Source: an uncultured Flavobacteriales bacterium
GTDB taxonomy: Bacteria > Bacteroidota > Bacteroidia > Flavobacteriales_E > Vicingaceae
NCBI GenBank assembly: GCA_905479915.1
Contig: CAJQOH010000019.1
Span: forward strand, 1-62,968
Direction: 5' to 3'
DNA length: 62,968 nucleotides
Part shown: positions 1 through 62,968 of the stretch, in pieces
Layout of the letters: every line of letters begins with the position of its first letter
Position numbering within the stretch: position 1 is the first letter of the stretch
Notes under the pieces: model-generated
What the model saw: only the letters and a program-made list of their open reading frames with translations
Database searches by the model: none
Told to the model about the DNA's origin: nothing
Program-made: the position numbers and the translations under genes

Positions 1-1
1 T

Positions 2-124
2 GAAAATTTAGAAAATGTAAAAATCTGGCTACATGATTTTGTTAGAGACAACCTGACTAAAAAAGTTGTTGGAAGTATTACACATAATAACTTTTTTTTA
101 AACAACTTTTATAGCGTTTTTTGA
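2..124 (+). CDS. 3' end of an upstream gene (partial, unknown)
   Basis: An open frame enters from the left edge and stops at a TGA, giving the last 40 residues of a protein (ending NNFYSVF). No start codon lies inside the window. The segment is mixed hydrophobic and polar and shows no sorting tail or recognisable motif. It could also be a chance open frame in AT-rich DNA. It is kept because it ends a plausible 50 bases before the next gene on the same strand. Confidence 0.3.
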   Translation, partial: ENLENVKIWLHDFVRDNLTKKVVGSITHNNFFLNNFYSVF

Positions 125-177
125 AATTAACATGGTATAACCGTTTCCTGCTAAAGGAAGTTTAAAAAAGAAGAGAT

Positions 178-1710
178 ATGAGAAATATATTGTTAACTGT
201 AATGTTGTTATTCATTGGTAATGTTTTTGGTCAATGGACACAATTGGGAGATGAAATATTGGGTGCTAGTGATGGCAGTACAATTGGTTATTCGTTAGAC
301 TTGAGTGATGATGGAACTGTTGTCGCTATTGGAAGTGGTGGAGGTAACTATGTTAGTGTACATAAATGGGATGGTGTTAACTGGAATATAATGGGAGATA
401 CTATCGCAGAGAAAATTAGTGATGAGATTGTTGGTTATTCGGTAAGTTTAAGTGGAGATGGAAGCATTTTAGCGATAGGTGTGAAAAATGGAAAGGTTGC
501 CGGGATAGGTTACTATGGAAATATTAGAATTTATGAATGGAGTGGTTCTACCTGGGTTCAAAAAGGAACTGATATGGAAGGAACTTATGTTACCGGTTAT
601 TTAGGATGGTCAGTAGATATCAATTATGATGGTACTGTTGTGGTTGGAGGAGCAAATAATTTTCGTGTAAATGGTGTAAATAGAGCAGGTAGGGCTAGAG
701 TATTTGAATGGGATGGAGGAACATCTGACTGGGTACAAAGAGGCTCAGGTATTGATGGTTCAACGATGGGATTTTCCTATAATATAAGTGATTATTTTGG
801 AGAAGCTGCTAGCATAAATGATGCAGGAGATATTGTAGCTGTTGGTGCGCGAGGAAGAGATACGCTTGGTTTAACTGACTGTGGAGAAGCAAGAGTATTT
901 AAATGGGATGGATCAGCTTGGAGTGCCCATGGAGGAGTAATAACAGGTATTGATTCTTACGAACGGTTTGGAGAAGCCATTAGTTTAAGCTCTTCGGGAG
1001 ATACTCTTGCAATAGGTGGAGACTTAGGAGGAGGTGTTAATCAGTATGGTGTTACTAGGGTTTATTACTATGACACCGGAGTATGGACACAAGTTGGAAC
1101 AGATATTTTAGGGACAGAAGTTGGTGAAAGATCCAGTTTTACAATTGCACTATCGGGTAATGGTAAAAGGGTTGTTGTTGGTTCTAAGATTTATAGCCCT
1201 ACAATTTCTGGATTTAGAATTTCTGAAGTAGGTCGAACCAAAAGTTATGAGTGGAATGGAACAGCATGGGTGCAATATGGTATTACTATAGATGGTGCTA
1301 ATCTTCAAGATAATGAAGGGACTGGAGTAGCAATTAGTTATGATGGAGAGGTAGTGGCAAGTGGAGCTTATAGATATGATTCACTTATTGGAGGTCGAGT
1401 AGGGAATGATGGAGGTCGAGTTAGAATTTATGGTTTTGAGAACGTTGTATCTTATGTAAATACTACTCAAAAAAATTCCTTTTTAATTTACCCAAACCCT
1501 GTTAAAGATGTATTAACTGTTGTTTATGGTTCTGAGCGTATTGATGCGAATACTATTCAGCTGTTTAATGCATTAGGGCAGGAAGTTCGTCTGCCATTTA
1601 TTCAAAAAGAGAGTACGCTAGAATTTAATGTTTCTAAGTTGGAAAAAGGCATCTACTTTTTAAAGTATTTCAATGTAAAAGAAGAAAACTACAAGTTTAT
1701 TATTCAATAA
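178..1710 (+). CDS. Secreted beta-propeller-like protein with type A sorting tail
   Basis: This 510-residue exported protein starts with a signal peptide (ending NVFGQ, cleavage expected before the glutamine). Residues 20 to about 425 hold at least five or six repeats of a blade-like pattern: a stretch like 'SLDLSDDGTVVAIGS', then a motif like 'VHKWDGVNWN', repeated with 'YEWSGSTW', 'FEWDGG', 'FKWDGSAW' and 'YEWNGTAW'. Such repeats are typical of FG-GAP or kelch-like propellers. The C-terminus from about residue 430 is a type IX secretion tail: YPNP at 438-441, then a 'LFNALGQEV' strand and 'LEKGIYFLKYF'. The protein is therefore expected at the cell surface or outside, exported by the PorU/PorV machinery encoded later in the window. 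The ligand is unknown. Confidence 0.85.
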   Translation: MRNILLTVMLLFIGNVFGQWTQLGDEILGASDGSTIGYSLDLSDDGTVVAIGSGGGNYVSVHKWDGVNWNIMGDTIAEKISDEIVGYSVSLSGDGSILAIGVKNGKVAGIGYYGNIRIYEWSGSTWVQKGTDMEGTYVTGYLGWSVDINYDGTVVVGGANNFRVNGVNRAGRARVFEWDGGTSDWVQRGSGIDGSTMGFSYNISDYFGEAASINDAGDIVAVGARGRDTLGLTDCGEARVFKWDGSAWSAHGGVITGIDSYERFGEAISLSSSGDTLAIGGDLGGGVNQYGVTRVYYYDTGVWTQVGTDILGTEVGERSSFTIALSGNGKRVVVGSKIYSPTISGFRISEVGRTKSYEWNGTAWVQYGITIDGANLQDNEGTGVAISYDGEVVASGAYRYDSLIGGRVGNDGGRVRIYGFENVVSYVNTTQKNSFLIYPNPVKDVLTVVYGSERIDANTIQLFNALGQEVRLPFIQKESTLEFNVSKLEKGIYFLKYFNVKEENYKFIIQ

Positions 1711-1724
1711 TAATTTATTCAAAA

Positions 1725-1862
1725 ATGGAAGTATTTATAAAGACTATATATTCAAGTTTATACCGCAAAAAGAGCAATATATCGTTTCGGGAGCAATCGA
1801 TAATAGTTGCAATTACATTAACCAATATTGTTGTTGCAGTTGCAGTTCTCCTATTCACTTAA
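1725..1862 (+). CDS. Small single-pass membrane peptide, unknown
   Basis: A 45-residue frame begins MEVFIKTIYSSLYRKK, continues through a basic and polar stretch, and ends with a strongly hydrophobic helix (IIVAITLTNIVVAVAVLLF) next to the stop. This is the layout of a small tail-anchored or single-span membrane protein. It begins 14 bases after the preceding gene and ends 13 bases before the next likely start. No ribosome-binding site is visible, which is normal for Bacteroidota. Function unknown. It could instead be the remnant of a longer membrane protein. Confidence 0.4.
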   Translation: MEVFIKTIYSSLYRKKSNISFREQSIIVAITLTNIVVAVAVLLFT

Positions 1863-1875
1863 AACTAGTATAGCT

Positions 1876-2118
1876 ATGATACAAGTATCTGTTCGAAATA
1901 GAATGTTAAGAGTTTTGGTTTCTAAAAATGAGAAAATTGATTTAGTAAAAGCTAAAAAGATATTTCGTAAAGGAAGTCACATTATTAACCAACAAGCAAT
2001 CAGTAGAGTTGAAGTTGAATTGTACAACTTAAAACATATTGATAAAAGGACTTCTGAATATATAAATCAGGTAGTAGCAAAGTATAAGAAAAAGCATATT
2101 CATGTGATTAATAAGTGA
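1876..2118 (+). CDS. Small basic cytoplasmic protein, unknown
   Basis: From the ATG at 1876 this gives 80 residues starting MIQVSVRNRMLRVLVSKNE. An alternative in-frame non-ATG start lies 48 bases upstream but would overlap the small membrane peptide gene. The protein is rich in lysine and alternates predicted strands and helices ('VEVELYNLKHIDKRTSEYI' followed by 'VVAKYKKKHIHVI'), a spacing reminiscent of a STAS-like fold, but I cannot assign a family. There is no signal peptide. It probably shares a transcript with the 45-residue membrane peptide just upstream. Confidence 0.5.
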   Translation: MIQVSVRNRMLRVLVSKNEKIDLVKAKKIFRKGSHIINQQAISRVEVELYNLKHIDKRTSEYINQVVAKYKKKHIHVINK

Positions 2119-2173
2119 TCCTGAACTTTCAATTAATAGACTTCATTACTTAATACAAAGAATTAATATGGTT

Positions 2174-3580
2174 ATGAAAAAAGTATTTTTCACAATTTTT
2201 AGCTTTTTCCTTTTACTAAATATCAGTGCACAATTTCCTAGTTTGGTAAACAATGGGAGCTTTGAAGATAAAATAAGTTGCCCTACAAGTGCTAATAATT
2301 TTTATCTGGTTAAAGATTGGAAACGGCTTAGTTCTTCTCCAGATTATTTTCATAAGTGTTTTCAAAGTCCAATACATAATCAGGCAGGTATTCCGCTAAA
2401 TAATTTTGGGTATCAATACCCAAGAACAGATTCTGCCTATGCTGGTTTGATTGTAAAAATGATTCCTACCCCTACCCAAACCAATGTTGAAAATTATAGA
2501 GAGTACATTCAAACCAAATTGCCAGCTCCATTGGTTGTTGGAACAGAATATCAACTTACATTTTATGTTAGCGTTCCTGATTTTTATGAATATTCTACGG
2601 ATAAGATTAGTGGTTTATTTTCTACAGATTCTATTATGGGGTACTCACTTTCTGCCAATGCCTTAATTAGAAGAGCCCCTCAGGTAACCAATACAAATGG
2701 TGTAATTACCGATACATTAAATTGGACAAAAGTAAGTGGAGCTTTTGTAGCAGACTCATCTTATGAGTATTTAACTATTGGGAATTTTGCTACAGATAGC
2801 CTTACTCCTACACAAACAATAACACCAGGAGCACCAGGAAATACAGCTATCTATTTTTATATTGAGGATGTAGATTTGATTGAATTTTCACCTTTTATTC
2901 TTGGTGATACCATAATTTGCGCTGGAGATTCTACTACTTTAACTGTTTACAATGAGAGTATGCCAGCTTGGATAGATGCGTCTAATTCGACTATTGTTCT
3001 TTCTAACGATTCTGTAATAATGGTATCACCAACAGTTACTACCAAATACTTGGTGTATGGAGCTGTTGATACTACTGAAATAACAGTGTACGTGAACAAT
3101 TACCCTCAAATAAATTTAGGGAATGAAATTGAATTGTGCCAAGGAGATAGTGTCGTATTAAATGTATCCAATTCTGGAGCTGCGTATTTATGGCAAGATA
3201 ATTCCATGGATTCGATCTTTACAGTAAATACTGGAGGGTTATTTTCTGTTGAGGTTAACAGCAACGGGTGTATATCATTAGACTCCGTTGCTGTTACAAT
3301 TGTTGATTGTGATACCGTAGTATTGGAACTCCCAAATGTGTTTACTCCGAATAACGATGGACTTAATGATCAATTTCTTCCTATCAAGAGTTTAGGGATA
3401 GTGCAAATGCATACCGTAATTTACAATAGATGGGGTACTCTACTCTATGAAACAGACGACTTGGCCATTAATTGGAGTCCAATAGATAGTAGTGATGGAA
3501 CTTATTTTTGGATGATCAATTATACAGATATTTATGGAGAGAATAAAGATATACAAGGCATTGTAACTTTATTGAAGTAA
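2174..3580 (+). CDS. Secreted adhesin-like protein with type B (CHU_C) sorting tail
   Basis: A 468-residue exported protein. The ATG at 2174 gives a clean signal peptide (MKKVFFTIFSFFLLLNISAQ); an ATG two codons upstream is also possible. Residues about 22-240 look like the beta-sandwich seen at the start of many Bacteroidota surface proteins ('LVNNGSFEDKISCP', later a 'YEYLTIGNF' strand). Then come Ig-like stretches around 'ILGDTIICAGDSTTL' and 'IELCQGDSVVLNVSNSG'. The C-terminus is a gliding-motility-associated type B domain: 'FTPNNDGLNDQF', then 'IYNRWGTLLYET' and 'DGTYFWMINY'. It is predicted to be delivered to the surface by type IX secretion. Confidence 0.85.
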   Translation: MKKVFFTIFSFFLLLNISAQFPSLVNNGSFEDKISCPTSANNFYLVKDWKRLSSSPDYFHKCFQSPIHNQAGIPLNNFGYQYPRTDSAYAGLIVKMIPTPTQTNVENYREYIQTKLPAPLVVGTEYQLTFYVSVPDFYEYSTDKISGLFSTDSIMGYSLSANALIRRAPQVTNTNGVITDTLNWTKVSGAFVADSSYEYLTIGNFATDSLTPTQTITPGAPGNTAIYFYIEDVDLIEFSPFILGDTIICAGDSTTLTVYNESMPAWIDASNSTIVLSNDSVIMVSPTVTTKYLVYGAVDTTEITVYVNNYPQINLGNEIELCQGDSVVLNVSNSGAAYLWQDNSMDSIFTVNTGGLFSVEVNSNGCISLDSVAVTIVDCDTVVLELPNVFTPNNDGLNDQFLPIKSLGIVQMHTVIYNRWGTLLYETDDLAINWSPIDSSDGTYFWMINYTDIYGENKDIQGIVTLLK

Positions 3581-3684
3581 GTATCTTTTCGCTTAAGTAC
3601 ACGATATAGAATCTCCATTCCAATAAAAATTCCAATCTTCTTCACAAATCAAAAAGGACTTAAAAGGGTCTAAGATAAAAGCAC

Positions 3685-3692
3685 TATATTTG
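3685..3692 (+). promoter_or_regulatory. Candidate -7 element upstream of cysC
   Basis: TATATTTG fits the Bacteroidota -7 consensus TAnnTTTG exactly and lies about 120 bases upstream of cysC, in a gap of some 230 bases that otherwise holds nothing I can name. No convincing -33 TTTG is seen at the right distance, so the call is tentative. Confidence 0.3.
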
Positions 3693-3812
3693 AGAAATAG
3701 AGCTAATTCTGTTGTATAAATTGATTGGAGAGCGAAATATTTTCTTAAAATAATACACTTTAAAGTAGTAGAATAGTAGAAGTATCTTCAGTTTATTTTT
3801 TGGATTATAGGG

Positions 3813-4358
3813 ATGGTAAATGATTTTAAAAGTAAAGGAAAAGTGATATGGCTCACTGGACTTTCAGGTTCAGGAAAGACAACTTTGGCAAATGGTTTAC
3901 AGGAAATTTTGGGAGAGAAAAAAATTTCAACAAAAAGCTTAGATGGAGATGTTATTAGAACTGGACTTAGTAAAGATTTAGGTTTTCTTGAAAAAGATAG
4001 AGATGAAAACATTCGAAGAGTAGCTGAAGTTTCAAAATTGTTTTCTGATTTAGGCATCATCACTATAAATAGTTTTATAAGTCCTACAAAAAAAATGAGA
4101 GATCAGGTAAGGTCTATCGTAGGAGATTGTTTTGTGGAAGTTTATGTGAATACACCATTAAACATTTGTGAATTAAGGGATGTTAAAGGCTTATATGCAA
4201 AGGCTCGAAAAGGAGAGATAAAAAACTTTACAGGCATAGATTCAGTATATGAAGTTCCTCTAAATCCTGATATAGAAATAGCAACTGAAGGTAAAACAGT
4301 TCAAGAATCGATTGAAGAATTGGCTGAGTGTATTATCACTATTTTAAATAAGAGTTAG
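3813..4358 (+). CDS. cysC: Adenylylsulfate kinase CysC
   Basis: CysC phosphorylates adenosine 5'-phosphosulfate to PAPS, the activated sulfate used for reduction or for sulfotransferases. The 181-residue protein has the P-loop GLSGSGKT at residues 16-23, the 'LDGDVIRTGLSKDLGF' segment and the 'FISPTKKMRDQVR' substrate loop typical of APS kinases. It is a free-standing kinase, not fused to CysN. It opens a tight operon: cysD starts one base after its stop and cysN follows. No PAPS reductase or sulfite reductase gene is in the window. Confidence 0.93.
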   Translation: MVNDFKSKGKVIWLTGLSGSGKTTLANGLQEILGEKKISTKSLDGDVIRTGLSKDLGFLEKDRDENIRRVAEVSKLFSDLGIITINSFISPTKKMRDQVRSIVGDCFVEVYVNTPLNICELRDVKGLYAKARKGEIKNFTGIDSVYEVPLNPDIEIATEGKTVQESIEELAECIITILNKS

Positions 4359-4359
4359 C

Positions 4360-5265
4360 ATGAAATCGTATAGATTAACACATTTACAGGAATTAGAAGC
4401 CGAAGCTATTTTTGTTTTAAGAGAAGTAGCTGCTCAGTTTGAACATTCTGCGTTATTGTTTTCTGGAGGGAAAGACTCTGTAGTGATGGCTCATTTGGCT
4501 AAGAAAGCCTTTTTTCCAGCAGAAATTCCTTTTTCGTTAATTCATATAGATACAGGTCATAATTTTAAAGAGACCATTGAGTTTCGAGACAATTACATCA
4601 AAAAGAACAATTTTAAATTAATTATTGGTTCTGTTCAACAATCAATAGATGAAGGTGATTTAACAGAAGAAGTTGGGTTTGATGCCAGTAGAAATGCATT
4701 GCAATCAATTACCTTGTTGGATGTGATTAAAAAAAATAGTTTTGATTGTGTTATGGGGGGCGCTAGGAGAGATGAAGAAAAATCAAGGGCAAAAGAAAGG
4801 TTTTTTTCTCATAGAGATGAGTTAGGACAATGGGACCCAAAAAGCCAACGGCCAGAATTGTGGAATGTTTTTAATGGGAAGAAAAAAGCAGGAGAGCATT
4901 TCAGGGTTTTCCCGATAAGTAATTGGACTGAAATGGATGTGTGGCAATATATCCTTGCAGAAAATATTGAAATTCCATCTATTTATTTTGCACATAAAAG
5001 AGCGGTTTTTTTAAGAGATGGAGTTACCATGGCTGCATCTGAATTTATTACACGAAGAGATACCGAAAAAGTATTTGAGGAAGAAATAAGGTTTAGAACG
5101 ATTGGAGATGTTACCTGTACAGGGGCAGTTGTCTCGTCTGCAAATTCGGTAGAAAAAATTATTGAAGAAGTTGCTGCCACTAGAACTACAGAAAGAGGAA
5201 ATAGAGCCGATGATAAACGATCAGAATCGGCTATGGAAGATAGAAAAAAGGAAGGTTACTTTTAA
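4360..5265 (+). CDS. cysD: Sulfate adenylyltransferase subunit 2 CysD
   Basis: CysD is the catalytic ATP-pyrophosphatase subunit of ATP sulfurylase. With the GTPase CysN it makes adenosine phosphosulfate from ATP and sulfate. The 301-residue length is normal. The N-type PP-loop 'LLFSGGKDSVVMAHLA' is near residue 32, and the conserved end 'SESAMEDRKKEGYF' is present. The gene is sandwiched between cysC and cysN with spacers of 1 and 16 bases, so the three are surely co-transcribed. Confidence 0.95.
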   Translation: MKSYRLTHLQELEAEAIFVLREVAAQFEHSALLFSGGKDSVVMAHLAKKAFFPAEIPFSLIHIDTGHNFKETIEFRDNYIKKNNFKLIIGSVQQSIDEGDLTEEVGFDASRNALQSITLLDVIKKNSFDCVMGGARRDEEKSRAKERFFSHRDELGQWDPKSQRPELWNVFNGKKKAGEHFRVFPISNWTEMDVWQYILAENIEIPSIYFAHKRAVFLRDGVTMAASEFITRRDTEKVFEEEIRFRTIGDVTCTGAVVSSANSVEKIIEEVAATRTTERGNRADDKRSESAMEDRKKEGYF

Positions 5266-5281
5266 GGAATAACAATTTATA

Positions 5282-6544
5282 ATGAAGAATTCGTACTTGA
5301 ATATGGAGTTAATGCGATTTTCAACAGCAGGAAATGTTGATGATGGTAAGAGTACTTTGATCGGGAGATTATTGTATGATTCTAAAGCAATTTTTCAAGA
5401 TCAGTATGAATCTATTCAAGAGATTAGCCTAAGAAATGGAGAGGAGCAAGTTAATTTAGCCCTTTTAACTGATGGGCTTAAAGAGGAAAGAGAGCAGGGT
5501 ATTACTATTGATGTTGCGTACCGATATTTTGCTACTCCAAAAAGAAAATTCATTATTGCTGATACTCCAGGACATTTTCAGTACACCAAAAATATGGTAA
5601 CAGGTGCATCTACCTGTAACTTATCGATAATTTTAATAGATGCCAGAAAAGGGATTGTAGAGCAAACGAAGAGACATGCATTTATTGCGTCATTATTAGG
5701 CGTACCTCATTTAATATTTGCAATTAATAAAATGGATTTGGTGGAGTTTGATGCGGATACTTTTTACCAGATAAAATCTGAAATAGAAAGTTTTGTTGCA
5801 AAATTGAATGTGAAAGATATTCAGTTTGTTCCTATAAGTGCTCTTAAGGGAGACAATGTTGTAGAGGAATCTAAGAATATGGATTGGTATAGAGGAGGAA
5901 CTTTGATGTATCTTTTAGAGAATGTGCATGTAGGAAGTGATTATAATCATGTTGATTGTAGATTTCCAGTTCAACATGTTATTAGATCTCAATCAAGTGA
6001 AGCTCCTGATTATTGCGGGTATGCAGGTAGAGTTTTTGGAGGCGTTTTTAAGAAAGGAGATGAAGTGGTGGTATTGCCTTCTGGGGAGTCTTCAAAAATT
6101 AATACAATTAAGCTTGCTGAAAAATCTATTGAGGAAGCGTTTGCTCCAATGTCTGTTTCAATGACTTTAGAAGATAATTTGGATGTAAGTAGGGGAGATA
6201 TGATTGTTAGAGTAAGCAACAAGCCTACTGTTAGTGAAGATATAGAAGTAATTTTTGTTTGGTTAAGTGAAGAGCCCTTAAACTCAACAAAGAAGTACAT
6301 CGTTAAACACTCCTCAAATGAAGTGAAATGTTCTATAAAAGAGATGAGGTACAAAATAGATATTAATACTTTACACCGACTTCAAGAGGATAAGGTGGTT
6401 GAGATGAATGACATTGCACGAATAGCAATAGTAACATCAAAACCATTGTTGTTTGATCGATACGAGAGAAATAGAAATACGGGTAGCCTTATTTTAATTG
6501 ATGAGGCAACCAATAAAACTGTTGCGGCAGGAATGATTGTTTAG
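5282..6544 (+). CDS. cysN: Sulfate adenylyltransferase subunit 1 CysN (GTPase)
   Basis: CysN is the EF-Tu-like GTPase that drives ATP sulfurylase. G1 ('GNVDDGKSTLIGRLLYDSK'), G3 ('DTPGHFQYTKNM') and G4 ('NKMD') motifs lie in the first 170 residues, followed by translation-factor-like beta-barrel domains. At 420 residues it is the stand-alone form without a CysC fusion, consistent with the separate cysC two genes upstream. It is the last gene before the REP-like element and the tRNA-Phe island. Confidence 0.95.
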   Translation: MKNSYLNMELMRFSTAGNVDDGKSTLIGRLLYDSKAIFQDQYESIQEISLRNGEEQVNLALLTDGLKEEREQGITIDVAYRYFATPKRKFIIADTPGHFQYTKNMVTGASTCNLSIILIDARKGIVEQTKRHAFIASLLGVPHLIFAINKMDLVEFDADTFYQIKSEIESFVAKLNVKDIQFVPISALKGDNVVEESKNMDWYRGGTLMYLLENVHVGSDYNHVDCRFPVQHVIRSQSSEAPDYCGYAGRVFGGVFKKGDEVVVLPSGESSKINTIKLAEKSIEEAFAPMSVSMTLEDNLDVSRGDMIVRVSNKPTVSEDIEVIFVWLSEEPLNSTKKYIVKHSSNEVKCSIKEMRYKIDINTLHRLQEDKVVEMNDIARIAIVTSKPLLFDRYERNRNTGSLILIDEATNKTVAAGMIV

Positions 6545-6579
6545 TTATTTTTGTAAAAATGTCAAAAAGCTCCACTCCT

Positions 6580-6707
6580 GTCATTCTGAACTAAATTTAT
6601 TAATCGCTTTAGCGGTTTAAATAAATGACGTGATGAATCTTATGCATAGATACTTCATGTTGTTTTATAACCAAGCAGAGCTTGGGCAAAACTTCATTCA
6701 GTATGAC
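6580..6707. repeat. REP-like element with inverted ends
   Basis: The stretch begins GTCATTCTGAA and ends TTCAGTATGAC, an inverted pair with one mismatch about 106 bases apart. The inner sequence has a short palindrome (ATTAATCGCTTTAGCGGTTTA region). Palindromes starting GTCATNCTGA are common between genes in Bacteroidota genomes. It sits between cysN and the left end of the island and shows no open frame. A half-copy of the same motif lies at 47,580. Confidence 0.4.
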
Positions 6708-6718
6708 GTTTCTAAACT

Positions 6719-6753
6719 AAAAAATCCTCAACTACCTAGTAGTTAAGGCTTTT
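6719..6753 (-). terminator. Rho-independent terminator after the truncated tRNA-Phe
   Basis: Read on the minus strand, a 10-bp stem (one G-T wobble) with a 3-base loop is followed by six T. It lies directly downstream of the truncated tRNA-Phe copy. It resembles the terminator behind the intact tRNA in its outer bases (CCTC/AAGG) but has a different inner stem. Confidence 0.7.
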
Positions 6754-6802
6754 AGTGAGTGGTGCCTCCAGGAATCGAACCAGGGACACATGGATTTTCA
6801 GT
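6745..6802 (-). repeat. Left attachment-site repeat: truncated tRNA-Phe 3' part
   Basis: This is a perfect 58-bp copy of 27556-27613. Bases 6760-6802 (minus strand) are the tRNA-Phe 3' part from inside the anticodon loop through the T arm to the discriminator base. The 5' half of the tRNA is missing here, so it cannot make a functional tRNA. The match ends at base 6802, within the anticodon region, a common crossover point for tyrosine recombinases. Confidence 0.9.
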
Positions 6803-6816
6803 GCACCGCACTGAAA
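6796..6816. repeat. Perfect 9+9-bp inverted repeat at left island edge
   Basis: TTTCAGTGC, a 3-base spacer ACC, then GCACTGAAA. The left arm lies partly inside the 58-bp repeat and the right arm in island DNA. This is the form of a tyrosine-recombinase core site with a short overlap. At the intact tRNA the right arm is absent, as expected if this end carries the recombined attP-side arm. Confidence 0.6.
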
Positions 6817-6882
6817 GCCCATTTTGTCTCGCAAGTATTGTTATTGTTGATGTGTAGTGATTTGAGTTAAAAAGGTAAATAC

Positions 6883-6933
6883 TCCACTCTTGTGCGATTT
6901 TGTGCGGATTAGTCCACTCTAGATTCCACTCCG
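6883..6933 (+). repeat. TCCACTCCG-type short repeats, left end of island
   Basis: TCCACTCTT (6883), TCCACTCTA (6913) and TCCACTCCG (6925) lie within 50 bases. The exact 9-mer TCCACTCCG recurs twice at the right end of the island (27480 and 27502), all in one orientation. Clustered direct repeats just inside both ends suggest arm-type recombinase sites. The roughly 150-base gap here holds no convincing gene. Confidence 0.35.
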
Positions 6934-6956
6934 CATAATTCATACCGCTACTGATG

Positions 6957-7475
6957 TTATGGTTGAATTTCCTCTATTTGCTTACCATTAATATATTTGT
7001 CAATCCACTTTCTTGCTTCCTTTTTAAGGATTTGTTCTATATTGTTCAAATCAGCTCCGTCAAAATAGTAATTCACTCCAATTTCTTCAAGTTCACTCCA
7101 GCCGTGATGTAATAGGTAAAAGTCCATAATTCTGGAATCAAAGCCATACTCAATGCATAGTTGACTCAAAGAATATAAATAATCACGAATCGAGTTATTT
7201 CTTAAAATTTCTGACAAGAGAAAGTGAGCTTTAGCAATCATAGCATCATCACATTCAAGTTCCTCTATTCCTAACTCGTTTAGGACTGCAGTTAAATATG
7301 GGCTGACTTCATACTTCTCAATCGGTTCCGAAAATGAAGCTAACATTAAAATATTATCAGTTTCTTTTCCTTGTCGAATCAAATTGATAGCCCAGTCAAC
7401 AGCTAATTTGTAATTGAAAGGGTCTAATGCCTTGTGGCATTGAATTAACTTTAATATTTCTTCTTTTTCGGTCAT
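6957..7475 (-). CDS. Hypothetical cytoplasmic protein, possible immunity protein
   Basis: A 172-residue soluble, acidic, mostly helical protein without a signal peptide. Recognisable stretches are 'FNYKLAVDWAINLIRQGKE', 'ILMLASFSEPIEKYEVSPYL' and a C-terminal 'ARKWIDKYINGK'. I cannot assign a family with certainty. The size, acidity and position beside RraB-DUF695 and SUKH genes fit a polymorphic-toxin immunity protein, but that is inference from neighbours. It is the first gene inside the left end of the island and the last of a seven-kilobase leftward block. Confidence 0.65.
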   Translation of the reverse strand: MTEKEEILKLIQCHKALDPFNYKLAVDWAINLIRQGKETDNILMLASFSEPIEKYEVSPYLTAVLNELGIEELECDDAMIAKAHFLLSEILRNNSIRDYLYSLSQLCIEYGFDSRIMDFYLLHHGWSELEEIGVNYYFDGADLNNIEQILKKEARKWIDKYINGKQIEEIQP

Positions 7476-7515
7476 TTTTTGATTGCCAGCAACGATTTGA
7501 GTATTGGTAGTGGTT

Positions 7516-8373
7516 TTATTCTTTGGGCATTTTCTTTATAAATTCATTGTATAAATCCCAAGACTTATCAGTAACGATTTCATAATCAAAAGGTCTTTGT
7601 TGATTGGAATTTTTTATCAATTTCATTATTTCATTCGCCCCAACATTGTCATTAGTTACAATATAAAAATTTCGTATCCCTTTATGAGTATCCCGAAAAA
7701 CATAGTAATTTTTAATTTTGTTTTGAGTCAAATTATTTTCTATAAAATATTCAAAGTTGTCTAACTTTTCAAGTTCGCCATCTGTCGGCAACATCACTTT
7801 ATTCTCTTTTTCATATAATGTTGAAACTTTGATGAAATAATAAAATTCATCTTTGTGAGGAAACCTGTCAAATGCTGTATTACCAATTAACAAACAAGGG
7901 AAATTATCTTTTTGATAATCAAGAGTTTTATATTCTTCTGGAACTGCATAAGTGTCTCTTTCAATTGCTTTGTCTTTGTCAACATTGCCAACATCAAAAC
8001 CGTCATATGTTATTTTATATTTTTCAGCAATTTCATATAATTGTGTGTTAAGGTCAAATAAAGATTTTGAGTTGTGTATTTCTTTTCTTTCTAAATGCAG
8101 CCAATAACTTTTGTCATCTGCTTGAAAGGTCTCAACAAATTCAAGTTTTTGGCTTTTGAGTTCATTTGTTATTTGTTCAAATTTATCTTTTTTGTCTGAA
8201 GTGAAAAAATAGCCCCAAAGCATAGTTTCATCAGTATCAACTCCATTCTCTTTCATATTAGAAAACATAGTGTCAATTTTTTCTAAGGGTATTTTTTCAG
8301 ATTCAATTTGTGATTTTGTGTCTCCACAGCCAAAAAAGCTAAGTATAAAAGTCCACATAAGTATTTTCTTCAT
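7516..8373 (-). CDS. RraB-DUF695 domain lipoprotein
   Basis: A 285-residue lipoprotein (lipobox FFGC, Cys16). Residues about 45-130 match the RraB (ribonuclease E inhibitor) fold: 'MLWGYFFTSDKKDKFEQ', 'YWLHLERKEIH', 'YDGFDVG'. Residues about 150-280 resemble DUF695 ('LPTDGELEKLDNFEYFIE', 'NFYIVTNDN', 'YEIVTDKSWDLYNEF'). RraB and DUF695 often occur fused in proteins of unknown function. Here the pair is exported and lipid-anchored, so a role on RNase E itself is unlikely. The neighbourhood of SUKH proteins suggests toxin immunity in the periplasm. Assignment of the domains is from remembered family patterns. Confidence 0.75.
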   Translation of the reverse strand: MKKILMWTFILSFFGCGDTKSQIESEKIPLEKIDTMFSNMKENGVDTDETMLWGYFFTSDKKDKFEQITNELKSQKLEFVETFQADDKSYWLHLERKEIHNSKSLFDLNTQLYEIAEKYKITYDGFDVGNVDKDKAIERDTYAVPEEYKTLDYQKDNFPCLLIGNTAFDRFPHKDEFYYFIKVSTLYEKENKVMLPTDGELEKLDNFEYFIENNLTQNKIKNYYVFRDTHKGIRNFYIVTNDNVGANEIMKLIKNSNQQRPFDYEIVTDKSWDLYNEFIKKMPKE

Positions 8374-8397
8374 TATTAAATGTAATGCTATTATTAT

Positions 8398-9009
8398 TTA
8401 TTCGGTTACTATTTTAAATGATTGGCCTTCTGGTAAATCTTTAGTCTGAGTGTATATGGATTTTAAGAAACTAATTTGTTCTTCTGAAGGAACAGGCTTG
8501 AAACTTCTGTCTCCATCACATTTAAACATAAATGGGGGGTAAACATTCATAAGTTGTCCATCCTGTAATTTAATGTCCATTTCATACAACTGATTAAAGG
8601 ATTCAAGTGCTAAGAATTCAGTAGGGTTTTTAATCACCTCATCTAAGAACTGATTAAATGTTAAGTCAAGATTCTCAATGTCACCAGATTCTGAACTCAA
8701 TCTAATTACTTGTTTGTCTCGCCATAAATATTGGTCACCAAAGCAATCTTGGGCAAATGGAATATCAGATTCCAATACTTCATCATATATGCTATGTAAG
8801 TTTGATAAACCAGTCCAAATATCTTCTAATGATATCCATTTAGGGTCATTTATACATCCTTTAAATTGTAAACCACCATTACATATAACCAACCCATTAT
8901 ACTCTCTATAAAACTCTTTTAGTTCACTTGGTAGTCCGTCAAAGGTTTGTTTGTCGGTGATTTGGGTGTTGTGATATGTGATGGCTTTAAAATTCATTTT
9001 AGATTCCAC
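8398..9009 (-). CDS. SMI1/KNR4 (SUKH) family protein, likely immunity protein
   Basis: A 203-residue cytoplasmic protein with SUKH features: 'LPSELKEFYREYNGL' near the N-terminus, 'WISLEDIWTGL', the core 'FAQDCFGDQYLW' and 'TFNQFLDEVIKNPTEFL'. SUKH domains are broad immunity modules against secreted nuclease and deaminase toxins. The GTG at 9009 follows the upstream gene's stop closely; an ATG four codons later is an alternative. It sits directly downstream of a second SUKH gene, with no toxin gene nearby. Confidence 0.8.
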   Translation of the reverse strand: MESKMNFKAITYHNTQITDKQTFDGLPSELKEFYREYNGLVICNGGLQFKGCINDPKWISLEDIWTGLSNLHSIYDEVLESDIPFAQDCFGDQYLWRDKQVIRLSSESGDIENLDLTFNQFLDEVIKNPTEFLALESFNQLYEMDIKLQDGQLMNVYPPFMFKCDGDRSFKPVPSEEQISFLKSIYTQTKDLPEGQSFKIVTE

Positions 9010-9011
9010 TT

Positions 9012-9461
9012 TTACAACTTATTAAACCTATCAATCCAATCTGTAAAAGAATCAGCTATTTTTACCACGGTATCGAAGTCGTGGTCAAAAAAGTAAATGA
9101 CAGCTGTTTCTGATTTTTGTTGTAAGTCTTTTGTCGAGAAGGCAAAAATATTACCCATACAATCCGAGGCAAATGGTATTAAGTCAGTAGATAATTGAGA
9201 TGTCCATTCATTTTTTTTATCATTAACAATACATTCTGTGTTCCAGAATTGTTGAACATCATTCAAATCTAAGTCTTCGTCAACAATAAAGTCAACAATG
9301 TCTGGAGTCCATATATTTCCATATTTCAAGACAAAACTTTTATAGTCGTTTGGTAAATTGATTTGAAACTCTTCTTCTAATAAGTCAATATCACTTTGTG
9401 TTGATGGTGTCGCATCATCACTTTTATTGAACTTACTTGAAAATAGGTTAAAAATATCCAT
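9012..9461 (-). CDS. SMI1/KNR4 (SUKH) family protein, likely immunity protein
   Basis: A 149-residue SUKH protein: 'IDLLEEEFQINLPNDYKSF' and 'VLKYGNIW' at the start, 'LIPFASDCMGNIFAF' in the core and 'FTDWIDRFNKL' at the end. The fold binds toxin partners in polymorphic toxin systems. The gene heads a small operon with the next SUKH gene and has its own candidate promoter upstream. The two SUKH proteins share only family-level similarity, so they are not a recent duplication. Confidence 0.82.
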   Translation of the reverse strand: MDIFNLFSSKFNKSDDATPSTQSDIDLLEEEFQINLPNDYKSFVLKYGNIWTPDIVDFIVDEDLDLNDVQQFWNTECIVNDKKNEWTSQLSTDLIPFASDCMGNIFAFSTKDLQQKSETAVIYFFDHDFDTVVKIADSFTDWIDRFNKL

Positions 9462-9523
9462 TCTGAATTGGTGCTAACAATCAAATAAGTACGACATTGT
9501 ACATATTCAGCTCATAGCTTTAT

Positions 9524-9554
9524 CAAAAGTAGGGAATATGTGAGACTTTCTAAA
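9524..9554 (-). promoter_or_regulatory. Candidate promoter for the SUKH gene pair
   Basis: On the minus strand, TTTA, a 19-base spacer and TACTTTTG match the Bacteroidota -33/-7 layout. The -7 element is an exact TAnnTTTG and ends about 60 bases upstream of the 149-residue SUKH gene. Confidence 0.45.
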
Positions 9555-9555
9555 T

Positions 9556-10191
9556 TTAGAAAAGCTTGTTTAGTTCATCGCTAACCTCAGCAGCTTGCTC
9601 TATAACCATAAAGTGACCACCACCATCAACTGTAATTACTCCATTCTTTTCTCTAAGTGGTAATAACTTATCATTAGTACCGTGAATTCTTATTAAGTTT
9701 TCTGGAGCAACAATCACTTCATTGCTTAATAATCTTCCAATAGCCCACTTCAAGAAGTCTTGGTCTGTATCATCGAGAATCTCTTTTAATAATTGCTTGC
9801 TCTCTTTCTTTTTTACTCCAAAGAACCAATAAGCTAAACTCATTGGAGGATTCATCCAAGATGCTGGAATTATTTTGTGTATTCCAGTTGAACCAATTGC
9901 TCTGAATATTGATGGTAGGTGTTTCTTGTTTGTAATTGATGATAGTAAAATGACTTTTTGTGGTTTAAGGAATTTAGCTATTTCACAAGCTACAATTCCA
10001 CCAAATGATAATCCAATAAGAATGAAAGGTTCTTTTGAATTGATTTGTTCAGCTAATCTAATGCAATAGTAGGAGAGAGACTCATTTTTAGTTGGTTTGA
10101 GCCACTCAATATGAGTAAGGTCGTGATTTGTTGTTAAGTGATTAAAAGCACGTTTGTCAGCCCCTAAACCACTTGTGCAGTAGATATTCAT
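9556..10191 (-). CDS. Alpha/beta hydrolase
   Basis: A 211-residue cytoplasmic alpha/beta-hydrolase. The nucleophile elbow is GLSFGG with Ser62, the probable acid is the Asp in 'GTNDKLLP', and the catalytic His is in 'GGGHFMV'. It is short, with a small cap region around 'SWMNPPMSLAYWFFG'. No substrate can be named; esterase or lipase-like chemistry is likely. Upstream, TATTTTCG lies only six bases before the ATG, implying a very short mRNA leader. It is one of the few enzyme-like genes in the island. Confidence 0.8.
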   Translation of the reverse strand: MNIYCTSGLGADKRAFNHLTTNHDLTHIEWLKPTKNESLSYYCIRLAEQINSKEPFILIGLSFGGIVACEIAKFLKPQKVILLSSITNKKHLPSIFRAIGSTGIHKIIPASWMNPPMSLAYWFFGVKKKESKQLLKEILDDTDQDFLKWAIGRLLSNEVIVAPENLIRIHGTNDKLLPLREKNGVITVDGGGHFMVIEQAAEVSDELNKLF

Positions 10192-10209
10192 TGTTCGAAA
10201 ATACTAAAA

Positions 10210-10878
10210 TTACCAAACCTTTTTGCAGTATTTTCTCAACTCTGGAACAACTAAGTCAATAGGGCTGAGTTTGTCATTTGGACTGTTTAAAATAGAAGCA
10301 TAAACAACTCTATGTTCTACTTCATTTTCAAAGGAAATGTCTTTTACAAAATATGGGGATATACCAGTTTTTTTGAAATCAATTTTCCTCTCCTTGGAGT
10401 ATATTATTTCACCTTCCATAGAGATATAATCTTTCTCTTGTATAGATGTCATTTTTATTAATCGTTGTTTTAGTAATTCAATGCCAATCAACTTAAAGAA
10501 ATTCATATCTGTTATTTCAATACAACTATCGTAATTGTCGAATAAATTTTTATCAGAAGACAATGAGGTGCAATAGATGTAAGTATCGGGAACAAACTGT
10601 CTTTGACTTACCTCCATTTTGGTCATCTTCATCAGTGGTTCGTGGTCTGATTCGTTACTAACATTTACATAGTTTTCGTCTTTAGAATCCTTTTTGAAAA
10701 TTATAAAGTCCTCTTCTTTTATGAATTGAGTTCTACGCTTAAAACCTTCCTCGTTATCCTGTATCTCTTTATTTTCTGTTGATTGATAGAATTTGAGGTT
10801 GTTAATTCTAATTCCCCCTTCATTCAATAACAGATTTGAATAATCACTTTTCATATGTTTAAATAACCTTCTTTTCAT
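10210..10878 (-). CDS. DUF2971-like hypothetical protein
   Basis: A 222-residue cytoplasmic protein beginning MKRRLFKHMKSDYSNLLL. The opening 'LLNEGGIRINNLKFYQS' and the late 'FENEVEHRVVYAS' resemble the pattern of DUF2971 proteins, which are found near defence and toxin genes, but similarity is judged by eye. There is no signal peptide or membrane segment. It starts five bases after the stop of a gene fragment, so it probably lost its original operon partner. Confidence 0.6.
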   Translation of the reverse strand: MKRRLFKHMKSDYSNLLLNEGGIRINNLKFYQSTENKEIQDNEEGFKRRTQFIKEEDFIIFKKDSKDENYVNVSNESDHEPLMKMTKMEVSQRQFVPDTYIYCTSLSSDKNLFDNYDSCIEITDMNFFKLIGIELLKQRLIKMTSIQEKDYISMEGEIIYSKERKIDFKKTGISPYFVKDISFENEVEHRVVYASILNSPNDKLSPIDLVVPELRKYCKKVW

Positions 10879-10882
10879 TGGG

Positions 10883-10999
10883 TTAACTCTTCTCTATTTT
10901 TTTATTGTCTTCATCATACCAATGAAGGAACTGTCTAATTAAATTTGCTTCATCTAAATCTTTACCTCCATTATCTCGCCATCTAATCTCTATGAAAAC
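10883..10999 (-). pseudogene. 3' fragment of a lost gene
   Basis: A 38-codon open frame reads into a stop five bases before the next start. Its sequence (IRWRDNGGKDLDEANLIRQF, then HWYDEDNKKIEKS) looks like a natural protein C-terminus. It has no start codon of its own, and the upstream frame is closed by stops inside the end of the neighbouring membrane-protein gene. The simplest reading is that a recombination event replaced the 5' part of this gene. Confidence 0.35.
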
Positions 11000-11399
11000 T
11001 TGTTACAACGATTATGAATCGTTCGATGTACCAACCAATTTTCATTAAAACTCCAACTAGTAAGAGGTAAAAGCTTTTTGAGGCTAACTTATTATTGATT
11101 AATGTGAGCGGTAATATTGTTGCACACATAAAAATTAGCAAATAAGCAATTTTATATGGTCCAGTTACTCGACTTATTAATTCAAGTTCATCAGAATTTA
11201 TTGTCAGTCCAATTAGAAAGTGAATTATGGTGATAATAGCGTATGATATAATTAACCATCTAATTAAGTTCAATGCTTTTTTTATTTGAAATCTATCTTT
11301 AAAAAAGAAGTCAATTAATTTTAAAGTCAAAATCATAGGGACTAGACAGTAAATTAAATTTTCGTCAATAAATGTTATGATTTCGTTATCCAGCCTCAT
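10983..11399 (-). CDS. Four-helix membrane protein, unknown
   Basis: From the ATG at 11399 (a TTG 15 bases upstream is possible) this gives 138 residues with about four hydrophobic helices, among them 'LIYCLVPMILTLKLIDFFF', 'WLIISYAIITIIHFLIGLT' and 'IAYLLIFMCATILPLTLI'. It overlaps the end of the upstream secreted-protein gene by 14 bases, so translation is coupled. No family is recognised. It may serve as a membrane partner of its operon neighbours. Confidence 0.65.
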   Translation of the reverse strand: MRLDNEIITFIDENLIYCLVPMILTLKLIDFFFKDRFQIKKALNLIRWLIISYAIITIIHFLIGLTINSDELELISRVTGPYKIAYLLIFMCATILPLTLINNKLASKSFYLLLVGVLMKIGWYIERFIIVVTSFHRD

Positions 11400-12321
11400 C
11401 TCTATAGAAATCAATTATAGTATTGTTTTTAATCTTGAAGCTATAGATAACTGCTGATTCGGTACACCAATCTGGTTCAACTAAAAAAGTGTTATAAATA
11501 ACCATTCTATAGCTGCAATCCGTAGATGAAAACTCTACGCTTATTTTATCCATACATATTTTTGGGTCAGAGAAACCTTTAGGAGCAACATTAAAATGAT
11601 ACTCTTTCTCGTCCCTTCCTGTCTTTGATAAAATATCCTTATCAATATCATCAAGAAACTTTTTAAGGTATTCTTTAGTTAAATCAACTGAGATATTCAC
11701 TTCTTGGTCATTATTTGGATATTGGAATGAACGAACAGAGTCGATTTTATTAAATAGTTGGGTACTCATTTTTTCATTTTTCAACAACAATAAGTCAAGT
11801 GCGGAGCATTTAGTTAAATCTTTTGCCTTATCAATTAAACCTTCATACTCAAAGATTCCACAAGTTCCCTCAGACTGGTTCCTTTTTCCAGTTATAATAG
11901 TTTTATTACTATCCTTTTCCCAATCAAAAATGTAGATTTCTGCTTTGAAAACTTCGTTTAGTTTAGTGTAATCCAATCCTTTTCCATCTTCTTTTAATGC
12001 GAAATTGCCTTCTGAATCAATTATCTTAATAGGGGTTCCATTTGAAAAATAAATTATTGTAGTGACACTACCATATGATAACCCTATCTGTTCATATATT
12101 TTTACAATTGAGTTGGCATCAGAGTAAGTTTGAATAACACCACCACCGTCAAACGAATGTGAATGTCCATAAACTTCTGTTGCATCATATTCTTTGAGAA
12201 TAAGGGATTTATTAGAGTCAATATCAAAAACAGCATCATCAATAATTTTTAGGGAATCTTCTTGCCCAAATCCATTGAGTCCAACAAGCAGTAATAATGA
12301 TATGATGGCGAGTTTTTTCAT
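11386..12321 (-). CDS. Secreted protein, type-B leader, unknown
   Basis: A 311-residue periplasmic protein starting MKKLAIISLLLLVGLNGFGQ; the ATGA overlap with the upstream stop fixes the start at 12321. The leader belongs to the island's shared 'NGFGQ' family, while the mature part is unrelated to the other members. The mature part holds conserved-looking cysteines in 'GTCGIFEY', 'KICMDKISVEF', 'TDCSYRMV' and 'DWCTESAVIYSF', suggesting disulfides. No enzymatic motif is seen. It is in the middle of a translationally coupled chain of five genes. Confidence 0.7.
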   Translation of the reverse strand: MKKLAIISLLLLVGLNGFGQEDSLKIIDDAVFDIDSNKSLILKEYDATEVYGHSHSFDGGGVIQTYSDANSIVKIYEQIGLSYGSVTTIIYFSNGTPIKIIDSEGNFALKEDGKGLDYTKLNEVFKAEIYIFDWEKDSNKTIITGKRNQSEGTCGIFEYEGLIDKAKDLTKCSALDLLLLKNEKMSTQLFNKIDSVRSFQYPNNDQEVNISVDLTKEYLKKFLDDIDKDILSKTGRDEKEYHFNVAPKGFSDPKICMDKISVEFSSTDCSYRMVIYNTFLVEPDWCTESAVIYSFKIKNNTIIDFYRDEAG

Positions 12322-12914
12322 TTTAAAATCCAATAGACTTTACCCAATTCTTGGTGATAACCATAAATATTAAGATATGATAAACTATTAATTAGAACAA
12401 TATCTCCTTTATTTAAACGATTAATTTGAAAATTCAATTTCACTTTCCATAATTTTTCTGCTCTTGAAATTTGAACATATTCATCTTCATTTGAAAACTC
12501 AATATAATAGTCTAATTTGAGGTAATGCCTCTTAGAATCATCAATAAAGAAAGGAGTTTCAAAAAGCTTTATTAAAACTTCTTTTGAAATTTCACCTAAA
12601 AATAAATCTACTTTAATAGAATCTTTATAATTAATTTGAGGGTCAATTATGTCGCCATATTCATTGAATTGACCTGTATAGAAAGTGTGCTTAAATGGAA
12701 TGACTTCTTTTTTAGAGTCTTTTAATTGATAAAAATATTTATTAGAATCAATTTTTGAAATTTCATCTCCAAATTCATCATATTTGTAAACTTGCTTTAT
12801 CAATGGGGTTTTGAAGCCGACACCATTTAAATGAAGTTCTGTATTACCGACATCTTGCCCAAATCCATTGAATCCAACAAGTATTAATAACGCTATGATG
12901 ATTAGCTTTTTCAA
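12318..12914 (-). CDS. Secreted protein, type-B leader, unknown
   Basis: A 198-residue exported protein whose TTG start overlaps the upstream TGA (TTGA). The leader MKKLIIIALLILVGFNGFGQ is nearly the same in DNA as those of three other island genes. The mature part contains 'YKYDEFGDEISKIDSNKYF', a pattern that recurs loosely in the island lipoprotein at 21,583 ('YKLDEYGDTVMKATY'), so the two may be distant relatives. No known domain is recognised. Confidence 0.68.
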   Translation of the reverse strand: MKKLIIIALLILVGFNGFGQDVGNTELHLNGVGFKTPLIKQVYKYDEFGDEISKIDSNKYFYQLKDSKKEVIPFKHTFYTGQFNEYGDIIDPQINYKDSIKVDLFLGEISKEVLIKLFETPFFIDDSKRHYLKLDYYIEFSNEDEYVQISRAEKLWKVKLNFQINRLNKGDIVLINSLSYLNIYGYHQELGKVYWILK

Positions 12915-13441
12915 TTTGTTTCACCCTTAATAGTATCTTTTATTTCTATTAAGCCTTTGAATAATTCCGAAGAGTTGTTAATTGACGAATGATTTATTAA
13001 AATAGAATCTGGTATCTCTTGAAATCCCGATAATTCGAAGTTGAATATAAAATAACAATCACAAGCTACAGCCTCAGCATAAAAGGATGTATCTCCATTT
13101 TCTTGGATAGTAAGCCCTACAGGTTTAGACTTTATAATCAAATTTAATATTCCATTTTCATATTCAAATCCAGCCATATTATTTTTTACAGAAGTTGCAC
13201 AATTTGTCCAATGGCTTATTTCCAACTTCAAAATATTAGAGTCTAAAGATTGGTCTATTATTCTTCCATTCTCATAATGGCAATCTTTCTGACATTCAGT
13301 AACATCAAACTTTTTAACTCGAACGTCTGTAAGTTTTTGAATTTGGAGTTCAATAATTTCTTGCTTTTCAGTTTCTGTAATTGTATGCCCACATCCAGCA
13401 GCAACAATTAAAATGACCAATATGATAAACAGTTTTCTCAT
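12911..13441 (-). CDS. Lipoprotein, type-A leader, unknown
   Basis: A 176-residue lipoprotein with lipobox AAGC in the leader MRKLFIILVILIVAAGCG. The start overlaps the upstream stop (ATGA). The mature domain has two close cysteine pairs, ECQKDC and ACDCYF, which may form disulfides or bind metal. The leader DNA matches that of the lipoprotein ending at 17,499, although the mature proteins differ. Function unknown. Confidence 0.7.
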   Translation of the reverse strand: MRKLFIILVILIVAAGCGHTITETEKQEIIELQIQKLTDVRVKKFDVTECQKDCHYENGRIIDQSLDSNILKLEISHWTNCATSVKNNMAGFEYENGILNLIIKSKPVGLTIQENGDTSFYAEAVACDCYFIFNFELSGFQEIPDSILINHSSINNSSELFKGLIEIKDTIKGETN

Positions 13442-13953
13442 TTATGTTTATTTGATATTATCGTTATTATTTCTAACAGTTCCTCCAACTCAGATAGTTC
13501 ACCTATTGGTTGGTGAGCATATAAAGAGATGACGGTTCCATCATTATTAACTTTTGTACTGATGAAAACATTATAGCTTAGCATAAGGTATTCGAATTTA
13601 GCACTGCTAAGTAATTTCTCTGTTTGAGAATTAGTTTTTACAGAATACTTTTTACGAATTTCATTCTTTATTCCAAATCCAAATAATTTACTCCATTTAC
13701 TCTTAGGGAAGAAATGAATTGGTTTTATTTCATTTGGGATTATAAGCATTATTGTATATACAATATCTTCGGTTAATAAAACTGCTGCACCTAATTGGTA
13801 GTTTGCAACTAATTTTATTTTATGTTCATTAAGTGCAGCCTCGCAATATACTCTTTGACTCTTTAATTCCCCGTGTGAAGTATGGGCTGACTTGTAAGCA
13901 TCTTCATAATACTTACCATCAATCTTAGGTGATATTTCTTGTATTAAATTCAC
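13438..13953 (-). CDS. Hypothetical cytoplasmic protein
   Basis: A 171-residue soluble protein starting at a GTG only five bases after a TTACTTTG promoter element, so the mRNA is nearly leaderless. It begins MNLIQEISPKIDGKYYEDAY and has the look of a compact alpha/beta protein ('IVYTIMLIIPNEIKP', 'FEYLMLSYNVFIS'). No family is recognised. It is the first gene of the long leftward block and is co-regulated with the divergent small membrane-protein gene through the shared promoter repeat. Confidence 0.6.
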   Translation of the reverse strand: MNLIQEISPKIDGKYYEDAYKSAHTSHGELKSQRVYCEAALNEHKIKLVANYQLGAAVLLTEDIVYTIMLIIPNEIKPIHFFPKSKWSKLFGFGIKNEIRKKYSVKTNSQTEKLLSSAKFEYLMLSYNVFISTKVNNDGTVISLYAHQPIGELSELEELLEIITIISNKHK

Positions 13954-13955
13954 CC

Positions 13956-14010
13956 CACCAAAGTAACGAATAATCTGAACTTTCCAGATTTTGAGTAGTT
14001 TTATAAGATG
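13956..14010. promoter_or_regulatory. Divergent promoter repeat, copy 1
   Basis: This 55-bp segment differs from 18807-18861 at only two bases. On the minus strand it gives TTACTTTG just upstream of the GTG at 13953. On the plus strand it gives TAGTTTTA just upstream of the ATG at 14008. It probably drives both divergent blocks with very short leaders. Confidence 0.6.
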
Positions 14011-14271
14011 TTTACTGTATTAATAATATTGATTAGTTTAATTTATTTATTCTGTTGTTGGTATTTTATAAAACTAATATGGAGTTCTTCAATTATTAAT
14101 CTAAAACAAAAAAAGCTAAATACTATAATGGTAATTCTATTGCCTATGGTCTGGTGTCCACTTATCTATTCAATTGTAAAATCAAAAACAGGAGGTTCTC
14201 ACGACCCTAACAACAGAAAAGATAGGAATAGTAAGAGAGGGTGGATTATACAAGAAGTAGGTGAAGGGTGA
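14008..14271 (+). CDS. Small two-helix membrane protein, unknown
   Basis: An 87-residue protein with two hydrophobic helices ('VLIILISLIYLFCCWYFI' and 'IMVILLPMVWCPLIYSIV') and a basic tail 'DPNNRKDRNSKRGW'. The second helix followed by a short polar tail resembles the PLDc_N-type membrane module often seen in toxin-immunity pairs, but this is only a likeness. It is the only plus-strand gene between two leftward blocks, and it starts right at the divergent promoter repeat. Confidence 0.6.
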   Translation: MFTVLIILISLIYLFCCWYFIKLIWSSSIINLKQKKLNTIMVILLPMVWCPLIYSIVKSKTGGSHDPNNRKDRNSKRGWIIQEVGEG

Positions 14272-14730
14272 TTAATCCTCCTTTTTATATTTCACATAAC
14301 GCTCTTTATTGTCTCCACCAGTGAAAAAGAAAATTATTAAACTGTCATTAGTCAATTTAGTAATAACACCTTGTGAGGTTTCCATACCATTTGGTCCACC
14401 ACCATATTCAAAAATTTCGATAGTATCATCTTTTACTAAATATGGAACTGTATAACCACCATCTCTTGTTGTAACGTGAAATCCTTTGTCATCAATAATA
14501 AAAGCTGGTTCATCTTCATCAGAGCTATGTGCCCAAGAATTGAAGAGCATATCTTTTGAGAATTTGAAGTTCTTTATTTCACTATTATCTGGAATGTAAA
14601 TTTCTGTAGAATCTTCGTTAATTGTTTTTTCTTCTCTAGATTTGTTACAGTCTGGTTCATCACCACCAGCATCAGCGTATAATATCTCGTACCATAACTC
14701 ACCCGTACTTTTTTTATCATAATATTCCAA
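14272..14730 (-). CDS. Downstream half of a frameshifted lipoprotein gene
   Basis: This frame (TTG start only if read alone) continues the lipoprotein encoded immediately upstream in the -1 frame. It supplies residues such as 'STGELWYEILYADAGGD', 'AFIIDDKGFHVTTRDGGYT' and 'YVKYKKED' at the end, which read as a normal folded domain. The two frames overlap by 157 bases, and a seven-A run on the coding strand lies in the overlap. A -1 slip there would give one 275-residue protein, the usual size for this island. Alone it lacks any good start codon. Confidence 0.6.
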   Translation of the reverse strand: MEYYDKKSTGELWYEILYADAGGDEPDCNKSREEKTINEDSTEIYIPDNSEIKNFKFSKDMLFNSWAHSSDEDEPAFIIDDKGFHVTTRDGGYTVPYLVKDDTIEIFEYGGGPNGMETSQGVITKLTNDSLIIFFFTGGDNKERYVKYKKED

Positions 14731-15098
14731 GCATAATGTGGTTTACAATTATTTAATAGGAAGAATTCTTCACTAGGGATGTCGTCTAAGTCTCTATCGT
14801 ACCAACTATCTTCAACTTCATTAATTAATACTAGACAATTATTTAAAGTGTTTATTGCTTTTAAGTTGTGTTTATCTATGAAGTTATTAATAGATGATGA
14901 ATCTATTTGAAATTTAAACAATTTCCCATACTCGATATATGGATAATAATCAAGTCTTTTGGTATTTGGTGGTAAATCAATTTGAGTAATTTCAATCATC
15001 CAGTCTAAAGCCTCTTGTTCTTTTTTAGATGCCTTGTTTGAATCACCACACCCCATAGCAACAATCAAGAGGATTAGATATGTTAGAATGTTCTTCAT
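14574..15098 (-). CDS. Lipoprotein, upstream half of a frameshifted gene
   Basis: The leader MKNILTYLILLIVAMGCGDS has a clear lipobox and overlaps the upstream stop (ATGA). The first 130 residues look natural. After the AAA AAA codons at the A7 run the frame reads a low-quality tail ending QIIVK, while the -1 frame carries on as a sensible protein. The true product is probably the 275-residue fusion, made by ribosomal or polymerase slippage or restored by a one-base length change in the run. Function unknown. Confidence 0.6.
   Translation of the reverse strand: MKNILTYLILLIVAMGCGDSNKASKKEQEALDWMIEITQIDLPPNTKRLDYYPYIEYGKLFKFQIDSSSINNFIDKHNLKAINTLNNCLVLINEVEDSWYDRDLDDIPSEEFFLLNNCKPHYAWNIMIKKVRVSYGTRYYTLMLVVMNQTVTNLEKKKQLTKILQKFTFQIIVK
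14709..14715 (-). other. A AAA AAA slippery heptamer
   Basis: Seven T on the plus strand read as A AAA AAA in the lipoprotein frame. This fits the X XXY YYZ rule for -1 frameshifting and is also long enough for polymerase slippage or length variation. The -1 frame beyond it is open for another 145 codons. Confidence 0.5.
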
Positions 15099-15892
15099 TT
15101 TAGTTCAAAATCAGAGTTATGAGTTGCAATTACTTCGATGTTTCCAGTTCCGTCTAAATAATATCCATCATCTATTTCGCCACTCTTAAGGTTAATAATC
15201 CAATTATGACCAGCATTGTAATCAAATCCTTTCAAGTAAAGGATAGAGTCAGATTTGGTGTCTTTACAAATTCTAAAATATGGTCCATTTCCAAACCAAA
15301 AATCAAATTCAAAATCATTCCCCGTTCTTTTATCTGTTATTTCAATCTCTGCTTCGACTTGCCAATCTAAAAATGTTGGGATAGTATAGGTGTTGACTTC
15401 AAATTCAAATTCAGAATTGCTAAAATCTGCTGAATTACTAACTTGGTATTCTCCAAAACCTCCAACTAAGAAGACTGCAAATAGAATAATGTAGCTTATC
15501 TTTTTATGGCGTAATAAATTTTGAGATTTGAAGCTATATAACAGATAGTTTATTCCAATCGCTGGCAAACCTATCAAAAGTCCAACTTGAAACCAATACC
15601 AGCCTCGGTTAACTATAATCGGGTAGGTGAACAGAACCATTACGATTATCCAAAAGAAAAAATGGTAGCGATAATCAATCGTAATACTTTTTAGAATTTT
15701 CCAACAAAGAATAATGGATGCTATAATAGTGATTATCCAACTTGCACTCAATAGTATGTTGTCGAGTAAATCATCAATGCCCCACCAATCTACAAACATA
15801 GAATAGTCATTCATTTGAAAAGTATGAAATGAAACAACAATCCATAAAGCACTTAGAAAACCTATAACTACTATTCCTATAATTTTATTCAC
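15095..15892 (-). CDS. Membrane protein with periplasmic C-terminal domain, unknown
   Basis: A 265-residue protein. The N-terminal 160 residues contain four or five helices ('IIGIVVIGFLSALWIVVSF', 'ASWIITIIASIILCW', 'WIIVMVLFTYPIIV', 'ISYIILFAVFLVGGF'). The last 100 residues form a soluble beta-rich domain ('DWQVEAEIEITDKRTG', 'YFRICKDTKSDSILYLKGF'). It starts with GTG two bases after the upstream stop and overlaps the next gene by four bases. No family is recognised. Confidence 0.65.
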   Translation of the reverse strand: MNKIIGIVVIGFLSALWIVVSFHTFQMNDYSMFVDWWGIDDLLDNILLSASWIITIIASIILCWKILKSITIDYRYHFFFWIIVMVLFTYPIIVNRGWYWFQVGLLIGLPAIGINYLLYSFKSQNLLRHKKISYIILFAVFLVGGFGEYQVSNSADFSNSEFEFEVNTYTIPTFLDWQVEAEIEITDKRTGNDFEFDFWFGNGPYFRICKDTKSDSILYLKGFDYNAGHNWIINLKSGEIDDGYYLDGTGNIEVIATHNSDFELK

Positions 15893-15893
15893 T

Positions 15894-16301
15894 TTAGTTT
15901 TCTAATAATTTGTTTGGCAAATCATAACTTGCTGCATACTGTAATTCTTCACTTCTTTTTTGAAATTCTTTAAATGCTTTTCTATACCATTTTGAATCGT
16001 TAGGAGTTGTGTTAAAATCCTCACAAACCATTACATCATAAAATTCTCCGTTCTTCCAAGGTTCAATACCCATTATACCAATACCTTTTTCTTCAACTCT
16101 ATTAAGTACAATCTGAAAATCTGATTCAGAGAAATAGTAAATTGATTCAGAGTCAAAACCATCATTAAGATTCTCAAGTCCCACAAATACATTGGTCTTT
16201 AAATAGTCGAGTTTAGTCATATGGTCAATATTATTAGGTTCATCACTGCCACATCCAGTGGAAACAATCAAAATCATTAGATATGTAAGTAGGTTTTTCA
16301 T
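15894..16301 (-). CDS. Lipoprotein, type-A leader, unknown
   Basis: The ATG at 16301, preceded by AGGA, gives a 135-residue lipoprotein with leader MKNLLTYLMILIVSTGCGSD; a longer frame upstream lacks a signal and is rejected. The leader is almost the same as those at 15,098 and 22,200 (shared 'LLTYLILLIV' type). The mature part includes 'YFSESDFQIVLNRVEEKGIG' and a helical end. Function unknown. Confidence 0.65.
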   Translation of the reverse strand: MKNLLTYLMILIVSTGCGSDEPNNIDHMTKLDYLKTNVFVGLENLNDGFDSESIYYFSESDFQIVLNRVEEKGIGIMGIEPWKNGEFYDVMVCEDFNTTPNDSKWYRKAFKEFQKRSEELQYAASYDLPNKLLEN

Positions 16302-16305
16302 TCCT

Positions 16306-16674
16306 TTATATGAAATCTCTTGCCAGTAAAAACATCCAACAGAATGAGAATAAACTGCCAAGTATAAAACAGGTCATTCTAAATCTATCCGACCAGAATC
16401 GAATCTTAAAGTAATAATTGAGTAAAATATCAGAGCCCCATCCACAAGTGTAGAATATGTTCGCTCCAAACAACCAAAATACAATAACAAAATAATTATC
16501 AAATGGTGAAATTCCGTTTGGAACCTCGCTTCGCAAAAAATAAACAAGGAGTCCTCCAGTCAGAGTAATTAAATTATATATAATTCTTTTTTTCTCCCAC
16601 CATCTAACGGATAGAGATATCTCATTGATTCCATCTTCTTTTAACTTACTGCTTTCCTTATAATTTTTATTCAC
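16306..16674 (-). CDS. Small membrane protein, unknown
   Basis: A 122-residue protein with about three hydrophobic helices ('IIYNLITLTGGLLVYFL', 'YFVIVFWLFGANIFYTCGW', 'MTCFILGSLFSFCWMFLLA') after a polar N-terminus. The layout resembles small 2TM-type domain proteins, but no family is assigned. It sits in the leftward block between two lipoprotein genes. Confidence 0.6.
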   Translation of the reverse strand: MNKNYKESSKLKEDGINEISLSVRWWEKKRIIYNLITLTGGLLVYFLRSEVPNGISPFDNYFVIVFWLFGANIFYTCGWGSDILLNYYFKIRFWSDRFRMTCFILGSLFSFCWMFLLARDFI

Positions 16675-16698
16675 GCTTCTTAAATAATAATTTTTAGA

Positions 16699-17499
16699 TT
16701 ATGGGGTCATAGGACTATTGACATTATGAGTTGGTTCAGTATACCTATAATACTGAATTATTCTTGAGTTTAAAGATAACTTAGAATAGCCACCCCTCAT
16801 CCCAATATAAATTTCATCGTTACTTTTTACTACGATTGAATTTGGGTATAATGAACCCCAGAATGCCTTTTCAACTATGTTGTCCTTCTTGAAATCTTCA
16901 ATTACAGTAAACATTTGATGACCCGCAATTAAAATTTTGTTTCTATAAATTGCCATTGATTCTGGAGCACTGTCTAATTTCATTACTTCTTCATAAGTAA
17001 ATTCATTTCCATTTCTTCTTAATTCAAAGATTGCTCCACCAGAATCCATCCCGTGAGCGACCCCCACCATAAAGTAAATTTTTTCTTTGAAATTGAAAAC
17101 AAAAATAATTGGGACATCCCAGATTCGAACCGTATCAGCATTTTCTTTTTTAGAAATGTAATTTAAACCACCTCCAAATTCACCTCTATTGATTATTTCA
17201 AGTTTACCATCATCTAATTCGAAATATGATTCTTGAAAGTTTGGTTCTGCTAAAACTAACTTATTTTTTTCCAACTTTACGGCTACCTCAATACTTGAGT
17301 TATTCATTTTTAGCCATAAATCATAATCCTCTAATTGACTTTGATTTAACTCTGTAAAGTTTTCAAAGGGATATAATATATTACTCGCACCACGTATAGG
17401 TCTTATTGATTCATTATCATTATACACAGAATTTGGAGTGGAGTCACCACACCCAGCAACAATAATTAAAACAACCAATAGGATAAATAGTTTTTTCAT
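16699..17499 (-). CDS. Lipoprotein with propeller-like repeats, type-A leader
   Basis: A 266-residue lipoprotein; leader MKKLFILLVVLIIVAGCGDS, start overlapping the upstream stop (ATGA). The mature part is beta-rich with strand patterns such as 'IIFVFNFKEKIYFMVGVAHG', 'SMAIYRNKILIAGHQMFTVI' and 'SIVVKSNDEIYIGMRGGYSK', which suggests a small propeller. There are no catalytic motifs. It may act as a binding protein at the periplasmic face. Confidence 0.68.
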   Translation of the reverse strand: MKKLFILLVVLIIVAGCGDSTPNSVYNDNESIRPIRGASNILYPFENFTELNQSQLEDYDLWLKMNNSSIEVAVKLEKNKLVLAEPNFQESYFELDDGKLEIINRGEFGGGLNYISKKENADTVRIWDVPIIFVFNFKEKIYFMVGVAHGMDSGGAIFELRRNGNEFTYEEVMKLDSAPESMAIYRNKILIAGHQMFTVIEDFKKDNIVEKAFWGSLYPNSIVVKSNDEIYIGMRGGYSKLSLNSRIIQYYRYTEPTHNVNSPMTP

Positions 17500-18332
17500 T
17501 TTTTATAAACTACAAATTTTTGATTCTCTCTAATAAATAATTTATCAGATACTATGTGAGAACCATTAGTGTTAATGTCTTCTACAATGTTCTTAAGTTT
17601 CAGAATATTCTCTTTATCATTACTTCCAGTTATCATTAGCATATCTCTTGAAGGTATGCCAATTACAAAATCACCATCAACATCAAAATTATCCTTAGTC
17701 CATATATCATCTAATAATATCAAACTCGATTCATAATCACCTCCAGCAGTTAACATATATAATCCCGTATTTCCAGTTTTTTCTATTTCTGGAAGAATAA
17801 TATTAAGATTTGCTATAGAAAGCCCTTTAAGAGAATCAACAGCTATGTTAAGAATTGCAATATCTTCTTTTGTGAATTGGCTGATGGTTCTTTCATTATC
17901 CTCAGCATAAATAATAATAAGGTCATCGTTATATTCTTCAAAAATATTACTCACAGTGTCTGTGTTATTCAACCTTTTTATTTCAGCTAAGTATCTTTTA
18001 TCTCTAATTAGGGGCACAATCTTATTATGGTTAATCTTCTTTTTTGGTTTAAATAAGTCAAGAGAAGATTCTGCATAATTTTCAATAATATTATCCAAAC
18101 CAGAAGGGTCATTCTTGTAATCGGCATATGCATTGTCAAGGAAATGGGTGTATTCTTCATTGTTGATTTCAGTTTTTAACTCTAAACCGTTAATCTCTTT
18201 CACGACCACTTCTGTATTTTTGTTACTTAAAGATTCTATCCATTTTTCAGAAAATTCATCTTCGGTTAATGTATCATTCATAGAACAAGAAAATATTGTT
18301 AAAACGGATAATATGATAAACAGTTTTTTCAC
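17496..18332 (-). CDS. Lipoprotein, type-A leader, unknown
   Basis: A 278-residue lipoprotein with leader MKKLFIILSVLTIFSCSMND and a GTG start five bases after the upstream stop. The first 14 codons match the leader DNA of the lipoprotein at 13,441 closely, then the sequences part. The mature protein ends with a segment 'SRDMLMITGSNDKENILKLK', resembling the end of DUF1444-like proteins ('DMLMVTGSND' type), so a distant DUF1444 relationship is possible. Role unknown. Confidence 0.65.
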   Translation of the reverse strand: MKKLFIILSVLTIFSCSMNDTLTEDEFSEKWIESLSNKNTEVVVKEINGLELKTEINNEEYTHFLDNAYADYKNDPSGLDNIIENYAESSLDLFKPKKKINHNKIVPLIRDKRYLAEIKRLNNTDTVSNIFEEYNDDLIIIYAEDNERTISQFTKEDIAILNIAVDSLKGLSIANLNIILPEIEKTGNTGLYMLTAGGDYESSLILLDDIWTKDNFDVDGDFVIGIPSRDMLMITGSNDKENILKLKNIVEDINTNGSHIVSDKLFIRENQKFVVYKK

Positions 18333-18336
18333 TTTA

Positions 18337-18804
18337 TTATTTCTTTTTCATATTTACTAATGTAAAGTATACAATACAAATTCCGTAAATGATGTATTCA
18401 ACTTTACTAACGACTAATCGTTGTTGTGAAGTATATGCTCTACTTAAAAAATAATCTTTTGATTCATCGGCATCGAAAAAGGTATTTCCACATACAAGAG
18501 GATAAGGCTCTGAATCAACTAAAAATGTGCTTACAAATAATAGAGCAACCGTTGTTAGAGATAATATTATTAGGGACTTACTGTTGTCGATATAATCTGG
18601 ATTTAGACTTAATCTCTTTATAAAAAAGAATATCAAATAAACCTCTAATACTACCAGTGGAAGTCTAAACCAAGGACCATATTCCTCTAATAGGCTTATA
18701 AAGAATTCCTCAAATATAGGATTTACAATAAGCCTTAAGGAATGAATACCGAGAACGACTAACAATCCAAAAATGACAATTCTATTGACTTTTAACTTTT
18801 CCAC
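18337..18804 (-). CDS. Membrane protein, unknown
   Basis: A GTG at 18804 gives 155 residues. A longer reading to 18837 would place the promoter element inside the gene and is less likely. About four helices are visible ('IVIFGLLVVLGIHSLRLIV', 'LPLVVLEVYLIFFFI', 'SLIILSLTTVALLFVSTFL', 'YIIYGICIVYFTLV'). It is the first gene of the second leftward block and begins a few bases from the TTACTTTG element of promoter copy 2. Function unknown. Confidence 0.6.
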   Translation of the reverse strand: MEKLKVNRIVIFGLLVVLGIHSLRLIVNPIFEEFFISLLEEYGPWFRLPLVVLEVYLIFFFIKRLSLNPDYIDNSKSLIILSLTTVALLFVSTFLVDSEPYPLVCGNTFFDADESKDYFLSRAYTSQQRLVVSKVEYIIYGICIVYFTLVNMKKK

Positions 18805-18806
18805 TT

Positions 18807-18861
18807 CACCAAAGTAACGAATAATCTGAACTTTCAAGATTTTGAGTAGTTTTATAGGATG
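18807..18861. promoter_or_regulatory. Divergent promoter repeat, copy 2
   Basis: This matches 13956-14010 at 53 of 55 bases while the surrounding genes are unrelated. TTACTTTG faces left toward the GTG at 18804, and TAGTTTTA faces right toward the lipoprotein gene at 18906, which here lies 45 bases further on. Confidence 0.6.
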
Positions 18862-18905
18862 AGATAGAGCCTAGTGTTTGTTCTATTGTTTTAATTGTTT
18901 TAGAT

Positions 18906-19607
18906 ATGAAATTTTATATACTTCTGTTGTCGGTCTTAATGTTTTTGAGTTGCGAGAGTCAAAAGACTCCTAGCAATTCAGCTATAAAATCTTGTGAATC
19001 TAAAGTTGAGGTTGGAAGTAGCCACATTTGCTTAGTTAATCTCGATGGAATGAAAGAGGTATATTCTGACTTAATTGTTAAAGACCATATTGACCGTTCT
19101 GAGCCAAATGTTTTGAAGGTATTGGGTGTCTATTTAACTAATGATAAATATGCGAACATTGAAGAAGAGAATGGTTTTATTATTAATAATCAAGAAGTTT
19201 TTTCTGATAGGTTTAAGTTATATATAGCTAAGAATATGATTGATGCTAGTCAAAATCCAAAGGAACTGGAGTCATTTTATAATAGGACTGTTGAGTCAAT
19301 CACTAATCCAATTGAGATTAAAGATTTATTGAATAGCGAATTTAAGGACGTGCAGTACGATGTGCCTCAATTTATTAAGAATTACAAGCTTGATGAGAAT
19401 GCTTATTCTTTCGTAGCAATAATTAAAGTTTTGATTCCAGAAACGAACCAAGAGTTGGTTAGGGTTTCAATTATAACAATGATGAATCTTAATGGTAAAG
19501 CTGTTAATCTTAATTATATCACTGATTATGTCAATGAAGAAACCATAGAAATTGCAATAAAGAAAAATGAAAAATTCACAACTAAAATCTTAGAACTGAA
19601 CAATTAA
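18906..19607 (+). CDS. Lipoprotein, unknown
   Basis: A 233-residue lipoprotein (MKFYILLLSVLMFLSCES; lipobox LSC). Its leader does not belong to the shared island types. The mature part has two further cysteines ('KSCESKV' and 'HICLVNL') and a beta-rich end ('LVRVSIITMMNLNGKAVNL'). It opens a three-gene rightward block with two immunity-like genes. No family is recognised. Confidence 0.65.
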   Translation: MKFYILLLSVLMFLSCESQKTPSNSAIKSCESKVEVGSSHICLVNLDGMKEVYSDLIVKDHIDRSEPNVLKVLGVYLTNDKYANIEEENGFIINNQEVFSDRFKLYIAKNMIDASQNPKELESFYNRTVESITNPIEIKDLLNSEFKDVQYDVPQFIKNYKLDENAYSFVAIIKVLIPETNQELVRVSIITMMNLNGKAVNLNYITDYVNEETIEIAIKKNEKFTTKILELNN

Positions 19608-19619
19608 TACCTTTAGGGA

Positions 19620-19847
19620 ATGACAAATATCCAATTTGATAAGACAGGTCTGATTATAAAAGGTGACAATACTGGTTGGTATGTAAAACTGGAAGATGAT
19701 ACTGAGAATACAGGTGGATTTTATATTTATCAATTTAAGGAAAATAACGAAAATTCGACAGAAGGCTTTGATAATTGGATGGAAACTAAAGAAGATGTGA
19801 TAGGCTATTTTGAAGAAAGTAATTGGGAAATTAAATGGGATTTATAG
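19620..19847 (+). CDS. Small acidic protein, possible immunity protein
   Basis: A 75-residue acidic protein rich in aromatic residues ('NTGWYVKLEDD', 'GGFYIYQF', 'DNWMETKEDVIGYFEESNW'). It has no signal peptide. It lies between a lipoprotein gene and a DUF2185-SUKH gene, with spacers of 12 and 3 bases, so it is clearly part of that operon. The size and charge fit an immunity protein, but no family can be named. Confidence 0.6.
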   Translation: MTNIQFDKTGLIIKGDNTGWYVKLEDDTENTGGFYIYQFKENNENSTEGFDNWMETKEDVIGYFEESNWEIKWDL

Positions 19848-19850
19848 AGG

Positions 19851-20597
19851 ATGGGGCTAATAGATAAATTGTTTGGTAAAAAACCAAGAGTATTCAAGCT
19901 TAAGCCTAATGAAATAAAGGAAATCATTCCGAATAAAGGTGGTTGTCTTGCTACTGATAAGATTACTTATGACGGAATGAAAGTAGGTTATATGTATCGT
20001 GAGGAAGCTAATAATGATATGGATAATGGATGGCGTTTTTTCTCTGGAACAGAATCTCAAGATTATGTGGATGATGCAAACAATACTAAGGTTTACGATA
20101 TGAATACCATAGCAAACTATGACCAAGCTATAATAGCTTATATAGATTTTCCAGTTGGTAGTGAGTTAGAAAGAATTCCTAATACAGATGAGTTTAAGAA
20201 TGTAGAAAATTCTAGATTAAAAAATGATGAGGGCAAGGAAGATTATATTGAGATTTTAATGAAATCTTCAAGTATGTTATCTGATAAAGGGGTTAAGGTC
20301 AGCTTGTACAAGAATTTATCAGAAGAAGTTCCAGATGAAATATTAATGATAGATGAAGTCATAAGTGTGTCGGGTAAAGATGAGGCTTGGGATAACGTTA
20401 GGGAGTATCTGGAGGGTTATAGTGTCTATCCAATTGCTGAGGTTTTAGGTGGTAGTCTTATTGTTGTTGGGTATAGTAGAGCTAATAAAGGAATCATATA
20501 TTACCATTCTTTCGATTTTGGTCTATTTGAGTTGGATAAATCATATGATGAATTCACGAAAAAATTAATAGACGCTAAGATTCCATTCTATGATTAA
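19851..20597 (+). CDS. DUF2185 (Imm33-like) plus SUKH-like fusion, immunity protein
   Basis: A 248-residue cytoplasmic protein. Residues about 28-110 match the DUF2185/Imm33 pattern: 'NKGGCLATDKITYDG', 'VGYMYREE', 'DNGWRFFSG', 'NTIANYDQAIIAYIDFPVGS'. Residues about 130-245 look SUKH-like: 'GYSVYPIAEVLGGSLIVVGY', 'IIYYHSFDFGLFELDKSYDE'. Both are known immunity modules of polymorphic toxin systems. No toxin is encoded next to it, so it is an orphan here. Domain calls are by remembered motif, strong for the first domain and moderate for the second. Confidence 0.78.
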   Translation: MGLIDKLFGKKPRVFKLKPNEIKEIIPNKGGCLATDKITYDGMKVGYMYREEANNDMDNGWRFFSGTESQDYVDDANNTKVYDMNTIANYDQAIIAYIDFPVGSELERIPNTDEFKNVENSRLKNDEGKEDYIEILMKSSSMLSDKGVKVSLYKNLSEEVPDEILMIDEVISVSGKDEAWDNVREYLEGYSVYPIAEVLGGSLIVVGYSRANKGIIYYHSFDFGLFELDKSYDEFTKKLIDAKIPFYD

Positions 20598-20631
20598 TAG
20601 TTTAGTGCTTTGTTAGTGTTGTTGAGGAAAA

Positions 20632-20859
20632 TTAGTGCAGATTTGAAACCATTATAAATAAGCCTATAGCTGCTAATAAATTCAAGCCAGAACAAATTAA
20701 TAACCCAATACCAATTTGGTTATAACGCTTAATAAAACTGAGGATTATCCCACCCAATAAGATTAATGATGTGGTAATCAATAAAACCATATCATTATGT
20801 GTAGAATAAGCACCAACTTGTATTAGTACACTAATTAATATGCTAAGGGTTTTTATCAC
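20632..20859 (-). CDS. Small membrane protein, unknown
   Basis: A 75-residue protein of two to three hydrophobic helices ('MVLLITTSLILLGGIILSF', 'IGIGLLICSGLNLLAAIGLF'). The GTG start overlaps the stop of the upstream gene (GTGA). It ends the third leftward block, facing the end of the DUF2185-SUKH gene across 34 bases with no clear terminator. Function unknown. Confidence 0.6.
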   Translation of the reverse strand: MIKTLSILISVLIQVGAYSTHNDMVLLITTSLILLGGIILSFIKRYNQIGIGLLICSGLNLLAAIGLFIMVSNLH

Positions 20860-21581
20860 TTTCCTTTTTTTGTATAATCATCACTGATAACTTTTATTGT
20901 TATCGTTCTATTTTCTTGAGAAACTTCAGCTTCTGTCATTTCTTTTTCAAAACTCCTTTTTTTATAATTTCTAACTCCACCATCAACAATAACCATTCTG
21001 TCTTTTTCAATAGATTTAGCACTCAATCTCATTTTAAGTTCTTCTACTCTTTCTATGGATACAGTAATGTTCTCGGTGCTATCTCTATAACCAACAAACT
21101 GAACTATAATGGTTGGGTTATCTATCATTATACTAATTAAGAAGGAATCAATTTCTATAGAATCAACCATAGGTTTTTTTTTATTGATATCAAAGTAATA
21201 CCTTGGAAGAGGTTTTGTTGGCGGGCAAAATTGCTGTAAAGCATATTCGTGAAAATACTTCTTACTCTTAATCTCCCCAACTGTTGTTTCCATTCCTTTT
21301 GCACTTAAATAACCTACTTTTATCACTTCTGTTTTATATGAAGTGTTTGGCTTCAGCTTGAAAGTAGATGTATTTCCATTAACATCTGTTGTGTCAGTTT
21401 GTTCAGACCCATCACTACCATATAATTTAACAGAAACTCCTTCTATATATTTTTCGTTATCAACGCCTTTTACGACTACATCTAATATAAATATTAAAGA
21501 GTCCTTGTTATGAGTATCTTTCTGCCCAAATCCATTGAATCCAACAAGCAGTAAAAATGATATGATGATGAGGTTTCTCAT
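20856..21581 (-). CDS. Secreted protein: carboxypeptidase-like fold plus degenerate OmpA-like domain
   Basis: The start at 21581 gives leader MRNLIIISFLLLVGFNGFGQ (type B) and 241 residues. Mature residues about 30-95 resemble a carboxypeptidase-regulatory-like fold ('VSVKLYGSDGSEQTDTTDVN', 'LKPNTSYKTEVIKVGYLS'). The C-terminus resembles an OmpA-type domain ('NPTIIVQFVGYRDST', 'SIERVEELKMRLSAKSIEKD', 'SQENRTITIKVIS'), but the peptidoglycan-binding Asp/Arg pattern is weak. Peptidoglycan or envelope binding is a guess. The upstream stop lies two bases before the start. Confidence 0.68.
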   Translation of the reverse strand: MRNLIIISFLLLVGFNGFGQKDTHNKDSLIFILDVVVKGVDNEKYIEGVSVKLYGSDGSEQTDTTDVNGNTSTFKLKPNTSYKTEVIKVGYLSAKGMETTVGEIKSKKYFHEYALQQFCPPTKPLPRYYFDINKKKPMVDSIEIDSFLISIMIDNPTIIVQFVGYRDSTENITVSIERVEELKMRLSAKSIEKDRMVIVDGGVRNYKKRSFEKEMTEAEVSQENRTITIKVISDDYTKKGK

Positions 21582-21582
21582 T

Positions 21583-22200
21583 TTAATCTTCTTTTTCATA
21601 TTTTCTGTTATAGAAATCCTTATCTGATTGAACTGCTTCAACAAGTAGGTCTAAAACTGGATTTTCTTTTTGGTGGGAAAAGCCAATTAATTTGGTTTTT
21701 TTCTTTCGTGTTAAAATTAAGATTAAGCCATATTTATCAGTATAAAACTCAAAAACGTTTGGTTTTTGTGATTTTGTCCAAATCCAACGAGGCTGTCTCA
21801 GTACTCTGTGTTTTTTACCATTTATTTCAAATGTTTTCGATGTTCCTAAGTAATACTGTGCTGAGTCGAACCCTCGAATTGTATCCCCTACTAAATCATA
21901 GTTTATATATGTCGCTTTCATCACAGTGTCTCCGTATTCATCGAGTTTATAAGGCTCATAGAATTCATAAATTTTCATAGTATCCCCAGGGTTGTAGTCA
22001 TTTATATATGTTAGCAAGAAGTTGCCATTTGACACGTTAACACTGTTTGTATAAAACCAAGTGCTGTCATTTGAAAAATTTGATTCATATATTGCGTGTT
22101 GGATAGGGAGTGAATTTAGTTTTTCATATTTCTTTAGCTCTTCAGTTGAGCATCCAGCTACAATTATTAATAGGATTAGATATGTTAGGGGCTTTTTCAT
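21583..22200 (-). CDS. Lipoprotein, type-A leader, unknown
   Basis: A 205-residue lipoprotein; leader MKKPLTYLILLIIVAGCSTE, lipobox VAGC. The mature domain is beta-rich ('DSTWFYTNSVNVSNGNFLL', 'TFEINGKKHRVLRQPRWIW', 'FYTDKYGLILILTRKKKT'). The 'YEPYKLDEYGDTVMKATY' pattern is loosely shared with the secreted protein at 12,318. No family is recognised. Confidence 0.66.
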   Translation of the reverse strand: MKKPLTYLILLIIVAGCSTEELKKYEKLNSLPIQHAIYESNFSNDSTWFYTNSVNVSNGNFLLTYINDYNPGDTMKIYEFYEPYKLDEYGDTVMKATYINYDLVGDTIRGFDSAQYYLGTSKTFEINGKKHRVLRQPRWIWTKSQKPNVFEFYTDKYGLILILTRKKKTKLIGFSHQKENPVLDLLVEAVQSDKDFYNRKYEKED

Positions 22201-22206
22201 TTTTAT

Positions 22207-22737
22207 TTATTCAATCCAAGTTGTCTCAAATATATGTTCTATTTCATTTAATTCATTAAAAAAGAAAAGATGCATCATTCCATAGGTGTGCCTTGGCTTT
22301 TTATAAATTCTACTTGTGTATACTGATAGTACATTCTTTTCTTTTCTATAAAAATTTATATGAATTTTTGGATTTCTATTTACCGATAAATTATTAAGAC
22401 AGTTCAATGTGTTTTTAGTTGTGTCAGTGAGGGATTCTTTTTCTAATTGTCTCACCTCTGGCATAAAAACAGAAGTATCTTGGGCAAAAAGCAATGATTT
22501 ATCTTTAAAACCAAGTTTAATTGCGATATAGTCATAAGTCAAAAATGGAGTTATACCACCTTTACCTACCTCTTCATTAATACTGAACTTTAGTTTTACT
22601 TTGTTATAATAAGAATTGAAACTTGTATCTGATTTAAAATATTCAATTACTTTCTTGTATTGTTCACAGTTACTTTCTTGTCCAAATCCGTTGCTTCCAA
22701 TAAGCAGTAAAAATGATATGATGGCGATGCTCTTCAC
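22207..22737 (-). CDS. Secreted protein, type-B leader, unknown
   Basis: A 176-residue exported protein with leader MKSIAIISFLLLIGSNGFGQ; the GTG start overlaps the upstream TGA (GTGA). The mature part has a pair of cysteines ('SNCEQYKKVIEYF' and 'NTLNCLNNLSV') and a beta-rich end 'MMHLFFFNELNEIEHIFETT'. The leader DNA is the fourth member of the NGFGQ family. Function unknown. Confidence 0.66.
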   Translation of the reverse strand: MKSIAIISFLLLIGSNGFGQESNCEQYKKVIEYFKSDTSFNSYYNKVKLKFSINEEVGKGGITPFLTYDYIAIKLGFKDKSLLFAQDTSVFMPEVRQLEKESLTDTTKNTLNCLNNLSVNRNPKIHINFYRKEKNVLSVYTSRIYKKPRHTYGMMHLFFFNELNEIEHIFETTWIE

Positions 22738-22952
22738 TTTAGTTTTTTCTTAAATGCAATTACAGTTAGAATTAAAATAAGTGAATTAAGTCCTAATAGA
22801 ATCCACCAAATGTTTGACATAAAATCCGTTTCACAAGGAGGGCAAACAACTTCTGGAAGGCAAGGCTCACAATTAATAGTATGCGAATCGAACAAGTACT
22901 TTCCCATCAGAACTATGTTAAGACCTATCCATATAGCAACAATCTTCTTCAC
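22734..22952 (-). CDS. Small two-helix membrane protein with Cys-rich loop
   Basis: A 72-residue protein starting at a GTG next to promoter copy 3. Two helices ('IVAIWIGLNIVLMGKYLF' and 'IWWILLGLNSLILILTVIAF') flank a periplasmic loop with four cysteines in the pattern CEPCLPEVVCPPC. The CxxC pairs suggest metal binding or a redox role. No family is known to me. It heads the third leftward block. Confidence 0.6.
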   Translation of the reverse strand: MKKIVAIWIGLNIVLMGKYLFDSHTINCEPCLPEVVCPPCETDFMSNIWWILLGLNSLILILTVIAFKKKLK

Positions 22953-22955
22953 TCA

Positions 22956-23004
22956 TCTAAAGTAACGAATAATCTCAACTTTTAATATTTATAGTATTTT
23001 TAGA
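22956..23004. promoter_or_regulatory. Divergent promoter repeat, copy 3 (partial)
   Basis: The first 24 bases (AAAGTAACGAATAATCT and on) match copies 1 and 2 with one change. The right half has diverged and reads TTAATATTTATAGTATTTTT, which is similar to the segment before the gene at 27,032. It lies between divergent genes, like the other copies. Confidence 0.5.
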
Positions 23005-23006
23005 CT

Positions 23007-23318
23007 TTGTTCGGAATAGGGAAATATAACTTTAAAGAATTAACAGAAGATACTATTATCTTTACAACTGGTTTTACGGGTCGTAAGTTGAGAGTTGGCT
23101 CAAAGTTTATTGAAGAAATTTATGTACATCGAATTCAAGGGAAATTACACCAATATATAATTGTAACTATAATTAAACAGTTTTCAATCCCAAATGAGAG
23201 TTTGGAACTAGGTGGTATTAAGGCATTCGCTATTAAGAATGATATTACTTTGATTGAAGAAGAAATCTATCACGGTGGAGAACAAGTTGTTTTGAACCAA
23301 TCTAGTAAAACTGTTTAA
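23007..23318 (+). CDS. Hypothetical cytoplasmic protein
   Basis: A 103-residue frame from a TTG start (MFGIGKYNFKELTED); no ATG is available early in the frame. The protein has strand-rich stretches ('TIIFTTGFTGRKLRVGSKFI', 'QYIIVTIIKQFSI') and no signal peptide. It opens the rightmost block and abuts the next lipoprotein gene, whose ATG overlaps its stop (TAATG). The exact start is uncertain; function unknown. Confidence 0.5.
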   Translation: MFGIGKYNFKELTEDTIIFTTGFTGRKLRVGSKFIEEIYVHRIQGKLHQYIIVTIIKQFSIPNESLELGGIKAFAIKNDITLIEEEIYHGGEQVVLNQSSKTV

Positions 23319-23890
23319 TGAAAACTAAACTCATCATACTACTAATAGGAATCGCATTTGTTGGGTGTGGAAATCAGTATTCTGAGAATAATACATTTTC
23401 TCGTTCTGATGAGGTTATTGAGGTTGAAGCTGGAGGGAAATCTGAGATAGATGAATCAAGAATTAGGTATGAGCCCAATGAATACGAAGAAAAGCTTTTC
23501 GATACGATTTTAGGTGTTGATTCAAATATTCAGTTACAAATAAAATATTATTCTCTAATGGATAAAGGTTTTATTGTTCCAATGGAATTTGAAGATACGG
23601 ATTATATGCATTACAGGGATTTTGCTGGGGATGTTAAGTTTAGAATTGGTGATAAGGAAATATATGCAGAATCAATTCATAAGGAGTTGTTTTCTGAGAT
23701 GATTGATGATGTTGAGTTTCTTCCTTTAGCATACTTAAGTAGAGTTAGATTTGATAGTTATGATGATGTAGCTGGAGAGTTAAAGTTAGGCTGTATGGTT
23801 GTAATGATAGAGTCTTGTTACGCTTATTTCTTTCAAGTTATAGTTGATAAAGAAGGGAATTATAGAGTAATTGAAATAGAGGAGGAATGA
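23318..23890 (+). CDS. Lipoprotein, GIAFVGCG leader, unknown
   Basis: A 190-residue lipoprotein with leader MKTKLIILLIGIAFVGCGNQ. Its leader is the first of four related ones in this block. The mature part is acidic, beta-rich at the end ('LGCMVVMIESCYAYFFQVIV'), with two cysteines there. It overlaps the next gene by four bases. Function unknown. Confidence 0.66.
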   Translation: MKTKLIILLIGIAFVGCGNQYSENNTFSRSDEVIEVEAGGKSEIDESRIRYEPNEYEEKLFDTILGVDSNIQLQIKYYSLMDKGFIVPMEFEDTDYMHYRDFAGDVKFRIGDKEIYAESIHKELFSEMIDDVEFLPLAYLSRVRFDSYDDVAGELKLGCMVVMIESCYAYFFQVIVDKEGNYRVIEIEEE

Positions 23891-24348
23891 AAAAAAGAAA
23901 AAAGCTAACAAATATTGGGTTCTCTTCAATTGAGACCAATGAGGAATGGCGAAATACGCTAAAGCTATCAGAAGTATTTTACGCTTTAGGAATGGTAGAT
24001 AAGTACTTTTTTTGGAAGATGACTCCTGTTTTTAATGATAAGTACGCACAAGTAAATATTTGGTTTACAAACAAAAAAACTAAAGATACTGATATATACA
24101 CAAGTCCATTGACGAAATCATTAGGCTTACTGGGGTATTATATCGACCTTGATAAAGTAAGAGATATTAAAAACGATAGGGAATTATATGAATTCGTTTT
24201 TAACCTCTATTGTTCAATTAATAAATTAATATTTCATTCTCTCACTATTGATTTTAATGAGGTTGAGGTGCAATCTGTATATAATGAGATTGAATCAATA
24301 CTAGATACTAACCCAACTTTTATAGTTAAACCCATTGATAGTTTTTAA
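23887..24348 (+). CDS. Hypothetical cytoplasmic protein
   Basis: A 153-residue soluble protein starting MKKRKKLTNIGFSSIETNEE with no export signal. Stretches include 'LKLSEVFYALGMVDKYFFWK' and 'EFVFNLYCSINKLIFHSLTI'. The ATG overlaps the upstream stop (ATGA). It is a candidate cytoplasmic partner of the exported neighbours, and no family is recognised. Confidence 0.58.
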   Translation: MKKRKKLTNIGFSSIETNEEWRNTLKLSEVFYALGMVDKYFFWKMTPVFNDKYAQVNIWFTNKKTKDTDIYTSPLTKSLGLLGYYIDLDKVRDIKNDRELYEFVFNLYCSINKLIFHSLTIDFNEVEVQSVYNEIESILDTNPTFIVKPIDSF

Positions 24349-24351
24349 TAA

Positions 24352-24708
24352 ATGCTAAATAGATTTTTAATACTACTAATTGGAATTGGCTTTGTTGGGT
24401 ATGGGAAAATTTATGCTCAATCCAATGAAACTTATACTGGAGTTATTGTAGGAAATGATACACTTTTTACAGTGCCGTACGATATGTGCCCAGAACTGGA
24501 AGGTGATTATGATTTGTTGGTTGAGCATCATAGGTATATTTTGAGCACCAATAAGAAGAAAAATAAAGAGTTGAAATCGTTACTTGGTAAAACAGTTACT
24601 GTAGTTCTTAAACCAATTGCAGAAAGAGTAAAGAAGAAAGATTTAGATATGACTTGTAATTACTATAAATTAATCAAGATTATTTCAAAAAGTAAAGATG
24701 CTAAATAG
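24352..24708 (+). CDS. Small exported protein, unknown
   Basis: A 118-residue exported protein; leader MLNRFLILLIGIGFVGYGKI continues to YAQS, so the lipobox cysteine seen in its relatives is replaced by tyrosine and signal peptidase I cleavage before Gln is more likely. The mature part contains 'TYTGVIVGNDTLFTVPYDMC' and 'SLLGKTVTVVLKP', a small beta-barrel look. Its last codons (DAK, stop) fall inside the next leader repeat. Function unknown. Confidence 0.62.
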   Translation: MLNRFLILLIGIGFVGYGKIYAQSNETYTGVIVGNDTLFTVPYDMCPELEGDYDLLVEHHRYILSTNKKKNKELKSLLGKTVTVVLKPIAERVKKKDLDMTCNYYKLIKIISKSKDAK

Positions 24709-24748
24709 ACTTTTTATACTGCTAATTGGAATTGCCTTTGTTGTTTAA
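24698..24748 (+). CDS. Stranded leader peptide, 16 residues
   Basis: ATG to TAA encodes MLNRLFILLIGIAFVV, the shared leader of this block cut off exactly where the lipobox should follow. Its start overlaps the end of the preceding gene, and its stop overlaps the next start (TAATG). It is either a decayed lipoprotein leader left by recombination or a translational-coupling leader for the 533-residue gene. Confidence 0.5.
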   Translation: MLNRLFILLIGIAFVV

Positions 24749-26349
24749 TGGAAAGCTTGAACAAAGAATATAAGATTGCAAAAGGATGGAAGATATTTAT
24801 CTTAATATTTCTTCCATTGTTTTTTGTATTATTCGCTTGGTTGTTTTACTATTCAGCAACAGAGGAACCATTTAAAATGAGTAAAGGAATTGGAATGATT
24901 CTTTTATCTGTTGTAATGTTAGTATTCTCTGTAATTGGATTGATTGATACATTTATTTTTAAGTTGATTTTTAAATTTGACAGATTAATCAAGATAAACA
25001 TATTAGGGGCAAAGGAAATCTTATTCAGTGACATAAAGGGAGTTAAAATAAAAGATAACTATGTTTATGTATACCCGAAGAATGAATCACAGAAAACGTT
25101 AAGAATCAGTACTTATTTGGAAAACAAAAATGAATGGGTTGGTTTTTTATTAAGTGAATTTAGTGATTTAGATGAGGATGAATATGTCGAGAACGAAGAT
25201 AGACTTTATACTGACGTGAGATATGGTAAAACCCAAGAAGAGCGTAATGTTGTTATAAAAAAGACAAAACGATTAACTAAAATATTGAACTATACTGGAA
25301 CCGCAATTGGATTGTGGTTTTTGTTTAGTCCATCTCCATATAATTTATTGTTAATAGCCAATGTTTGCTTGCCTGTAATGGGCTTGTTTATTATCTATAG
25401 GTATAATGGTTTAATAAAAATAATCAAAGCGGATAATAGCCCATATCCAGCTTTAACCTCATCTCTAACAATACCTGTTGCTGCAATTGTAATTAGAGCA
25501 TTACTGGATTTTGAGGTTGTTAGTTATGAATCTCTTTGGGTTCCTACACTAATTTTGTCCAGTATAGCTATTTTTCTATTATTGCGAAGTGGCAGTTCTG
25601 AGTTTAAAATCACTAATAAAGTTGAATTAATATTTTCCTATTTGTATTTGTTAATTGGAGTTGGTGTATTTGTATTTTGTAGTATTATTTTGATTAATTG
25701 TGCATTTGATGAATCTGAGCCAATTATATATGAGGTTGAGGTTTTAAGTAAGAGAACAAGTAAAAGCAGAAGGTCGCCAAATAGGTATATTATCACAATA
25801 AATGCTAAAAGCGAAGGTTTTGAAGAGATGGAAATAAGTACTTCTGAATATTTGTATAACAATGTTGAATCTGGAAATATGATTAATGCTTACTTAAAAA
25901 AAGGTATGTTGAATGTCCGCTGGGTATTTCTTGGTGAAACAAATGGTAATACAAATAGTGATGATTATTTTTATGTTAATGTGACAGGGACAGTTTTTTA
26001 TACGGGTAATGATACAGTAAGCGATTATCAGATATATGTTTTGGAAAATGGTGATACCATACAATCAATAAATAATACAACAAGTAAGTTTGATGTTCCT
26101 TTGGCATTAGGTAAGAAGTATCTTTTAGGATTTAAAAAAGAAGGTTATGTTCCAAAGCATCTAATTGTTGATGTAGTTGATTGTGGGGAGTATGATGATT
26201 ATAAATATGGTTTTGAGTTTCCAATGGAATTAGAGTTAACAGAAGGAGATAGTCGAAAGACCTCAAAAGAAGTTGCCTATTTAAGATATTATGAAGAAAC
26301 GGGTTATATTGACTACCATTTAGATTCAAATTTAATAAATGCTAAATAG
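24748..26349 (+). CDS. Multi-pass membrane protein with PH-like and carboxypeptidase-like domains
   Basis: A 533-residue protein. Two helices near residues 14-60 are followed by a PH-like soluble stretch ('ILFSDIKGVKIKDNYVYVYP'). About five more helices follow ('ILNYTGTAIGLWFLF', 'LTIPVAAIVIRALL', 'LIGVGVFVFCSIILINCAF'), then a DUF3592-like segment ('YEVEVLSKRTSKS', 'YLYNNVESGNMINAYLK'). Residues about 405-500 look like a carboxypeptidase-regulatory-like fold ('KYLLGFKKEGYVPKHLIVDV'). The last residues INAK come from the next gene's leader repeat. Function unknown. Confidence 0.66.
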   Translation: MESLNKEYKIAKGWKIFILIFLPLFFVLFAWLFYYSATEEPFKMSKGIGMILLSVVMLVFSVIGLIDTFIFKLIFKFDRLIKINILGAKEILFSDIKGVKIKDNYVYVYPKNESQKTLRISTYLENKNEWVGFLLSEFSDLDEDEYVENEDRLYTDVRYGKTQEERNVVIKKTKRLTKILNYTGTAIGLWFLFSPSPYNLLLIANVCLPVMGLFIIYRYNGLIKIIKADNSPYPALTSSLTIPVAAIVIRALLDFEVVSYESLWVPTLILSSIAIFLLLRSGSSEFKITNKVELIFSYLYLLIGVGVFVFCSIILINCAFDESEPIIYEVEVLSKRTSKSRRSPNRYIITINAKSEGFEEMEISTSEYLYNNVESGNMINAYLKKGMLNVRWVFLGETNGNTNSDDYFYVNVTGTVFYTGNDTVSDYQIYVLENGDTIQSINNTTSKFDVPLALGKKYLLGFKKEGYVPKHLIVDVVDCGEYDDYKYGFEFPMELELTEGDSRKTSKEVAYLRYYEETGYIDYHLDSNLINAK

Positions 26350-26998
26350 ACTTTTCATACTCCTAATTGGAGTTGCTTTTATTTCCTGTGGAGATATTGT
26401 GACAGATGAAGATGTGTCAACTTTAGTTGGTTTGTCACATTCAGAGAATGTTGTTGTTAATGGAAAAGGGAGTGATTTAATTATTGAAATATATAATAGT
26501 GAGTTAGATAAGGAAGAAAGAAGTATTTACCATACAACAATAGCTTTATTTACATTTGATAAGGCAAACAAAAAGAGAAATACCTTGTCCTTAGATGGTG
26601 AGAGCTCCATAAATTTTATTGACTCTAATAAAACTGTAGACAGTTATTCAATTGTAAATAGTGAAATGTTTAAGATAAGTCAAATCTATGATGACTTGTT
26701 AATTCTACTTGAAGGTATATGTACTCAAGATTATAAAGAAGTTTATTCTTTGATTGATGAAGATGTTCTGAGCGAAACAAGTAGGGATGAAGTTGCCAAT
26801 GTTTTAATTGAGAGTGATTTATGCAAAAACCTTGACGAATATTTAATTTATGGGTTTAATAAGGAAAAGAATGATGGGGTTAGGTTGGCTTGTTTATATG
26901 TGAATTTAGAATATACCGATAGTGATGATAGGAATATAATCTTTATTTATTCTGCTGAATCATTAAAACTTATTGGAGTAGAAGAGTTATCATCATAA
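26339..26998 (+). CDS. Lipoprotein, shared leader, unknown
   Basis: A 219-residue lipoprotein; leader MLNRLFILLIGVAFISCGDI with lipobox ISC. The first eleven bases double as the last codons and stop of the upstream gene in another frame. The mature part is acidic ('VNGKGSDLIIEIYNSELDKE', 'ESDLCKNLDEYLIYGFN', 'IIFIYSAESLKLIGVEEL'). No family is recognised. Confidence 0.66.
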   Translation: MLNRLFILLIGVAFISCGDIVTDEDVSTLVGLSHSENVVVNGKGSDLIIEIYNSELDKEERSIYHTTIALFTFDKANKKRNTLSLDGESSINFIDSNKTVDSYSIVNSEMFKISQIYDDLLILLEGICTQDYKEVYSLIDEDVLSETSRDEVANVLIESDLCKNLDEYLIYGFNKEKNDGVRLACLYVNLEYTDSDDRNIIFIYSAESLKLIGVEELSS

Positions 26999-27031
26999 TC
27001 TTAATTTTTAATATTTTCAGTATTTTAGGGG

Positions 27032-27472
27032 ATGAATAAAGCCAATGTCAACAATATCATTTATGGAGCTATGTTGTTGTTGATTTATACTGCAATCAGC
27101 AAACTTCTCTATAATTTTTCAGTTGATATTGGTGATAAGATGCTCATTCTGTATCAAATAAATTTGCCATTTTTGAAAGTACTGACTGTTCCGGTTAGCT
27201 TGCTCTTAGTTTTTCTCTTTGGTAGACGAATTTATAAAGAGCTTTCAGATGATAGTTTCTCCAATCAATTGTTTACAAAAGTTTTTACACTAACTATAAT
27301 CCTTGTTGGTTTAAGTTATTTTTCTGGTAAATACTTTAATATATTTTATGTATCTGATATGGATTGGGCAAGTGAATTTTCTGTTTATAGTAGAAATATT
27401 GTAATTATGGATGTATGGGAGTATTTCTTAATGTTTATAACAATTTTTTGTATAAAATCTAAGTTAGATTAA
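27032..27472 (+). CDS. Four-helix membrane protein, unknown
   Basis: A 146-residue membrane protein with helices at 'IIYGAMLLLIYTAISKLLY', 'LKVLTVPVSLLLVFLFG', 'VFTLTIILVGLSYFSG' and 'VWEYFLMFITIFCI'. It resembles the four-helix proteins at 10,983 and 18,337 in layout, not in recognisable sequence. A motif like that before 23,007 (TTTTAATATTTTCAGTATTT) lies just upstream. It is the last gene of the island before the tRNA end. Confidence 0.62.
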   Translation: MNKANVNNIIYGAMLLLIYTAISKLLYNFSVDIGDKMLILYQINLPFLKVLTVPVSLLLVFLFGRRIYKELSDDSFSNQLFTKVFTLTIILVGLSYFSGKYFNIFYVSDMDWASEFSVYSRNIVIMDVWEYFLMFITIFCIKSKLD

Positions 27473-27479
27473 CCAAAAC

Positions 27480-27510
27480 TCCACTCCGTTTTCAAAACGA
27501 CTCCACTCCG
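27480..27510 (+). repeat. TCCACTCCG direct repeats, right end of island
   Basis: Two exact copies of TCCACTCCG (27480-27488 and 27502-27510) lie between the last island gene and the tRNA terminator. The same 9-mer and two near-copies are just inside the left end. They are possible arm-type recombinase sites. Confidence 0.4.
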
Positions 27511-27529
27511 TTAAAAAGTGATTAAAACT

Positions 27530-27562
27530 AAAAAAGCCTCGTAAACAATGTTTACAAGGCTT
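27530..27562 (-). terminator. Rho-independent terminator of tRNA-Phe
   Basis: On the minus strand a 13-bp stem (one wobble) with a 3-base loop is followed by five T, directly downstream of the tRNA. Its outer stem bases (AGCCTC/AAGGCT) are like those of the left-end terminator; the inner stem differs. Confidence 0.75.
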
Positions 27563-27613
27563 TTAGTGAGTGGTGCCTCCAGGAATCGAACCAGGGACAC
27601 ATGGATTTTCAGT
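27556..27613 (-). repeat. Right attachment-site repeat within tRNA-Phe
   Basis: This is a perfect 58-bp copy of 6745-6802, covering the 3' 43 bases of the intact tRNA-Phe and 15 bases of its 3' flank. It lies at the tRNA side of the island and keeps the tRNA gene whole. Confidence 0.9.
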
Positions 27614-27643
27614 CCATTGCTCTACCAACTGAGCTAAGGCACC
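27571..27643 (-). tRNA. tRNA-Phe (GAA)
   Basis: The minus strand folds as a complete 73-base cloverleaf. The acceptor stem is GGTGCCT/AGGCACC with discriminator A, the D arm is GCTCAGTTGGTAGAGC, the anticodon stem-loop ATGGACTGAAAATCCAT has anticodon GAA, and the T arm carries GGTTCGATTCC. No 3' CCA is encoded. Its 3' part is duplicated at the left end of the island, which shows it was the integration target. Confidence 0.97.
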
Positions 27644-27729
27644 ATTCAAATGGTCGGCAAATGTAGAAAAATATTTTGTTCTTAAAAACAAATCCTCCTA
27701 CAATTTGTAATTTCGACCATAATTTAGAA

Positions 27730-28449
27730 ATGAACTTAATTGTTGATATAGGAAACACCTTTGTTAAACTCGCTGTTTTTGAGGGCAATAACTTGATCGA
27801 GTTGACTCAAGAAGAACATCTTTCAACTTCAATAATTGATCAATATTTTTCTAAATACGCTATCAAAAGTGGGGCATTTTCTTCTGTAAGAGCATCTGGA
27901 GAAGAAGAAAGTTTGTTAAAAAAGTATAATTTCTTAAAACTAACACACCTAACCCCTTTACCTTTGCAAAATCATTATAAAACGCCAGAAACTTTAGGGG
28001 TTGATAGGCTTGCAGCTGTTGTTGGAGCTAAAAGTTTTTTAAAGGATATTGATTTGTTGATTATAGACATAGGTACTTGCATAACGTATGATTTTATTAA
28101 TTCAAAAAATGAATATTTAGGAGGAGCAATTGCTCCAGGTTTTCAGATGCGATTTAAAGCATTGCATCACTTTACTGAAAAGCTACCTTTAATAAGCTTT
28201 AGCAAAGAGAAATTAAAGACAACAGGAGATACAACTGAAAGTTCAATTGTTTCAGGGGTTTATAGTGGAATGAAAAATGAGATAGAAGGAACAATTAATG
28301 ACTATTTATCACAATATGAAACGTTAAAAATAGTTGTTACGGGAGGAGATATAAATCTATTTGATTTAGAACCAAAAAATCGCATCTTTGCAGACGAATT
28401 TTTGGTGCTGAAAGGATTGAATGAAATTTTAAATTATAATGAGAATTAA
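27730..28449 (+). CDS. coaX: Type III pantothenate kinase CoaX
   Basis: CoaX phosphorylates pantothenate in the first step of coenzyme A synthesis. The ATG at 27730 gives 239 residues starting MNLIVDIGNTFVKLAVFEGN, the usual ASKHA phosphate-binding start; a longer upstream frame adds no family sequence. Further motifs are 'TPETLGVDRLAAVVGA' and 'LLIIDIGTCITYDFI', 'LGGAIAPGFQMR' and the late 'VVTGGD'. It leads the chain of envelope genes that follows, with an 11-base overlap into the next. Confidence 0.93.
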   Translation: MNLIVDIGNTFVKLAVFEGNNLIELTQEEHLSTSIIDQYFSKYAIKSGAFSSVRASGEEESLLKKYNFLKLTHLTPLPLQNHYKTPETLGVDRLAAVVGAKSFLKDIDLLIIDIGTCITYDFINSKNEYLGGAIAPGFQMRFKALHHFTEKLPLISFSKEKLKTTGDTTESSIVSGVYSGMKNEIEGTINDYLSQYETLKIVVTGGDINLFDLEPKNRIFADEFLVLKGLNEILNYNEN

Positions 28450-29740
28450 TAAGTTAGTAACTACTCTTTTTATTTTGTTAGTTGTAAATACGTCAGTATT
28501 TTCTCAATCAACAACAAACTCTCCTTATTCGAAGTATGGAATAGGATTAGTTAGACCAGAAGCATTTGCTCAAAATGTTGGAATGGGAGGAGTAGGGATA
28601 GGGTTAAGATCTTATAAAGATATTACACTAAAAAATGCGGCAAGTTATTCAGCCATATCTGTAGTTACTTTTGACATAGGTTATTCAAATAGCGCGTTAA
28701 CTTTAGATGATGGGACAGAAACGCAATACCAAAACAATTCATACATAGATCATATTGCACTTGCTTTTCCAGTTGTTAAGGGCGTTTGGGGAACAAGCTT
28801 TGGAGTTAAACCGTACTCAAATGTTGGTTACAAGTATGATGAGGTAATTAATGATCCAATTGCTGGTAATGTAAGTTTTTATAATGAAGGTGATGGAGCA
28901 ATTAATAAAGCATACTTAGGGAATGCTTTGGGAATTAAAATCGATTCTACATCAGATATTTCAATTGGAGCAAATGCTTACTTTTTGTTTGGATCAATTA
29001 ACCATGATCAGAAAGCTATTTATGGAGATTTAGCCGGAGGATTTAATTTATGGAAAGTAGAAGAATATTCTGTTTCTGATTTTGGATTTGATTTTGGATT
29101 ACAATATCAAAAAGTATTTACAAACGTTGAAAATGACAAATATAAATTAACATTTGGAGCTACTTACGGATTGGCGGCAGATATAAAAGCGAAACGATCA
29201 GAGATTGTTAGATCTTTTGATGGAACCATTGATTTTGGAACAGTTAAAGATACTATTGTATTTGTAGAAGAAGCTGATGCTGTTATTCAATTGCCATCAG
29301 AATTGGGTTTTGGTATTTCATTAGAAAAAGAGAATAAATGGACTTTGGCTGCAGATTATGAAGCAAGTAACTGGGGTGCAATTATAAGTAGTGATGAACT
29401 TTATTCTTACAAATCAAATTACTCTATTGCAGTAGGAGCTGAAATTATACCTAAACATGATGGAAGCAATTATTTGCAAAGAATCGCTTATAGACTTGGT
29501 TCTAGGTATTCAAACTCTTATTTAACAATAAATGGAGTTGATTTTAATGAGTATGGCATAACTTTTGGAATAGGCTTGCCAGTTAGAAGATCAGAAAATA
29601 GTTACCCTAGATTGAACTTTGGTTTTGAATATGGAAACAAAGGAACAACAGAAGCAGGGTTAGTAAAAGAACAGTTTTTTAACATGAATGTAGGAGTAAC
29701 AATAAATGCTACCTGGTTCAGAAAAAGGAAATACGATTAA
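28439..29740 (+). CDS. Outer-membrane beta-barrel protein
   Basis: A 433-residue protein with signal peptide MRINKLVTTLFILLVVNTSV (ending VFSQ) and a mature start 'TTNSPYSKYGIGLVRPEAFA' typical of a conserved Bacteroidota outer-membrane barrel family. Alternating strands end with 'VGVTINATWF'. It has FadL/OmpP1-like length, but transport substrate is unknown. The place between coaX and a TPR protein is commonly seen in Bacteroidota. Confidence 0.8.
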   Translation: MRINKLVTTLFILLVVNTSVFSQSTTNSPYSKYGIGLVRPEAFAQNVGMGGVGIGLRSYKDITLKNAASYSAISVVTFDIGYSNSALTLDDGTETQYQNNSYIDHIALAFPVVKGVWGTSFGVKPYSNVGYKYDEVINDPIAGNVSFYNEGDGAINKAYLGNALGIKIDSTSDISIGANAYFLFGSINHDQKAIYGDLAGGFNLWKVEEYSVSDFGFDFGLQYQKVFTNVENDKYKLTFGATYGLAADIKAKRSEIVRSFDGTIDFGTVKDTIVFVEEADAVIQLPSELGFGISLEKENKWTLAADYEASNWGAIISSDELYSYKSNYSIAVGAEIIPKHDGSNYLQRIAYRLGSRYSNSYLTINGVDFNEYGITFGIGLPVRRSENSYPRLNFGFEYGNKGTTEAGLVKEQFFNMNVGVTINATWFRKRKYD

Positions 29741-29752
29741 TAAGAAAGAATT

Positions 29753-31051
29753 ATGAAAAAGATAACATTAATATTGATAGGGTTAGTAATAAGTGTAGCC
29801 ACTTTTGCTCAAGGAAAATATGGTGCAACACCAGAAGATAGTGTTGCGTGTATAGAAAGTTTAATCTATAAAGATTATATGAAGAGTGAGCCTAAATTGG
29901 CACACAGTTTATGGAGAGCAGCATATAAAACTTGCCCTCAATCTCAAAAATCTTTGTATACAAATGGAGTAAAAATATATAAGCAATTGGTTAAAGCTGA
30001 AAAAGATGCAACTCTAAAAGCAGCTTATATCGATACGATGTTTTCTATCTATGACCAACGTATTGCAATGTTTGGGCAAGAAGGACTTGTTAAAGGAATG
30101 AAAGGACAAGCAATGTTGAGTAACAAGCAAGATAAAGAAAAGACATTTGAAATATTAAATGAAGCGATTGGATTAACTGGAAACAAAACTCAATCAGGTA
30201 CATTGGTAGCCATGATGTTTACGGTAATTAATTTAGAAAAAGCAGATAAAAAAACAAAAGAAGAAGTTGTTGGGATGTTTGAGAAAACATTAGCAATTTG
30301 TGCTGCCAATAAAGAAGGGAAGAATGCTGCGAGATATGCTAAAGCAGAAGAGAAAATACAAAACGTAACTTCTCCTTATTTAGATTGTACCGTATTAGTT
30401 CCTTTAGCAGATAAGAATTTTGAAGCAAATAAAGAAAACTTAGATTGGTTAAGAACAACAATGAAATTGTTAAAGAAAAACAAATGTTATAAAACAGATG
30501 ATGGAGCAGTTATTTTTGGGAAAGTTGCAGAAGCATATTTTCCATTGGAGCCTTCAGCGAATGGAGCTTCAGGTATTGCAACATTGTACTTAGGGAAGAA
30601 AGATTATTCTAAAGCGATTGAGTTTTTCCAAAAAGCAATTGACATGTCAGAAACTGATGATGAAAAAGCAGAATATACTTTAAGTATAGCGAAAGCACAT
30701 TCTTACAAAAAGAGTTTTGCACAAGCAAGAACATTTGCTTTAAAAGCAGCAGGGTTGAAAAAAGGATGGGGAGAGCCATACATCTTAATTGGAGATTGTT
30801 ATGCGCAAAGTTCTAAAACATGTGATGATGGAGAGTTAGGTAGATACGGGGCTTATTGGGCAGCTGTAGATAAGTATAAAAAAGCAAAAGCAGTAGATGC
30901 TACAGTAGCTACAGTAGCAAATAAGAAAATAGCGAGTATTTCATCACGTTACCCAGCAACAAAAGATGTGTTTTTCTTCGGAAAGAAAAACGGAGACTCA
31001 TATACTGCTGCTTGTTGGATAAATGAAGCAACTACGATTAAAACAAAATAA
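29753..31051 (+). CDS. Secreted tetratricopeptide-repeat protein
   Basis: A 432-residue periplasmic protein with signal peptide ending TFAQ. Helical repeats run through the mature part; clear TPR units are 'ATLYLGKKDYSKAIEFFQKA' and 'YTLSIAKAHSYKKSFAQART', then 'GEPYILIGDCYAQSSKTC'. TPR proteins scaffold envelope complexes. Its neighbours (an outer-membrane barrel, LptC) suggest an envelope assembly role, which is inference. Confidence 0.82.
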   Translation: MKKITLILIGLVISVATFAQGKYGATPEDSVACIESLIYKDYMKSEPKLAHSLWRAAYKTCPQSQKSLYTNGVKIYKQLVKAEKDATLKAAYIDTMFSIYDQRIAMFGQEGLVKGMKGQAMLSNKQDKEKTFEILNEAIGLTGNKTQSGTLVAMMFTVINLEKADKKTKEEVVGMFEKTLAICAANKEGKNAARYAKAEEKIQNVTSPYLDCTVLVPLADKNFEANKENLDWLRTTMKLLKKNKCYKTDDGAVIFGKVAEAYFPLEPSANGASGIATLYLGKKDYSKAIEFFQKAIDMSETDDEKAEYTLSIAKAHSYKKSFAQARTFALKAAGLKKGWGEPYILIGDCYAQSSKTCDDGELGRYGAYWAAVDKYKKAKAVDATVATVANKKIASISSRYPATKDVFFFGKKNGDSYTAACWINEATTIKTK

Positions 31052-31639
31052 TTGAGTTTTAATAAGATTACATTAAACTATACAAAGATTATCCCGGTGC
31101 TATTCGCATTCGGGATTCTTTGTTCTTGTGAGAATGATGTCGCAGAAATAGCTTCACTCACCAATAAAAAAAATGAACCCATTAGTAAAGGGAAAAATGT
31201 TGAGTTTATTTACTCAGAAAAATCTAATGTAAAAATTAAGATTACAGCCCCTTTGATGGAAGAATATGGTGAAGAAGAGAATAAGTACATGGAGATGACG
31301 GAAGGGATTAAGGTGTTGTTCTATGACTCTTTATTAAATGTTGCCTCCACACTAACGTCAAACTATGCCATACACCGTGTTTCAGAAAATGTAATGGAAG
31401 CAAAAGAAGATGTGGTGGTGGTCAATGATAAAGGAGAAGTTTTAAATACAGAACATTTAATTTGGATAGAAGATTCCTCCAAAATATACACCAAAGAGTT
31501 TGTTAAGATAAGTACCGAAGATGAAATTATTATGGGAGAAGGAATGGAGGCCAATCAAGATTTTACCAAATGGAAAATACACAAGCCAACAGGCGTAATT
31601 AATGTAAAGAAAGAAGCAGATTCTTTAAAAACAAATTAA
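31052..31639 (+). CDS. lptC: LPS export protein LptC-like lipoprotein
   Basis: LptC links the inner-membrane LptBFG pump to the LptA bridge in lipopolysaccharide export. The 195-residue protein has a short basic start, one helix and a lipobox ('ILCSC'), then a beta-jellyroll with 'AEIASLTNKKNEPISKGKNV', 'YMEMTEGIKVLFYDSLLNV' and 'SNYAIHRVSENVMEAKEDVV', the Bacteroidota LptC pattern. The start is a TTG directly after the upstream stop. Confidence 0.8.
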   Translation: MSFNKITLNYTKIIPVLFAFGILCSCENDVAEIASLTNKKNEPISKGKNVEFIYSEKSNVKIKITAPLMEEYGEEENKYMEMTEGIKVLFYDSLLNVASTLTSNYAIHRVSENVMEAKEDVVVVNDKGEVLNTEHLIWIEDSSKIYTKEFVKISTEDEIIMGEGMEANQDFTKWKIHKPTGVINVKKEADSLKTN

Positions 31640-31640
31640 G

Positions 31641-31835
31641 ATGAAAAAAGTAGTTAGATTTTTACAATTGATGTGGTTGATGGTTGCAGTAGTTAGTTTT
31701 TGTATTGCATGTTACCATTTGCTCTATACAGGCATTACAGACGCTTTGTTTTTCTTCTCTTTTGCTGCAATGGCAACGTTGTTGTTTTTTGTTAGAAAAA
31801 AGCAATTAAAACGTTTTGAAAATATGTCGAAATAA
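31641..31835 (+). CDS. Small two-helix membrane protein
   Basis: A 64-residue protein with helices 'FLQLMWLMVAVVSFCIACYH' and 'ALFFFSFAAMATLLFFV' and a basic end 'RKKQLKRFENMSK'. It starts one base after the lptC stop, so it belongs to that operon. Small proteins of this kind are common at this position in Bacteroidota; function unknown. Confidence 0.7.
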   Translation: MKKVVRFLQLMWLMVAVVSFCIACYHLLYTGITDALFFFSFAAMATLLFFVRKKQLKRFENMSK

Positions 31836-31867
31836 ACGCTTACTTTTAAAGGGAATTTAATTAGACA

Positions 31868-33136
31868 ATGACTCCACTTTTTTGGATTTTTTTATTGTTG
31901 GCAATGTTTGCCTCAGCACTTTTCTCAGGCATTGAAATTGCTTTTGTTTCAGCCAATAGGTTAAAAATAGAATTGGATAAAAACAAAGGCATTTTTTCAG
32001 CAAAAATTCTTTCTTCTTTTTTAAAACAGCCGGCAAAATTTATCGGAGCTATGCTATTGGGTAACAATATCGCATTGGTAATTTATAGTATTGTTATGGC
32101 CATGTTTTTAGAGCCATTAATTGTAATGCACATCGCAAGTAATGAGTTGGTAATTTTATTGATTCAAACCATTTTGTCGACAATGGTTGTGTTGTTTTTT
32201 GCAGAATTTTTGCCTAAAACACTTTTTAGGATAAATCCCAATAAAGCACTTGCTATTGCTGCGGTTCCACTTGTTATTATTTACTACATTTTATTGCCTT
32301 TTACCTATTTAACCGTAGGAATTTCTAATTTAATTTTGCAACTTTTTAAAGTAGATACCTCAGAAAGTGATTTGGCCTTTTCTAAAATTGATTTAGAAGA
32401 TTTTGTTGCCAATATTCAAGAGGGGAATGAAGAAGGAGAAGAAGTTGATTCAGAGATTCAGATTTTTAAAAATGCTTTAGGATTTTCGGATGTAAAAGTT
32501 CGGGAATGTATGATTCCTAGAACAGAAATTGTAGCCATGAATGTAGAAAGTTCAATACAGGAGTTACAGTCTAAATTTATTGAAACAGGATTGTCAAAGA
32601 TTTTAATTTATAGAGATTCTATTGACAATATTATTGGATACACTCACTCAAAGGAATTGTTTAGGAAACCAGATTCAGTTAAGGCTATATTACTCCCTGT
32701 CTCTATTGTGCCTGAGGTAATGTCGGCAAATGAAGTGCTTAAAAAATCTTTAAAAGAGCGAAGAAGTATTGCCGTTGTTGTTGATGAGTTTGGAGGAACT
32801 TCAGGTATTTTAACCATAGAGGATATTATTGAAGAGATTTTTGGTGAAATTGAAGATGAACACGATAAAGAAGAATTGGTCGAAAACCAATTAGAAGAAG
32901 GAACATTTCAGTTTTCTGCGAGGTTAGAGATTGACTATATTAATGAAAAGTATAAGTTAGATTTACCAGTGTCTGAAGAATACGAAACGCTTGGAGGATA
33001 TATTATTCACATTCATGAAAGTATTCCGTTAAAGGATGAAGTGATTGCCTCAGAAAAAGTAGTTTTTACAATAGATAAAGTGAGTAACAATAAGATTGAG
33101 CTTGTTACAATTCGACAAATGGATTTTGAAGAATAA
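31868..33136 (+). CDS. CNNM/CorC-type membrane protein with CBS domains
   Basis: A 422-residue protein. Residues 1 to about 170 form the DUF21 (CNNM) transmembrane domain ('FSGIEIAFVSANRLKIELDK' start). Then comes a CBS pair ('VRECMIPRTEIVAMNVE', 'RRSIAVVVDEFGGTSGILTI') and a C-terminal CorC/HlyC domain ('YETLGGYIIHIHESIP'). Members are annotated as hemolysin-like or as magnesium/cobalt efflux proteins; GldE of gliding bacteria is a relative. Transport of divalent cations is the likely role. Confidence 0.85.
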   Translation: MTPLFWIFLLLAMFASALFSGIEIAFVSANRLKIELDKNKGIFSAKILSSFLKQPAKFIGAMLLGNNIALVIYSIVMAMFLEPLIVMHIASNELVILLIQTILSTMVVLFFAEFLPKTLFRINPNKALAIAAVPLVIIYYILLPFTYLTVGISNLILQLFKVDTSESDLAFSKIDLEDFVANIQEGNEEGEEVDSEIQIFKNALGFSDVKVRECMIPRTEIVAMNVESSIQELQSKFIETGLSKILIYRDSIDNIIGYTHSKELFRKPDSVKAILLPVSIVPEVMSANEVLKKSLKERRSIAVVVDEFGGTSGILTIEDIIEEIFGEIEDEHDKEELVENQLEEGTFQFSARLEIDYINEKYKLDLPVSEEYETLGGYIIHIHESIPLKDEVIASEKVVFTIDKVSNNKIELVTIRQMDFEE

Positions 33137-33240
33137 ACTAACTTTCTTAAAAGCTCAAAATCAATAGTATAAATCTTACCCTAAGCTTTTATTTATCGAA
33201 TGACAATTCGTATATTCGCAACCCAAAATAATAAAATAAG

Positions 33241-35316
33241 ATGGCAGTAATAGGAAAAATAAGAGAGAAATCAGCATTAGTGATGATTATAATAGGGGTT
33301 GGAATGTTGGCATTCTTACTTCCTGTAGATCAAATTCAACGTTTGTTTGGAGGTAATGACAACAATCTTGGAGAAATAGGAGGTAAGGAAATTACTGGTC
33401 AAGAATTTAACCAACGTTATGAAAACAGCGTTAGCCTGTGGGAAAATCAAAATCAAACGACTGCTAGTGCAGAAGTTAGAGAATCTTTAAAAGAACAATC
33501 TTGGAATGAAATTATCCGAGAAGTAGTTTTAGAAAGTCAATTTAAAGAGTTAGGAATTGCTGTTAGTCCAGAAGAATTATTTGATATGGTTCAAGGAAGT
33601 AATCCTCACCCTCAAGTACAACAAGCTTTTACTGATCCGGCTACAGGAGCATTTAACCCTACACAAGTGTTACAGTTTTTAAAGAGTTTAGAAACTATGC
33701 CAGCAGAAAATAGAAACCAATGGTTATCTTTTGAAGATGGTATTCAAAAAGAAAGAGTTGCAACGAAATACAACAACCTATTAACGAAAGGTTTGTATGC
33801 TACTTCTAGTCAAGTAGAAAGAACATATACAGAACAAAATGAGCAAAGAAATATAAAATTTGTTGCTAAAAGGTATACATCGGTTAATGATAGTACAGTT
33901 AAACTTACAGATGAAGATTTAAAAGCGTATTACCTTGAACATAAAGATGATTATAAGCAAGATGCATCTAGAGAAGTTGAATATGTAAAGTTTGAAGTTG
34001 TTCCTTCTGAATCTGATATTGCTGAAGCTAAAGAATGGATAGAAGGTACCGCCAAAGAATTTGAATTAACTGATGATGATTCTTCTTTTGTTGTTTACAA
34101 CTCTGAAGTACCGTTGGATGAATCTTATTATGGTGCAGACGCTTTACCATTAGGAATAGATTCAGCATTTTTTGTTCAAGATACCGGAGCAATTACTCCC
34201 GTTTATGAGCAAAATGGAGCATTTTTAGTAACGAAATTATCTAAAACTAAAATGGTTCCAGATTCTGTAAAAGCTAGACACATTTTATTAAAAACAACAC
34301 AAACATTTACAGATACCTTATTAGAAGCTAAATTGGATAGTGTTAAGTCTGTAATAGAAAACGGGGGTAATTTTGCTGAAATTGCTACTACAATGTCAGA
34401 AGATGTTAGTTCTGCAATTGAAGGTGGTGATTTAGGATGGTTTAAAGAAGGAGCAATGGTCCCTAGTTTCAATGATGCATGTTTTGATGGTGCAGAAGGA
34501 GATATGGTTATCGTTCAGTCTCAATTTGGATTTCACTTAATTGAAATATTAAAACAAGCAGCTAAATCAAGAAAAGTACAATTGTCTACAGTATCTAGAA
34601 AAATTACACCAAGTAGTGAAACATTTAATGCTGTTTTTGCACAGGCAAGTGGATTTTACTCTAGTAATAATTCATCAGAATTATTTACTAAAGCAACAGA
34701 GTCTGATGAGTTTGCAAAATTTGTTGCAACAGATATAAAAGTTGCAGACAAAGATATCCCTGGAATGACTGATGTTAGAGAATTAGTGAGATGGTCTTTC
34801 AATAATGATGAAGGTACAGTTTCGGATCCTTTCACGTTTGGAAATACATATTTAGTTGCTCACTTATCAGAAGTAAGAGAAGAAGGAATTGCAACGATAG
34901 ATCAAGTAGAAATCCAAGTAGAATTAGGAGCTAAAAAGAAAAAGAAAGCAGCTATGTTTGCTGAAGAGATGGGAGGAGTTTCTAGCTTAAGCGAATTGGC
35001 TACAAAAATTGGAGGAACTGTAGAGTCTGCTGCTAATGTGAACTTTGCTGCATATGCAATCCCAGGAATGGGGCAAGAATTAAGTGTTAATGGTATGATT
35101 TCGACTTTACAAGAAGGTCAAATGAGTATTCCTGTAGAAGGTCAAACAGGAGTATTTGTTGTGCAGGTAGAAACTGTTACTCCAGCTGTAGAAACTGCAG
35201 ATTATGAATCGGTTAAATCACAGATTAATCAAGGAAACGGAGCAGTAATAGGACAACTGCTAGAGGCGTTAAAAGACAAGTACGGAGTGGTTGATAAACG
35301 TTATAAGTTTTATTAG
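33241..35316 (+). CDS. ppiD: Peptidyl-prolyl isomerase PpiD/SurA-like
   Basis: A 691-residue inner-membrane-anchored periplasmic chaperone. One helix near residues 12-32 ('ALVMIIIGVGMLAFLLPV') is followed by a SurA_N-type helical domain. A parvulin domain lies around residues 340-440 ('VKARHILLKT', 'GGDLGWFKEGAMVPSFNDA', 'QFGFHLIEIL'), then a long C-terminal helical/beta region. It probably helps fold outer-membrane proteins. A TATATTCG motif about 30 bases upstream is a candidate -7 element. Confidence 0.88.
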   Translation: MAVIGKIREKSALVMIIIGVGMLAFLLPVDQIQRLFGGNDNNLGEIGGKEITGQEFNQRYENSVSLWENQNQTTASAEVRESLKEQSWNEIIREVVLESQFKELGIAVSPEELFDMVQGSNPHPQVQQAFTDPATGAFNPTQVLQFLKSLETMPAENRNQWLSFEDGIQKERVATKYNNLLTKGLYATSSQVERTYTEQNEQRNIKFVAKRYTSVNDSTVKLTDEDLKAYYLEHKDDYKQDASREVEYVKFEVVPSESDIAEAKEWIEGTAKEFELTDDDSSFVVYNSEVPLDESYYGADALPLGIDSAFFVQDTGAITPVYEQNGAFLVTKLSKTKMVPDSVKARHILLKTTQTFTDTLLEAKLDSVKSVIENGGNFAEIATTMSEDVSSAIEGGDLGWFKEGAMVPSFNDACFDGAEGDMVIVQSQFGFHLIEILKQAAKSRKVQLSTVSRKITPSSETFNAVFAQASGFYSSNNSSELFTKATESDEFAKFVATDIKVADKDIPGMTDVRELVRWSFNNDEGTVSDPFTFGNTYLVAHLSEVREEGIATIDQVEIQVELGAKKKKKAAMFAEEMGGVSSLSELATKIGGTVESAANVNFAAYAIPGMGQELSVNGMISTLQEGQMSIPVEGQTGVFVVQVETVTPAVETADYESVKSQINQGNGAVIGQLLEALKDKYGVVDKRYKFY

Positions 35317-35430
35317 GCCTTTTTAGGAATACAAACATAATGCAAAATTAGATAGGGATAATGTTAAATTATCCCTATTTTCGTAGGTGCTTATACTTAA
35401 TATACGCGTTTTAATATAAAACCCCCGATT

Positions 35431-36519
35431 ATGAAAAAAATTCAACTAATGATAATCCTTGCAGGAACAGCAGTCTTTACGATGTATAGCTGTTCAAAGG
35501 GAGAAACCAAAGGATGTACAGACGGACTGGCATGTAACTTTAATCCAGATGCAGATGTAGACAATGGTACTTGTACTTATGAACAGACATGGATGCAGGA
35601 TTTAAATGGTGATGGATTAGGAAATCCTTTTGCTACAATCGTAGATTGTAATCAGCCTTCAGGTTATGTATTAAACCCTTGTGCTGTAAATACATATTAT
35701 GCAGATGCAGATGGTGATGGTTTAGGAGATCCTAATGTATATGTAAACTCTTGTGACTCTGTTGACGGTTATGTGTCAAATTCTGATGATTTGATTGATG
35801 TAGCAGTTTTACCTAGACAAAGAGCAACAATGACTTACGTTGGTGCAACTTGGTGTGGGCCTTGTGGAGCTAACGGTGATCCTACTAAAGAACACATTGA
35901 AACTACTTTTGGTGATGACGTTGTTATCTTAAATGTTCAAAGTGGTGATGCAATTAGTGCTTCTGGTGCTTTTGGACCTAATTTTGGTAGCGAATTTCAA
36001 ACTTTTGTTGGATCTACTGGAATTCCTCACTGTTATTGGTCAGCATCTAATTATACTATGACTGATCATGGATTCTCTAGTTCTTCTAGTCAATTCGATA
36101 ACACTGTTGGTACTGTTTTAGCAACTCCTGCTACTGTAGGTGTAATTGCAGAAGCAACACTTGCAGGTGGAATTGTAACTGTTCAAACAGCTACTGAATT
36201 TTTATCTGCTGCAGGACAGCATTTTATAGGAGTATATTTATTGGAAGATGGTGTAATGGCATCACAAACAATTACAGGATCATCTCCAGCTGTAGTAGCT
36301 CATAACAATGTGGTTAGAGAAGCTGCTTATACTGCTACTCCTCTTGGAGTTCAGACAATGGGCGCTAGTTTTACAGCAAACCAAAGAGTAGAAGGAACAT
36401 TTACAGTGACAGTTCCAGGAACTGTAGTGAATAGTGCTAATTTACAAGTGGCAGTAGTAATATGGACTGCTGACTCTCCAGATGCTATTTCAAATTCAGT
36501 TTTAGTAAATGTGAATTAA
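35431..36519 (+). CDS. Omp28/thioredoxin-like lipoprotein, copy 1
   Basis: A 362-residue lipoprotein (lipobox YSC). After the leader comes a Bacteroidota 'CTDGLACNFNPDADVDNGTC' repeat and two thrombospondin-3-like calcium motifs ('DLNGDGLGNP', 'DADGDGLGDP'). An Omp28-type domain follows, with a redox-like Cys142-Gly-Pro-Cys145 in 'VGATWCGPCGA'. A beta-rich C-terminal domain ends the protein. A thiol-disulfide exchange role at the cell surface is plausible. A close paralog follows 230 bases downstream. Confidence 0.8.
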   Translation: MKKIQLMIILAGTAVFTMYSCSKGETKGCTDGLACNFNPDADVDNGTCTYEQTWMQDLNGDGLGNPFATIVDCNQPSGYVLNPCAVNTYYADADGDGLGDPNVYVNSCDSVDGYVSNSDDLIDVAVLPRQRATMTYVGATWCGPCGANGDPTKEHIETTFGDDVVILNVQSGDAISASGAFGPNFGSEFQTFVGSTGIPHCYWSASNYTMTDHGFSSSSSQFDNTVGTVLATPATVGVIAEATLAGGIVTVQTATEFLSAAGQHFIGVYLLEDGVMASQTITGSSPAVVAHNNVVREAAYTATPLGVQTMGASFTANQRVEGTFTVTVPGTVVNSANLQVAVVIWTADSPDAISNSVLVNVN

Positions 36520-36540
36520 TCATAAAGAGTACTTAAATAA

Positions 36541-36574
36541 AAAAAGCCTGTGTATTTATACACAGGCTTTTTTT
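36541..36574 (+). terminator. Rho-independent terminator after Omp28-like copy 1
   Basis: AAAGCCTGTGTAT and its reverse complement form a long stem, followed by seven T. The same hairpin, base for base, follows copy 2 at 37,772. The 175 bases after it up to the next gene show no other feature. Confidence 0.9.
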
Positions 36575-36749
36575 ATTTGATAGAAGTTTCAAAACAATAC
36601 TAATCACTTTAGTATTAGGGGCTTCATTGTATTTAATTGCTGTTCATTTTAGTAGAAAATTAGGAATCCAAACAAATGGGAATATTGGTCTCAATAATTC
36701 TCTAATGTTAACTTACTTTTAAGCTCTAAACTTTTAAAATTAAAATAAG

Positions 36750-37751
36750 ATGAAAAAAATTAAATTAATGTTTTCTGCTGTTGCTGTTTTAGCAGTATCA
36801 ATGCAGAGTTGTTCTAAAGATGATGATAAGGTTAAGGGGTGTACAGATGCTTCAGCTTGTAACTTTGATTCAACTGCAGGAGAAGATGATGGAACTTGTA
36901 CATTTGCTACTACTTGGTATCAAGATTTAGATGGTGATGGATTAGGAAACGGAGCGGTATCTGTATCCAATTGTGATCAACCTACTGGTTATGTTTCTAA
37001 CGGTAGTGATCCTGCTGATTTAGTAGTTGTTGCTAAACAAAGATCAGTAGTTACTTATGTTGGAGCTACTTGGTGTCCTCCTTGTGGAGCTTATGGAGAA
37101 CCTACTAAAGAGCATATGGAAACTACTTACGGAAGTGATGTAGTTATTTTAAATGTACAAAGTGGAGATGCAATTAGTTCATCTAGTGCGTTTGGTCCAG
37201 GTTTTGGAAATGTATTTCAATCTTTTGTTGGATCTACTGGAATTCCTCACTGTTATTGGTCTGCAGCTAATCATACAATGACTCACGATGGTTATTATAG
37301 TTCTCAGCCTTACAACAATAGTGAAGCAGATTCACATGTTAATGCATGTCTTGGAAGTACATTAGAAGTTGGTGTTGCGGCAGAAGCTACAATAGACGGA
37401 AGCGTTGTTTCAGTTAATACTATGGCTGAATTTTATGCAGCAGCTGGTCAACACTATATTGGTGTATATCTTTTAGAAGATGGTGTAATGGCTTCTCAAC
37501 AAAGTTCAATTGCAGCAACTGCAGTTACTAGTCATGAGAATGTAATCCGTGCAGCAGCAAATTCTTCAAATAGCTTAGGAAACGAAACTATGGGTACTTC
37601 ATTTACTGCAAACCAAACGGTTTCAGGAAATTACACAATTACAGTTCCTAGTTCTGTTGTTAATAGTGCAAACTTACAAGTTGCAGTTGTTATATATAAA
37701 GCTAATCAAGCTGATGGTATTTCAAATGCAGTTATTGTTGATGTAAACTAA
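36750..37751 (+). CDS. Omp28/thioredoxin-like lipoprotein, copy 2
   Basis: A 333-residue lipoprotein (lipobox QSC) closely related to the gene just upstream. The 'CTDASACNFDSTAGEDDGTC' repeat is kept but only one calcium motif ('DLDGDGLGNG'), which accounts for most of the shorter length. The redox motif is Cys109-Pro-Pro-Cys112, against CGPC in copy 1, a change expected to shift redox potential. The C-terminal domain matches copy 1 strongly ('YIGVYLLEDGVMASQ'). Confidence 0.8.
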   Translation: MKKIKLMFSAVAVLAVSMQSCSKDDDKVKGCTDASACNFDSTAGEDDGTCTFATTWYQDLDGDGLGNGAVSVSNCDQPTGYVSNGSDPADLVVVAKQRSVVTYVGATWCPPCGAYGEPTKEHMETTYGSDVVILNVQSGDAISSSSAFGPGFGNVFQSFVGSTGIPHCYWSAANHTMTHDGYYSSQPYNNSEADSHVNACLGSTLEVGVAAEATIDGSVVSVNTMAEFYAAAGQHYIGVYLLEDGVMASQQSSIAATAVTSHENVIRAAANSSNSLGNETMGTSFTANQTVSGNYTITVPSSVVNSANLQVAVVIYKANQADGISNAVIVDVN

Positions 37752-37771
37752 TAAAGTTTAATTTATAGTTC

Positions 37772-37805
37772 AAAGCCTGTGTATTTATACACAGGCTTTT
37801 TTTTG
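37772..37805 (+). terminator. Rho-independent terminator after Omp28-like copy 2
   Basis: The stem AAAGCCTGTGTAT / ATACACAGGCTTT with a T tract is identical to the terminator after copy 1, so the duplication included the terminator. Confidence 0.9.
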
Positions 37806-37866
37806 TTCCCATAATAATCATTTCATAAGATATCTTATCTTCGTATTCTAAATTCAAACAAAACAC

Positions 37867-39471
37867 ATGGCTGATTTTATTTATGAAAAACCATTTCCTT
37901 TACAGAAGGATCCAACCCAATATAAATTAATTTCTAAAGAACATATTTCAACAATTGATGTTGCTGGGAGAGAGGTTCTAAAGGTTGAACCAAAAGCTTT
38001 AGAAATGTTGGCTGCAGAGGCAATGGCAGATGTGTCATTTATGCTTCGAACAGCCCATTTAGAAAAGGTAGCTAAAATTTTAGAAGATCCAGAAGCTACG
38101 GATAATGATAGATTTGTTGCACATACGTTATTAAAGAATGCAGAAATTGCTGCAGTTGGTCAGTTACCATCTTGTCAAGATACCGGAACAGCCATTGTTA
38201 TGGGGAAGAAAGGAGAGAATGTGTTTACAGGAGTAAACGATGCTGAATACCTTTCCAAAGGAGTTTACAACACTTACCAAGAAAGAAACTTAAGATATTC
38301 TCAAGTTGTTGCATCGAATATGTTCAATGAAAAAAATTCTGGAAGTAATTTACCTGCACAAATAGACCTTTATGCTGATCAAGGAGATGAGTATAAGTTT
38401 TTGTTTTTAACTAAAGGTGGAGGTTCTGCAAATAAAACTTATTTATATCAACAAACAAAAGCATTGTTAAATGAAAAATCAATGACTGAGTTTGTAACAG
38501 CTAAGATTAGAGATTTAGGAACGGCAGCATGCCCTCCATATCATTTAGCGTTTGTAGTTGGAGGTACATCAGCAGAAGCAAATTTAAAAGCAGTAAAAAT
38601 GGCTTCGGCTGGATATTATGATGAATTACCAACTGCTGGTAGTCCTGGAGGGAGAGCTTTTAGAGATACAGTTTGGGAAGAGAAAATCCAGAAAATATGT
38701 CAAGAAAGTGAAATAGGAGCACAATTCGGTGGGAAGTATTTTACCCATGATGTTAAAGTAATTCGTTTACCAAGACATGCAGCATCTTGTCCTGTAGGAA
38801 TAGGTGTGAGTTGTTCTGCAGATAGAAATATTAAAGGAAAAATAACTAAAGAAGGAATTTTCTTAGAACAATTGGAAACGAATCCTGGAAGATTTTTACC
38901 AGAAGTTGCGCCACATTTAGAACCAGCTATTGAGATTGATTTGGATCAACCCATGGGAGAACAATTAAAAATTCTATCTCAATACCCTATTAAAACAAGA
39001 TTAAACTTAAAAGGAACATTGATTGTTGCTAGAGATGCTGCTCATGCACGCATTAAAGAAATGGTTGATGCTGGTGAACCTATGCCAGATTATTTCAAAA
39101 ACCATCCTGTATATTATGCTGGACCAGCAAAAACTCCAGAAGGAATGCCTTCAGGAAGTTTTGGACCAACTACAGCAGGAAGAATGGATCCTTATGTTGG
39201 AGAATTCCAAGCTTTAGGAGGATCTATGATTATGTTGGCAAAAGGAAATCGATCACAAGGTGTTACCGATGCTTGTAAAAAGTTTGGAGGATTCTATTTA
39301 GGGTCTATAGGTGGACCTGCAGCAATATTAGCTAAAACCAATATTAAATCTGTTGAAGTTGTTGCTTTTGAAGAGATGGGAATGGAAGCTGTTCGAAAAA
39401 TTAAAGTAGAGAATTTCCCAGCCTTTATAATTTGTGATGACAAAGGCAATGATTTTTTTGAAAATATTTAG
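37867..39471 (+). CDS. fumA: Class I fumarate hydratase
   Basis: This iron-sulfur enzyme interconverts fumarate and malate in the TCA cycle. The 534-residue protein covers both the alpha (N-terminal) and beta (C-terminal) parts of class I fumarases. Cluster and active-site segments are '[17 protein letters not shown]', '[11 protein letters not shown]', '[14 protein letters not shown]', and in the beta part '[15 protein letters not shown]' and '[15 protein letters not shown]'. TATCTTCG about 25 bases upstream is a near-consensus -7 element. It stands alone, monocistronic. Confidence 0.93.
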
Positions 39472-39526
39472 GCTTAACACATAGATTTTTATACTTTTAC
39501 ATTAATAACAATTTAAAACAAACAAC

Positions 39527-39688
39527 ATGGTAAGTTTAGGTGTATTATTTTTCTTCTTCATTTTCTTTATGGCAATGTGGGTATTAATGTTCTTGTTTAC
39601 TGTTGTAGTACCAGGTTCAATTAAATTGTTTTTGTTAAACAAGTTTGGTCCTACATGGGCTAAAAGATTAGCAGGTTTAGAAGAGTAG
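39527..39688 (+). CDS. Small membrane protein (53 residues)
   Basis: An ATG frame of 53 codons lies between fumarase and a terminator. It encodes one long hydrophobic helix ('VLFFFFIFFMAMWVLMFLFT') followed by a basic amphipathic tail 'LLNKFGPTWAKRLAGLEE'. The coding look is good: the frame is bounded upstream by an intergenic promoter-like stretch and downstream by a hairpin 20 bases after the stop. Function unknown. Confidence 0.6.
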   Translation: MVSLGVLFFFFIFFMAMWVLMFLFTVVVPGSIKLFLLNKFGPTWAKRLAGLEE

Positions 39689-39707
39689 AAAATAGTTTAA
39701 ATGATAT

Positions 39708-39745
39708 AAAAAAAGCACCTATTTTTAAATAGGTGCTTTTTCTTT
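39708..39745. terminator. Bidirectional terminator
   Basis: AAAAGCACCTATTT pairs with AAATAGGTGCTTTT around a minimal loop, with A and T tracts on both sides. It serves the 53-residue gene on the plus strand and arsC on the minus strand. Confidence 0.85.
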
Positions 39746-40084
39746 TTAAATTAAATCCAATACATTTTCAGGGGGCCTCCCTAATACTGCTTTGTTCCCT
39801 TTAACCACGATAGGTCGTTCAATTAATTTAGGGTATTCAATCATAACCTTAATCCATTCATCATCATTAAAGTCACTGTTTTTAAACTTCTCTTTATAAA
39901 CTGCTTCCCCTTTTCTTAAGATATCTTTTGGAGATAAATTAAGCTTTACTAAAATCATTTTTAATTCATCAGCAGTAGGAATTGAATTTAAATACTCTAT
40001 AATTTCTACTTCTGTACCAGAATCTTTAATCAGTTGTAGCGTCTGTCTACTTTTGCTACATCTTGGGTTGTGATATATTTTCAT
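39746..40084 (-). CDS. arsC: Glutaredoxin-type arsenate reductase ArsC
   Basis: ArsC reduces arsenate to arsenite with glutaredoxin as electron donor. The 112-residue length and the motif 'YHNPRCSKSRQTLQL' with catalytic Cys9 match the family, as do 'ILRKGEAVYKE' and 'ERPIVVKGNKAVLGRPPENV' at the end. No arsenite pump or arsR regulator is next to it, so a general Spx/ArsC thiol role is also possible. Confidence 0.88.
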   Translation of the reverse strand: MKIYHNPRCSKSRQTLQLIKDSGTEVEIIEYLNSIPTADELKMILVKLNLSPKDILRKGEAVYKEKFKNSDFNDDEWIKVMIEYPKLIERPIVVKGNKAVLGRPPENVLDLI

Positions 40085-40103
40085 TGTTAAATTGTTTTTT
40101 AAA

Positions 40104-41190
40104 TTAAGATTTACCGAATTCCATTAAATATGATTTTAAGAAACCATCCAGGTCACCATCCAAAACTTTTGAAGGATCATTAACCGTAAAGTTAGTTCTG
40201 TGGTCTTTAACCCTTCTGTCATCTAGAACATAACTTCTTATTTGTGCACCCCATTCAATTTTCATTTTACTGTCTTCAATTTCTGCACGAGATTCCATTT
40301 TTTTACGCAACTCAATTTCATACAATTGAGACTTAAGTAATTGCATAGCTTTTTCTCTATTCTTTAATTGAGAACGTGTTTCAGAATTGGTAATCATAAT
40401 TCCAGAAGGGAGGTGTTTTAGAATTACTTTAGTTTCTACTTTATTTACATTCTGACCACCAGCACCACCAGACCTAGCAAAATCTAATTGAAGATCTGCA
40501 GGATTTATTTTTATTTCAATACTATCATCAGCCAATGGGTAAACATAAACTGAAGCGAAAGATGTCATTCTTTTACCTTGAGAATTATAAGGGCTAACAC
40601 GAACTAAACGATGAACACCATTTTCACCCTTAAGATAACCAAAAGCAAAATCGCCTTCTATCTCTATGGTAACTGTTTTAACTCCAGCAACATCCCCAGC
40701 TTGATAGTCGAGTAATTTTATTTTGCATTTGTTGTTTTCAGCCCACATCTTGTACATTCGGAGCAACATTTCAGCCCAATCACAAGCTTCTGTTCCTCCA
40801 GCACCAGCAGTAATTTGGAGCACCGCATTTAGAGAATCCTCTTCTGCACTGAGCATATTTTTAAACTCTAAATCCTCTATTTTTTCAAGAGAAATAGTGT
40901 ACTGATTTTGAACATCCTCATCAGTAGCCTCGCCTTCCTTATTAAATTCATAAAGAACCTCTAGGTCATCTACTTCTGAAGCAATGGAAGAATAGTTTTC
41001 TGTCCATACTTTAATGTTTCTAACAACTTTTAATTGTTTTTCTGCTTCTTTAGGATCATCCCAAAAGTTGGGATCTTGAGTTTTTTGATCTTCTTCTTCT
41101 AGTTGTATGAGTTTGGCATCAATGTCAAAGATACCCCCTTAACGCAACCAGGCGCTCAACCAATTCTTTTATCTGTTCTTGTGTTATCAT
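40104..41190 (-). CDS. prfB: Peptide chain release factor 2 with programmed +1 frameshift
   Basis: RF2 releases the polypeptide at UGA and UAA codons. The gene starts at the ATG at 41190 ([20 protein letters not shown]) and meets an in-frame TGA at 41127-41125 inside CTT TGA C, preceded by AGGGGG. A +1 slip at this site is the classic RF2 autoregulation, and the +1 frame then runs to 40104, giving 361 residues. GGQ is present ('[13 protein letters not shown]'). The SPF codon-recognition tripeptide appears as SPY in '[15 protein letters not shown]'. It ends 20 bases before arsC. Confidence 0.95.
41125..41139 (-). promoter_or_regulatory. RF2 +1 programmed frameshift site
   Basis: On the coding strand AGGGGGTATCTTTGA: an internal Shine-Dalgarno-like AGGGGG spaced for ribosome pausing, then the CTT slip codon and the UGA that RF2 itself reads. 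When RF2 is scarce the ribosome slips and the factor is made. Confidence 0.93.
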
Positions 41191-41242
41191 AGCTCAAAAT
41201 TAATACAAATTATCATTAATTTTAGCTAAATAAAACAGACAA

Positions 41243-41791
41243 ATGAAAGTTTATACTAAAACAGGAGATAAAGGGCAAACATCTTTATTTGGAGGGAAAA
41301 GAGTTCCAAAACATGATTTAAGAATAGATGCCTATGGTACGGTTGATGAATTGAACTCTTACATCGGTTTAATTCGAGATCAAGAGATCGATAAGCGCAG
41401 TATAGATACATTAATTGAAGTTCAAGATAGATTGTTTACACTTGGCTCTATATTGGCAACAGAACCAGGAAATAATAAGGTTAAGGTTCCTCAATTGCAC
41501 GAAGAGGATATTTTATTTTTAGAGAAAGAGATTGACAAAATGAATGAAGTTTTGCCAGAAATGAGATCTTTTGTTTTGCCAGGCGGACACACAACGGTTT
41601 CATTTTGCCACATTACAAGATGTGTTTGCAGAAGAGCAGAACGTTTAATTAGTAGTTTATCAGAAAATGAAGAAATTAATATATTGGTACTTCAGTATTT
41701 AAATCGATTATCTGATTATTTATTTGTCTTAGCTCGTAAAATAGTAGTAGATAAAGCAGTTAAAGAAGTAGAGTGGAAACCTCGCATGTAG
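41243..41791 (+). CDS. PduO-type cob(I)alamin adenosyltransferase
   Basis: This enzyme adenosylates cob(I)alamin to adenosylcobalamin with ATP. The 182-residue protein has the PduO/MMAB start 'VYTKTGDKGQTSLFGGKRV' and 'YGTVDELNSYIGL', then 'FVLPGG' and the helix 'CHITRCVCRRAERL' and 'LNRLSDYLFVLAR'. It probably supplies cofactor to a methylmalonyl-CoA mutase encoded elsewhere. It is transcribed divergently from prfB. Confidence 0.92.
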   Translation: MKVYTKTGDKGQTSLFGGKRVPKHDLRIDAYGTVDELNSYIGLIRDQEIDKRSIDTLIEVQDRLFTLGSILATEPGNNKVKVPQLHEEDILFLEKEIDKMNEVLPEMRSFVLPGGHTTVSFCHITRCVCRRAERLISSLSENEEINILVLQYLNRLSDYLFVLARKIVVDKAVKEVEWKPRM

Positions 41792-41850
41792 TTGTTTTTA
41801 TTGAGGTTGAAGCGGTTTATAAGTAGCTAACAATTAATTGTTAATTTTTC

Positions 41851-41880
41851 TTGCCTAAGTCAACAAAAAATCTATTTTTG
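41851..41880 (+). promoter_or_regulatory. Promoter of the DUF2795 gene
   Basis: TTG, a 19-base spacer and TATTTTTG fit the Bacteroidota -33/-7 promoter; the gene starts 25 bases further on. Confidence 0.6.
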
Positions 41881-41905
41881 CGTTAATATTAAGAAATTAT
41901 AAATT

Positions 41906-42127
41906 ATGTATTGGACTTTAGAATTAGCATCACATTTAGAGGATGCACCATGGCCAGCTTCAAAAGATGAATTGATCGATTTTGCGATTAGAACAGGAGC
42001 ACCTTTAGAGGTTACTGAAAACTTACAGCAATTGGAAGGTGAAGACGATTCTTATGATAGTATAGAAGATATTTGGCCGGACTACCCTACTAAAGAAGAC
42101 TTCTTTTTTAATGAAGATGAATATTAA
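41906..42127 (+). CDS. DUF2795 family small acidic protein
   Basis: A 73-residue acidic protein: 'YWTLELASHLEDAPWPASKD' then 'LIDFAIRTGAPLEVTENLQQ' and an acidic tail with 'IWPDYPTKEDFFFNEDEY'. This is the conserved Bacteroidota DUF2795 pattern. It has its own promoter and terminator. Function is not known. Confidence 0.85.
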   Translation: MYWTLELASHLEDAPWPASKDELIDFAIRTGAPLEVTENLQQLEGEDDSYDSIEDIWPDYPTKEDFFFNEDEY

Positions 42128-42153
42128 TCTTTATTAAAATAAATTATAGATTG

Positions 42154-42185
42154 AATCCCAGCATTTATATGTTGGGATTTTTTTA
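42154..42185. terminator. Terminator between DUF2795 gene and PAP2-like gene
   Basis: AATCCCAGCAT pairs with ATGTTGGGATT around TTAT, followed by seven T on the plus strand. It can serve both converging genes, though the minus-strand T tract is weak. Confidence 0.75.
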
Positions 42186-42188
42186 TTC

Positions 42189-42794
42189 TTAAATGTATAG
42201 CACCGCAAATTGACATATTGCACCAAGAGCAAATCCAGCATAGATTTGTAGAGGTGTATGAGCTTTTAAAATTAATCTTGAAGAACCAATGAGTCCTGAG
42301 ATTAGTAAACCAACTACAAAGTAAGGAGTAATGTAGATTTCTAAAAGCATTGATACACAGAAAAGAGCTCCAACTAAACCTCCTACACCTATCATGTGAG
42401 CGCTAATTTTCCATTTAATATTGATAATAAAAGCTAACATTACCGATAGCGTTGCACCTATTATGAAGTTGAAAATAATAGGGGGCATTGGAGCCTTATT
42501 TAACATGTAAAGTGTAAATACATAAAATGCAATGGTAAAGGCATATGGAATGATCCGTTCTTTTTGAGTTTCCATTTCTAGACTGTTTATTAGTCCACGA
42601 TTAAGAAGTAACAATGATATTAAAAGAGGGATAAGAAACGTACTGGTTCCAACCAAAAAGAGTACGGCTTTTTTCAGTTCAGCAGGGATAGCATAATTGA
42701 TGTATGAATCCGTATTGAAAATAATAAATAACCCAATTATGGGCATAACTGTAGGATGAAAAACAGTTGATATAATCTTTGCAGCAACTTTCAT
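42189..42794 (-). CDS. PAP2-like multi-pass membrane protein
   Basis: A 201-residue protein with about six helices. The segment 'KISAHMIGVGGLVGALF' and the later 'HTPLQIYAGFALG' resemble the second half of the PAP2 phosphatase active site (S-x-H and a later His), but the first KxxxxxxRP motif is absent or altered. It may be a degenerate phosphatidic-acid phosphatase relative. It follows rpoN by 7 bases on the same strand. Confidence 0.65.
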   Translation of the reverse strand: MKVAAKIISTVFHPTVMPIIGLFIIFNTDSYINYAIPAELKKAVLFLVGTSTFLIPLLISLLLLNRGLINSLEMETQKERIIPYAFTIAFYVFTLYMLNKAPMPPIIFNFIIGATLSVMLAFIINIKWKISAHMIGVGGLVGALFCVSMLLEIYITPYFVVGLLISGLIGSSRLILKAHTPLQIYAGFALGAICQFAVLYI

Positions 42795-42801
42795 TTAGAA
42801 A

Positions 42802-44259
42802 TTATAGTTCTTTTCTTAAACGGGCTACAGGTATGTTTAATTGTTCACGATATTTAGCAACAGTCCTTCTAGCAATGTTATACCCCTTATTGTTTAACAA
42901 TTGAGACAGTTTCTCATCTGTTAATGGTTTTTTCTTATCCTCATCTGAAATAGCATCCTGTAAGATTTTTTTAACTTCTCTAGTGGATACTTCCTCACCA
43001 CTATCCGTACTTAATGATTCTGAAAAGAAAGTTTTCAATAAAAATGTACCATAAGGAGTTTGAACATATTTACTATTTACTACTCTAGAAATTGTAGAAA
43101 TATCTAAGTCTACCTCTTCTGCAATATCTTTTAAGATCATTGGGTTCAACAAGGTTTCATCCCCTTCTAAGAAGTATTCTTTTTGATGGCGAATAATGGC
43201 ATGCATTGTTGTGATCAATGTATTTTGACGTTGCTTAATGGCATCAATAAACCATTTTGCAGAATCCATTTTTTGCTTTACAAACATTAAAGCGTCCTTT
43301 TGTGATTTAGAAGGCTTTTCTTTTTGAGCTTGATAGCCTTTCATCATATCACTGTAAGTTCTGCTTACTTTTAATTCAGGCGCATTTCTACCATTTAACG
43401 TAAGTTGAATTTCATCATCCTCAACAGTCAAATTAAAATCAGGAACAACGTGTTGTACCACTTTTGCAGTTCCACTTGAAGAATTTCCAGGTTTTGGATT
43501 AAGTTTTAAAATTTCGCTAATAACATCTTTTAAATCTTCGCTCTCAATATTTAGACGGTCTATTATCTTGTCGTAATGTTTTTTAGTAAACTCTTCAAAA
43601 TAGTTTTCTAAAACCTCAATAACATTTAACGTTAATAAAGAATGATCGTTTTTCTTTTTAACTTGTAACAATAAACATTCCTGTAAATTTCGTGCACCAA
43701 CCCCAGGCGGATCAAAATGCTGAATAATAGTGAGTATTTTTTGGATGTGTTCAGCATCAGTAATTACATTTTGAGTAAAGGCTAAATCATCTACTATAGC
43801 ATCAATTTCTCTTCTCAGATAACCAGATTCATCTAAACTCCCTATTAAATGAAGTGCTATGGTGTGATCATCATCATCTAAATTGAAAAGAGTGAGTTGG
43901 GCTTCTAATAGCTCTTGAAAAGTAGCACCACCACTAAGCGGAACTTGTTTCTCTTCATCATCTTTACTATGGTTGTTGGTGTTTAGTTTATAAGATGGTG
44001 TATCGTCATCACCAATATAGTCATCAAAATTAAATTCTTTTTCAGCCTCACTAATTTCTTCCCTTCCAAAATCATCCTCTTGTTCTTCATCTAATTCCTC
44101 ATCTTCTTTTCCCTCATCTAAAGCAGGATTGTTTTCCATTTCTTCCTTGATTCGCTGCTCTAAAGCAACTGTAGGAAGTTGTAACAATTTCATTAGCTGA
44201 ATTTGTTGAGGAGATAATTTTTGTTGGAGCTTAAAGCTAAGAGATTGTTTTAATGCCAT
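42802..44259 (-). CDS. rpoN: RNA polymerase sigma-54 factor RpoN
   Basis: RpoN directs RNA polymerase to -24/-12 promoters with AAA+ activators. The ATG at 44259 gives MALKQSLSFKLQQKLSPQQI, the canonical Gln-rich region I; a further 13 codons upstream are open but not family-like. The acidic region II is around residues 45-100, the core-binding domain follows, the HTH is 'DISTISRVVNSKYVQTPYG', and the RpoN box is ARRTVAKYRE near the end. Length 485 residues is normal. Confidence 0.95.
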   Translation of the reverse strand: MALKQSLSFKLQQKLSPQQIQLMKLLQLPTVALEQRIKEEMENNPALDEGKEDEELDEEQEDDFGREEISEAEKEFNFDDYIGDDDTPSYKLNTNNHSKDDEEKQVPLSGGATFQELLEAQLTLFNLDDDDHTIALHLIGSLDESGYLRREIDAIVDDLAFTQNVITDAEHIQKILTIIQHFDPPGVGARNLQECLLLQVKKKNDHSLLTLNVIEVLENYFEEFTKKHYDKIIDRLNIESEDLKDVISEILKLNPKPGNSSSGTAKVVQHVVPDFNLTVEDDEIQLTLNGRNAPELKVSRTYSDMMKGYQAQKEKPSKSQKDALMFVKQKMDSAKWFIDAIKQRQNTLITTMHAIIRHQKEYFLEGDETLLNPMILKDIAEEVDLDISTISRVVNSKYVQTPYGTFLLKTFFSESLSTDSGEEVSTREVKKILQDAISDEDKKKPLTDEKLSQLLNNKGYNIARRTVAKYREQLNIPVARLRKEL

Positions 44260-44324
44260 AATAAACTGTTTTGCCCATTTATTTAAATGGGTTATCAAAT
44301 ATAAGAAAGCTGACAGGTATATAT

Positions 44325-44357
44325 AAAAATAGCCTTGAAATTTTCAAGGCTATTTTT
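44325..44357. terminator. Terminator after the bacilliredoxin gene
   Basis: AAAAATAGCCTTGAAA pairs with TTTCAAGGCTATTTTT nearly perfectly. On the minus strand it ends transcription of the bacilliredoxin gene before rpoN. Confidence 0.8.
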
Positions 44358-44374
44358 GTTTTAAATTTTATTGA

Positions 44375-44785
44375 TTAACAATATTCGTTAAACGCTTCAG
44401 ATAAGTTCTCTGCAATCATTTCTGCAGGTCTCCCTTCAATATGGTGTCTTTCTATACAATGAACGATTTTTCCATTTTTAAACAATGCCATACTTGGAGA
44501 AGATGGAGGGTAAGGAAGCATATATTTTCTTGCTTGAGCAACAGCTTCACCATCAACACCTGCAAAAACAGTTGTAATTCTATTTGGTTTTTTATCGTTA
44601 GTAATCGACATTTTTGCTGCTGGTCTTGCATTTGCTGCAGCACAACCGCAAACAGAGTTAATAATTACTAAAGTAGTTCCTTCAGCAGTTATAGCCGCGT
44701 CAACTTGTTCAACAGTTGTTAAATCTTCAAAGCCCACAGAAGTTAATTCTTCTTTCATTGGAGCTACTAATTCTGGTGGATACAT
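44375..44785 (-). CDS. BrxA/BrxB-family bacilliredoxin
   Basis: A 136-residue thioredoxin-fold protein with the CGC motif at residues 46-48 ('INSVCGCAAANARPA') and the ends 'PYPPSSPSMALFKNG' and 'HHIEGRPAEMIAENL' typical of the DUF1094/YphP family. Members remove bacillithiol or similar thiols from mixed disulfides. Bacteroidota are thought to use bacillithiol, so this role fits. Confidence 0.92.
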   Translation of the reverse strand: MYPPELVAPMKEELTSVGFEDLTTVEQVDAAITAEGTTLVIINSVCGCAAANARPAAKMSITNDKKPNRITTVFAGVDGEAVAQARKYMLPYPPSSPSMALFKNGKIVHCIERHHIEGRPAEMIAENLSEAFNEYC

Positions 44786-44906
44786 ATTTTATTTCTTTTT
44801 TAAGTTAAATTATACATCAAAATTACGAATTATAGCTTCAAAGTATTTGCTTTAAACTTCGTTTTCTCCATTTACCGAAAATAAGCAACAATTTACCGAA
44901 TATCTG

Positions 44907-44937
44907 TTTAAGGAGTAAGGGGGTTGGTATACATTTG
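44907..44937 (+). promoter_or_regulatory. Promoter of the LiaF-like operon
   Basis: TTTA, a 19-base spacer and TACATTTG (exact TAnnTTTG) lie 23 bases upstream of the LiaF-like gene. Confidence 0.55.
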
Positions 44938-44959
44938 AATCGTAATTAAAATTAGAACA

Positions 44960-45718
44960 ATGGAAGCACAAGAAAATTATCGTCAAAAATTTTTAGATAA
45001 GAAAAGAATGAAAAGGGAGAATTGTAGAAAAAATAGAAGAGATAAAAGATCCTTTTTAGGATTTGGCTTGATTGCTATTGGTCTTCTTTTTATTGCTAAG
45101 AAATCAGGAATAATTCCTGCTGAAGTAACGCATTATGTTTTCTCATGGCCTTCATTATTTATCGGTTTAGGATTGCTTAATATTTTTGTGAAACAAAAAA
45201 TGCAGGTTGGGTTAATATTTTTATCTGTAGGATTGATATGGTTGTCTTGGAGGATTTTCGATATTCCTGTTGATTTAAAAGGAATGATGTGGCCAATCAT
45301 TGCTGTTGTTGCTGGTACGTTAATGATAACAGTTAAGAACCGTCATCGACATACAATAGAAGGCCAATCATCAGAACATCATATTGATATGTTGACATTG
45401 TTTGGTGGAGGAAACAGAAAGATTACTTCAGATCAGTTTGTTGGAGGAAAAGTAACCAGTGTATTTGGAGGTAGTGAAATAGATTTAGTAGGAGCAAAAC
45501 TTAAAGATGGAGAATGTGTTGTAGATTTTTTTACCATGTTTGGCGGAGCAGAAATTGCTGTTCCAAGAGATTGGGAAGTTCAAGTAGATGTAGTTTGTCT
45601 TTTTGGAGGGTTTAACGATAAAAGAGGTCCTGTAGATTTTCCAGTTGATGGGTCTAAACAGACGTTAATTATCAAAGGGTTTTCCATTTTTGGAGGCGGA
45701 GAGGTAAAGAGCTATTAG
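44960..45718 (+). CDS. LiaF-like membrane protein
   Basis: A 252-residue protein. The basic cytoplasmic start (MEAQENYRQKFLDKKRMKRE) is followed by four helices ('FLGFGLIAIGLLFIA', 'PSLFIGLGLLNIFV', 'VGLIFLSVGLIWLSW', 'MWPIIAVVAGTLMITV'). The C-terminal domain is of the LiaF/toast-rack type with repeated 'LFGGG', 'VFGGSEIDLVGAKLKDGE', 'MFGGAEIAVPRDWEVQVDVV'. LiaF proteins restrain envelope-stress two-component systems; the LytS/LytR-like pair follows directly. Confidence 0.85.
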   Translation: MEAQENYRQKFLDKKRMKRENCRKNRRDKRSFLGFGLIAIGLLFIAKKSGIIPAEVTHYVFSWPSLFIGLGLLNIFVKQKMQVGLIFLSVGLIWLSWRIFDIPVDLKGMMWPIIAVVAGTLMITVKNRHRHTIEGQSSEHHIDMLTLFGGGNRKITSDQFVGGKVTSVFGGSEIDLVGAKLKDGECVVDFFTMFGGAEIAVPRDWEVQVDVVCLFGGFNDKRGPVDFPVDGSKQTLIIKGFSIFGGGEVKSY

Positions 45719-45786
45719 TAAATTAGTTTATCAAGTTAGAAAGTTCTTTTAACTTTAACACTTTTGTCTTTACAAACTAAATAAAG

Positions 45787-46833
45787 ATGTTAAATCCAAT
45801 AACGAGTAATAAACAGTATTTAATAAATTACGGTATTGTGTGGTCCATAATAATTGGAGCACACTTTGCTGTTTTGCATTGGTATTATCAATTCTCGTTT
45901 GGTATTTCTATTGTAGATAGTCTGTTGTTTAATGTTTTTTTTGCATTCTTAGGAATAAGCTTGTGGTACTTAGTTCGATACAATAAATCAAACCAAAACT
46001 TTATTTCTTTATTGACAAGTCATCTTGTTTCCTCTCTTTTAATTATTGGATTTTGGCTGTTATCAGGATATTTAATCCTCAAATATTCTATCAATGATGC
46101 TGACTATGCTTTGTTTTTAGACAGTTCTTTTCCTTGGAGGATAGTGAGTGGAATGTTTTACTATTCTCTTTTTATTTTGGTGTATTACGTAGTAGTGTAT
46201 TATCAAGATATTCAGCACAAAATAAAGGAAGAATCCACGCTTAAAACATTGATAAAAGAGGTTGAATTGAATGCGTTAAAAAACCAGATTAATCCTCATT
46301 TCCTTTTTAATAGTTTAAATTCTGTGAGTTCGTTAACAATTACAAGTCCCGAAAGAGCCCAAGAAATGATTATAAAACTTTCGGAGTATTTGAGGTATTC
46401 TTTAAGCAATAAAGAACAACAAGTTACTACTTTAGAAACCGAATTGGAGAACATTAAGTTGTATTTAGAAATTGAAAAAATCCGTTTTGGAGATCGTTTA
46501 AGTTTTCAGTTTAATTGCGATAACGCTTCTTTAAAAGCAACTATTCCAGCTATGATTTTGCAGCCATTATTTGAAAATGCGATTAAACATGGAGTATATG
46601 AAAGTGTTGAAACTGTTGATGTTGTGTTCAATGTAAAGCTTCATCAAAGTAACCTGAATATATCGTTAGTTAATGATTTTGATCCTGAAGCGAAAAAGAC
46701 GAAGGGAGAAGGTATAGGTCTAAAAAACACACGTGAACGTTTGTTTTTAATTTATAAAAAGAATGATATTCTAAGAATAAATAAAGCTGAAAATAAATTT
46801 ATTATCGATTTAAATATTCCTCAAAATGACTAA
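45787..46833 (+). CDS. LytS-type sensor histidine kinase
   Basis: A 348-residue kinase. Four helices in the first 150 residues form the sensor. A HisKA_8-like segment carries the phospho-accepting His in 'NQINPHFLFNSLNSVSSL', and the ATPase domain has 'ILQPLFENAIKHGV' and 'GEGIGLKNTRERL'. It overlaps the response-regulator gene by 8 bases. With the LiaF-like protein upstream it probably senses membrane or wall stress. Confidence 0.92.
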   Translation: MLNPITSNKQYLINYGIVWSIIIGAHFAVLHWYYQFSFGISIVDSLLFNVFFAFLGISLWYLVRYNKSNQNFISLLTSHLVSSLLIIGFWLLSGYLILKYSINDADYALFLDSSFPWRIVSGMFYYSLFILVYYVVVYYQDIQHKIKEESTLKTLIKEVELNALKNQINPHFLFNSLNSVSSLTITSPERAQEMIIKLSEYLRYSLSNKEQQVTTLETELENIKLYLEIEKIRFGDRLSFQFNCDNASLKATIPAMILQPLFENAIKHGVYESVETVDVVFNVKLHQSNLNISLVNDFDPEAKKTKGEGIGLKNTRERLFLIYKKNDILRINKAENKFIIDLNIPQND

Positions 46834-47572
46834 ACAAAAAGCGATAATTGTAGAAGATGAAAAATTGGCAAGAGATTTAGTCAAAAGCTATTTATCTTCT
46901 CATGAATCAATAGAATTAATTGGAGAATATGCTGATGGGTTTAGTGGCTTAAAAGCAATTAATGAATTGAAGCCTGATCTTGTTTTTTTAGATGTTCAGA
47001 TGCCTAAGTTAACTGGCTTAGAATTGTTAGAGTTACTCGAAGAGCCTCCTCATATTATTTTTACTACTGCCTATGATGAGTATGCGGTAAATGCATTTGA
47101 TTTAAATGCTGTTGATTATTTATTGAAGCCATTTTCTAAAGATCGTTTTGATAAAGCTTTACAAAAAGTATTCAGTAAGGTTTCGAAAAGTAATCCTTTG
47201 AAAAAAGTAAAAAACTTGAAAGAGCACCTTTCTGAGACTTCTGTTCATGATAAAATAGTGGTTAAATCCAATAGCAATATTCATGTGATTCCTTTATCTG
47301 AAGTGATTTATTTAGAATCAGAAGATGATTATGTGATGATTCATACAGCAAATGGAAAGTATTTGAAACACCAAACAATGAAATTTTATGAGCAACAGTT
47401 GGATTCAAATAAGTTTATTAGAATTCACCGTTCTTATATTGTAAATGTTTCAGAAATTAATAAAATTGAAAAATTCGGAAAAGAAACCTATCAGGTCGTC
47501 CTTAAGAATGGTGTCGGTTTAAAAGTTAGCCGCTCTCGTTATCAGGAATTAAAAGTGTTGTTGGGGATATAA
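46826..47572 (+). CDS. LytR/AlgR-type response regulator
   Basis: A 248-residue two-domain regulator. The receiver domain (1 to about 115) has the acidic pocket at Glu10-Asp11 and phospho-accepting Asp56 in 'LVFLDVQMPKLTG', with the switch 'TTAYDEYAVNAF'. The LytTR DNA-binding domain (about 140-245) has 'VIYLESEDDYVMIHTANGKY' and 'FIRIHRSYIVNVSEI'. It is the partner of the kinase upstream. Confidence 0.94.
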   Translation: MTKQKAIIVEDEKLARDLVKSYLSSHESIELIGEYADGFSGLKAINELKPDLVFLDVQMPKLTGLELLELLEEPPHIIFTTAYDEYAVNAFDLNAVDYLLKPFSKDRFDKALQKVFSKVSKSNPLKKVKNLKEHLSETSVHDKIVVKSNSNIHVIPLSEVIYLESEDDYVMIHTANGKYLKHQTMKFYEQQLDSNKFIRIHRSYIVNVSEINKIEKFGKETYQVVLKNGVGLKVSRSRYQELKVLLGI

Positions 47573-47579
47573 TTTTGTT

Positions 47580-47603
47580 GTCATCCTGAGCAGAGACGAA
47601 GGG
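47580..47603 (+). repeat. REP-like half element
   Basis: GTCATCCTGAGCAGAGACGAAGGG resembles the left arm of palindromic intergenic repeats found widely in Bacteroidota; the right arm is missing. It lies in the 31-base gap between the converging response-regulator and tadA genes. Confidence 0.35.
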
Positions 47604-48050
47604 TTAGTCTCTTTTCGATTTAAAAAAAGAAGTGATTAACTCGCTACTTTCCTTTCCCATAATGCCATTAACTACTTCAGTTTTCGGATGCAATAGATTT
47701 TCTTGATGTTTTGCAAACCCTCGCTTTTCATCAGAAGCCCCATAAACTACTTTTTTAAGTTGAGTCCAGTAGCTAGCTCCAGCACACATAACGCATGGTT
47801 CAAGAGTAACATAAAGCGTGCATTCGTTTAAATATTTACCCCCTAAATAATCTGTTGCAGATGTAAAGGCAAGCATTTCAGCATGTGCTGTAACATCATT
47901 GAGTCGTTCAGTCATGTTGTGAGCTCTGGCAATAATTTTGTTGTCACAAACGATTATTGCTCCCACAGGAACTTCATCTTCTTCAAAAGCTTTTTGAGCC
48001 TCCTTAAAAGCGTCTTTCATAAAATGTTCATCAGAAAAAACAGAAAGCAT
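47604..48050 (-). CDS. tadA: tRNA adenosine(34) deaminase TadA-like
   Basis: A 148-residue zinc deaminase that converts A34 to inosine in tRNA-Arg. Zinc ligands and catalytic Glu are in 'VTAHAEMLAF' (His56, Glu58) and 'VTLEPCVMCAGA'. Length and 'EVPVGAIIVCDNKIIARAHN' fit TadA. It follows pssA after a single base and is probably co-transcribed. Confidence 0.9.
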   Translation of the reverse strand: MLSVFSDEHFMKDAFKEAQKAFEEDEVPVGAIIVCDNKIIARAHNMTERLNDVTAHAEMLAFTSATDYLGGKYLNECTLYVTLEPCVMCAGASYWTQLKKVVYGASDEKRGFAKHQENLLHPKTEVVNGIMGKESSELITSFFKSKRD

Positions 48051-48051
48051 T

Positions 48052-48816
48052 TTAGGCAGTAATTGTGTTTGATTTGTTCTTGAAGTTTAGAATAATTGAC
48101 CAAACAATATAAAGAATCACAATTGTTGGCATAGCAACGATATTCATAAATATGAGCATTACAAACCACAACAAGATAAACGTAAATGGAAGAGCATTGT
48201 CTTTCCATTTCATGTTTTTAAACTTTAATGAGAACATTGGAACTTCTGCTATTAGCATTATAGAAAGAAACACACAAAAGACCAGCATTGTGATAGGGTT
48301 TGATACTATTGGTGTAATTATACTACTTACATTTATGATTTTAGGTAAATCTGGATAAATGAAAAGGAGTGTACAAAAAATATAAAATGATGCATGAGCA
48401 GGAACGGCTAATCCAATAAATGAACTTGTTTGCCTTGTATCTATATTAAATTTTGCCAAACGTATTGCTGAAAAAGCAGGGATCACAAAAACAATGTAGT
48501 GTAACCAAGGGAAATCAATTAGCAGTTGTATTTGTTGAGTTTCTTGAGCAATTTTTGTTACCTGATACATCAACATTGCTGGAGCAACACCAAAAGCAAT
48601 CATATCAACTAAGGAGTCAATTTCCTTACCTATGGGGTTATTTACCTTAAGAGCTCGAGCAGTAAAACCATCTAAAAAATCACAAACACAAGAACCAATT
48701 AATAAGTAGGCAGCAATATCTAAGCGACCCTCAAAAGTTAAAATTATAGCCAAACAAGCTAGAACTAAACTTAAAATTGTAATTGAATTCGGAATTTGAT
48801 TTTTCATAGGGAGCAA
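48052..48816 (-). CDS. pssA: CDP-diacylglycerol-serine O-phosphatidyltransferase
   Basis: PssA makes phosphatidylserine, the precursor of phosphatidylethanolamine. The 254-residue membrane protein has the CDP-alcohol phosphotransferase motif DG..AR........G...D...D in 'CDFLDGFTARALKVNN' and 'PIGKEIDSLVDMIAFG' and about eight helices. The ATG at 48816 or the one three codons later could be used. A 168-base divergent gap separates it from porV. Confidence 0.9.
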   Translation of the reverse strand: MLPMKNQIPNSITILSLVLACLAIILTFEGRLDIAAYLLIGSCVCDFLDGFTARALKVNNPIGKEIDSLVDMIAFGVAPAMLMYQVTKIAQETQQIQLLIDFPWLHYIVFVIPAFSAIRLAKFNIDTRQTSSFIGLAVPAHASFYIFCTLLFIYPDLPKIINVSSIITPIVSNPITMLVFCVFLSIMLIAEVPMFSLKFKNMKWKDNALPFTFILLWFVMLIFMNIVAMPTIVILYIVWSIILNFKNKSNTITA

Positions 48817-48984
48817 ACTTAATCATTTAAAAATTTTTGAAATAGATTCTATTTTTATTTTTAAAAGAGAAGGCAATAAAACAATGTGAATATAGTTTCT
48901 GAGTAGCGAGAAGAAAACTTAAATAATAGGGTTTTAGTAATATTTACTGATAAAGTATTAATTTTCCTTCCTGTATAATATTTA

Positions 48985-50076
48985 ATGAAAAAAATAATCT
49001 TCATACTATTTGTTTTATTTGCTTCTGATGTGTTTTCACAATCGGCACCAAAGTTTAGTAATGAATTTTTATCTATAGGTGTGGGTGCTAGGGCTTTAGG
49101 AATGTCTAATGCTTATATTACAACAGTGAATGACGTTACTTCAGGGTATTGGAATCCGGCAGGTTTAACTGAAATTAAGAAAGATTTTCAAATCGGTTTA
49201 ATGCATGCTGAATATTTTGCTGGAATTGCGAAGTATGATTATGGTGCTTTTGCTGCTAACATTGACAGTGCTAGTGCTTTTGGATTTTCTATTGTACGTT
49301 TTGGAGTTGATGATATACCGAATACAACTCAATTGATTGATGCTGATGGGAATGTTGATTACGATAGAATTTCTTCTTTTTCAGTAGCAGATTATGCTTT
49401 TATGTTCTCTTATGCTCGAAAATCAAAAATTAAAGGGTTGAGGTACGGTGCTAATGTTAAAATTATTTACCGACAAGTTGGAGATTTTGCTAAAGCATGG
49501 GGTTTTGGTTTGGATGGAGGAATTCAATATGATCTTAAAAATTGGAAGCTTGGATTAATGGCAAGAGACGTTACTTCAACATTTAATGCGTGGAGTTTTT
49601 CATTAGATGATGAAACTATAGAGGTCTTTAATGCTACAGGAAATGAAATACCTGCAAACTCTACAGAGGTTACACTGCCTAAAGTTATTCTAGGAATAGG
49701 AAGAGAAGTTAAGATTAGTAATAAATTTAACATGCTTGGAGAAATTGATTTTGATCTATCTACTGATGGAAAAAGAAATGTTTTAATTACCGGAGATCCA
49801 GTAAGTATAGATCCTCACATGGGTGTTGAAGTGGGTTATGATAAGATGGTGTTTTTGAGATTAGGAGTCGGAAATTTCCAAAAAGTAACCGATATTTTAA
49901 ACAATGATAAAATTACATACCAACCCAATTTTGGGATAGGGATTCAATTTAGAGGAATAGCTATAGATTATGCTTTTTCTGATATAGGAGATCAATCAGA
50001 CGCCTTATATTCAAACATATTTTCATTGAAGTTTGATATCAATAAACAAAACTATACTCAAAAGAGGTTCGAGTAG
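48985..50076 (+). CDS. porV: Type IX secretion outer-membrane protein PorV
   Basis: PorV is the FadL-like barrel that shuttles sorting-tail proteins to the PorU attachment complex. The 363-residue protein has a signal peptide (MKKIIFILFVLFASDVFSQS) and the family start 'SNEFLSIGVGARALGMSNAY', then 'GYWNPAGLTEI' and later 'FGFSIVRFGVDDIPNT'. Its place directly before porU is the usual Bacteroidota arrangement. Confidence 0.93.
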   Translation: MKKIIFILFVLFASDVFSQSAPKFSNEFLSIGVGARALGMSNAYITTVNDVTSGYWNPAGLTEIKKDFQIGLMHAEYFAGIAKYDYGAFAANIDSASAFGFSIVRFGVDDIPNTTQLIDADGNVDYDRISSFSVADYAFMFSYARKSKIKGLRYGANVKIIYRQVGDFAKAWGFGLDGGIQYDLKNWKLGLMARDVTSTFNAWSFSLDDETIEVFNATGNEIPANSTEVTLPKVILGIGREVKISNKFNMLGEIDFDLSTDGKRNVLITGDPVSIDPHMGVEVGYDKMVFLRLGVGNFQKVTDILNNDKITYQPNFGIGIQFRGIAIDYAFSDIGDQSDALYSNIFSLKFDINKQNYTQKRFE

Positions 50077-50206
50077 AAGCTAGTAGCGCTTAAGTCTAAT
50101 TATTATCGTAATTTTATGCAGCAACTATTTAGGTGTAAAACCGTAATAGAAGAAGAATAACTGAGAGAATATTAGTTTGATAAGTTTCAATAAGATAATG
50201 CATAAA

Positions 50207-53200
50207 ATGAAGACATCATTTTTTTTAATGATGTTTTTGGTATTTACAGCTGTTGCTTTCTCTCAGCCTTACAACAATAGTTGGATCAATTATTCTCAAC
50301 AATACTATAAATTTAAAGTTGCTGAAACAGGAATTTATCGAATAGATTCTACCACATTGGTTAATTCAGGGATTCCTTTGTCAACTATTGATCCAGCAAA
50401 CTTTCAGCTTTTTGCTAGGGGAGTAGAAGTTCCCTTGTATATTGAAGGGGAAGGGGACGGGGTTTTTAATGGCTCAGATTTTATCGAGTTTTATGGAGAA
50501 TATAATGATGGATGGTTGGACGAATCACTGTATGGGAGCGCTACAAACCATCCAAATCCATATTATAGTTTGTTTAATGATACGATTTGTTATTACCTAA
50601 CATGGAATACTTTAACTACAAATAATCGGCTAACTTTAGAAACAGACACAAGTTTTTCGACTTATACCCCGATTAATTATTTTAATAAAGAAGCTGTTGA
50701 ATACTATACTTCTGGACATTCATCTGGAGGGTCCTTTTATTATTATGATGGAGAAACTTTTGGTTCTGGTGCACTTTCTATGGGTTATGTACCAACCGAA
50801 GGTTGGTTTGATGATTGGTATACTCTAGGAAATAATAAATCTAAAAATATTCCAACTGCCAATGCATATACTTTGGGTCCTAATGCAATAGTAAGTTCCG
50901 TTGTATTAGGAGAATCTAATTTTGCTTCTATTAACCCCGACCAACATTTAAAACTTACTTTAGGTTCAAATCAACTTGATTCGATTTTTGAAGGATACAA
51001 AAAAGTTGATGTTCAAATGGCTATTCCTGTTGTGGATTTAGGTTCAGTTACAACTTCAATAAATTTCGAGAGTGTTAATGATTTAGGATCTTCGGCTGCA
51101 AAGCAAGCAATTTCTTACGTTAAGATTAAATATCCTCACACTATGGATTTGGAAGGTTTGGTAAATTTTAATAATCTTTTTGTAACAACTCATTTAACTG
51201 AATCAAAATCGTATTTAAGTTTTAATAATTTTAATGCGACTGGTAATGTTGTGTTTTATGAACTTACCAATGGAAAACGAATCGATGTAGTTTCTGCAGG
51301 CGGTATTCATAAATGTTTGGTTCCAAATGGCACGGGAGCAGAAGTTGAATGTTATGTTAGTTCTGATGGAGGAATTAAAAGTATAACCGCTCTCTCCGCT
51401 ATTGGAGGAACAGGTAGTTTTGTGGATTTTTCAACTGTATTTACTGATACGGCATTTGTTATTATTACACATCCTAGTTTGATGACTGAGGCAAATAACT
51501 ATGCTGCATATCGTTCAAACCCTACTTTAGGAAATAATCCTCAAAATGCAATTGTTTTTAATATTGAAGATCTATACGATCAGTTTGCTTATGGAGTAGA
51601 AAAGCATCCAACAAGCATTAGAAATTTTGTAGATTATATTGCAGATACATGGCCTTCCGAACCAAACTATTTATTTTTATTAGGAAAATCTGTTAAGCCA
51701 AGTCAGTCACGAAAGGATAGTCTTGGGTTTAAAAACAACTTAGTTCCTTCTTTTGGAGATCCAGCATCAGATAATATGTTAACGTCAGGTTTAAACGGAA
51801 CAGTTAATGACCCTCTTTTCCCTACAGGAAGAGTTTCGGCAAAAACAGGTACGGAGGTGACATGGTATTTAGATAAAATTATAGAATACGAAAATCCTTT
51901 GTCAATAACTGGAACTGGAGTAAATGAATGGATGAAAAAAGTGTTGCACTTTGGTGGAGGTAGTGATGCCAATGAGCAGGCAGGTATAGCGAATACTTTA
52001 GATGCGCATAAAGCAATAATAGAAGATACTTTGTTTGGTGGTGGAGTGAGCTCATTTTTTAAAACATCAACGGCACCTATTCAGATAACACTGGCAGATA
52101 CGATTAAAGATTATATTGAGAATGGAGTTTCATTAATGACTTTTATGGGGCATTCTGCTGCAACAGGAGGGTTTGATCAAAGTATTGATGATGTGAATCT
52201 TTGGCCTAATCAAAATGGTAAATACCCTTTTTTACTTGGTTTAGGTTGTCATGCTGGAGATATACATTTATCTGCAGCTAATAGTACAAGTGAAGAGTAT
52301 GTTATCTTTCAGAGCAAAGGAGTTATTGGATATTTGGCTTCAGTTGGTTTAGAATCAGTTAGCGAGTTAAATTCTTTTTCTGCAGAATTTTATAGAAACC
52401 TTTCATATAAAAATTATGGAGGGAGTGTTGGGCAGCATATTAAAAAATCAAATCAAACAGGAGTTAATCAGAGGACCGCAGCAGGAATGACATTGCATGG
52501 AGATCCCGCATTGATTCTTAATTCATTTGATTTACCAGATTACATGATAGAACAACCAACAATTACTTTTAACCCTTCTGTTGTTACCTCAAATGTAGAT
52601 TCTTTTGATCTCAATATTTTAGTTACCAATTTAGGAAAAGCAGTTAGCGATACTATTCTTTTAGAAGTGACCAGAACTTTTCCAGGAGCCACTTTTGGAG
52701 ATACGGTTTATACCAAAGCATTTCCAGGTACAAGTTATCAAGAGACTATTACGTTTACAATGCCTGTAGATATTATTAGAGGTTTAGGGCTGAACAGTTT
52801 TAGAATAGAAGTGAATGCACCTCCAATTGTAATCCCGGAAAGTTTTTTTAATAACAATGTTGTAAATACTACTTTGAATATTCTTTCTGGAGAAATTGTT
52901 CCTGTTTACCCTTATGAGTATATGATTGTTCCAGACACCTTTCCTGTATTAACCACTTTAAAAGCGTCAACAGCATTTCCTTTTGAACCGGCAAAAGATT
53001 ATATTTTTGAAATAGATACAACAGATTACTTTAATAGTCCAATTAAAGAGAGGGTTACGATAAATTCAGTTGGAGGAGTTGTTTCATGGACTCCCAATAT
53101 TTATTTACCTCAAGATAGTATCGTTTATTTTTGGCGGGTGAGTAAAGATTCTGTGGATGCTACAGGATATAATTGGAGGATGAGGTCTTTTCAAAGAATT

Positions 53201-55225
53201 CAAGGTGAAAGAGGTTGGGAACAAAATCACTTTTTTCAATTTGAAAACGATGACTATGAGTTTGTAAAACACAATCGACCAACGAGAAAATTTGATTTTG
53301 TTAATGATTTGGTTGATCTTGAAATTAATACTCAAGGGCGAGCTTGGTGGAATGAGCTAAATGATATTAGTTATTATTTAAAAAATAGTTTGGTACATAG
53401 GAATGGCGCTGGAGTTTCTACAGCAGTTCATGTTGCAGTGCTTGATTCCGCAACTTTAATCCCATGGACAATATACGATTGGAATGTTGGGCAAGCCAAT
53501 ACTGTTGGATTAAGTAATAAGACGAAGTTCTTTATTTTTGGACATAATGCTGCACAGATGGCTGCACTTGAATCTTTTATTAAGGATACTGTGCCTAGTG
53601 GTAATCATATTTTAATGTGGTCGTGGTACATTGTAAACCTTAGTAACTTTACTGATTCCTTACCTCCAAGTTTGAGAACAGAATTTGCAAATATGGGAGC
53701 AACACAAATGCCAACAATCCCTAATTTATATCCTTTTATCATGTATCATCAAAAAGGAAATTTAGCTTCAACAATGGAGGTTGTGGGTGATTCTATTGAT
53801 CATAAGAATTTGAGACTATCAAAAACATTGGTTACAAGTGCCAATTATGGGAATATATTTTCTGAGGTTATGGGGCCAGCTACTCGCTGGGATTCATTAA
53901 CGTGGAGAACCTCCCCTATTGAGTCGCCCACAACAAGAGATAGTTCTGTTTTAAATGTTATTGGTATTGATGCGAGTGGTAATGAAACCACATTAATTAA
54001 TAATTTGCCATCAGATTCAGGGGATATTCGTATTACAGGAAGAGTAGATGCCTCCTTATATCCTTACTTAAAATTGCATGTTAATTTATCTGATGATTCT
54101 TTATTGTCAGCTCCGCAGTTGAATGGATGGGATGTTACTTATGAAGGGGTTCCTGAGGCAGCATTGGACCCAAGCATTTATTTTTCTATACAAAATGATA
54201 CTGTAGATGAGGGGGTTGATATCACAGTTTCTATGGCGGTTAAAAACATTAGTCCATATGATATGGATAGTTTATTAATCTCGTTTGCTGTACTAGATAA
54301 GTACAATAACATTCAATTTTTACCCTATGATAGACAAGCACCATTATTGTCAGATAGTGTTATGATAGCTACTATAACTTTTTCTACGGTTGGCCTTGGA
54401 GGTTTAAATAGCTTTTTAATAGATGTAAACCCTAACAATGATCAATTAGAACAATATCATTTTAACAATGTTGCTCAGATTCCATTCTTTGTTAGTTCAG
54501 ATAGAATTAACCCTATACTTGATGTAACTTTTGATGGAATTCACATATTGGATGGAGATATTGTTTCCCCTAAAGCCAATATTGTTATAGAGTTAACAGA
54601 TGAAAATCAATATTTACTGTTGAATGATACGTCAGCCTATACCGTTTATTTAACAAACCCAAGTGGGGTTGAAAGAAGAATCCACTTTTATTCTCAAGGG
54701 TTAGAACAAATGCAGTTTATTCCGGCATCATTACCTAGAAATAATTCAAAAATTATATGGCAAGGAGATTTTCCTGAAGATGGACTTTATAAATTAAGAG
54801 TACAAGCAAGTGATAGGACACAAAATAATTCAGGCGAATTGGATTATATCATAGGTTTTGAAGTGATCAATAGGTCGACCATTACCAACATATTAAACTA
54901 TCCAAATCCGTTTTCAACATCAACTCGATTTGTTTTTACGTTAACAGGAAGTGAAATTCCAGAAACATTTAAGATTCAAATTATGACAATTACAGGCAAA
55001 GTTGTTAGAGAAATAGATAAAGATGAGTTAGGAGCAATTAATATTGGAAGAAATATCTCTGATTTTGCTTGGGATGGTACAGATACTTATGGAGATAGAT
55101 TGGCTAATGGTCTTTACTTGTATAGAGTTATAACTAAAATCCAATCAGAAAATATAGAACATAGAGAAACCACTTCAGATAATTACTTTAAAAAAGGTTT
55201 TGGTAAGATGTATTTATTTAAATAG
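50207..55225 (+). CDS. porU: Type IX secretion sortase PorU
   Basis: PorU is the surface C25-family protease that cuts sorting tails and attaches cargo to A-LPS. The ATG at 50207 gives signal peptide MKTSFFLMMFLVFTAVAFSQ and 1,672 residues; earlier starts add no signal character. The catalytic pair is His649 in 'MGHSAATGG' and Cys681 in 'LGLGCHAGD'. Downstream Ig-like and CARDB-like stretches run to a FlgD-like C-terminal domain with YPNPF ('FAWDGTDTYGDRLANGLYLY'). It is longer than the roughly 1,150-1,300 residues I recall for typical PorU. Confidence 0.93.
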   Translation: MKTSFFLMMFLVFTAVAFSQPYNNSWINYSQQYYKFKVAETGIYRIDSTTLVNSGIPLSTIDPANFQLFARGVEVPLYIEGEGDGVFNGSDFIEFYGEYNDGWLDESLYGSATNHPNPYYSLFNDTICYYLTWNTLTTNNRLTLETDTSFSTYTPINYFNKEAVEYYTSGHSSGGSFYYYDGETFGSGALSMGYVPTEGWFDDWYTLGNNKSKNIPTANAYTLGPNAIVSSVVLGESNFASINPDQHLKLTLGSNQLDSIFEGYKKVDVQMAIPVVDLGSVTTSINFESVNDLGSSAAKQAISYVKIKYPHTMDLEGLVNFNNLFVTTHLTESKSYLSFNNFNATGNVVFYELTNGKRIDVVSAGGIHKCLVPNGTGAEVECYVSSDGGIKSITALSAIGGTGSFVDFSTVFTDTAFVIITHPSLMTEANNYAAYRSNPTLGNNPQNAIVFNIEDLYDQFAYGVEKHPTSIRNFVDYIADTWPSEPNYLFLLGKSVKPSQSRKDSLGFKNNLVPSFGDPASDNMLTSGLNGTVNDPLFPTGRVSAKTGTEVTWYLDKIIEYENPLSITGTGVNEWMKKVLHFGGGSDANEQAGIANTLDAHKAIIEDTLFGGGVSSFFKTSTAPIQITLADTIKDYIENGVSLMTFMGHSAATGGFDQSIDDVNLWPNQNGKYPFLLGLGCHAGDIHLSAANSTSEEYVIFQSKGVIGYLASVGLESVSELNSFSAEFYRNLSYKNYGGSVGQHIKKSNQTGVNQRTAAGMTLHGDPALILNSFDLPDYMIEQPTITFNPSVVTSNVDSFDLNILVTNLGKAVSDTILLEVTRTFPGATFGDTVYTKAFPGTSYQETITFTMPVDIIRGLGLNSFRIEVNAPPIVIPESFFNNNVVNTTLNILSGEIVPVYPYEYMIVPDTFPVLTTLKASTAFPFEPAKDYIFEIDTTDYFNSPIKERVTINSVGGVVSWTPNIYLPQDSIVYFWRVSKDSVDATGYNWRMRSFQRIQGERGWEQNHFFQFENDDYEFVKHNRPTRKFDFVNDLVDLEINTQGRAWWNELNDISYYLKNSLVHRNGAGVSTAVHVAVLDSATLIPWTIYDWNVGQANTVGLSNKTKFFIFGHNAAQMAALESFIKDTVPSGNHILMWSWYIVNLSNFTDSLPPSLRTEFANMGATQMPTIPNLYPFIMYHQKGNLASTMEVVGDSIDHKNLRLSKTLVTSANYGNIFSEVMGPATRWDSLTWRTSPIESPTTRDSSVLNVIGIDASGNETTLINNLPSDSGDIRITGRVDASLYPYLKLHVNLSDDSLLSAPQLNGWDVTYEGVPEAALDPSIYFSIQNDTVDEGVDITVSMAVKNISPYDMDSLLISFAVLDKYNNIQFLPYDRQAPLLSDSVMIATITFSTVGLGGLNSFLIDVNPNNDQLEQYHFNNVAQIPFFVSSDRINPILDVTFDGIHILDGDIVSPKANIVIELTDENQYLLLNDTSAYTVYLTNPSGVERRIHFYSQGLEQMQFIPASLPRNNSKIIWQGDFPEDGLYKLRVQASDRTQNNSGELDYIIGFEVINRSTITNILNYPNPFSTSTRFVFTLTGSEIPETFKIQIMTITGKVVREIDKDELGAINIGRNISDFAWDGTDTYGDRLANGLYLYRVITKIQSENIEHRETTSDNYFKKGFGKMYLFK

Positions 55226-55234
55226 TAGTGAAGC

Positions 55235-56266
55235 ATGAGAGGTTTTAGTGTTGTTATTTTTCTTTTTCTTTTTCTTTCAGTTTACTTAAATGCTCAGGTA
55301 GATGCAAGTGTTAACATTAGCAGTAATAAAGATTCAAGTAAGGTTGAGAATAAGTATTACACTGATCTTACCAATAAATTGTTGCTGAAGTTTACAAATA
55401 ATATTAAGTATACAGGGTTACAAATCACCAATAAAAACACGAAAAAGACGGTTAAACTTGCACCAGCAGGAGGGCTTGATTTAGGTTTTGGATTCAATTA
55501 TAAATGGTTAGGATTGGGCTTTACGTATGGACTACCTACTGGTGTTCAGTCAGATTCTACCAAAGGAAAAACAAAGAAATTTGATTTACAACTGAATATC
55601 TACAGTAAAAGAGTTGTTGTTGATGCTTTATATCAGAAATATAGAGGTTTTCATATGGCTAATCCAGGTGATTTTGCCAATTGGGATAGCACAACAGTTT
55701 TTCCTCAGTTGCCTGATATGGAGAATTATTCGATAGGTGCTTCGGCTTATTATATATTTAATCACAAAAGATTTTCATATCGAGCAGCTTATGTAAGAAA
55801 CGAAGTTCAGAATAAAAGTGCTGGAAGTTTATTGGTAGGACCTTTCTTTAACGCGGATGCAGCAACTACAAATGATGGATTTGTTTCAAGTGATTTGCCT
55901 TTAGAAGTGCAAGATACTTTTGATATAAGTAGTTTTTCATCAATTTCTTATGGTTTGGCTGTTGGGTATACCTATTCTCTTGTAATTAAAAAGAAAATTT
56001 TTATGAATTTCTCATTGGTTCCAGGAATTGGAGTTAAAGATTTGAAGACAAGTATGCAAGGGGTTGAAAGAGCTTCTAAACAGGGAGTGGCAGCTAGAGT
56101 TACTTATAGATTTGCGATGGGGTATGAACATCGATGGTTTCTTCTTGGTTTAACAGTTTATAGTACTCAAGGAAATGTTGAAATTGATAATTTTCAATTT
56201 AAACCTGGAGCCGGAATCTTAAAGCTTTTTGTTGCCAAACGATTTGATTTTAAGTGGAAAAAGTAA
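55235..56266 (+). CDS. DUF4421 domain outer-membrane barrel
   Basis: A 343-residue exported protein (signal peptide ending LNAQ) with the DUF4421 pattern: 'YYTDLTNKLLLKF', 'LGFGFNYKWLGLGFTYGLP', 'DALYQKYRGFHM' and a closing 'LFVAKRFDF'. It probably forms an outer-membrane beta-barrel. It starts 9 bases after porU, so it is co-transcribed with the type IX genes; a helper role there is inference. Confidence 0.85.
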   Translation: MRGFSVVIFLFLFLSVYLNAQVDASVNISSNKDSSKVENKYYTDLTNKLLLKFTNNIKYTGLQITNKNTKKTVKLAPAGGLDLGFGFNYKWLGLGFTYGLPTGVQSDSTKGKTKKFDLQLNIYSKRVVVDALYQKYRGFHMANPGDFANWDSTTVFPQLPDMENYSIGASAYYIFNHKRFSYRAAYVRNEVQNKSAGSLLVGPFFNADAATTNDGFVSSDLPLEVQDTFDISSFSSISYGLAVGYTYSLVIKKKIFMNFSLVPGIGVKDLKTSMQGVERASKQGVAARVTYRFAMGYEHRWFLLGLTVYSTQGNVEIDNFQFKPGAGILKLFVAKRFDFKWKK

Positions 56267-56389
56267 CCTACCTATTTCTATTAACACAATAAAAGCTAAC
56301 ATCTTCTTGTTTACAATTAGGATATAATTCTAAAAAGTTAAGTGTACGATAATTGTATTTTAGCTTAGTATTGATCTAAACTTGAAAGA

Positions 56390-57106
56390 ATGTTAAAGAA
56401 TTTTTTATTACAAATGACTGTTGGAGATACTCCTGTTACGGAGGTTGCTGAAGCAATGGTTCCAGAAGAAAAAACATTGACCGTATGGCAATTAGTAAGC
56501 TCTGGAGGAACAGGGGGGGCAATTATTATGCTTACCTTACTTGTTCTTTCAATTTTAGCAGTTTATATAATTATTGAACGTTTTTTAGTAATTAAAAAGG
56601 CTAGTAAAGAAGATTCAACTTTCATGAATCAGATAAAGGATAATATTTTAGATGGGAAAATAGACGCTGCTAAGGCATTATGTAACGCTAATGCATCTCC
56701 AATTGCTAAAATGATAGAGAAAGGTGTAACAAGAATAGGAAAACCACTTAACGATATTGGTGTTGCAGTTGAAACTACGGGAAAGTTAGAACTTAATAAA
56801 TTAGAAAAAAACCTATCAACTTTAGCCACAATTTCTGGAGCAGCTCCAATGATTGGGTTCTTAGGAACAGTAATAGGAATGATTTTAGTTTTCCATAAAA
56901 TGTCTTCCGGAGGAGGAGGAGTTGATTTACAAACCTTGTCTGATGGTATTTTCACAGCTATGGTAACGACAGTTGCCGGATTAATAGTTGGAATTATCGC
57001 TTATGTTGGATACAATATTTTAGTGGCAAGAGTAGAAAAAATTGTTTTTGTGATGGAAGCTAGAACAGTAGAGTTTTTAGATATTTTACATGAACCTGCA
57101 GTATAA
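56390..57106 (+). CDS. exbB: ExbB/TolQ-type proton channel protein
   Basis: A 238-residue inner-membrane protein of the MotA/TolQ/ExbB family. The first helix is 'IIMLTLLVLSILAVYIIIER', and the second and third are in 'ISGAAPMIGFLGTVIGMILV' and 'TAMVTTVAGLIVGIIAYVGY'. With ExbD and TonB it passes proton-motive force to outer-membrane transporters. Its stop overlaps the exbD start (TAATGG). Confidence 0.92.
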   Translation: MLKNFLLQMTVGDTPVTEVAEAMVPEEKTLTVWQLVSSGGTGGAIIMLTLLVLSILAVYIIIERFLVIKKASKEDSTFMNQIKDNILDGKIDAAKALCNANASPIAKMIEKGVTRIGKPLNDIGVAVETTGKLELNKLEKNLSTLATISGAAPMIGFLGTVIGMILVFHKMSSGGGGVDLQTLSDGIFTAMVTTVAGLIVGIIAYVGYNILVARVEKIVFVMEARTVEFLDILHEPAV

Positions 57107-57501
57107 TGGCAATTAGATCCAAAAATAAAGTAACTACTAATTTTAACATGTCGAGTATGACCGACATTGTTTTTCTATTATTAATATTCTTTATAATAGC
57201 TTCAACTTTGGTTAGTCCAAAATCGTTAGATGTTTTATTGCCAAAAGCAAGTCCAAACAATGGTCCTAGACCTCAAACTGTAAGTGTTAGTATTGCATCT
57301 GATTTGACTTATCATGTTAATGAAAACCAAGTTGCAGAACAAGATGTTGAAAAGCAATTGTTAGCTTTAGTAGAAGGGGAGGAGGATGCAGGTATTATAT
57401 TAAAAGCAGATAAATCTGTTCCAATAGAAAATGTAGTTGTGATAATGGATATTGCAAATAGAAACCAATTGAAGTTGGTCTTAGCAACTTCACCAAAATA
57501 A
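57106..57501 (+). CDS. exbD: ExbD/TolR-type protein
   Basis: A 131-residue partner of ExbB. One helix carries the conserved Asp in 'NMSSMTDIVFLLLIFFIIAS', followed by a periplasmic domain ('GIILKADKSVPIENVVVIMD'). The length and order exbB-exbD-tonB are standard. Confidence 0.93.
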   Translation: MAIRSKNKVTTNFNMSSMTDIVFLLLIFFIIASTLVSPKSLDVLLPKASPNNGPRPQTVSVSIASDLTYHVNENQVAEQDVEKQLLALVEGEEDAGIILKADKSVPIENVVVIMDIANRNQLKLVLATSPK

Positions 57502-57538
57502 ATTATGGAAAAGCTTTTTTTAAAGCATCTATAGAGAA

Positions 57539-58294
57539 ATGGAAATTATAAAAGAAAAAAATAGTAGATCAGGAGTAATCGGAACTGTAGTAGTTCATTT
57601 GCTGCTATTGCTTTTATTTATTTCTGCGGGAATGCCTTATCAAGATCCTCCACCTGAAAACGAAGGAGCGATGATGATAAATTTTGGAACAACTGATACA
57701 GGGTCTGGTGATGAAACTCCTACTGAGCCAGCTAGCTCAGCCTCAGAAAATGTTACGCCAAATGAAAGTAGTGCGGCTGAAGATGTTTTAACTCAAAATA
57801 ATGCTGAAGCTCCTGTTGTAAATTCATCACCAACACAAGAACAAACAGATTTAAAACCTGCTGAAGAAAAGCCTGTAGTTAGTGAGAATTTATCTAATGC
57901 TATGGATGCATTAACTAATTCAGAAAAAGCAAAAAGTGAGGGTGAAAAAGAAGGGGAAGGGGATCAAGGAGACGTTAATGGAGATCCTAATAGTAAAGGA
58001 ACGAGTACCGTTGGAGGAAGTGGAATAGGGTTTGATTTAGGAGGAAGAGGTAAGATGAGTTTTAAAAAACCCGAGAACCCAACCCAAGAAGATGGTAAAG
58101 TAGTGGTTGAAATTTGGGTAAATAGAGATGGTAAAGTGCTAAAAGCTAAGACTGGAGCAAGAGGTTCTACAACTACGAATCCAATTTTACAGCAGAAGGC
58201 AAAAGAAGCAGCATTAAAAGCAAAATTTAAAAGAGATGAGAATGCTCCTTTCGAGCAGAAAGGGACCATGACCTTCGTTTTTATTCTAAATTAA
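57539..58294 (+). CDS. tonB: TonB-like energy-transducing protein
   Basis: A 251-residue TonB relative. The N-terminal anchor is 'GVIGTVVVHLLLLLLFISAG', followed by a long Glu/Pro/Ser-rich linker (residues about 45-165) that spans the periplasm. The C-terminal TonB domain has 'VVVEIWVNRDGKVLKAKTGA' and 'FEQKGTMTFVFILN'. It completes the ExbB-ExbD system just upstream. Confidence 0.87.
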   Translation: MEIIKEKNSRSGVIGTVVVHLLLLLLFISAGMPYQDPPPENEGAMMINFGTTDTGSGDETPTEPASSASENVTPNESSAAEDVLTQNNAEAPVVNSSPTQEQTDLKPAEEKPVVSENLSNAMDALTNSEKAKSEGEKEGEGDQGDVNGDPNSKGTSTVGGSGIGFDLGGRGKMSFKKPENPTQEDGKVVVEIWVNRDGKVLKAKTGARGSTTTNPILQQKAKEAALKAKFKRDENAPFEQKGTMTFVFILN

Positions 58295-58333
58295 TGAAAT
58301 TCTATTTTGTTTTCCAAAATAGTAAATTGAATT

Positions 58334-58360
58334 ATCCCGCATCAAGTGCGGGATCTTTAT
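58334..58360 (+). terminator. Hairpin between tonB and folC
   Basis: ATCCCGC pairs with GCGGGAT around a 7-base loop, followed by a short T-rich stretch. It is a weak to moderate terminator, so some read-through into folC is likely. Confidence 0.55.
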
Positions 58361-58371
58361 ATTTATAAAGG

Positions 58372-59589
58372 ATGATTTACCAAGATACCTTAACTTATTT
58401 ATTTGCTCAATTACCCATGTATCAAAGGGTAGGTGATGCAGCTTATAAAGTAGACTTATCGAATACCCATTTACTGTGTGATTTATTGGATCATCCGGAA
58501 AATAAATTTAAATCTATTCATATAGCAGGAACTAATGGAAAGGGTTCTACCTCTCATATGCTGGCTTCAATTTTACAAGAGGCAGGTTACAAAGTTGGAC
58601 TTTATACTTCTCCACATTTAAAAGATTTTAGGGAGCGCATTAAAATTAATGGAGCTATGATAGCAGAGGAGAGTGTTGTTGCCTTTGTGCAGGATCATAA
58701 GTTGAAATTTGAGCAAATAAACCTTTCTTTTTTTGAGTGGACAGTAGGGTTGGCTTTTGATTACTTTGCTCAAGAGGAAGTAGATATTGCAGTTGTTGAA
58801 ACTGGTTTAGGGGGAAGGTTGGATTCTACCAATGTTATTAAGCCAGAACTTTCTGTAATTACGAATATCGGTATTGATCATACCCAGTTTTTGGGAGATA
58901 CATTACCAAAAATTTCAAAAGAAAAAGCTGGAATTATTAAGGAAGGAGTACCAGTTGTTATCGGGGAAACTCATGAAGAAACAAAGCCAGTTTTTATTGA
59001 ACAATCTTCAATAATGAAAGCTCCAATATATTTTGCTGATATAGAAATAGATGAGGTTTATGAAACGGATTTGAAAGGAGACTATCAGCAAAAAAATGTA
59101 AAGACGTGTATAAAAACGATTCAACTTCTTCAAGAGAAGGGGTGGAAGATTTCTGAAAGAGATGTTGAGGTTGGACTCATGTCTGTTGTGAAAAACACAG
59201 GTTTATTAGGGCGGTGGCAAGTTTTAGAAACTACACCAACAGTTGTTTGTGATACTGGTCATAATAAGGAAGGTGTTCAAGAGATTGTAAAACAATTGGA
59301 TAAAATGGTTTACAATAAACTTCATATTGTATTTGGAGCAGTTAATGATAAGTCAGTAGATAACATACTTGACTTACTTCCAAAGCATGCAACTTATTAT
59401 TTTTGCCAAGCAAATATTCCTAGGGCTTTAGATGTAGATGAATTAATCGAAGTAGCGAATCAAAAAGGAATGAAAGGTATTCGATGTGATTCTGTTAAAG
59501 AGGCTTTAAAGAAAGCTAAAGAGAATGCCAATAAAGAGGATTTAATTTTTGTTGGAGGAAGTACTTTTGTTGTTGCGGAGGTAGTTTAA
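58372..59589 (+). CDS. folC: Folylpolyglutamate/dihydrofolate synthase FolC
   Basis: FolC adds glutamate to dihydropteroate and folates. The 405-residue Mur-ligase-fold protein has the P-loop 'IAGTNGKGSTSHMLASILQE', 'YTSPHLKDFRERI', 'VVETGLGGRLDSTNV' and 'LSVITNIGIDHTQFLGDT', all FolC signatures, and 'DTGHNKEG' in the C-terminal domain. Confidence 0.95.
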   Translation: MIYQDTLTYLFAQLPMYQRVGDAAYKVDLSNTHLLCDLLDHPENKFKSIHIAGTNGKGSTSHMLASILQEAGYKVGLYTSPHLKDFRERIKINGAMIAEESVVAFVQDHKLKFEQINLSFFEWTVGLAFDYFAQEEVDIAVVETGLGGRLDSTNVIKPELSVITNIGIDHTQFLGDTLPKISKEKAGIIKEGVPVVIGETHEETKPVFIEQSSIMKAPIYFADIEIDEVYETDLKGDYQQKNVKTCIKTIQLLQEKGWKISERDVEVGLMSVVKNTGLLGRWQVLETTPTVVCDTGHNKEGVQEIVKQLDKMVYNKLHIVFGAVNDKSVDNILDLLPKHATYYFCQANIPRALDVDELIEVANQKGMKGIRCDSVKEALKKAKENANKEDLIFVGGSTFVVAEVV

Positions 59590-59602
59590 AAATAATAGGC
59601 AT

Positions 59603-59637
59603 AAAAAAAAGGTTCAACTTAGTTGAACCTTTTTTTA
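59603..59637. terminator. Bidirectional terminator after folC
   Basis: AAAAAGGTTCAACT pairs with AGTTGAACCTTTTT around TA, with long A and T tracts on both sides. It serves folC and the converging Glu/Ala-rich lipoprotein gene. Confidence 0.9.
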
Positions 59638-59653
59638 TTCTTGAAATTCAAGA

Positions 59654-59923
59654 TTAGTGAGCAGCTTCTTCAGTAGCAGCCTCTTCAGTAGCTTCTTCAG
59701 CAGCAGCTTCTTCAGTAGCTTCACCTTCAGCAGCAACCTCTTCAGTAGCTTCTTCAGCAACTTCTTCAGTAGCTTCTTCCATTTCTTCTTCTAATCCTTC
59801 GAACATTTCTTCTACCATTGCAGCAGCTTCAGCTTCTGCAGCAGCTTGTTCTTCTTCTGATGGTCCACAAGCAACTAAACTAAAGATACTTGCAACCATT
59901 AACATAGATAATAATTTTTTCAT
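59654..59923 (-). CDS. Glu/Ala-rich small lipoprotein, copy 1
   Basis: An 89-residue lipoprotein with leader MKKLLSMLMVASIFSLVACG. The mature part is almost only Glu, Ala, Thr and Val, built from the repeats 'EEEQAAAEAEAAAMVEEM' and then 'EEATEEVA', 'EEAAAEEATEEA'. It is probably a helical, highly acidic surface or periplasmic filament. A paralog lies 41 bases upstream. Function unknown. Confidence 0.75.
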   Translation of the reverse strand: MKKLLSMLMVASIFSLVACGPSEEEQAAAEAEAAAMVEEMFEGLEEEMEEATEEVAEEATEEVAAEGEATEEAAAEEATEEAATEEAAH

Positions 59924-59964
59924 GTTGTTAATTGTTATAGGTTATTGATTATTGATTTACTTTT

Positions 59965-60252
59965 TTAGTGTGAGTGATCATGCTCTTCTCCTTCAGCATG
60001 CTCATGATCGTGCTCTTCTCCTTCAGCGTGCTCATGCTCTTCTCCTTCAACAGCAACTTCTTCAGTAGCTTCTTCAGCAGCAACCTCTTCAGTAGCAGCT
60101 TCTTCTTCCATAGCTTCTTCTAATCCACCCATCATTTCTTCTACCATTGCAGCAGCTTCAGCTTCAGCAGCAGCTTTTTCTTCTTCTGACGGTCCACAAG
60201 CAACTAAACTGAACATACTTGCTACCATCAATAATGTAAATATCTTTTTCAT
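59965..60252 (-). CDS. Glu/Ala-rich small lipoprotein with His-rich tail, copy 2
   Basis: A 95-residue paralog of the gene downstream; the leaders and the first mature residues ('GPSEEEKAAAEAEAAAMVEE') are nearly the same. It ends with a His/Asp/Glu repeat ('EHEHAEGEEHDHEH' and so on, about nine His), a likely metal-binding tail absent from copy 1. A tandem duplication followed by repeat growth is the simplest history. Confidence 0.75.
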   Translation of the reverse strand: MKKIFTLLMVASMFSLVACGPSEEEKAAAEAEAAAMVEEMMGGLEEAMEEEAATEEVAAEEATEEVAVEGEEHEHAEGEEHDHEHAEGEEHDHSH

Positions 60253-60308
60253 CTTTATTAAAATTAAGTTAGTTAGGTTACAAATATATTATAATATATT
60301 AGAAGTAA

Positions 60309-61304
60309 TCACTTTTCTTGATAAATTGTGTATAACAATACTTCTCCAACTATAGAGAGACTTGTTTTGTCAATAACATCCATGTTATCATTATGCGTAT
60401 GCCAGGTAGAATGAAAGCTTCCAGATCCTCTTTCATAGTGAATGATATCTATGCTTGGGATTCCCGCAATTTCATTCACAAACTGATGGTCATCGGTTCC
60501 TACAAAACCAGTTTTTTGGTTGACAAAATGCTTATTATATCCTAATAGTTTTCCATTGTTCCAAACTTTTTTTATAATTTGAGGGGCATACCTCATAGAG
60601 ATACTTTCTTGAGTGAAATATGGATTTGAGTTGCCCACCATGTCTAATAAAATTCCATATTCGGCCGTATATCCTTTTTTGTGAAGATTTTTAGCCCAAT
60701 ATTGAGAGCCTAAACAATATGTTTCTGAGATGTTGTTACTCATTCCTGAAGGTTGACCATAATCTTCCGCATCAAAAAATATAATATCTACCCCAATCTC
60801 AGGTTTTTCTATTGTTAACTGCCTGGCAACTTCTAATAAAATTCCAACTCCACTTGCACCATCATTAGCGCCTAAAATGGGTTGTGTCATATTTTTGGAA
60901 TCTTGATCTGCAAAAGGACGACTATCCCAGTGCGCAAAAAGAAGTATTCTTTTTTTTGCCTCTGGATTATACTCTCCAATAATATTTTTGATAGTTATTT
61001 TTTTATTGTTAAAGGTTGTTGCTTCTCCAATCTGTGTAATCGTATTTAATCCAAATGAAATAAGTTTGTTTTCTAAGAATTTAGCACACTTTCCATGTGC
61101 CTCATTGTTGGGGAACCTTGGGCCAAAATCCACTTGTTGTTTTACATATAAATAGGCTGAATCAGCATCAAATGCTGGTCTTTCAATTTTTGGTTGAGCT
61201 ATAGCTTTTTCTTTAGCAACTACAGGCTTTTTTTCTTTAATGGGATCATTCCCACAGCTAACAATAACAAGAGTTAAGAGTAGGTAAACTAATTTATTTT
61301 TCAT
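60309..61304 (-). CDS. M28-family lipoprotein, glutaminyl cyclase or aminopeptidase
   Basis: A 331-residue lipoprotein (lipobox VSC). The M28 zinc site is visible: 'LFAHWDSRPFADQDSKN', 'LGANDGASGVGILLEVAR', 'IIFFDAEDYGQ', 'GILLDMVG' and a late His in 'GSFHSTWHTHNDNMD'. In Bacteroidota, M28-type proteins of this length often act as glutaminyl-peptide cyclotransferases that close N-terminal Gln into pyroglutamate; aminopeptidase action is the alternative. The ATG overlaps the end of cysS by 11 bases. Confidence 0.83.
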   Translation of the reverse strand: MKNKLVYLLLTLVIVSCGNDPIKEKKPVVAKEKAIAQPKIERPAFDADSAYLYVKQQVDFGPRFPNNEAHGKCAKFLENKLISFGLNTITQIGEATTFNNKKITIKNIIGEYNPEAKKRILLFAHWDSRPFADQDSKNMTQPILGANDGASGVGILLEVARQLTIEKPEIGVDIIFFDAEDYGQPSGMSNNISETYCLGSQYWAKNLHKKGYTAEYGILLDMVGNSNPYFTQESISMRYAPQIIKKVWNNGKLLGYNKHFVNQKTGFVGTDDHQFVNEIAGIPSIDIIHYERGSGSFHSTWHTHNDNMDVIDKTSLSIVGEVLLYTIYQEK

Positions 61305-62775
61305 AATTCCAGGTAGATGAATCTTTAGTGTCTTTAATTGATATGTTTAGTTTTTTTAATTCATCTCGAATTAAATCAGCTGTTCCCCAATCTTTATTCT
61401 CTTTTGATTGATTCCTAAGATCAATTATGATATCCATCAATTCATTTGACAGTTCATTATCAGAGGAATTATCTTTTTCATTAACCAATCCTAAAATGTC
61501 AAAAACGAACCCTTTGTAGTGTTGCTGAAGACTTGTTAAGTCTGATTGATTTATAGTTTCTTTATTGTCGTTAATAGCATTGATAGTTTTTACTCCATCA
61601 AATAAATGAGCTATAGTAGTGGGAGTATTAAAATCGTCATTTAAGCTTTCAGTAGATTTTGAAATAATAGCGTTTACATCAACACTTGATACTTCAGATG
61701 GAGTTAGTTTATTTAACGTTTCTACTCCAGCCATTAGTCTGTTGAATCCTTTTTCAGCAGCTTGTAATGCTTCGTTAGAAAAGTCTACGGTACTTTTATA
61801 ATTTGCTTGTAAAAAGAAAAAACGGACAGTCATTGGCGTGTACCCCTTATCTAATAATGGATGATCACCAGAAATTAATTCATGAGGTAAAAACGAATTA
61901 CCTAAAGATTTACTCATTTTAGTACCATTAACAGTAAGCATATTTCCATGCATCCAATATTTTACTGGATTTACTCCATCAGCACCAACAGATTGAGCTA
62001 TTTCACATTCATGATGAGGGAATTTCAAATCCATTCCTCCTCCGTGTATATCAAATGCTTGCCCTAAGTATTTAGTACTCATTACTGAACATTCTAAATG
62101 CCACCCCGGCACACCAGTTCCCCAAGGAGAATCCCATTTCATAATGGTTTCTGGAGAGGCATTTTTCCAGATGGCGAAATCAGCAAAGAACTTTTTTTCA
62201 TTTCCTCCTTCAAGACTTTCACGTGTTTGTTCTAATTGATCTTCGATTTTCCTTCCTGAAAGTTCTCCATAGTTATGCTTTTCAGAATATTTTTTCACGT
62301 CAAAATAAACTGAGCCATTTACTTCATAAGCAAATCCATTTTTAATAATGCGCTGAATCATTTCTATTTGTTCAACGATATGACCAGTAGCTGTAGGTTC
62401 AATGCTTGGAGGGATTAGATTAAATTGTGTAACGGTATCGTGAAAACCATTTGTATATTTTTGAACGATTTCCATGGGCTCAATTTTTTCTAATCGAGCA
62501 CGCTTCTCAATTTTATCATCACCTTCATCACTATCGTCTATCAGGTGGCCAACATCTGTTATGTTTCTCACATACCTTACATTGTATCCTAGATATGTTA
62601 AGTAGCGATAAACAACATCGAAAGTTAAAAATGAACGAACATTTCCTAAATGGACATCACTGTATACTGTAGGTCCACATACATATAATCCTACAAATGG
62701 TGGGTTAAGAGGTTCGAATACTTCTTTTTTTCTGCTTAAACTATTGTAAATGTATAATGGATTTGATACTGACAT
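61294..62775 (-). CDS. cysS: Cysteinyl-tRNA synthetase
   Basis: CysRS charges tRNA-Cys. The 493-residue protein has the class I signatures 'VYSDVHLGNVRSFLTFDVV' (HIGH-type), zinc residues in 'YVCGPTVYSD', 'GWHLECSVMS' and 'KFPHHECEIAQS', and 'GTKMSKSLGN' (KMSKS). The C-terminal helical domain contains 'DDFNTPTTIAHLFDGV'. It has no operon partner upstream and leads the M28 gene. Confidence 0.96.
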   Translation of the reverse strand: MSVSNPLYIYNSLSRKKEVFEPLNPPFVGLYVCGPTVYSDVHLGNVRSFLTFDVVYRYLTYLGYNVRYVRNITDVGHLIDDSDEGDDKIEKRARLEKIEPMEIVQKYTNGFHDTVTQFNLIPPSIEPTATGHIVEQIEMIQRIIKNGFAYEVNGSVYFDVKKYSEKHNYGELSGRKIEDQLEQTRESLEGGNEKKFFADFAIWKNASPETIMKWDSPWGTGVPGWHLECSVMSTKYLGQAFDIHGGGMDLKFPHHECEIAQSVGADGVNPVKYWMHGNMLTVNGTKMSKSLGNSFLPHELISGDHPLLDKGYTPMTVRFFFLQANYKSTVDFSNEALQAAEKGFNRLMAGVETLNKLTPSEVSSVDVNAIISKSTESLNDDFNTPTTIAHLFDGVKTINAINDNKETINQSDLTSLQQHYKGFVFDILGLVNEKDNSSDNELSNELMDIIIDLRNQSKENKDWGTADLIRDELKKLNISIKDTKDSSTWNYEK

Positions 62776-62816
62776 TTTATTTAACTAAATGGGCTATAAA
62801 AGTAATATTTTAATTA

Positions 62817-62852
62817 AAAATAAAAACCCAGTTCTGATTTTTCAAAACTGGG
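62817..62852 (-). terminator. Terminator of the gene entering from the right edge
   Basis: On the minus strand CCCAGTTTTGA pairs with TCAGAACTGGG around AAAA, followed by T5. It lies just after the stop of the partial gene and before cysS. Confidence 0.85.
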
Positions 62853-62874
62853 CTTCTTTATTTTTGTACTATTT

Positions 62875-62967
62875 TTAGTCTTTAGGAAGTGGAGTATCTC
62901 CAATGTACCTTCCTTCTTTAAATAATTTTACTTTTATTAAAATACCATTGTTATTGTATAGGTATTG
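62875..62967 (-). CDS. 3' end of a gene running off the window (unknown)
   Basis: An open minus-strand frame enters from the right edge and ends 30 residues later (LIKVKLFKEGRYIGDTPLP, then KD and the stop). A strong terminator follows, which supports it as a real gene end. Too short to assign. Confidence 0.45.
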   Translation of the reverse strand, partial: QYLYNNNGILIKVKLFKEGRYIGDTPLPKD

Positions 62968-62968
62968 T

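Follow-up and report, generated by a model that had tools for sequence, protein, structure and literature searches.

The window, the whole 62,968-nucleotide stretch analyzed here, contains an island of about 20.8 kb located at the 3′ end of a tRNA-Phe gene (Table 1). Both island ends carry direct repeats of the tRNA-Phe 3′ end, an exact 58-base match (6745-6802 and 27556-27613) for which a reading as a simple duplicated tRNA was dropped in favor of an island end, and several tRNA-Phe fragments occur in relatives. The G+C content was 30.5% in the island, with 34.0% and 33.3% in the flanks. The A array (23007-26998) and the B/CD arrays consist of short co-oriented genes, the 533-residue gene being the exception, and three of the six genes in the A array are started by a leader. 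PADLOC matched one SMI1-like protein of the 10 given, and no immunity protein was recognized in the five genes of the A array that were scanned.

Table 1. Features of the tRNA-Phe island, with positions in the window
Feature	Position	Strand	Basis and remarks
Partial copy of tRNA-Phe 3′ end, far island boundary (attL-like)	6745..6802	-	58-base repeat; D9
RraB/DUF695 protein	7516-8373		Pfam; no leader
SMI1/KNR4 proteins	8398-9009, 9012-9461		Pfam; no leader
Further B leaders	12260-12325, 12853-12917, 22676-22741
Further CD leaders	13396-13443, 15046-15100, 16249-16302, 18298-18335, 22151-22202
P copy 1	13949..14012	+	nhmmer
CD leader MKKLFILLVVLIIVAGCG	17454..17502	-	Repeat family, nhmmer
P copy 2	18799..18863	+	nhmmer
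Imm33 protein	19851-20594		Pfam; no leader
B leader MRNLIIISFLLLVGFNGFGQ	21522..21585	-	Repeat family, nhmmer
P copy 3	22947..23013	+	nhmmer E 3e-16, D4; A array right, B/CD array left
Diverged A leader MKTKLIILLIGIAFVGCG of 190-residue gene; TAATG joint	23318..23368	+	D2, nhmmer
A leader MLNRFLILLIGIGFVG	24352..24400	+	Exact 12-mer, D2 repeat, nhmmer family A
Stranded A leader, 16 codons MLNRLFILLIGIAFVV + stop	24698..24748	+	Reading frames, nhmmer
533-residue membrane protein	24748..26349	+	Relatives of its two parts
A leader of 219-residue gene (26339-26998)	26339..26383	+	Reading frames, nhmmer
Partial, diverged P-like stretch (weak)	26995..27035	+	D6; nhmmer E 0.002
tRNA-Phe 27570-27643 with repeat 27556-27613 (attR-like)	27556..27643	-	ARAGORN, Rfam

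Leader copies at gene borders in the A array

The initial annotation had described a repeat at 24352, 24698, and 26339, and our search of the whole window recovered ATGCTAAATAGA exactly at these three positions and nowhere else, compared with a mean of 0.00 copies in 100 dinucleotide shuffles. The sequence sits inside a signal-peptide leader of about 48 bases. A 37-base degenerate pattern, derived from the three leader copies themselves, matched only these copies in the window with up to three mismatches allowed, and the 12-mer alone with two mismatches was at chance level (11 found vs 14.8 expected); the shuffles and the pattern search ruled out a chance origin of the repeat. A fourth, diverged copy of the D2 repeat family begins at 23318. 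The leader at 24352 forms the start of a 118-residue gene (24352-24708), and the 153-residue gene upstream of it has its own TAA, three bases ahead of the leader. In agreement with the earlier description, the other two copies provide the upstream gene with A-K-stop: the 118-residue gene ends inside the 24698 leader (AGT AAA GAT GCT AAA TAG, S-K-D-A-K-stop) and the 533-residue gene inside the 26339 leader (AAT GCT AAA TAG, N-A-K-stop). The reading frames also confirmed that the 24698 copy terminates after 16 codons at TAATG, where its TAA runs into the ATG with which the 533-residue ORF begins (TAATGG). An assembly artifact of one genome is unlikely, as the same leaders and the intergenic element P are present in other assemblies, although in L052, L059, and L085 the contigs of relatives break off close to leaders.

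The 533-residue membrane protein is probably a chimera of two parts, to judge from its alignments: residues 1 to ~397 match a stand-alone protein (L013, 407 aa; Haliscomenobacter, 391 aa), and the counterpart of residues 398-523 is a domain within a different gene (L057). The expectation that homologs elsewhere would lack the repeat-derived C-terminal residues held for the latter domain. Its 52%-identical relative in G010 (L057 2865-3704) is without A-K-stop and ends ..GYIDNVLLK-stop, compared with ..GYIDYHLDSNLINAK-stop in the 533-residue protein; the stop of this relative meets a short leader-like sequence of another type (weak B match, E 0.005). In a second pair of relatives, window 27032-27472 ends ..CIKSKLD-stop without a leader and L052 6083-6580 ends ..VIKTKSINAK-stop with a leader. 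Among the pairs compared, A-K-stop was found only in relatives followed by an A leader. For the 118-residue protein, a search of 60 genomes with the part beyond the leader gave no usable relative (one match at E=0.004). Relatives of the 27032 protein, two of which were weak, were found in 4 of 60 genomes, its own among them.

Leader families and the bodies behind them

Seventy leaders belonging to three families (A, B, and CD) were identified in 8 of the 14 genomes of the genus. All 14 genomes were represented by at least one of the 39 stretches searched, which had been fetched for a matching leader, P, or tRNA-Phe neighbor gene, so that these counts differ from an unbiased survey. The counts exclude nhmmer matches above E 1e-3, L092 8021 (start not resolvable), and the L067 and L088 matches, considered ordinary genes; overlapping family matches were merged. 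In the window genome, every leader match at E<=0.001, whether A, B, or CD, falls in this island. The leaders have sharp edges, with a DNA identity of 0.5-0.8 inside vs ~0.3 outside; the 5′ edge lies at the start codon in A and ~10 bases upstream in B and CD, and the 3′ edge lies near the cleavage site in all families. Mean identity between copies was 61-70%, as measured by ungapped alignment from the chosen start, which understates some pairs (e.g., L054 11791). Since leaders were no more alike within than between genomes, recent within-genome gene conversion is unsupported. Outside the genus, leader A gave weak matches only (best E 2e-6; 7 of 46 genomes), and the two non-genus neighborhoods that were read (L062 and L063) contained no array. 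A de novo search of 32 stretches yielded one further family, in L080; a pair in L067 from this search was rejected as simply homologous genes.

The pN/pS values of ~0.6-0.8 indicate that leaders are hardly constrained as protein; therefore, ordinary leader-plus-body descent should leave recognizable bodies. Yet homologous bodies were found in none of the 26 pairs of leaders whose DNA is at least 85% identical, and these near-identical leaders on unrelated proteins therefore support a recombination joint. The bodies themselves are distributed as a mosaic: among 61 bodies, 14 pairs were homologous and 5 of the 14 crossed leader families, 3 of these 5 involving one TPR/TonB_C protein. The Pfam cut-off was reached by only 4 of the 23 leader-borne proteins scanned, namely, Peptidase_C92 and DUF1444 in CD, TPR with TonB_C in B, and TPR in A. 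DUF1444 is a family of unknown function.

These observations bear on a scenario of tandem duplication and fast divergence of one secreted-protein gene, in which the signal peptide is conserved and the overlaps are kept for translational coupling. Such divergence is known from conotoxins, in which the signal peptide stays similar and the mature parts diverge, and overlapping starts and stops are common in operons. The arrest of leader identity near the cleavage site is what purifying selection on the signal peptide would give, genes within an array are co-directional, and remote kinship is possible among the 19 of 23 scanned proteins without a Pfam match at the cut-off. However, the unrelated bodies behind weakly constrained leaders, the two Pfam families found under CD, and the homologous bodies under different leader families argue against this scenario, which we regard as rather unlikely.

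Closure of upstream genes and the organization around P

Of the 22 A leaders, 20 of which follow an upstream ORF, 11 close the gene ahead with their own stop (one of the 11 was scored from an earlier start codon). The same was true of 3 of the 52 control genes that follow an ORF, out of 119 examined (Fisher p 1.3e-5). The 5′ edge ATGCTAAATAG contains TAA and TAG in the two other frames, and ACTAAARTGA, where present at the leader edge, contains TAA and TGA in the two other frames; therefore, coding sequence joined ahead in either of these two frames closes within a few codons. CTAAA precedes the start in only 21 of 48 B/CD leaders. Offset-4 overlaps (ATGA/GTGA), as seen at B/CD leaders, were also found in 4 of the 52 control genes and are common in operons generally. 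A break inside a coding sequence was observed in L056, where 16438-16917 ends ..YPILKKDAK-stop and the relative 5694-6179 continues ..YPLLKNNGKYVF.. (G010). At the break, 9 of 10 bases are shared with the leader (ATGGTAAATA vs leader ATGCTAAATA); matches of this kind occur at 6 of 94,010 positions with exact copies masked, and a break with such microhomology was seen at this one joint only. A leader standing where the coding of a related gene runs on supports a recombination joint, although the direction of the break may be the reverse: a fusion may have given rise to the longer gene, given that window 23007 breaks at the same point.

The proposal of a frozen recombination joint at 24698 is thus upheld as regards the joint. 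The term "frozen" is unsupported because selection for translational coupling might also preserve overlapping starts, and the joint is no one-off, with the same kind present at the 11 closing A leaders; it belongs to an arrangement spread across one genus. Rather than debris, the 24698 leader might instead be a leader peptide with a function, namely, regulating the translation of the 533-residue gene or coupling it, as the TAATG stop-start overlap and the occurrence of another such leader with 16 codons in L059 (4087) could suggest. Nevertheless, among short leaders away from contig ends, those at L056 16448 and 17701, L053 1077 and 5408, L092 7928, and L059 4087 itself are followed by no long ORF with an overlapping start, and the tRNA was the sole Rfam match in 6700-27700, making this explanation highly improbable. 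An 83-codon TTG frame overlapping the short leader at L053 5408 was judged not to be a gene.

P, a 62-base promoter-like element between two divergent gene arrays, was present in 10 of the 14 genus genomes vs none of the 32 others of the family. A leaders were confined to one side of P (12/12, at 7 P copies) and B/CD leaders to the other (35/35, at 15 P copies), and no P was found behind 23 of the 70 leaders within 6 kb. P copy 3 appears to be a bidirectional promoter-like hub. The A side faced tRNA-Phe in all 13 copies on linked contigs, and this fixed orientation, together with the tRNA-Phe end repeats at several islets, the direct repeats T in L053 (1140, 5471, and 11285), and a 139-residue piece of Arm-DNA-bind_5 lying beside an array where an L052 contig ends, the nearest to an integrase that was found, could reflect site-specific shuffling. 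An island tyrosine recombinase acting on P, the leader, or tRNA-Phe-type ends would then move bodies as cassettes, as is suspected for rAID arrays and known for integrons. This mechanism could account for islet insertion but not for joints inside genes, as the leaders are too diverged on average (see above) and showed no conserved fold (RNAalifold was empty for all three families). In addition, no integrase or tyrosine recombinase was recognized by Pfam among 30 island proteins scanned, a set that left aside five ORFs of 72-152 residues. We consider such shuffling unlikely.

Our data are probably best explained by accreted tRNA-Phe islets, with short conserved gene starts as the points at which genes for exported proteins have been reassorted. 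The island would be a set of islets, each comprising a central bidirectional promoter-like P and two divergent arrays. The 5′ edge of a leader would close the frame in front, and the next protein would gain a start and an export signal. Leaders and P may be places of exchange, that is, shared patches where unrelated bodies are joined or exchanged through homologous or microhomology-driven recombination, a process of which only traces were observed. At 24698, a leader would have been joined straight to a body that already had a start, so that a leader peptide of 16 codons was left over. On this view P would have promoter activity, the proteins would be secreted, and the islets would have accreted serially; any role could perhaps be protection in conflicts between bacteria. 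A more far-reaching proposal, possible but doubtful, is that of a genus-specific reading-frame punctuation: carried by mobile tRNA-Phe islets and grouped about a bidirectional promoter, the leader would close upstream coding in two of three frames and give the next start and export signal, turning arbitrary coding fragments into exported proteins and acting as a generator of new secreted genes. If the reassortment is real, bacteria would have a simple route to new exported proteins and operons via recombination at the signal peptide, and signal-peptide DNA would double as the stop of the preceding gene. Comparing joints between close strains would then make it possible to test where orphan secreted genes come from, and the odd C-terminal residues (A-K and L-K) and leftover 16-codon ORFs that gene callers could misread would be accounted for.

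Comparison with known systems

Literature searches, in which sources were accessible in part, returned no description of such leader arrays. Integrative islands borne on tRNA genes, with tandem accretion, are a known class, and the 58-base tRNA-Phe repeat at both ends and the several fragments in relatives resemble it; the lack of a recognized integrase among the 30 proteins and the leader-joint arrays fall outside its definition. Integrons are modular cassette arrays with an integrase of their own and with attC sites, which fold in single-stranded form. Modular arrays and joints at gene borders are shared with them, but our leaders showed no conserved folded site and no integrase was recognized in the island. 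Mycoplasma Vpma/Vsp surface lipoprotein genes have conserved 5′ ends and variable bodies, with expression switched by site-specific inversion. As far as the accessible accounts go, conserved gene starts and variable bodies are a common feature, whereas inversion there acts among related genes and unrelated bodies stand in array order here.

Heterogeneous polyimmunity loci, which are known in Bacteroidota, are rows of unrelated small genes that vary between relatives (PMC3482391, accessible in part). The same island encodes Imm33, SMI1/KNR4, and RraB/DUF695 proteins, which recalls such loci, but these genes are without an A, B, or CD leader, and the accessible part of that source makes no mention of shared DNA leaders. 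The rAID arrays of Bacteroidales, recombinase-associated acquired interbacterial defense arrays with a tyrosine recombinase in their definition, resemble our arrays, so far as the available part of their description indicates, in short co-oriented genes, occurrence in Bacteroidota, low G+C content, and repeats at gene borders (PMC12247911). In terms of that partial description, the A and B/CD arrays consist of short co-oriented genes (~100-300 codons); a G+C content below 41% is found in the island and also in its flanks, and hence does not discriminate; and no tyrosine recombinase was recognized beside the array among the 30 island proteins scanned. Orphan immunity is a feature of rAID. The island encodes Imm33 and SMI1/KNR4 proteins without leaders, and of the 23 leader-borne proteins scanned here, 19 had no match at the cut-off and none matched an Imm or SUKH family at its cut-off. 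As the rAID motif is described in the part available, our arrays are set apart from it: the rAID repeat is intergenic, whereas the repeat here is coding (signal peptide plus upstream stop) at overlapping or abutting genes; P is intergenic but lies at array heads, unlike the rAID motif between genes; and our arrays, unlike rAID, are divergent around P.

Leader copies and their joints with upstream genes

Our reading-frame analysis reproduced exactly the three leader copies (24352, 24698 and 26339) and their frames as described in the initial annotation, and confirmed that two A-K-stop gene ends are supplied by leaders and that the 24698 leader has 16 codons. The 24352 leader is preceded closely by the upstream gene's own stop. 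A repeat search of the window returned four leader repeats, two of which were merged into one family, giving families A, B and CD of short leaders encoding signal peptides, and a more distant fourth A copy starting at 23318. The conserved stretch of the A copies in the window runs from the ATG onward for about 46-50 bases.

The sequence ATGCTAAATAG holds one stop in each of the two other frames. Of the 22 A leaders, 20 follow an upstream ORF, and 11 close it by a leader-internal stop. Ten of these 11 score offset 11, and one (L052 8847) scores 17, its start having been set farther upstream; L084 8424 has offset 11, but via a different sequence, ATGAGAAATAA. As a control, 119 genes were taken from 12 stretches; 52 of them have an upstream ORF, and offset 11 occurred in 3 (Fisher p 1.3e-5 versus A leaders). 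The frequent B/CD offsets, +4 (26/48) and -1 (10/48), correspond to the TGA and TAA of ACTAAARTGA, with CTAAA 5' of the start in 21 of the 48. The +4 overlap is common in operons generally and was found in 4 of the 52 control genes. ORFs shorter than 60 codons accounted for 9 of 70 leaders (see table).

Leader families, element P and the bodies behind them

The 70 leaders (22 A, 29 B and 19 CD) were counted in 39 stretches of the genus that were picked by matches, so that the figure is not a census, and 8 of the 14 genomes bear them. Ahead of the start codon in A, and ahead of a point about 10 bases 5' of it in B/CD, pairwise identity is about 0.3 (21 A, 29 B and 19 CD sequences); it rises to 0.5-0.8 within leaders and falls again to about 0.3 by base 50-60, close to the signal-peptide cleavage site. 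Within genomes, pN/pS values were 0.30/0.38 for A, 0.37/0.53 for B and 0.32/0.50 for CD, and between genomes pN and pS were almost equal to these. A further leader family, about MKQVVVILFLLVSNLLVG, was seen in L080, its DNA 83-94% alike in three genes of very unequal length.

Homologous bodies (the protein parts after the leader) were found in none of 26 leader pairs at least 85% identical (BLASTP E 0.01). A comparison of 61 bodies yielded 14 homologous pairs, 5 of them joining different leader families, with the TPR/TonB_C protein L053 8315 present in 3 of the 5. In a Pfam scan of 23 leader-borne proteins (the window's full set of 13 that have a body, plus 10 from relatives), four reached the cut-off (Peptidase_C92, DUF1444, TPR with TonB_C, and TPR), and a carboxypeptidase-regulatory-like domain at window 20856 fell below it.

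Arrays are headed by element P, about 62 bases long and mostly between divergent genes, with its edges close to start codons on both sides. The Bacteroidota promoter pattern is TAnnTTTG with TTG upstream; both strands of P, a putative promoter, resemble it. The fetched stretches held 25 P matches in 8 genomes (20 at E<1e-4), and a genome search found P in 10 of the 14 genus genomes and in none of the 32 other genomes of the family. P lay behind 47 leaders at a distance of up to 6 kb; the A leaders among them (12 of 12) were on its sense side (7 copies) and the B/CD leaders (35 of 35) on the opposite side (15 copies).

Two genes of L056, 16438-16917 and 5694-6179, have a common membrane stretch (73% over 64 residues); the former terminates at a leader (..KKDAK-stop) and the latter runs past the break (..KNNGKYVF..), with ATGGTAAATA at the break point versus leader ATGCTAAATA. 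The window gene 23007-23318 starts at P and matches only the part after the break, and comparison of the three thus reveals three combinations at one break place. The 533-residue protein (24748-26349) looks like a fusion or chimera with a junction near residue 397. Its first part resembles a membrane protein that elsewhere stands alone as a complete ORF (407 residues in a Sporocytophaga MAG, L013; 391 on a Haliscomenobacter plasmid), and residues 398-523 match L057 2865-3704 at 52%.

The tRNA-Phe setting

Features of the arrays and their setting
Feature	Stretch (genome)	Positions	Remark
Short leader ORF	window	24698	
Short leader ORF	L053 (G009)	1077; 5408	B leaders, leading directly into T
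Short leader ORF	L056 (G010)	16448; 17701	
Short leader ORF	L092	7928	
Short leader ORF	L059	4087	
Short leader ORF	L085	102	contig end
Short leader ORF	L052	14049	contig end
Direct repeat T	L053 (G009)	1140-1205; 5471-5530; 11285-11347	third close to mutase gene
Direct repeat T	L071 (G002)	2994-3056	one copy
tRNA-Phe 3' end, partial	window	6745-6802	island border
tRNA-Phe	window	27570-27643	other island border
tRNA-Phe 3' fragment	L056 (G010)	4088-4145; 9304-9338	adjoins array
tRNA-Phe 3' fragment	L084 (G005)	8866-8923	adjoins array
End sequence	window	27471-27570	
End sequence	L053 (G009)	5545-5619; 9526-9603	
Further leader family	L080 (G009)	5511; 6632; 9390	
Fic-domain genes	L056 (G010)	9717-10847; 13085-14197	among array islets
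139-residue ORF	L052	118-537	sole domain integrase arm (Arm-DNA-bind_5); array-adjoining contig end
Immunity-like genes	window	7516-9461; 19851-20594	RraB/DUF695, two SMI1/KNR4, Imm33; no leaders

The two island borders are identical over 58 bases. Two further tRNA-Phe fragments occur in G011 (L070), a stretch in which no leaders were found. Beyond tRNA-Phe in relatives lies a gene that we take, by its sequence, to be phosphoglycerate mutase. The interval between them holds arrays interspersed with other genes in G010, arrays on separate, presumably contiguous, contigs in G009, a single leader gene in G006 and no leader gene in G002. One G010 islet (P with its two arrays; L056 4088-9338, about 5 kb) contains little besides P flanked by its A and B/CD arrays. 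Where a stretch is linked to tRNA-Phe or to one of its fragments, the A side of P faces tRNA-Phe in 13 of 13 copies, 3 of the 13 being weak matches (E above 1e-4); it does so in 3 of 3 more if the place of L053 is taken from the mutase gene. Orientations were mixed (2 vs 1) in L055, which is untied to tRNA-Phe; its leader and P cluster (5700-11800, G009) was not seen adjoining one. In G009 the three copies of repeat T (60-66 bases) mark islet-like borders. Several genomes have, close to tRNA-Phe and 3' of their A arrays, an end sequence that contains ACTCCACTCC.. motifs.

Proposed origin and relation to known systems

The simplest account combines serial, one-way insertion with recombination: islets would have entered one after another at tRNA-Phe in a single orientation, and bodies would have been joined by recombination at leaders and P, with presumed enzymes for insertion and for exchange. 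Any involvement in conflicts among bacteria is no more than a guess, because immunity-like genes such as those elsewhere in the island were not recognised in this A array. Literature searches of open-access papers showed no description of leader-joined arrays among the entries listed. Two defining features of recombinase-associated acquired interbacterial defence (rAID) arrays, a recombinase (sought among 30 island proteins) and an intergenic motif, were looked for and not found here, and the arrays are therefore not classed as rAID. Judging from the parts of the two papers drawn on, the nearest published kinds are the rAID arrays (PMC12247911) and polyimmunity loci (PMC3482391).
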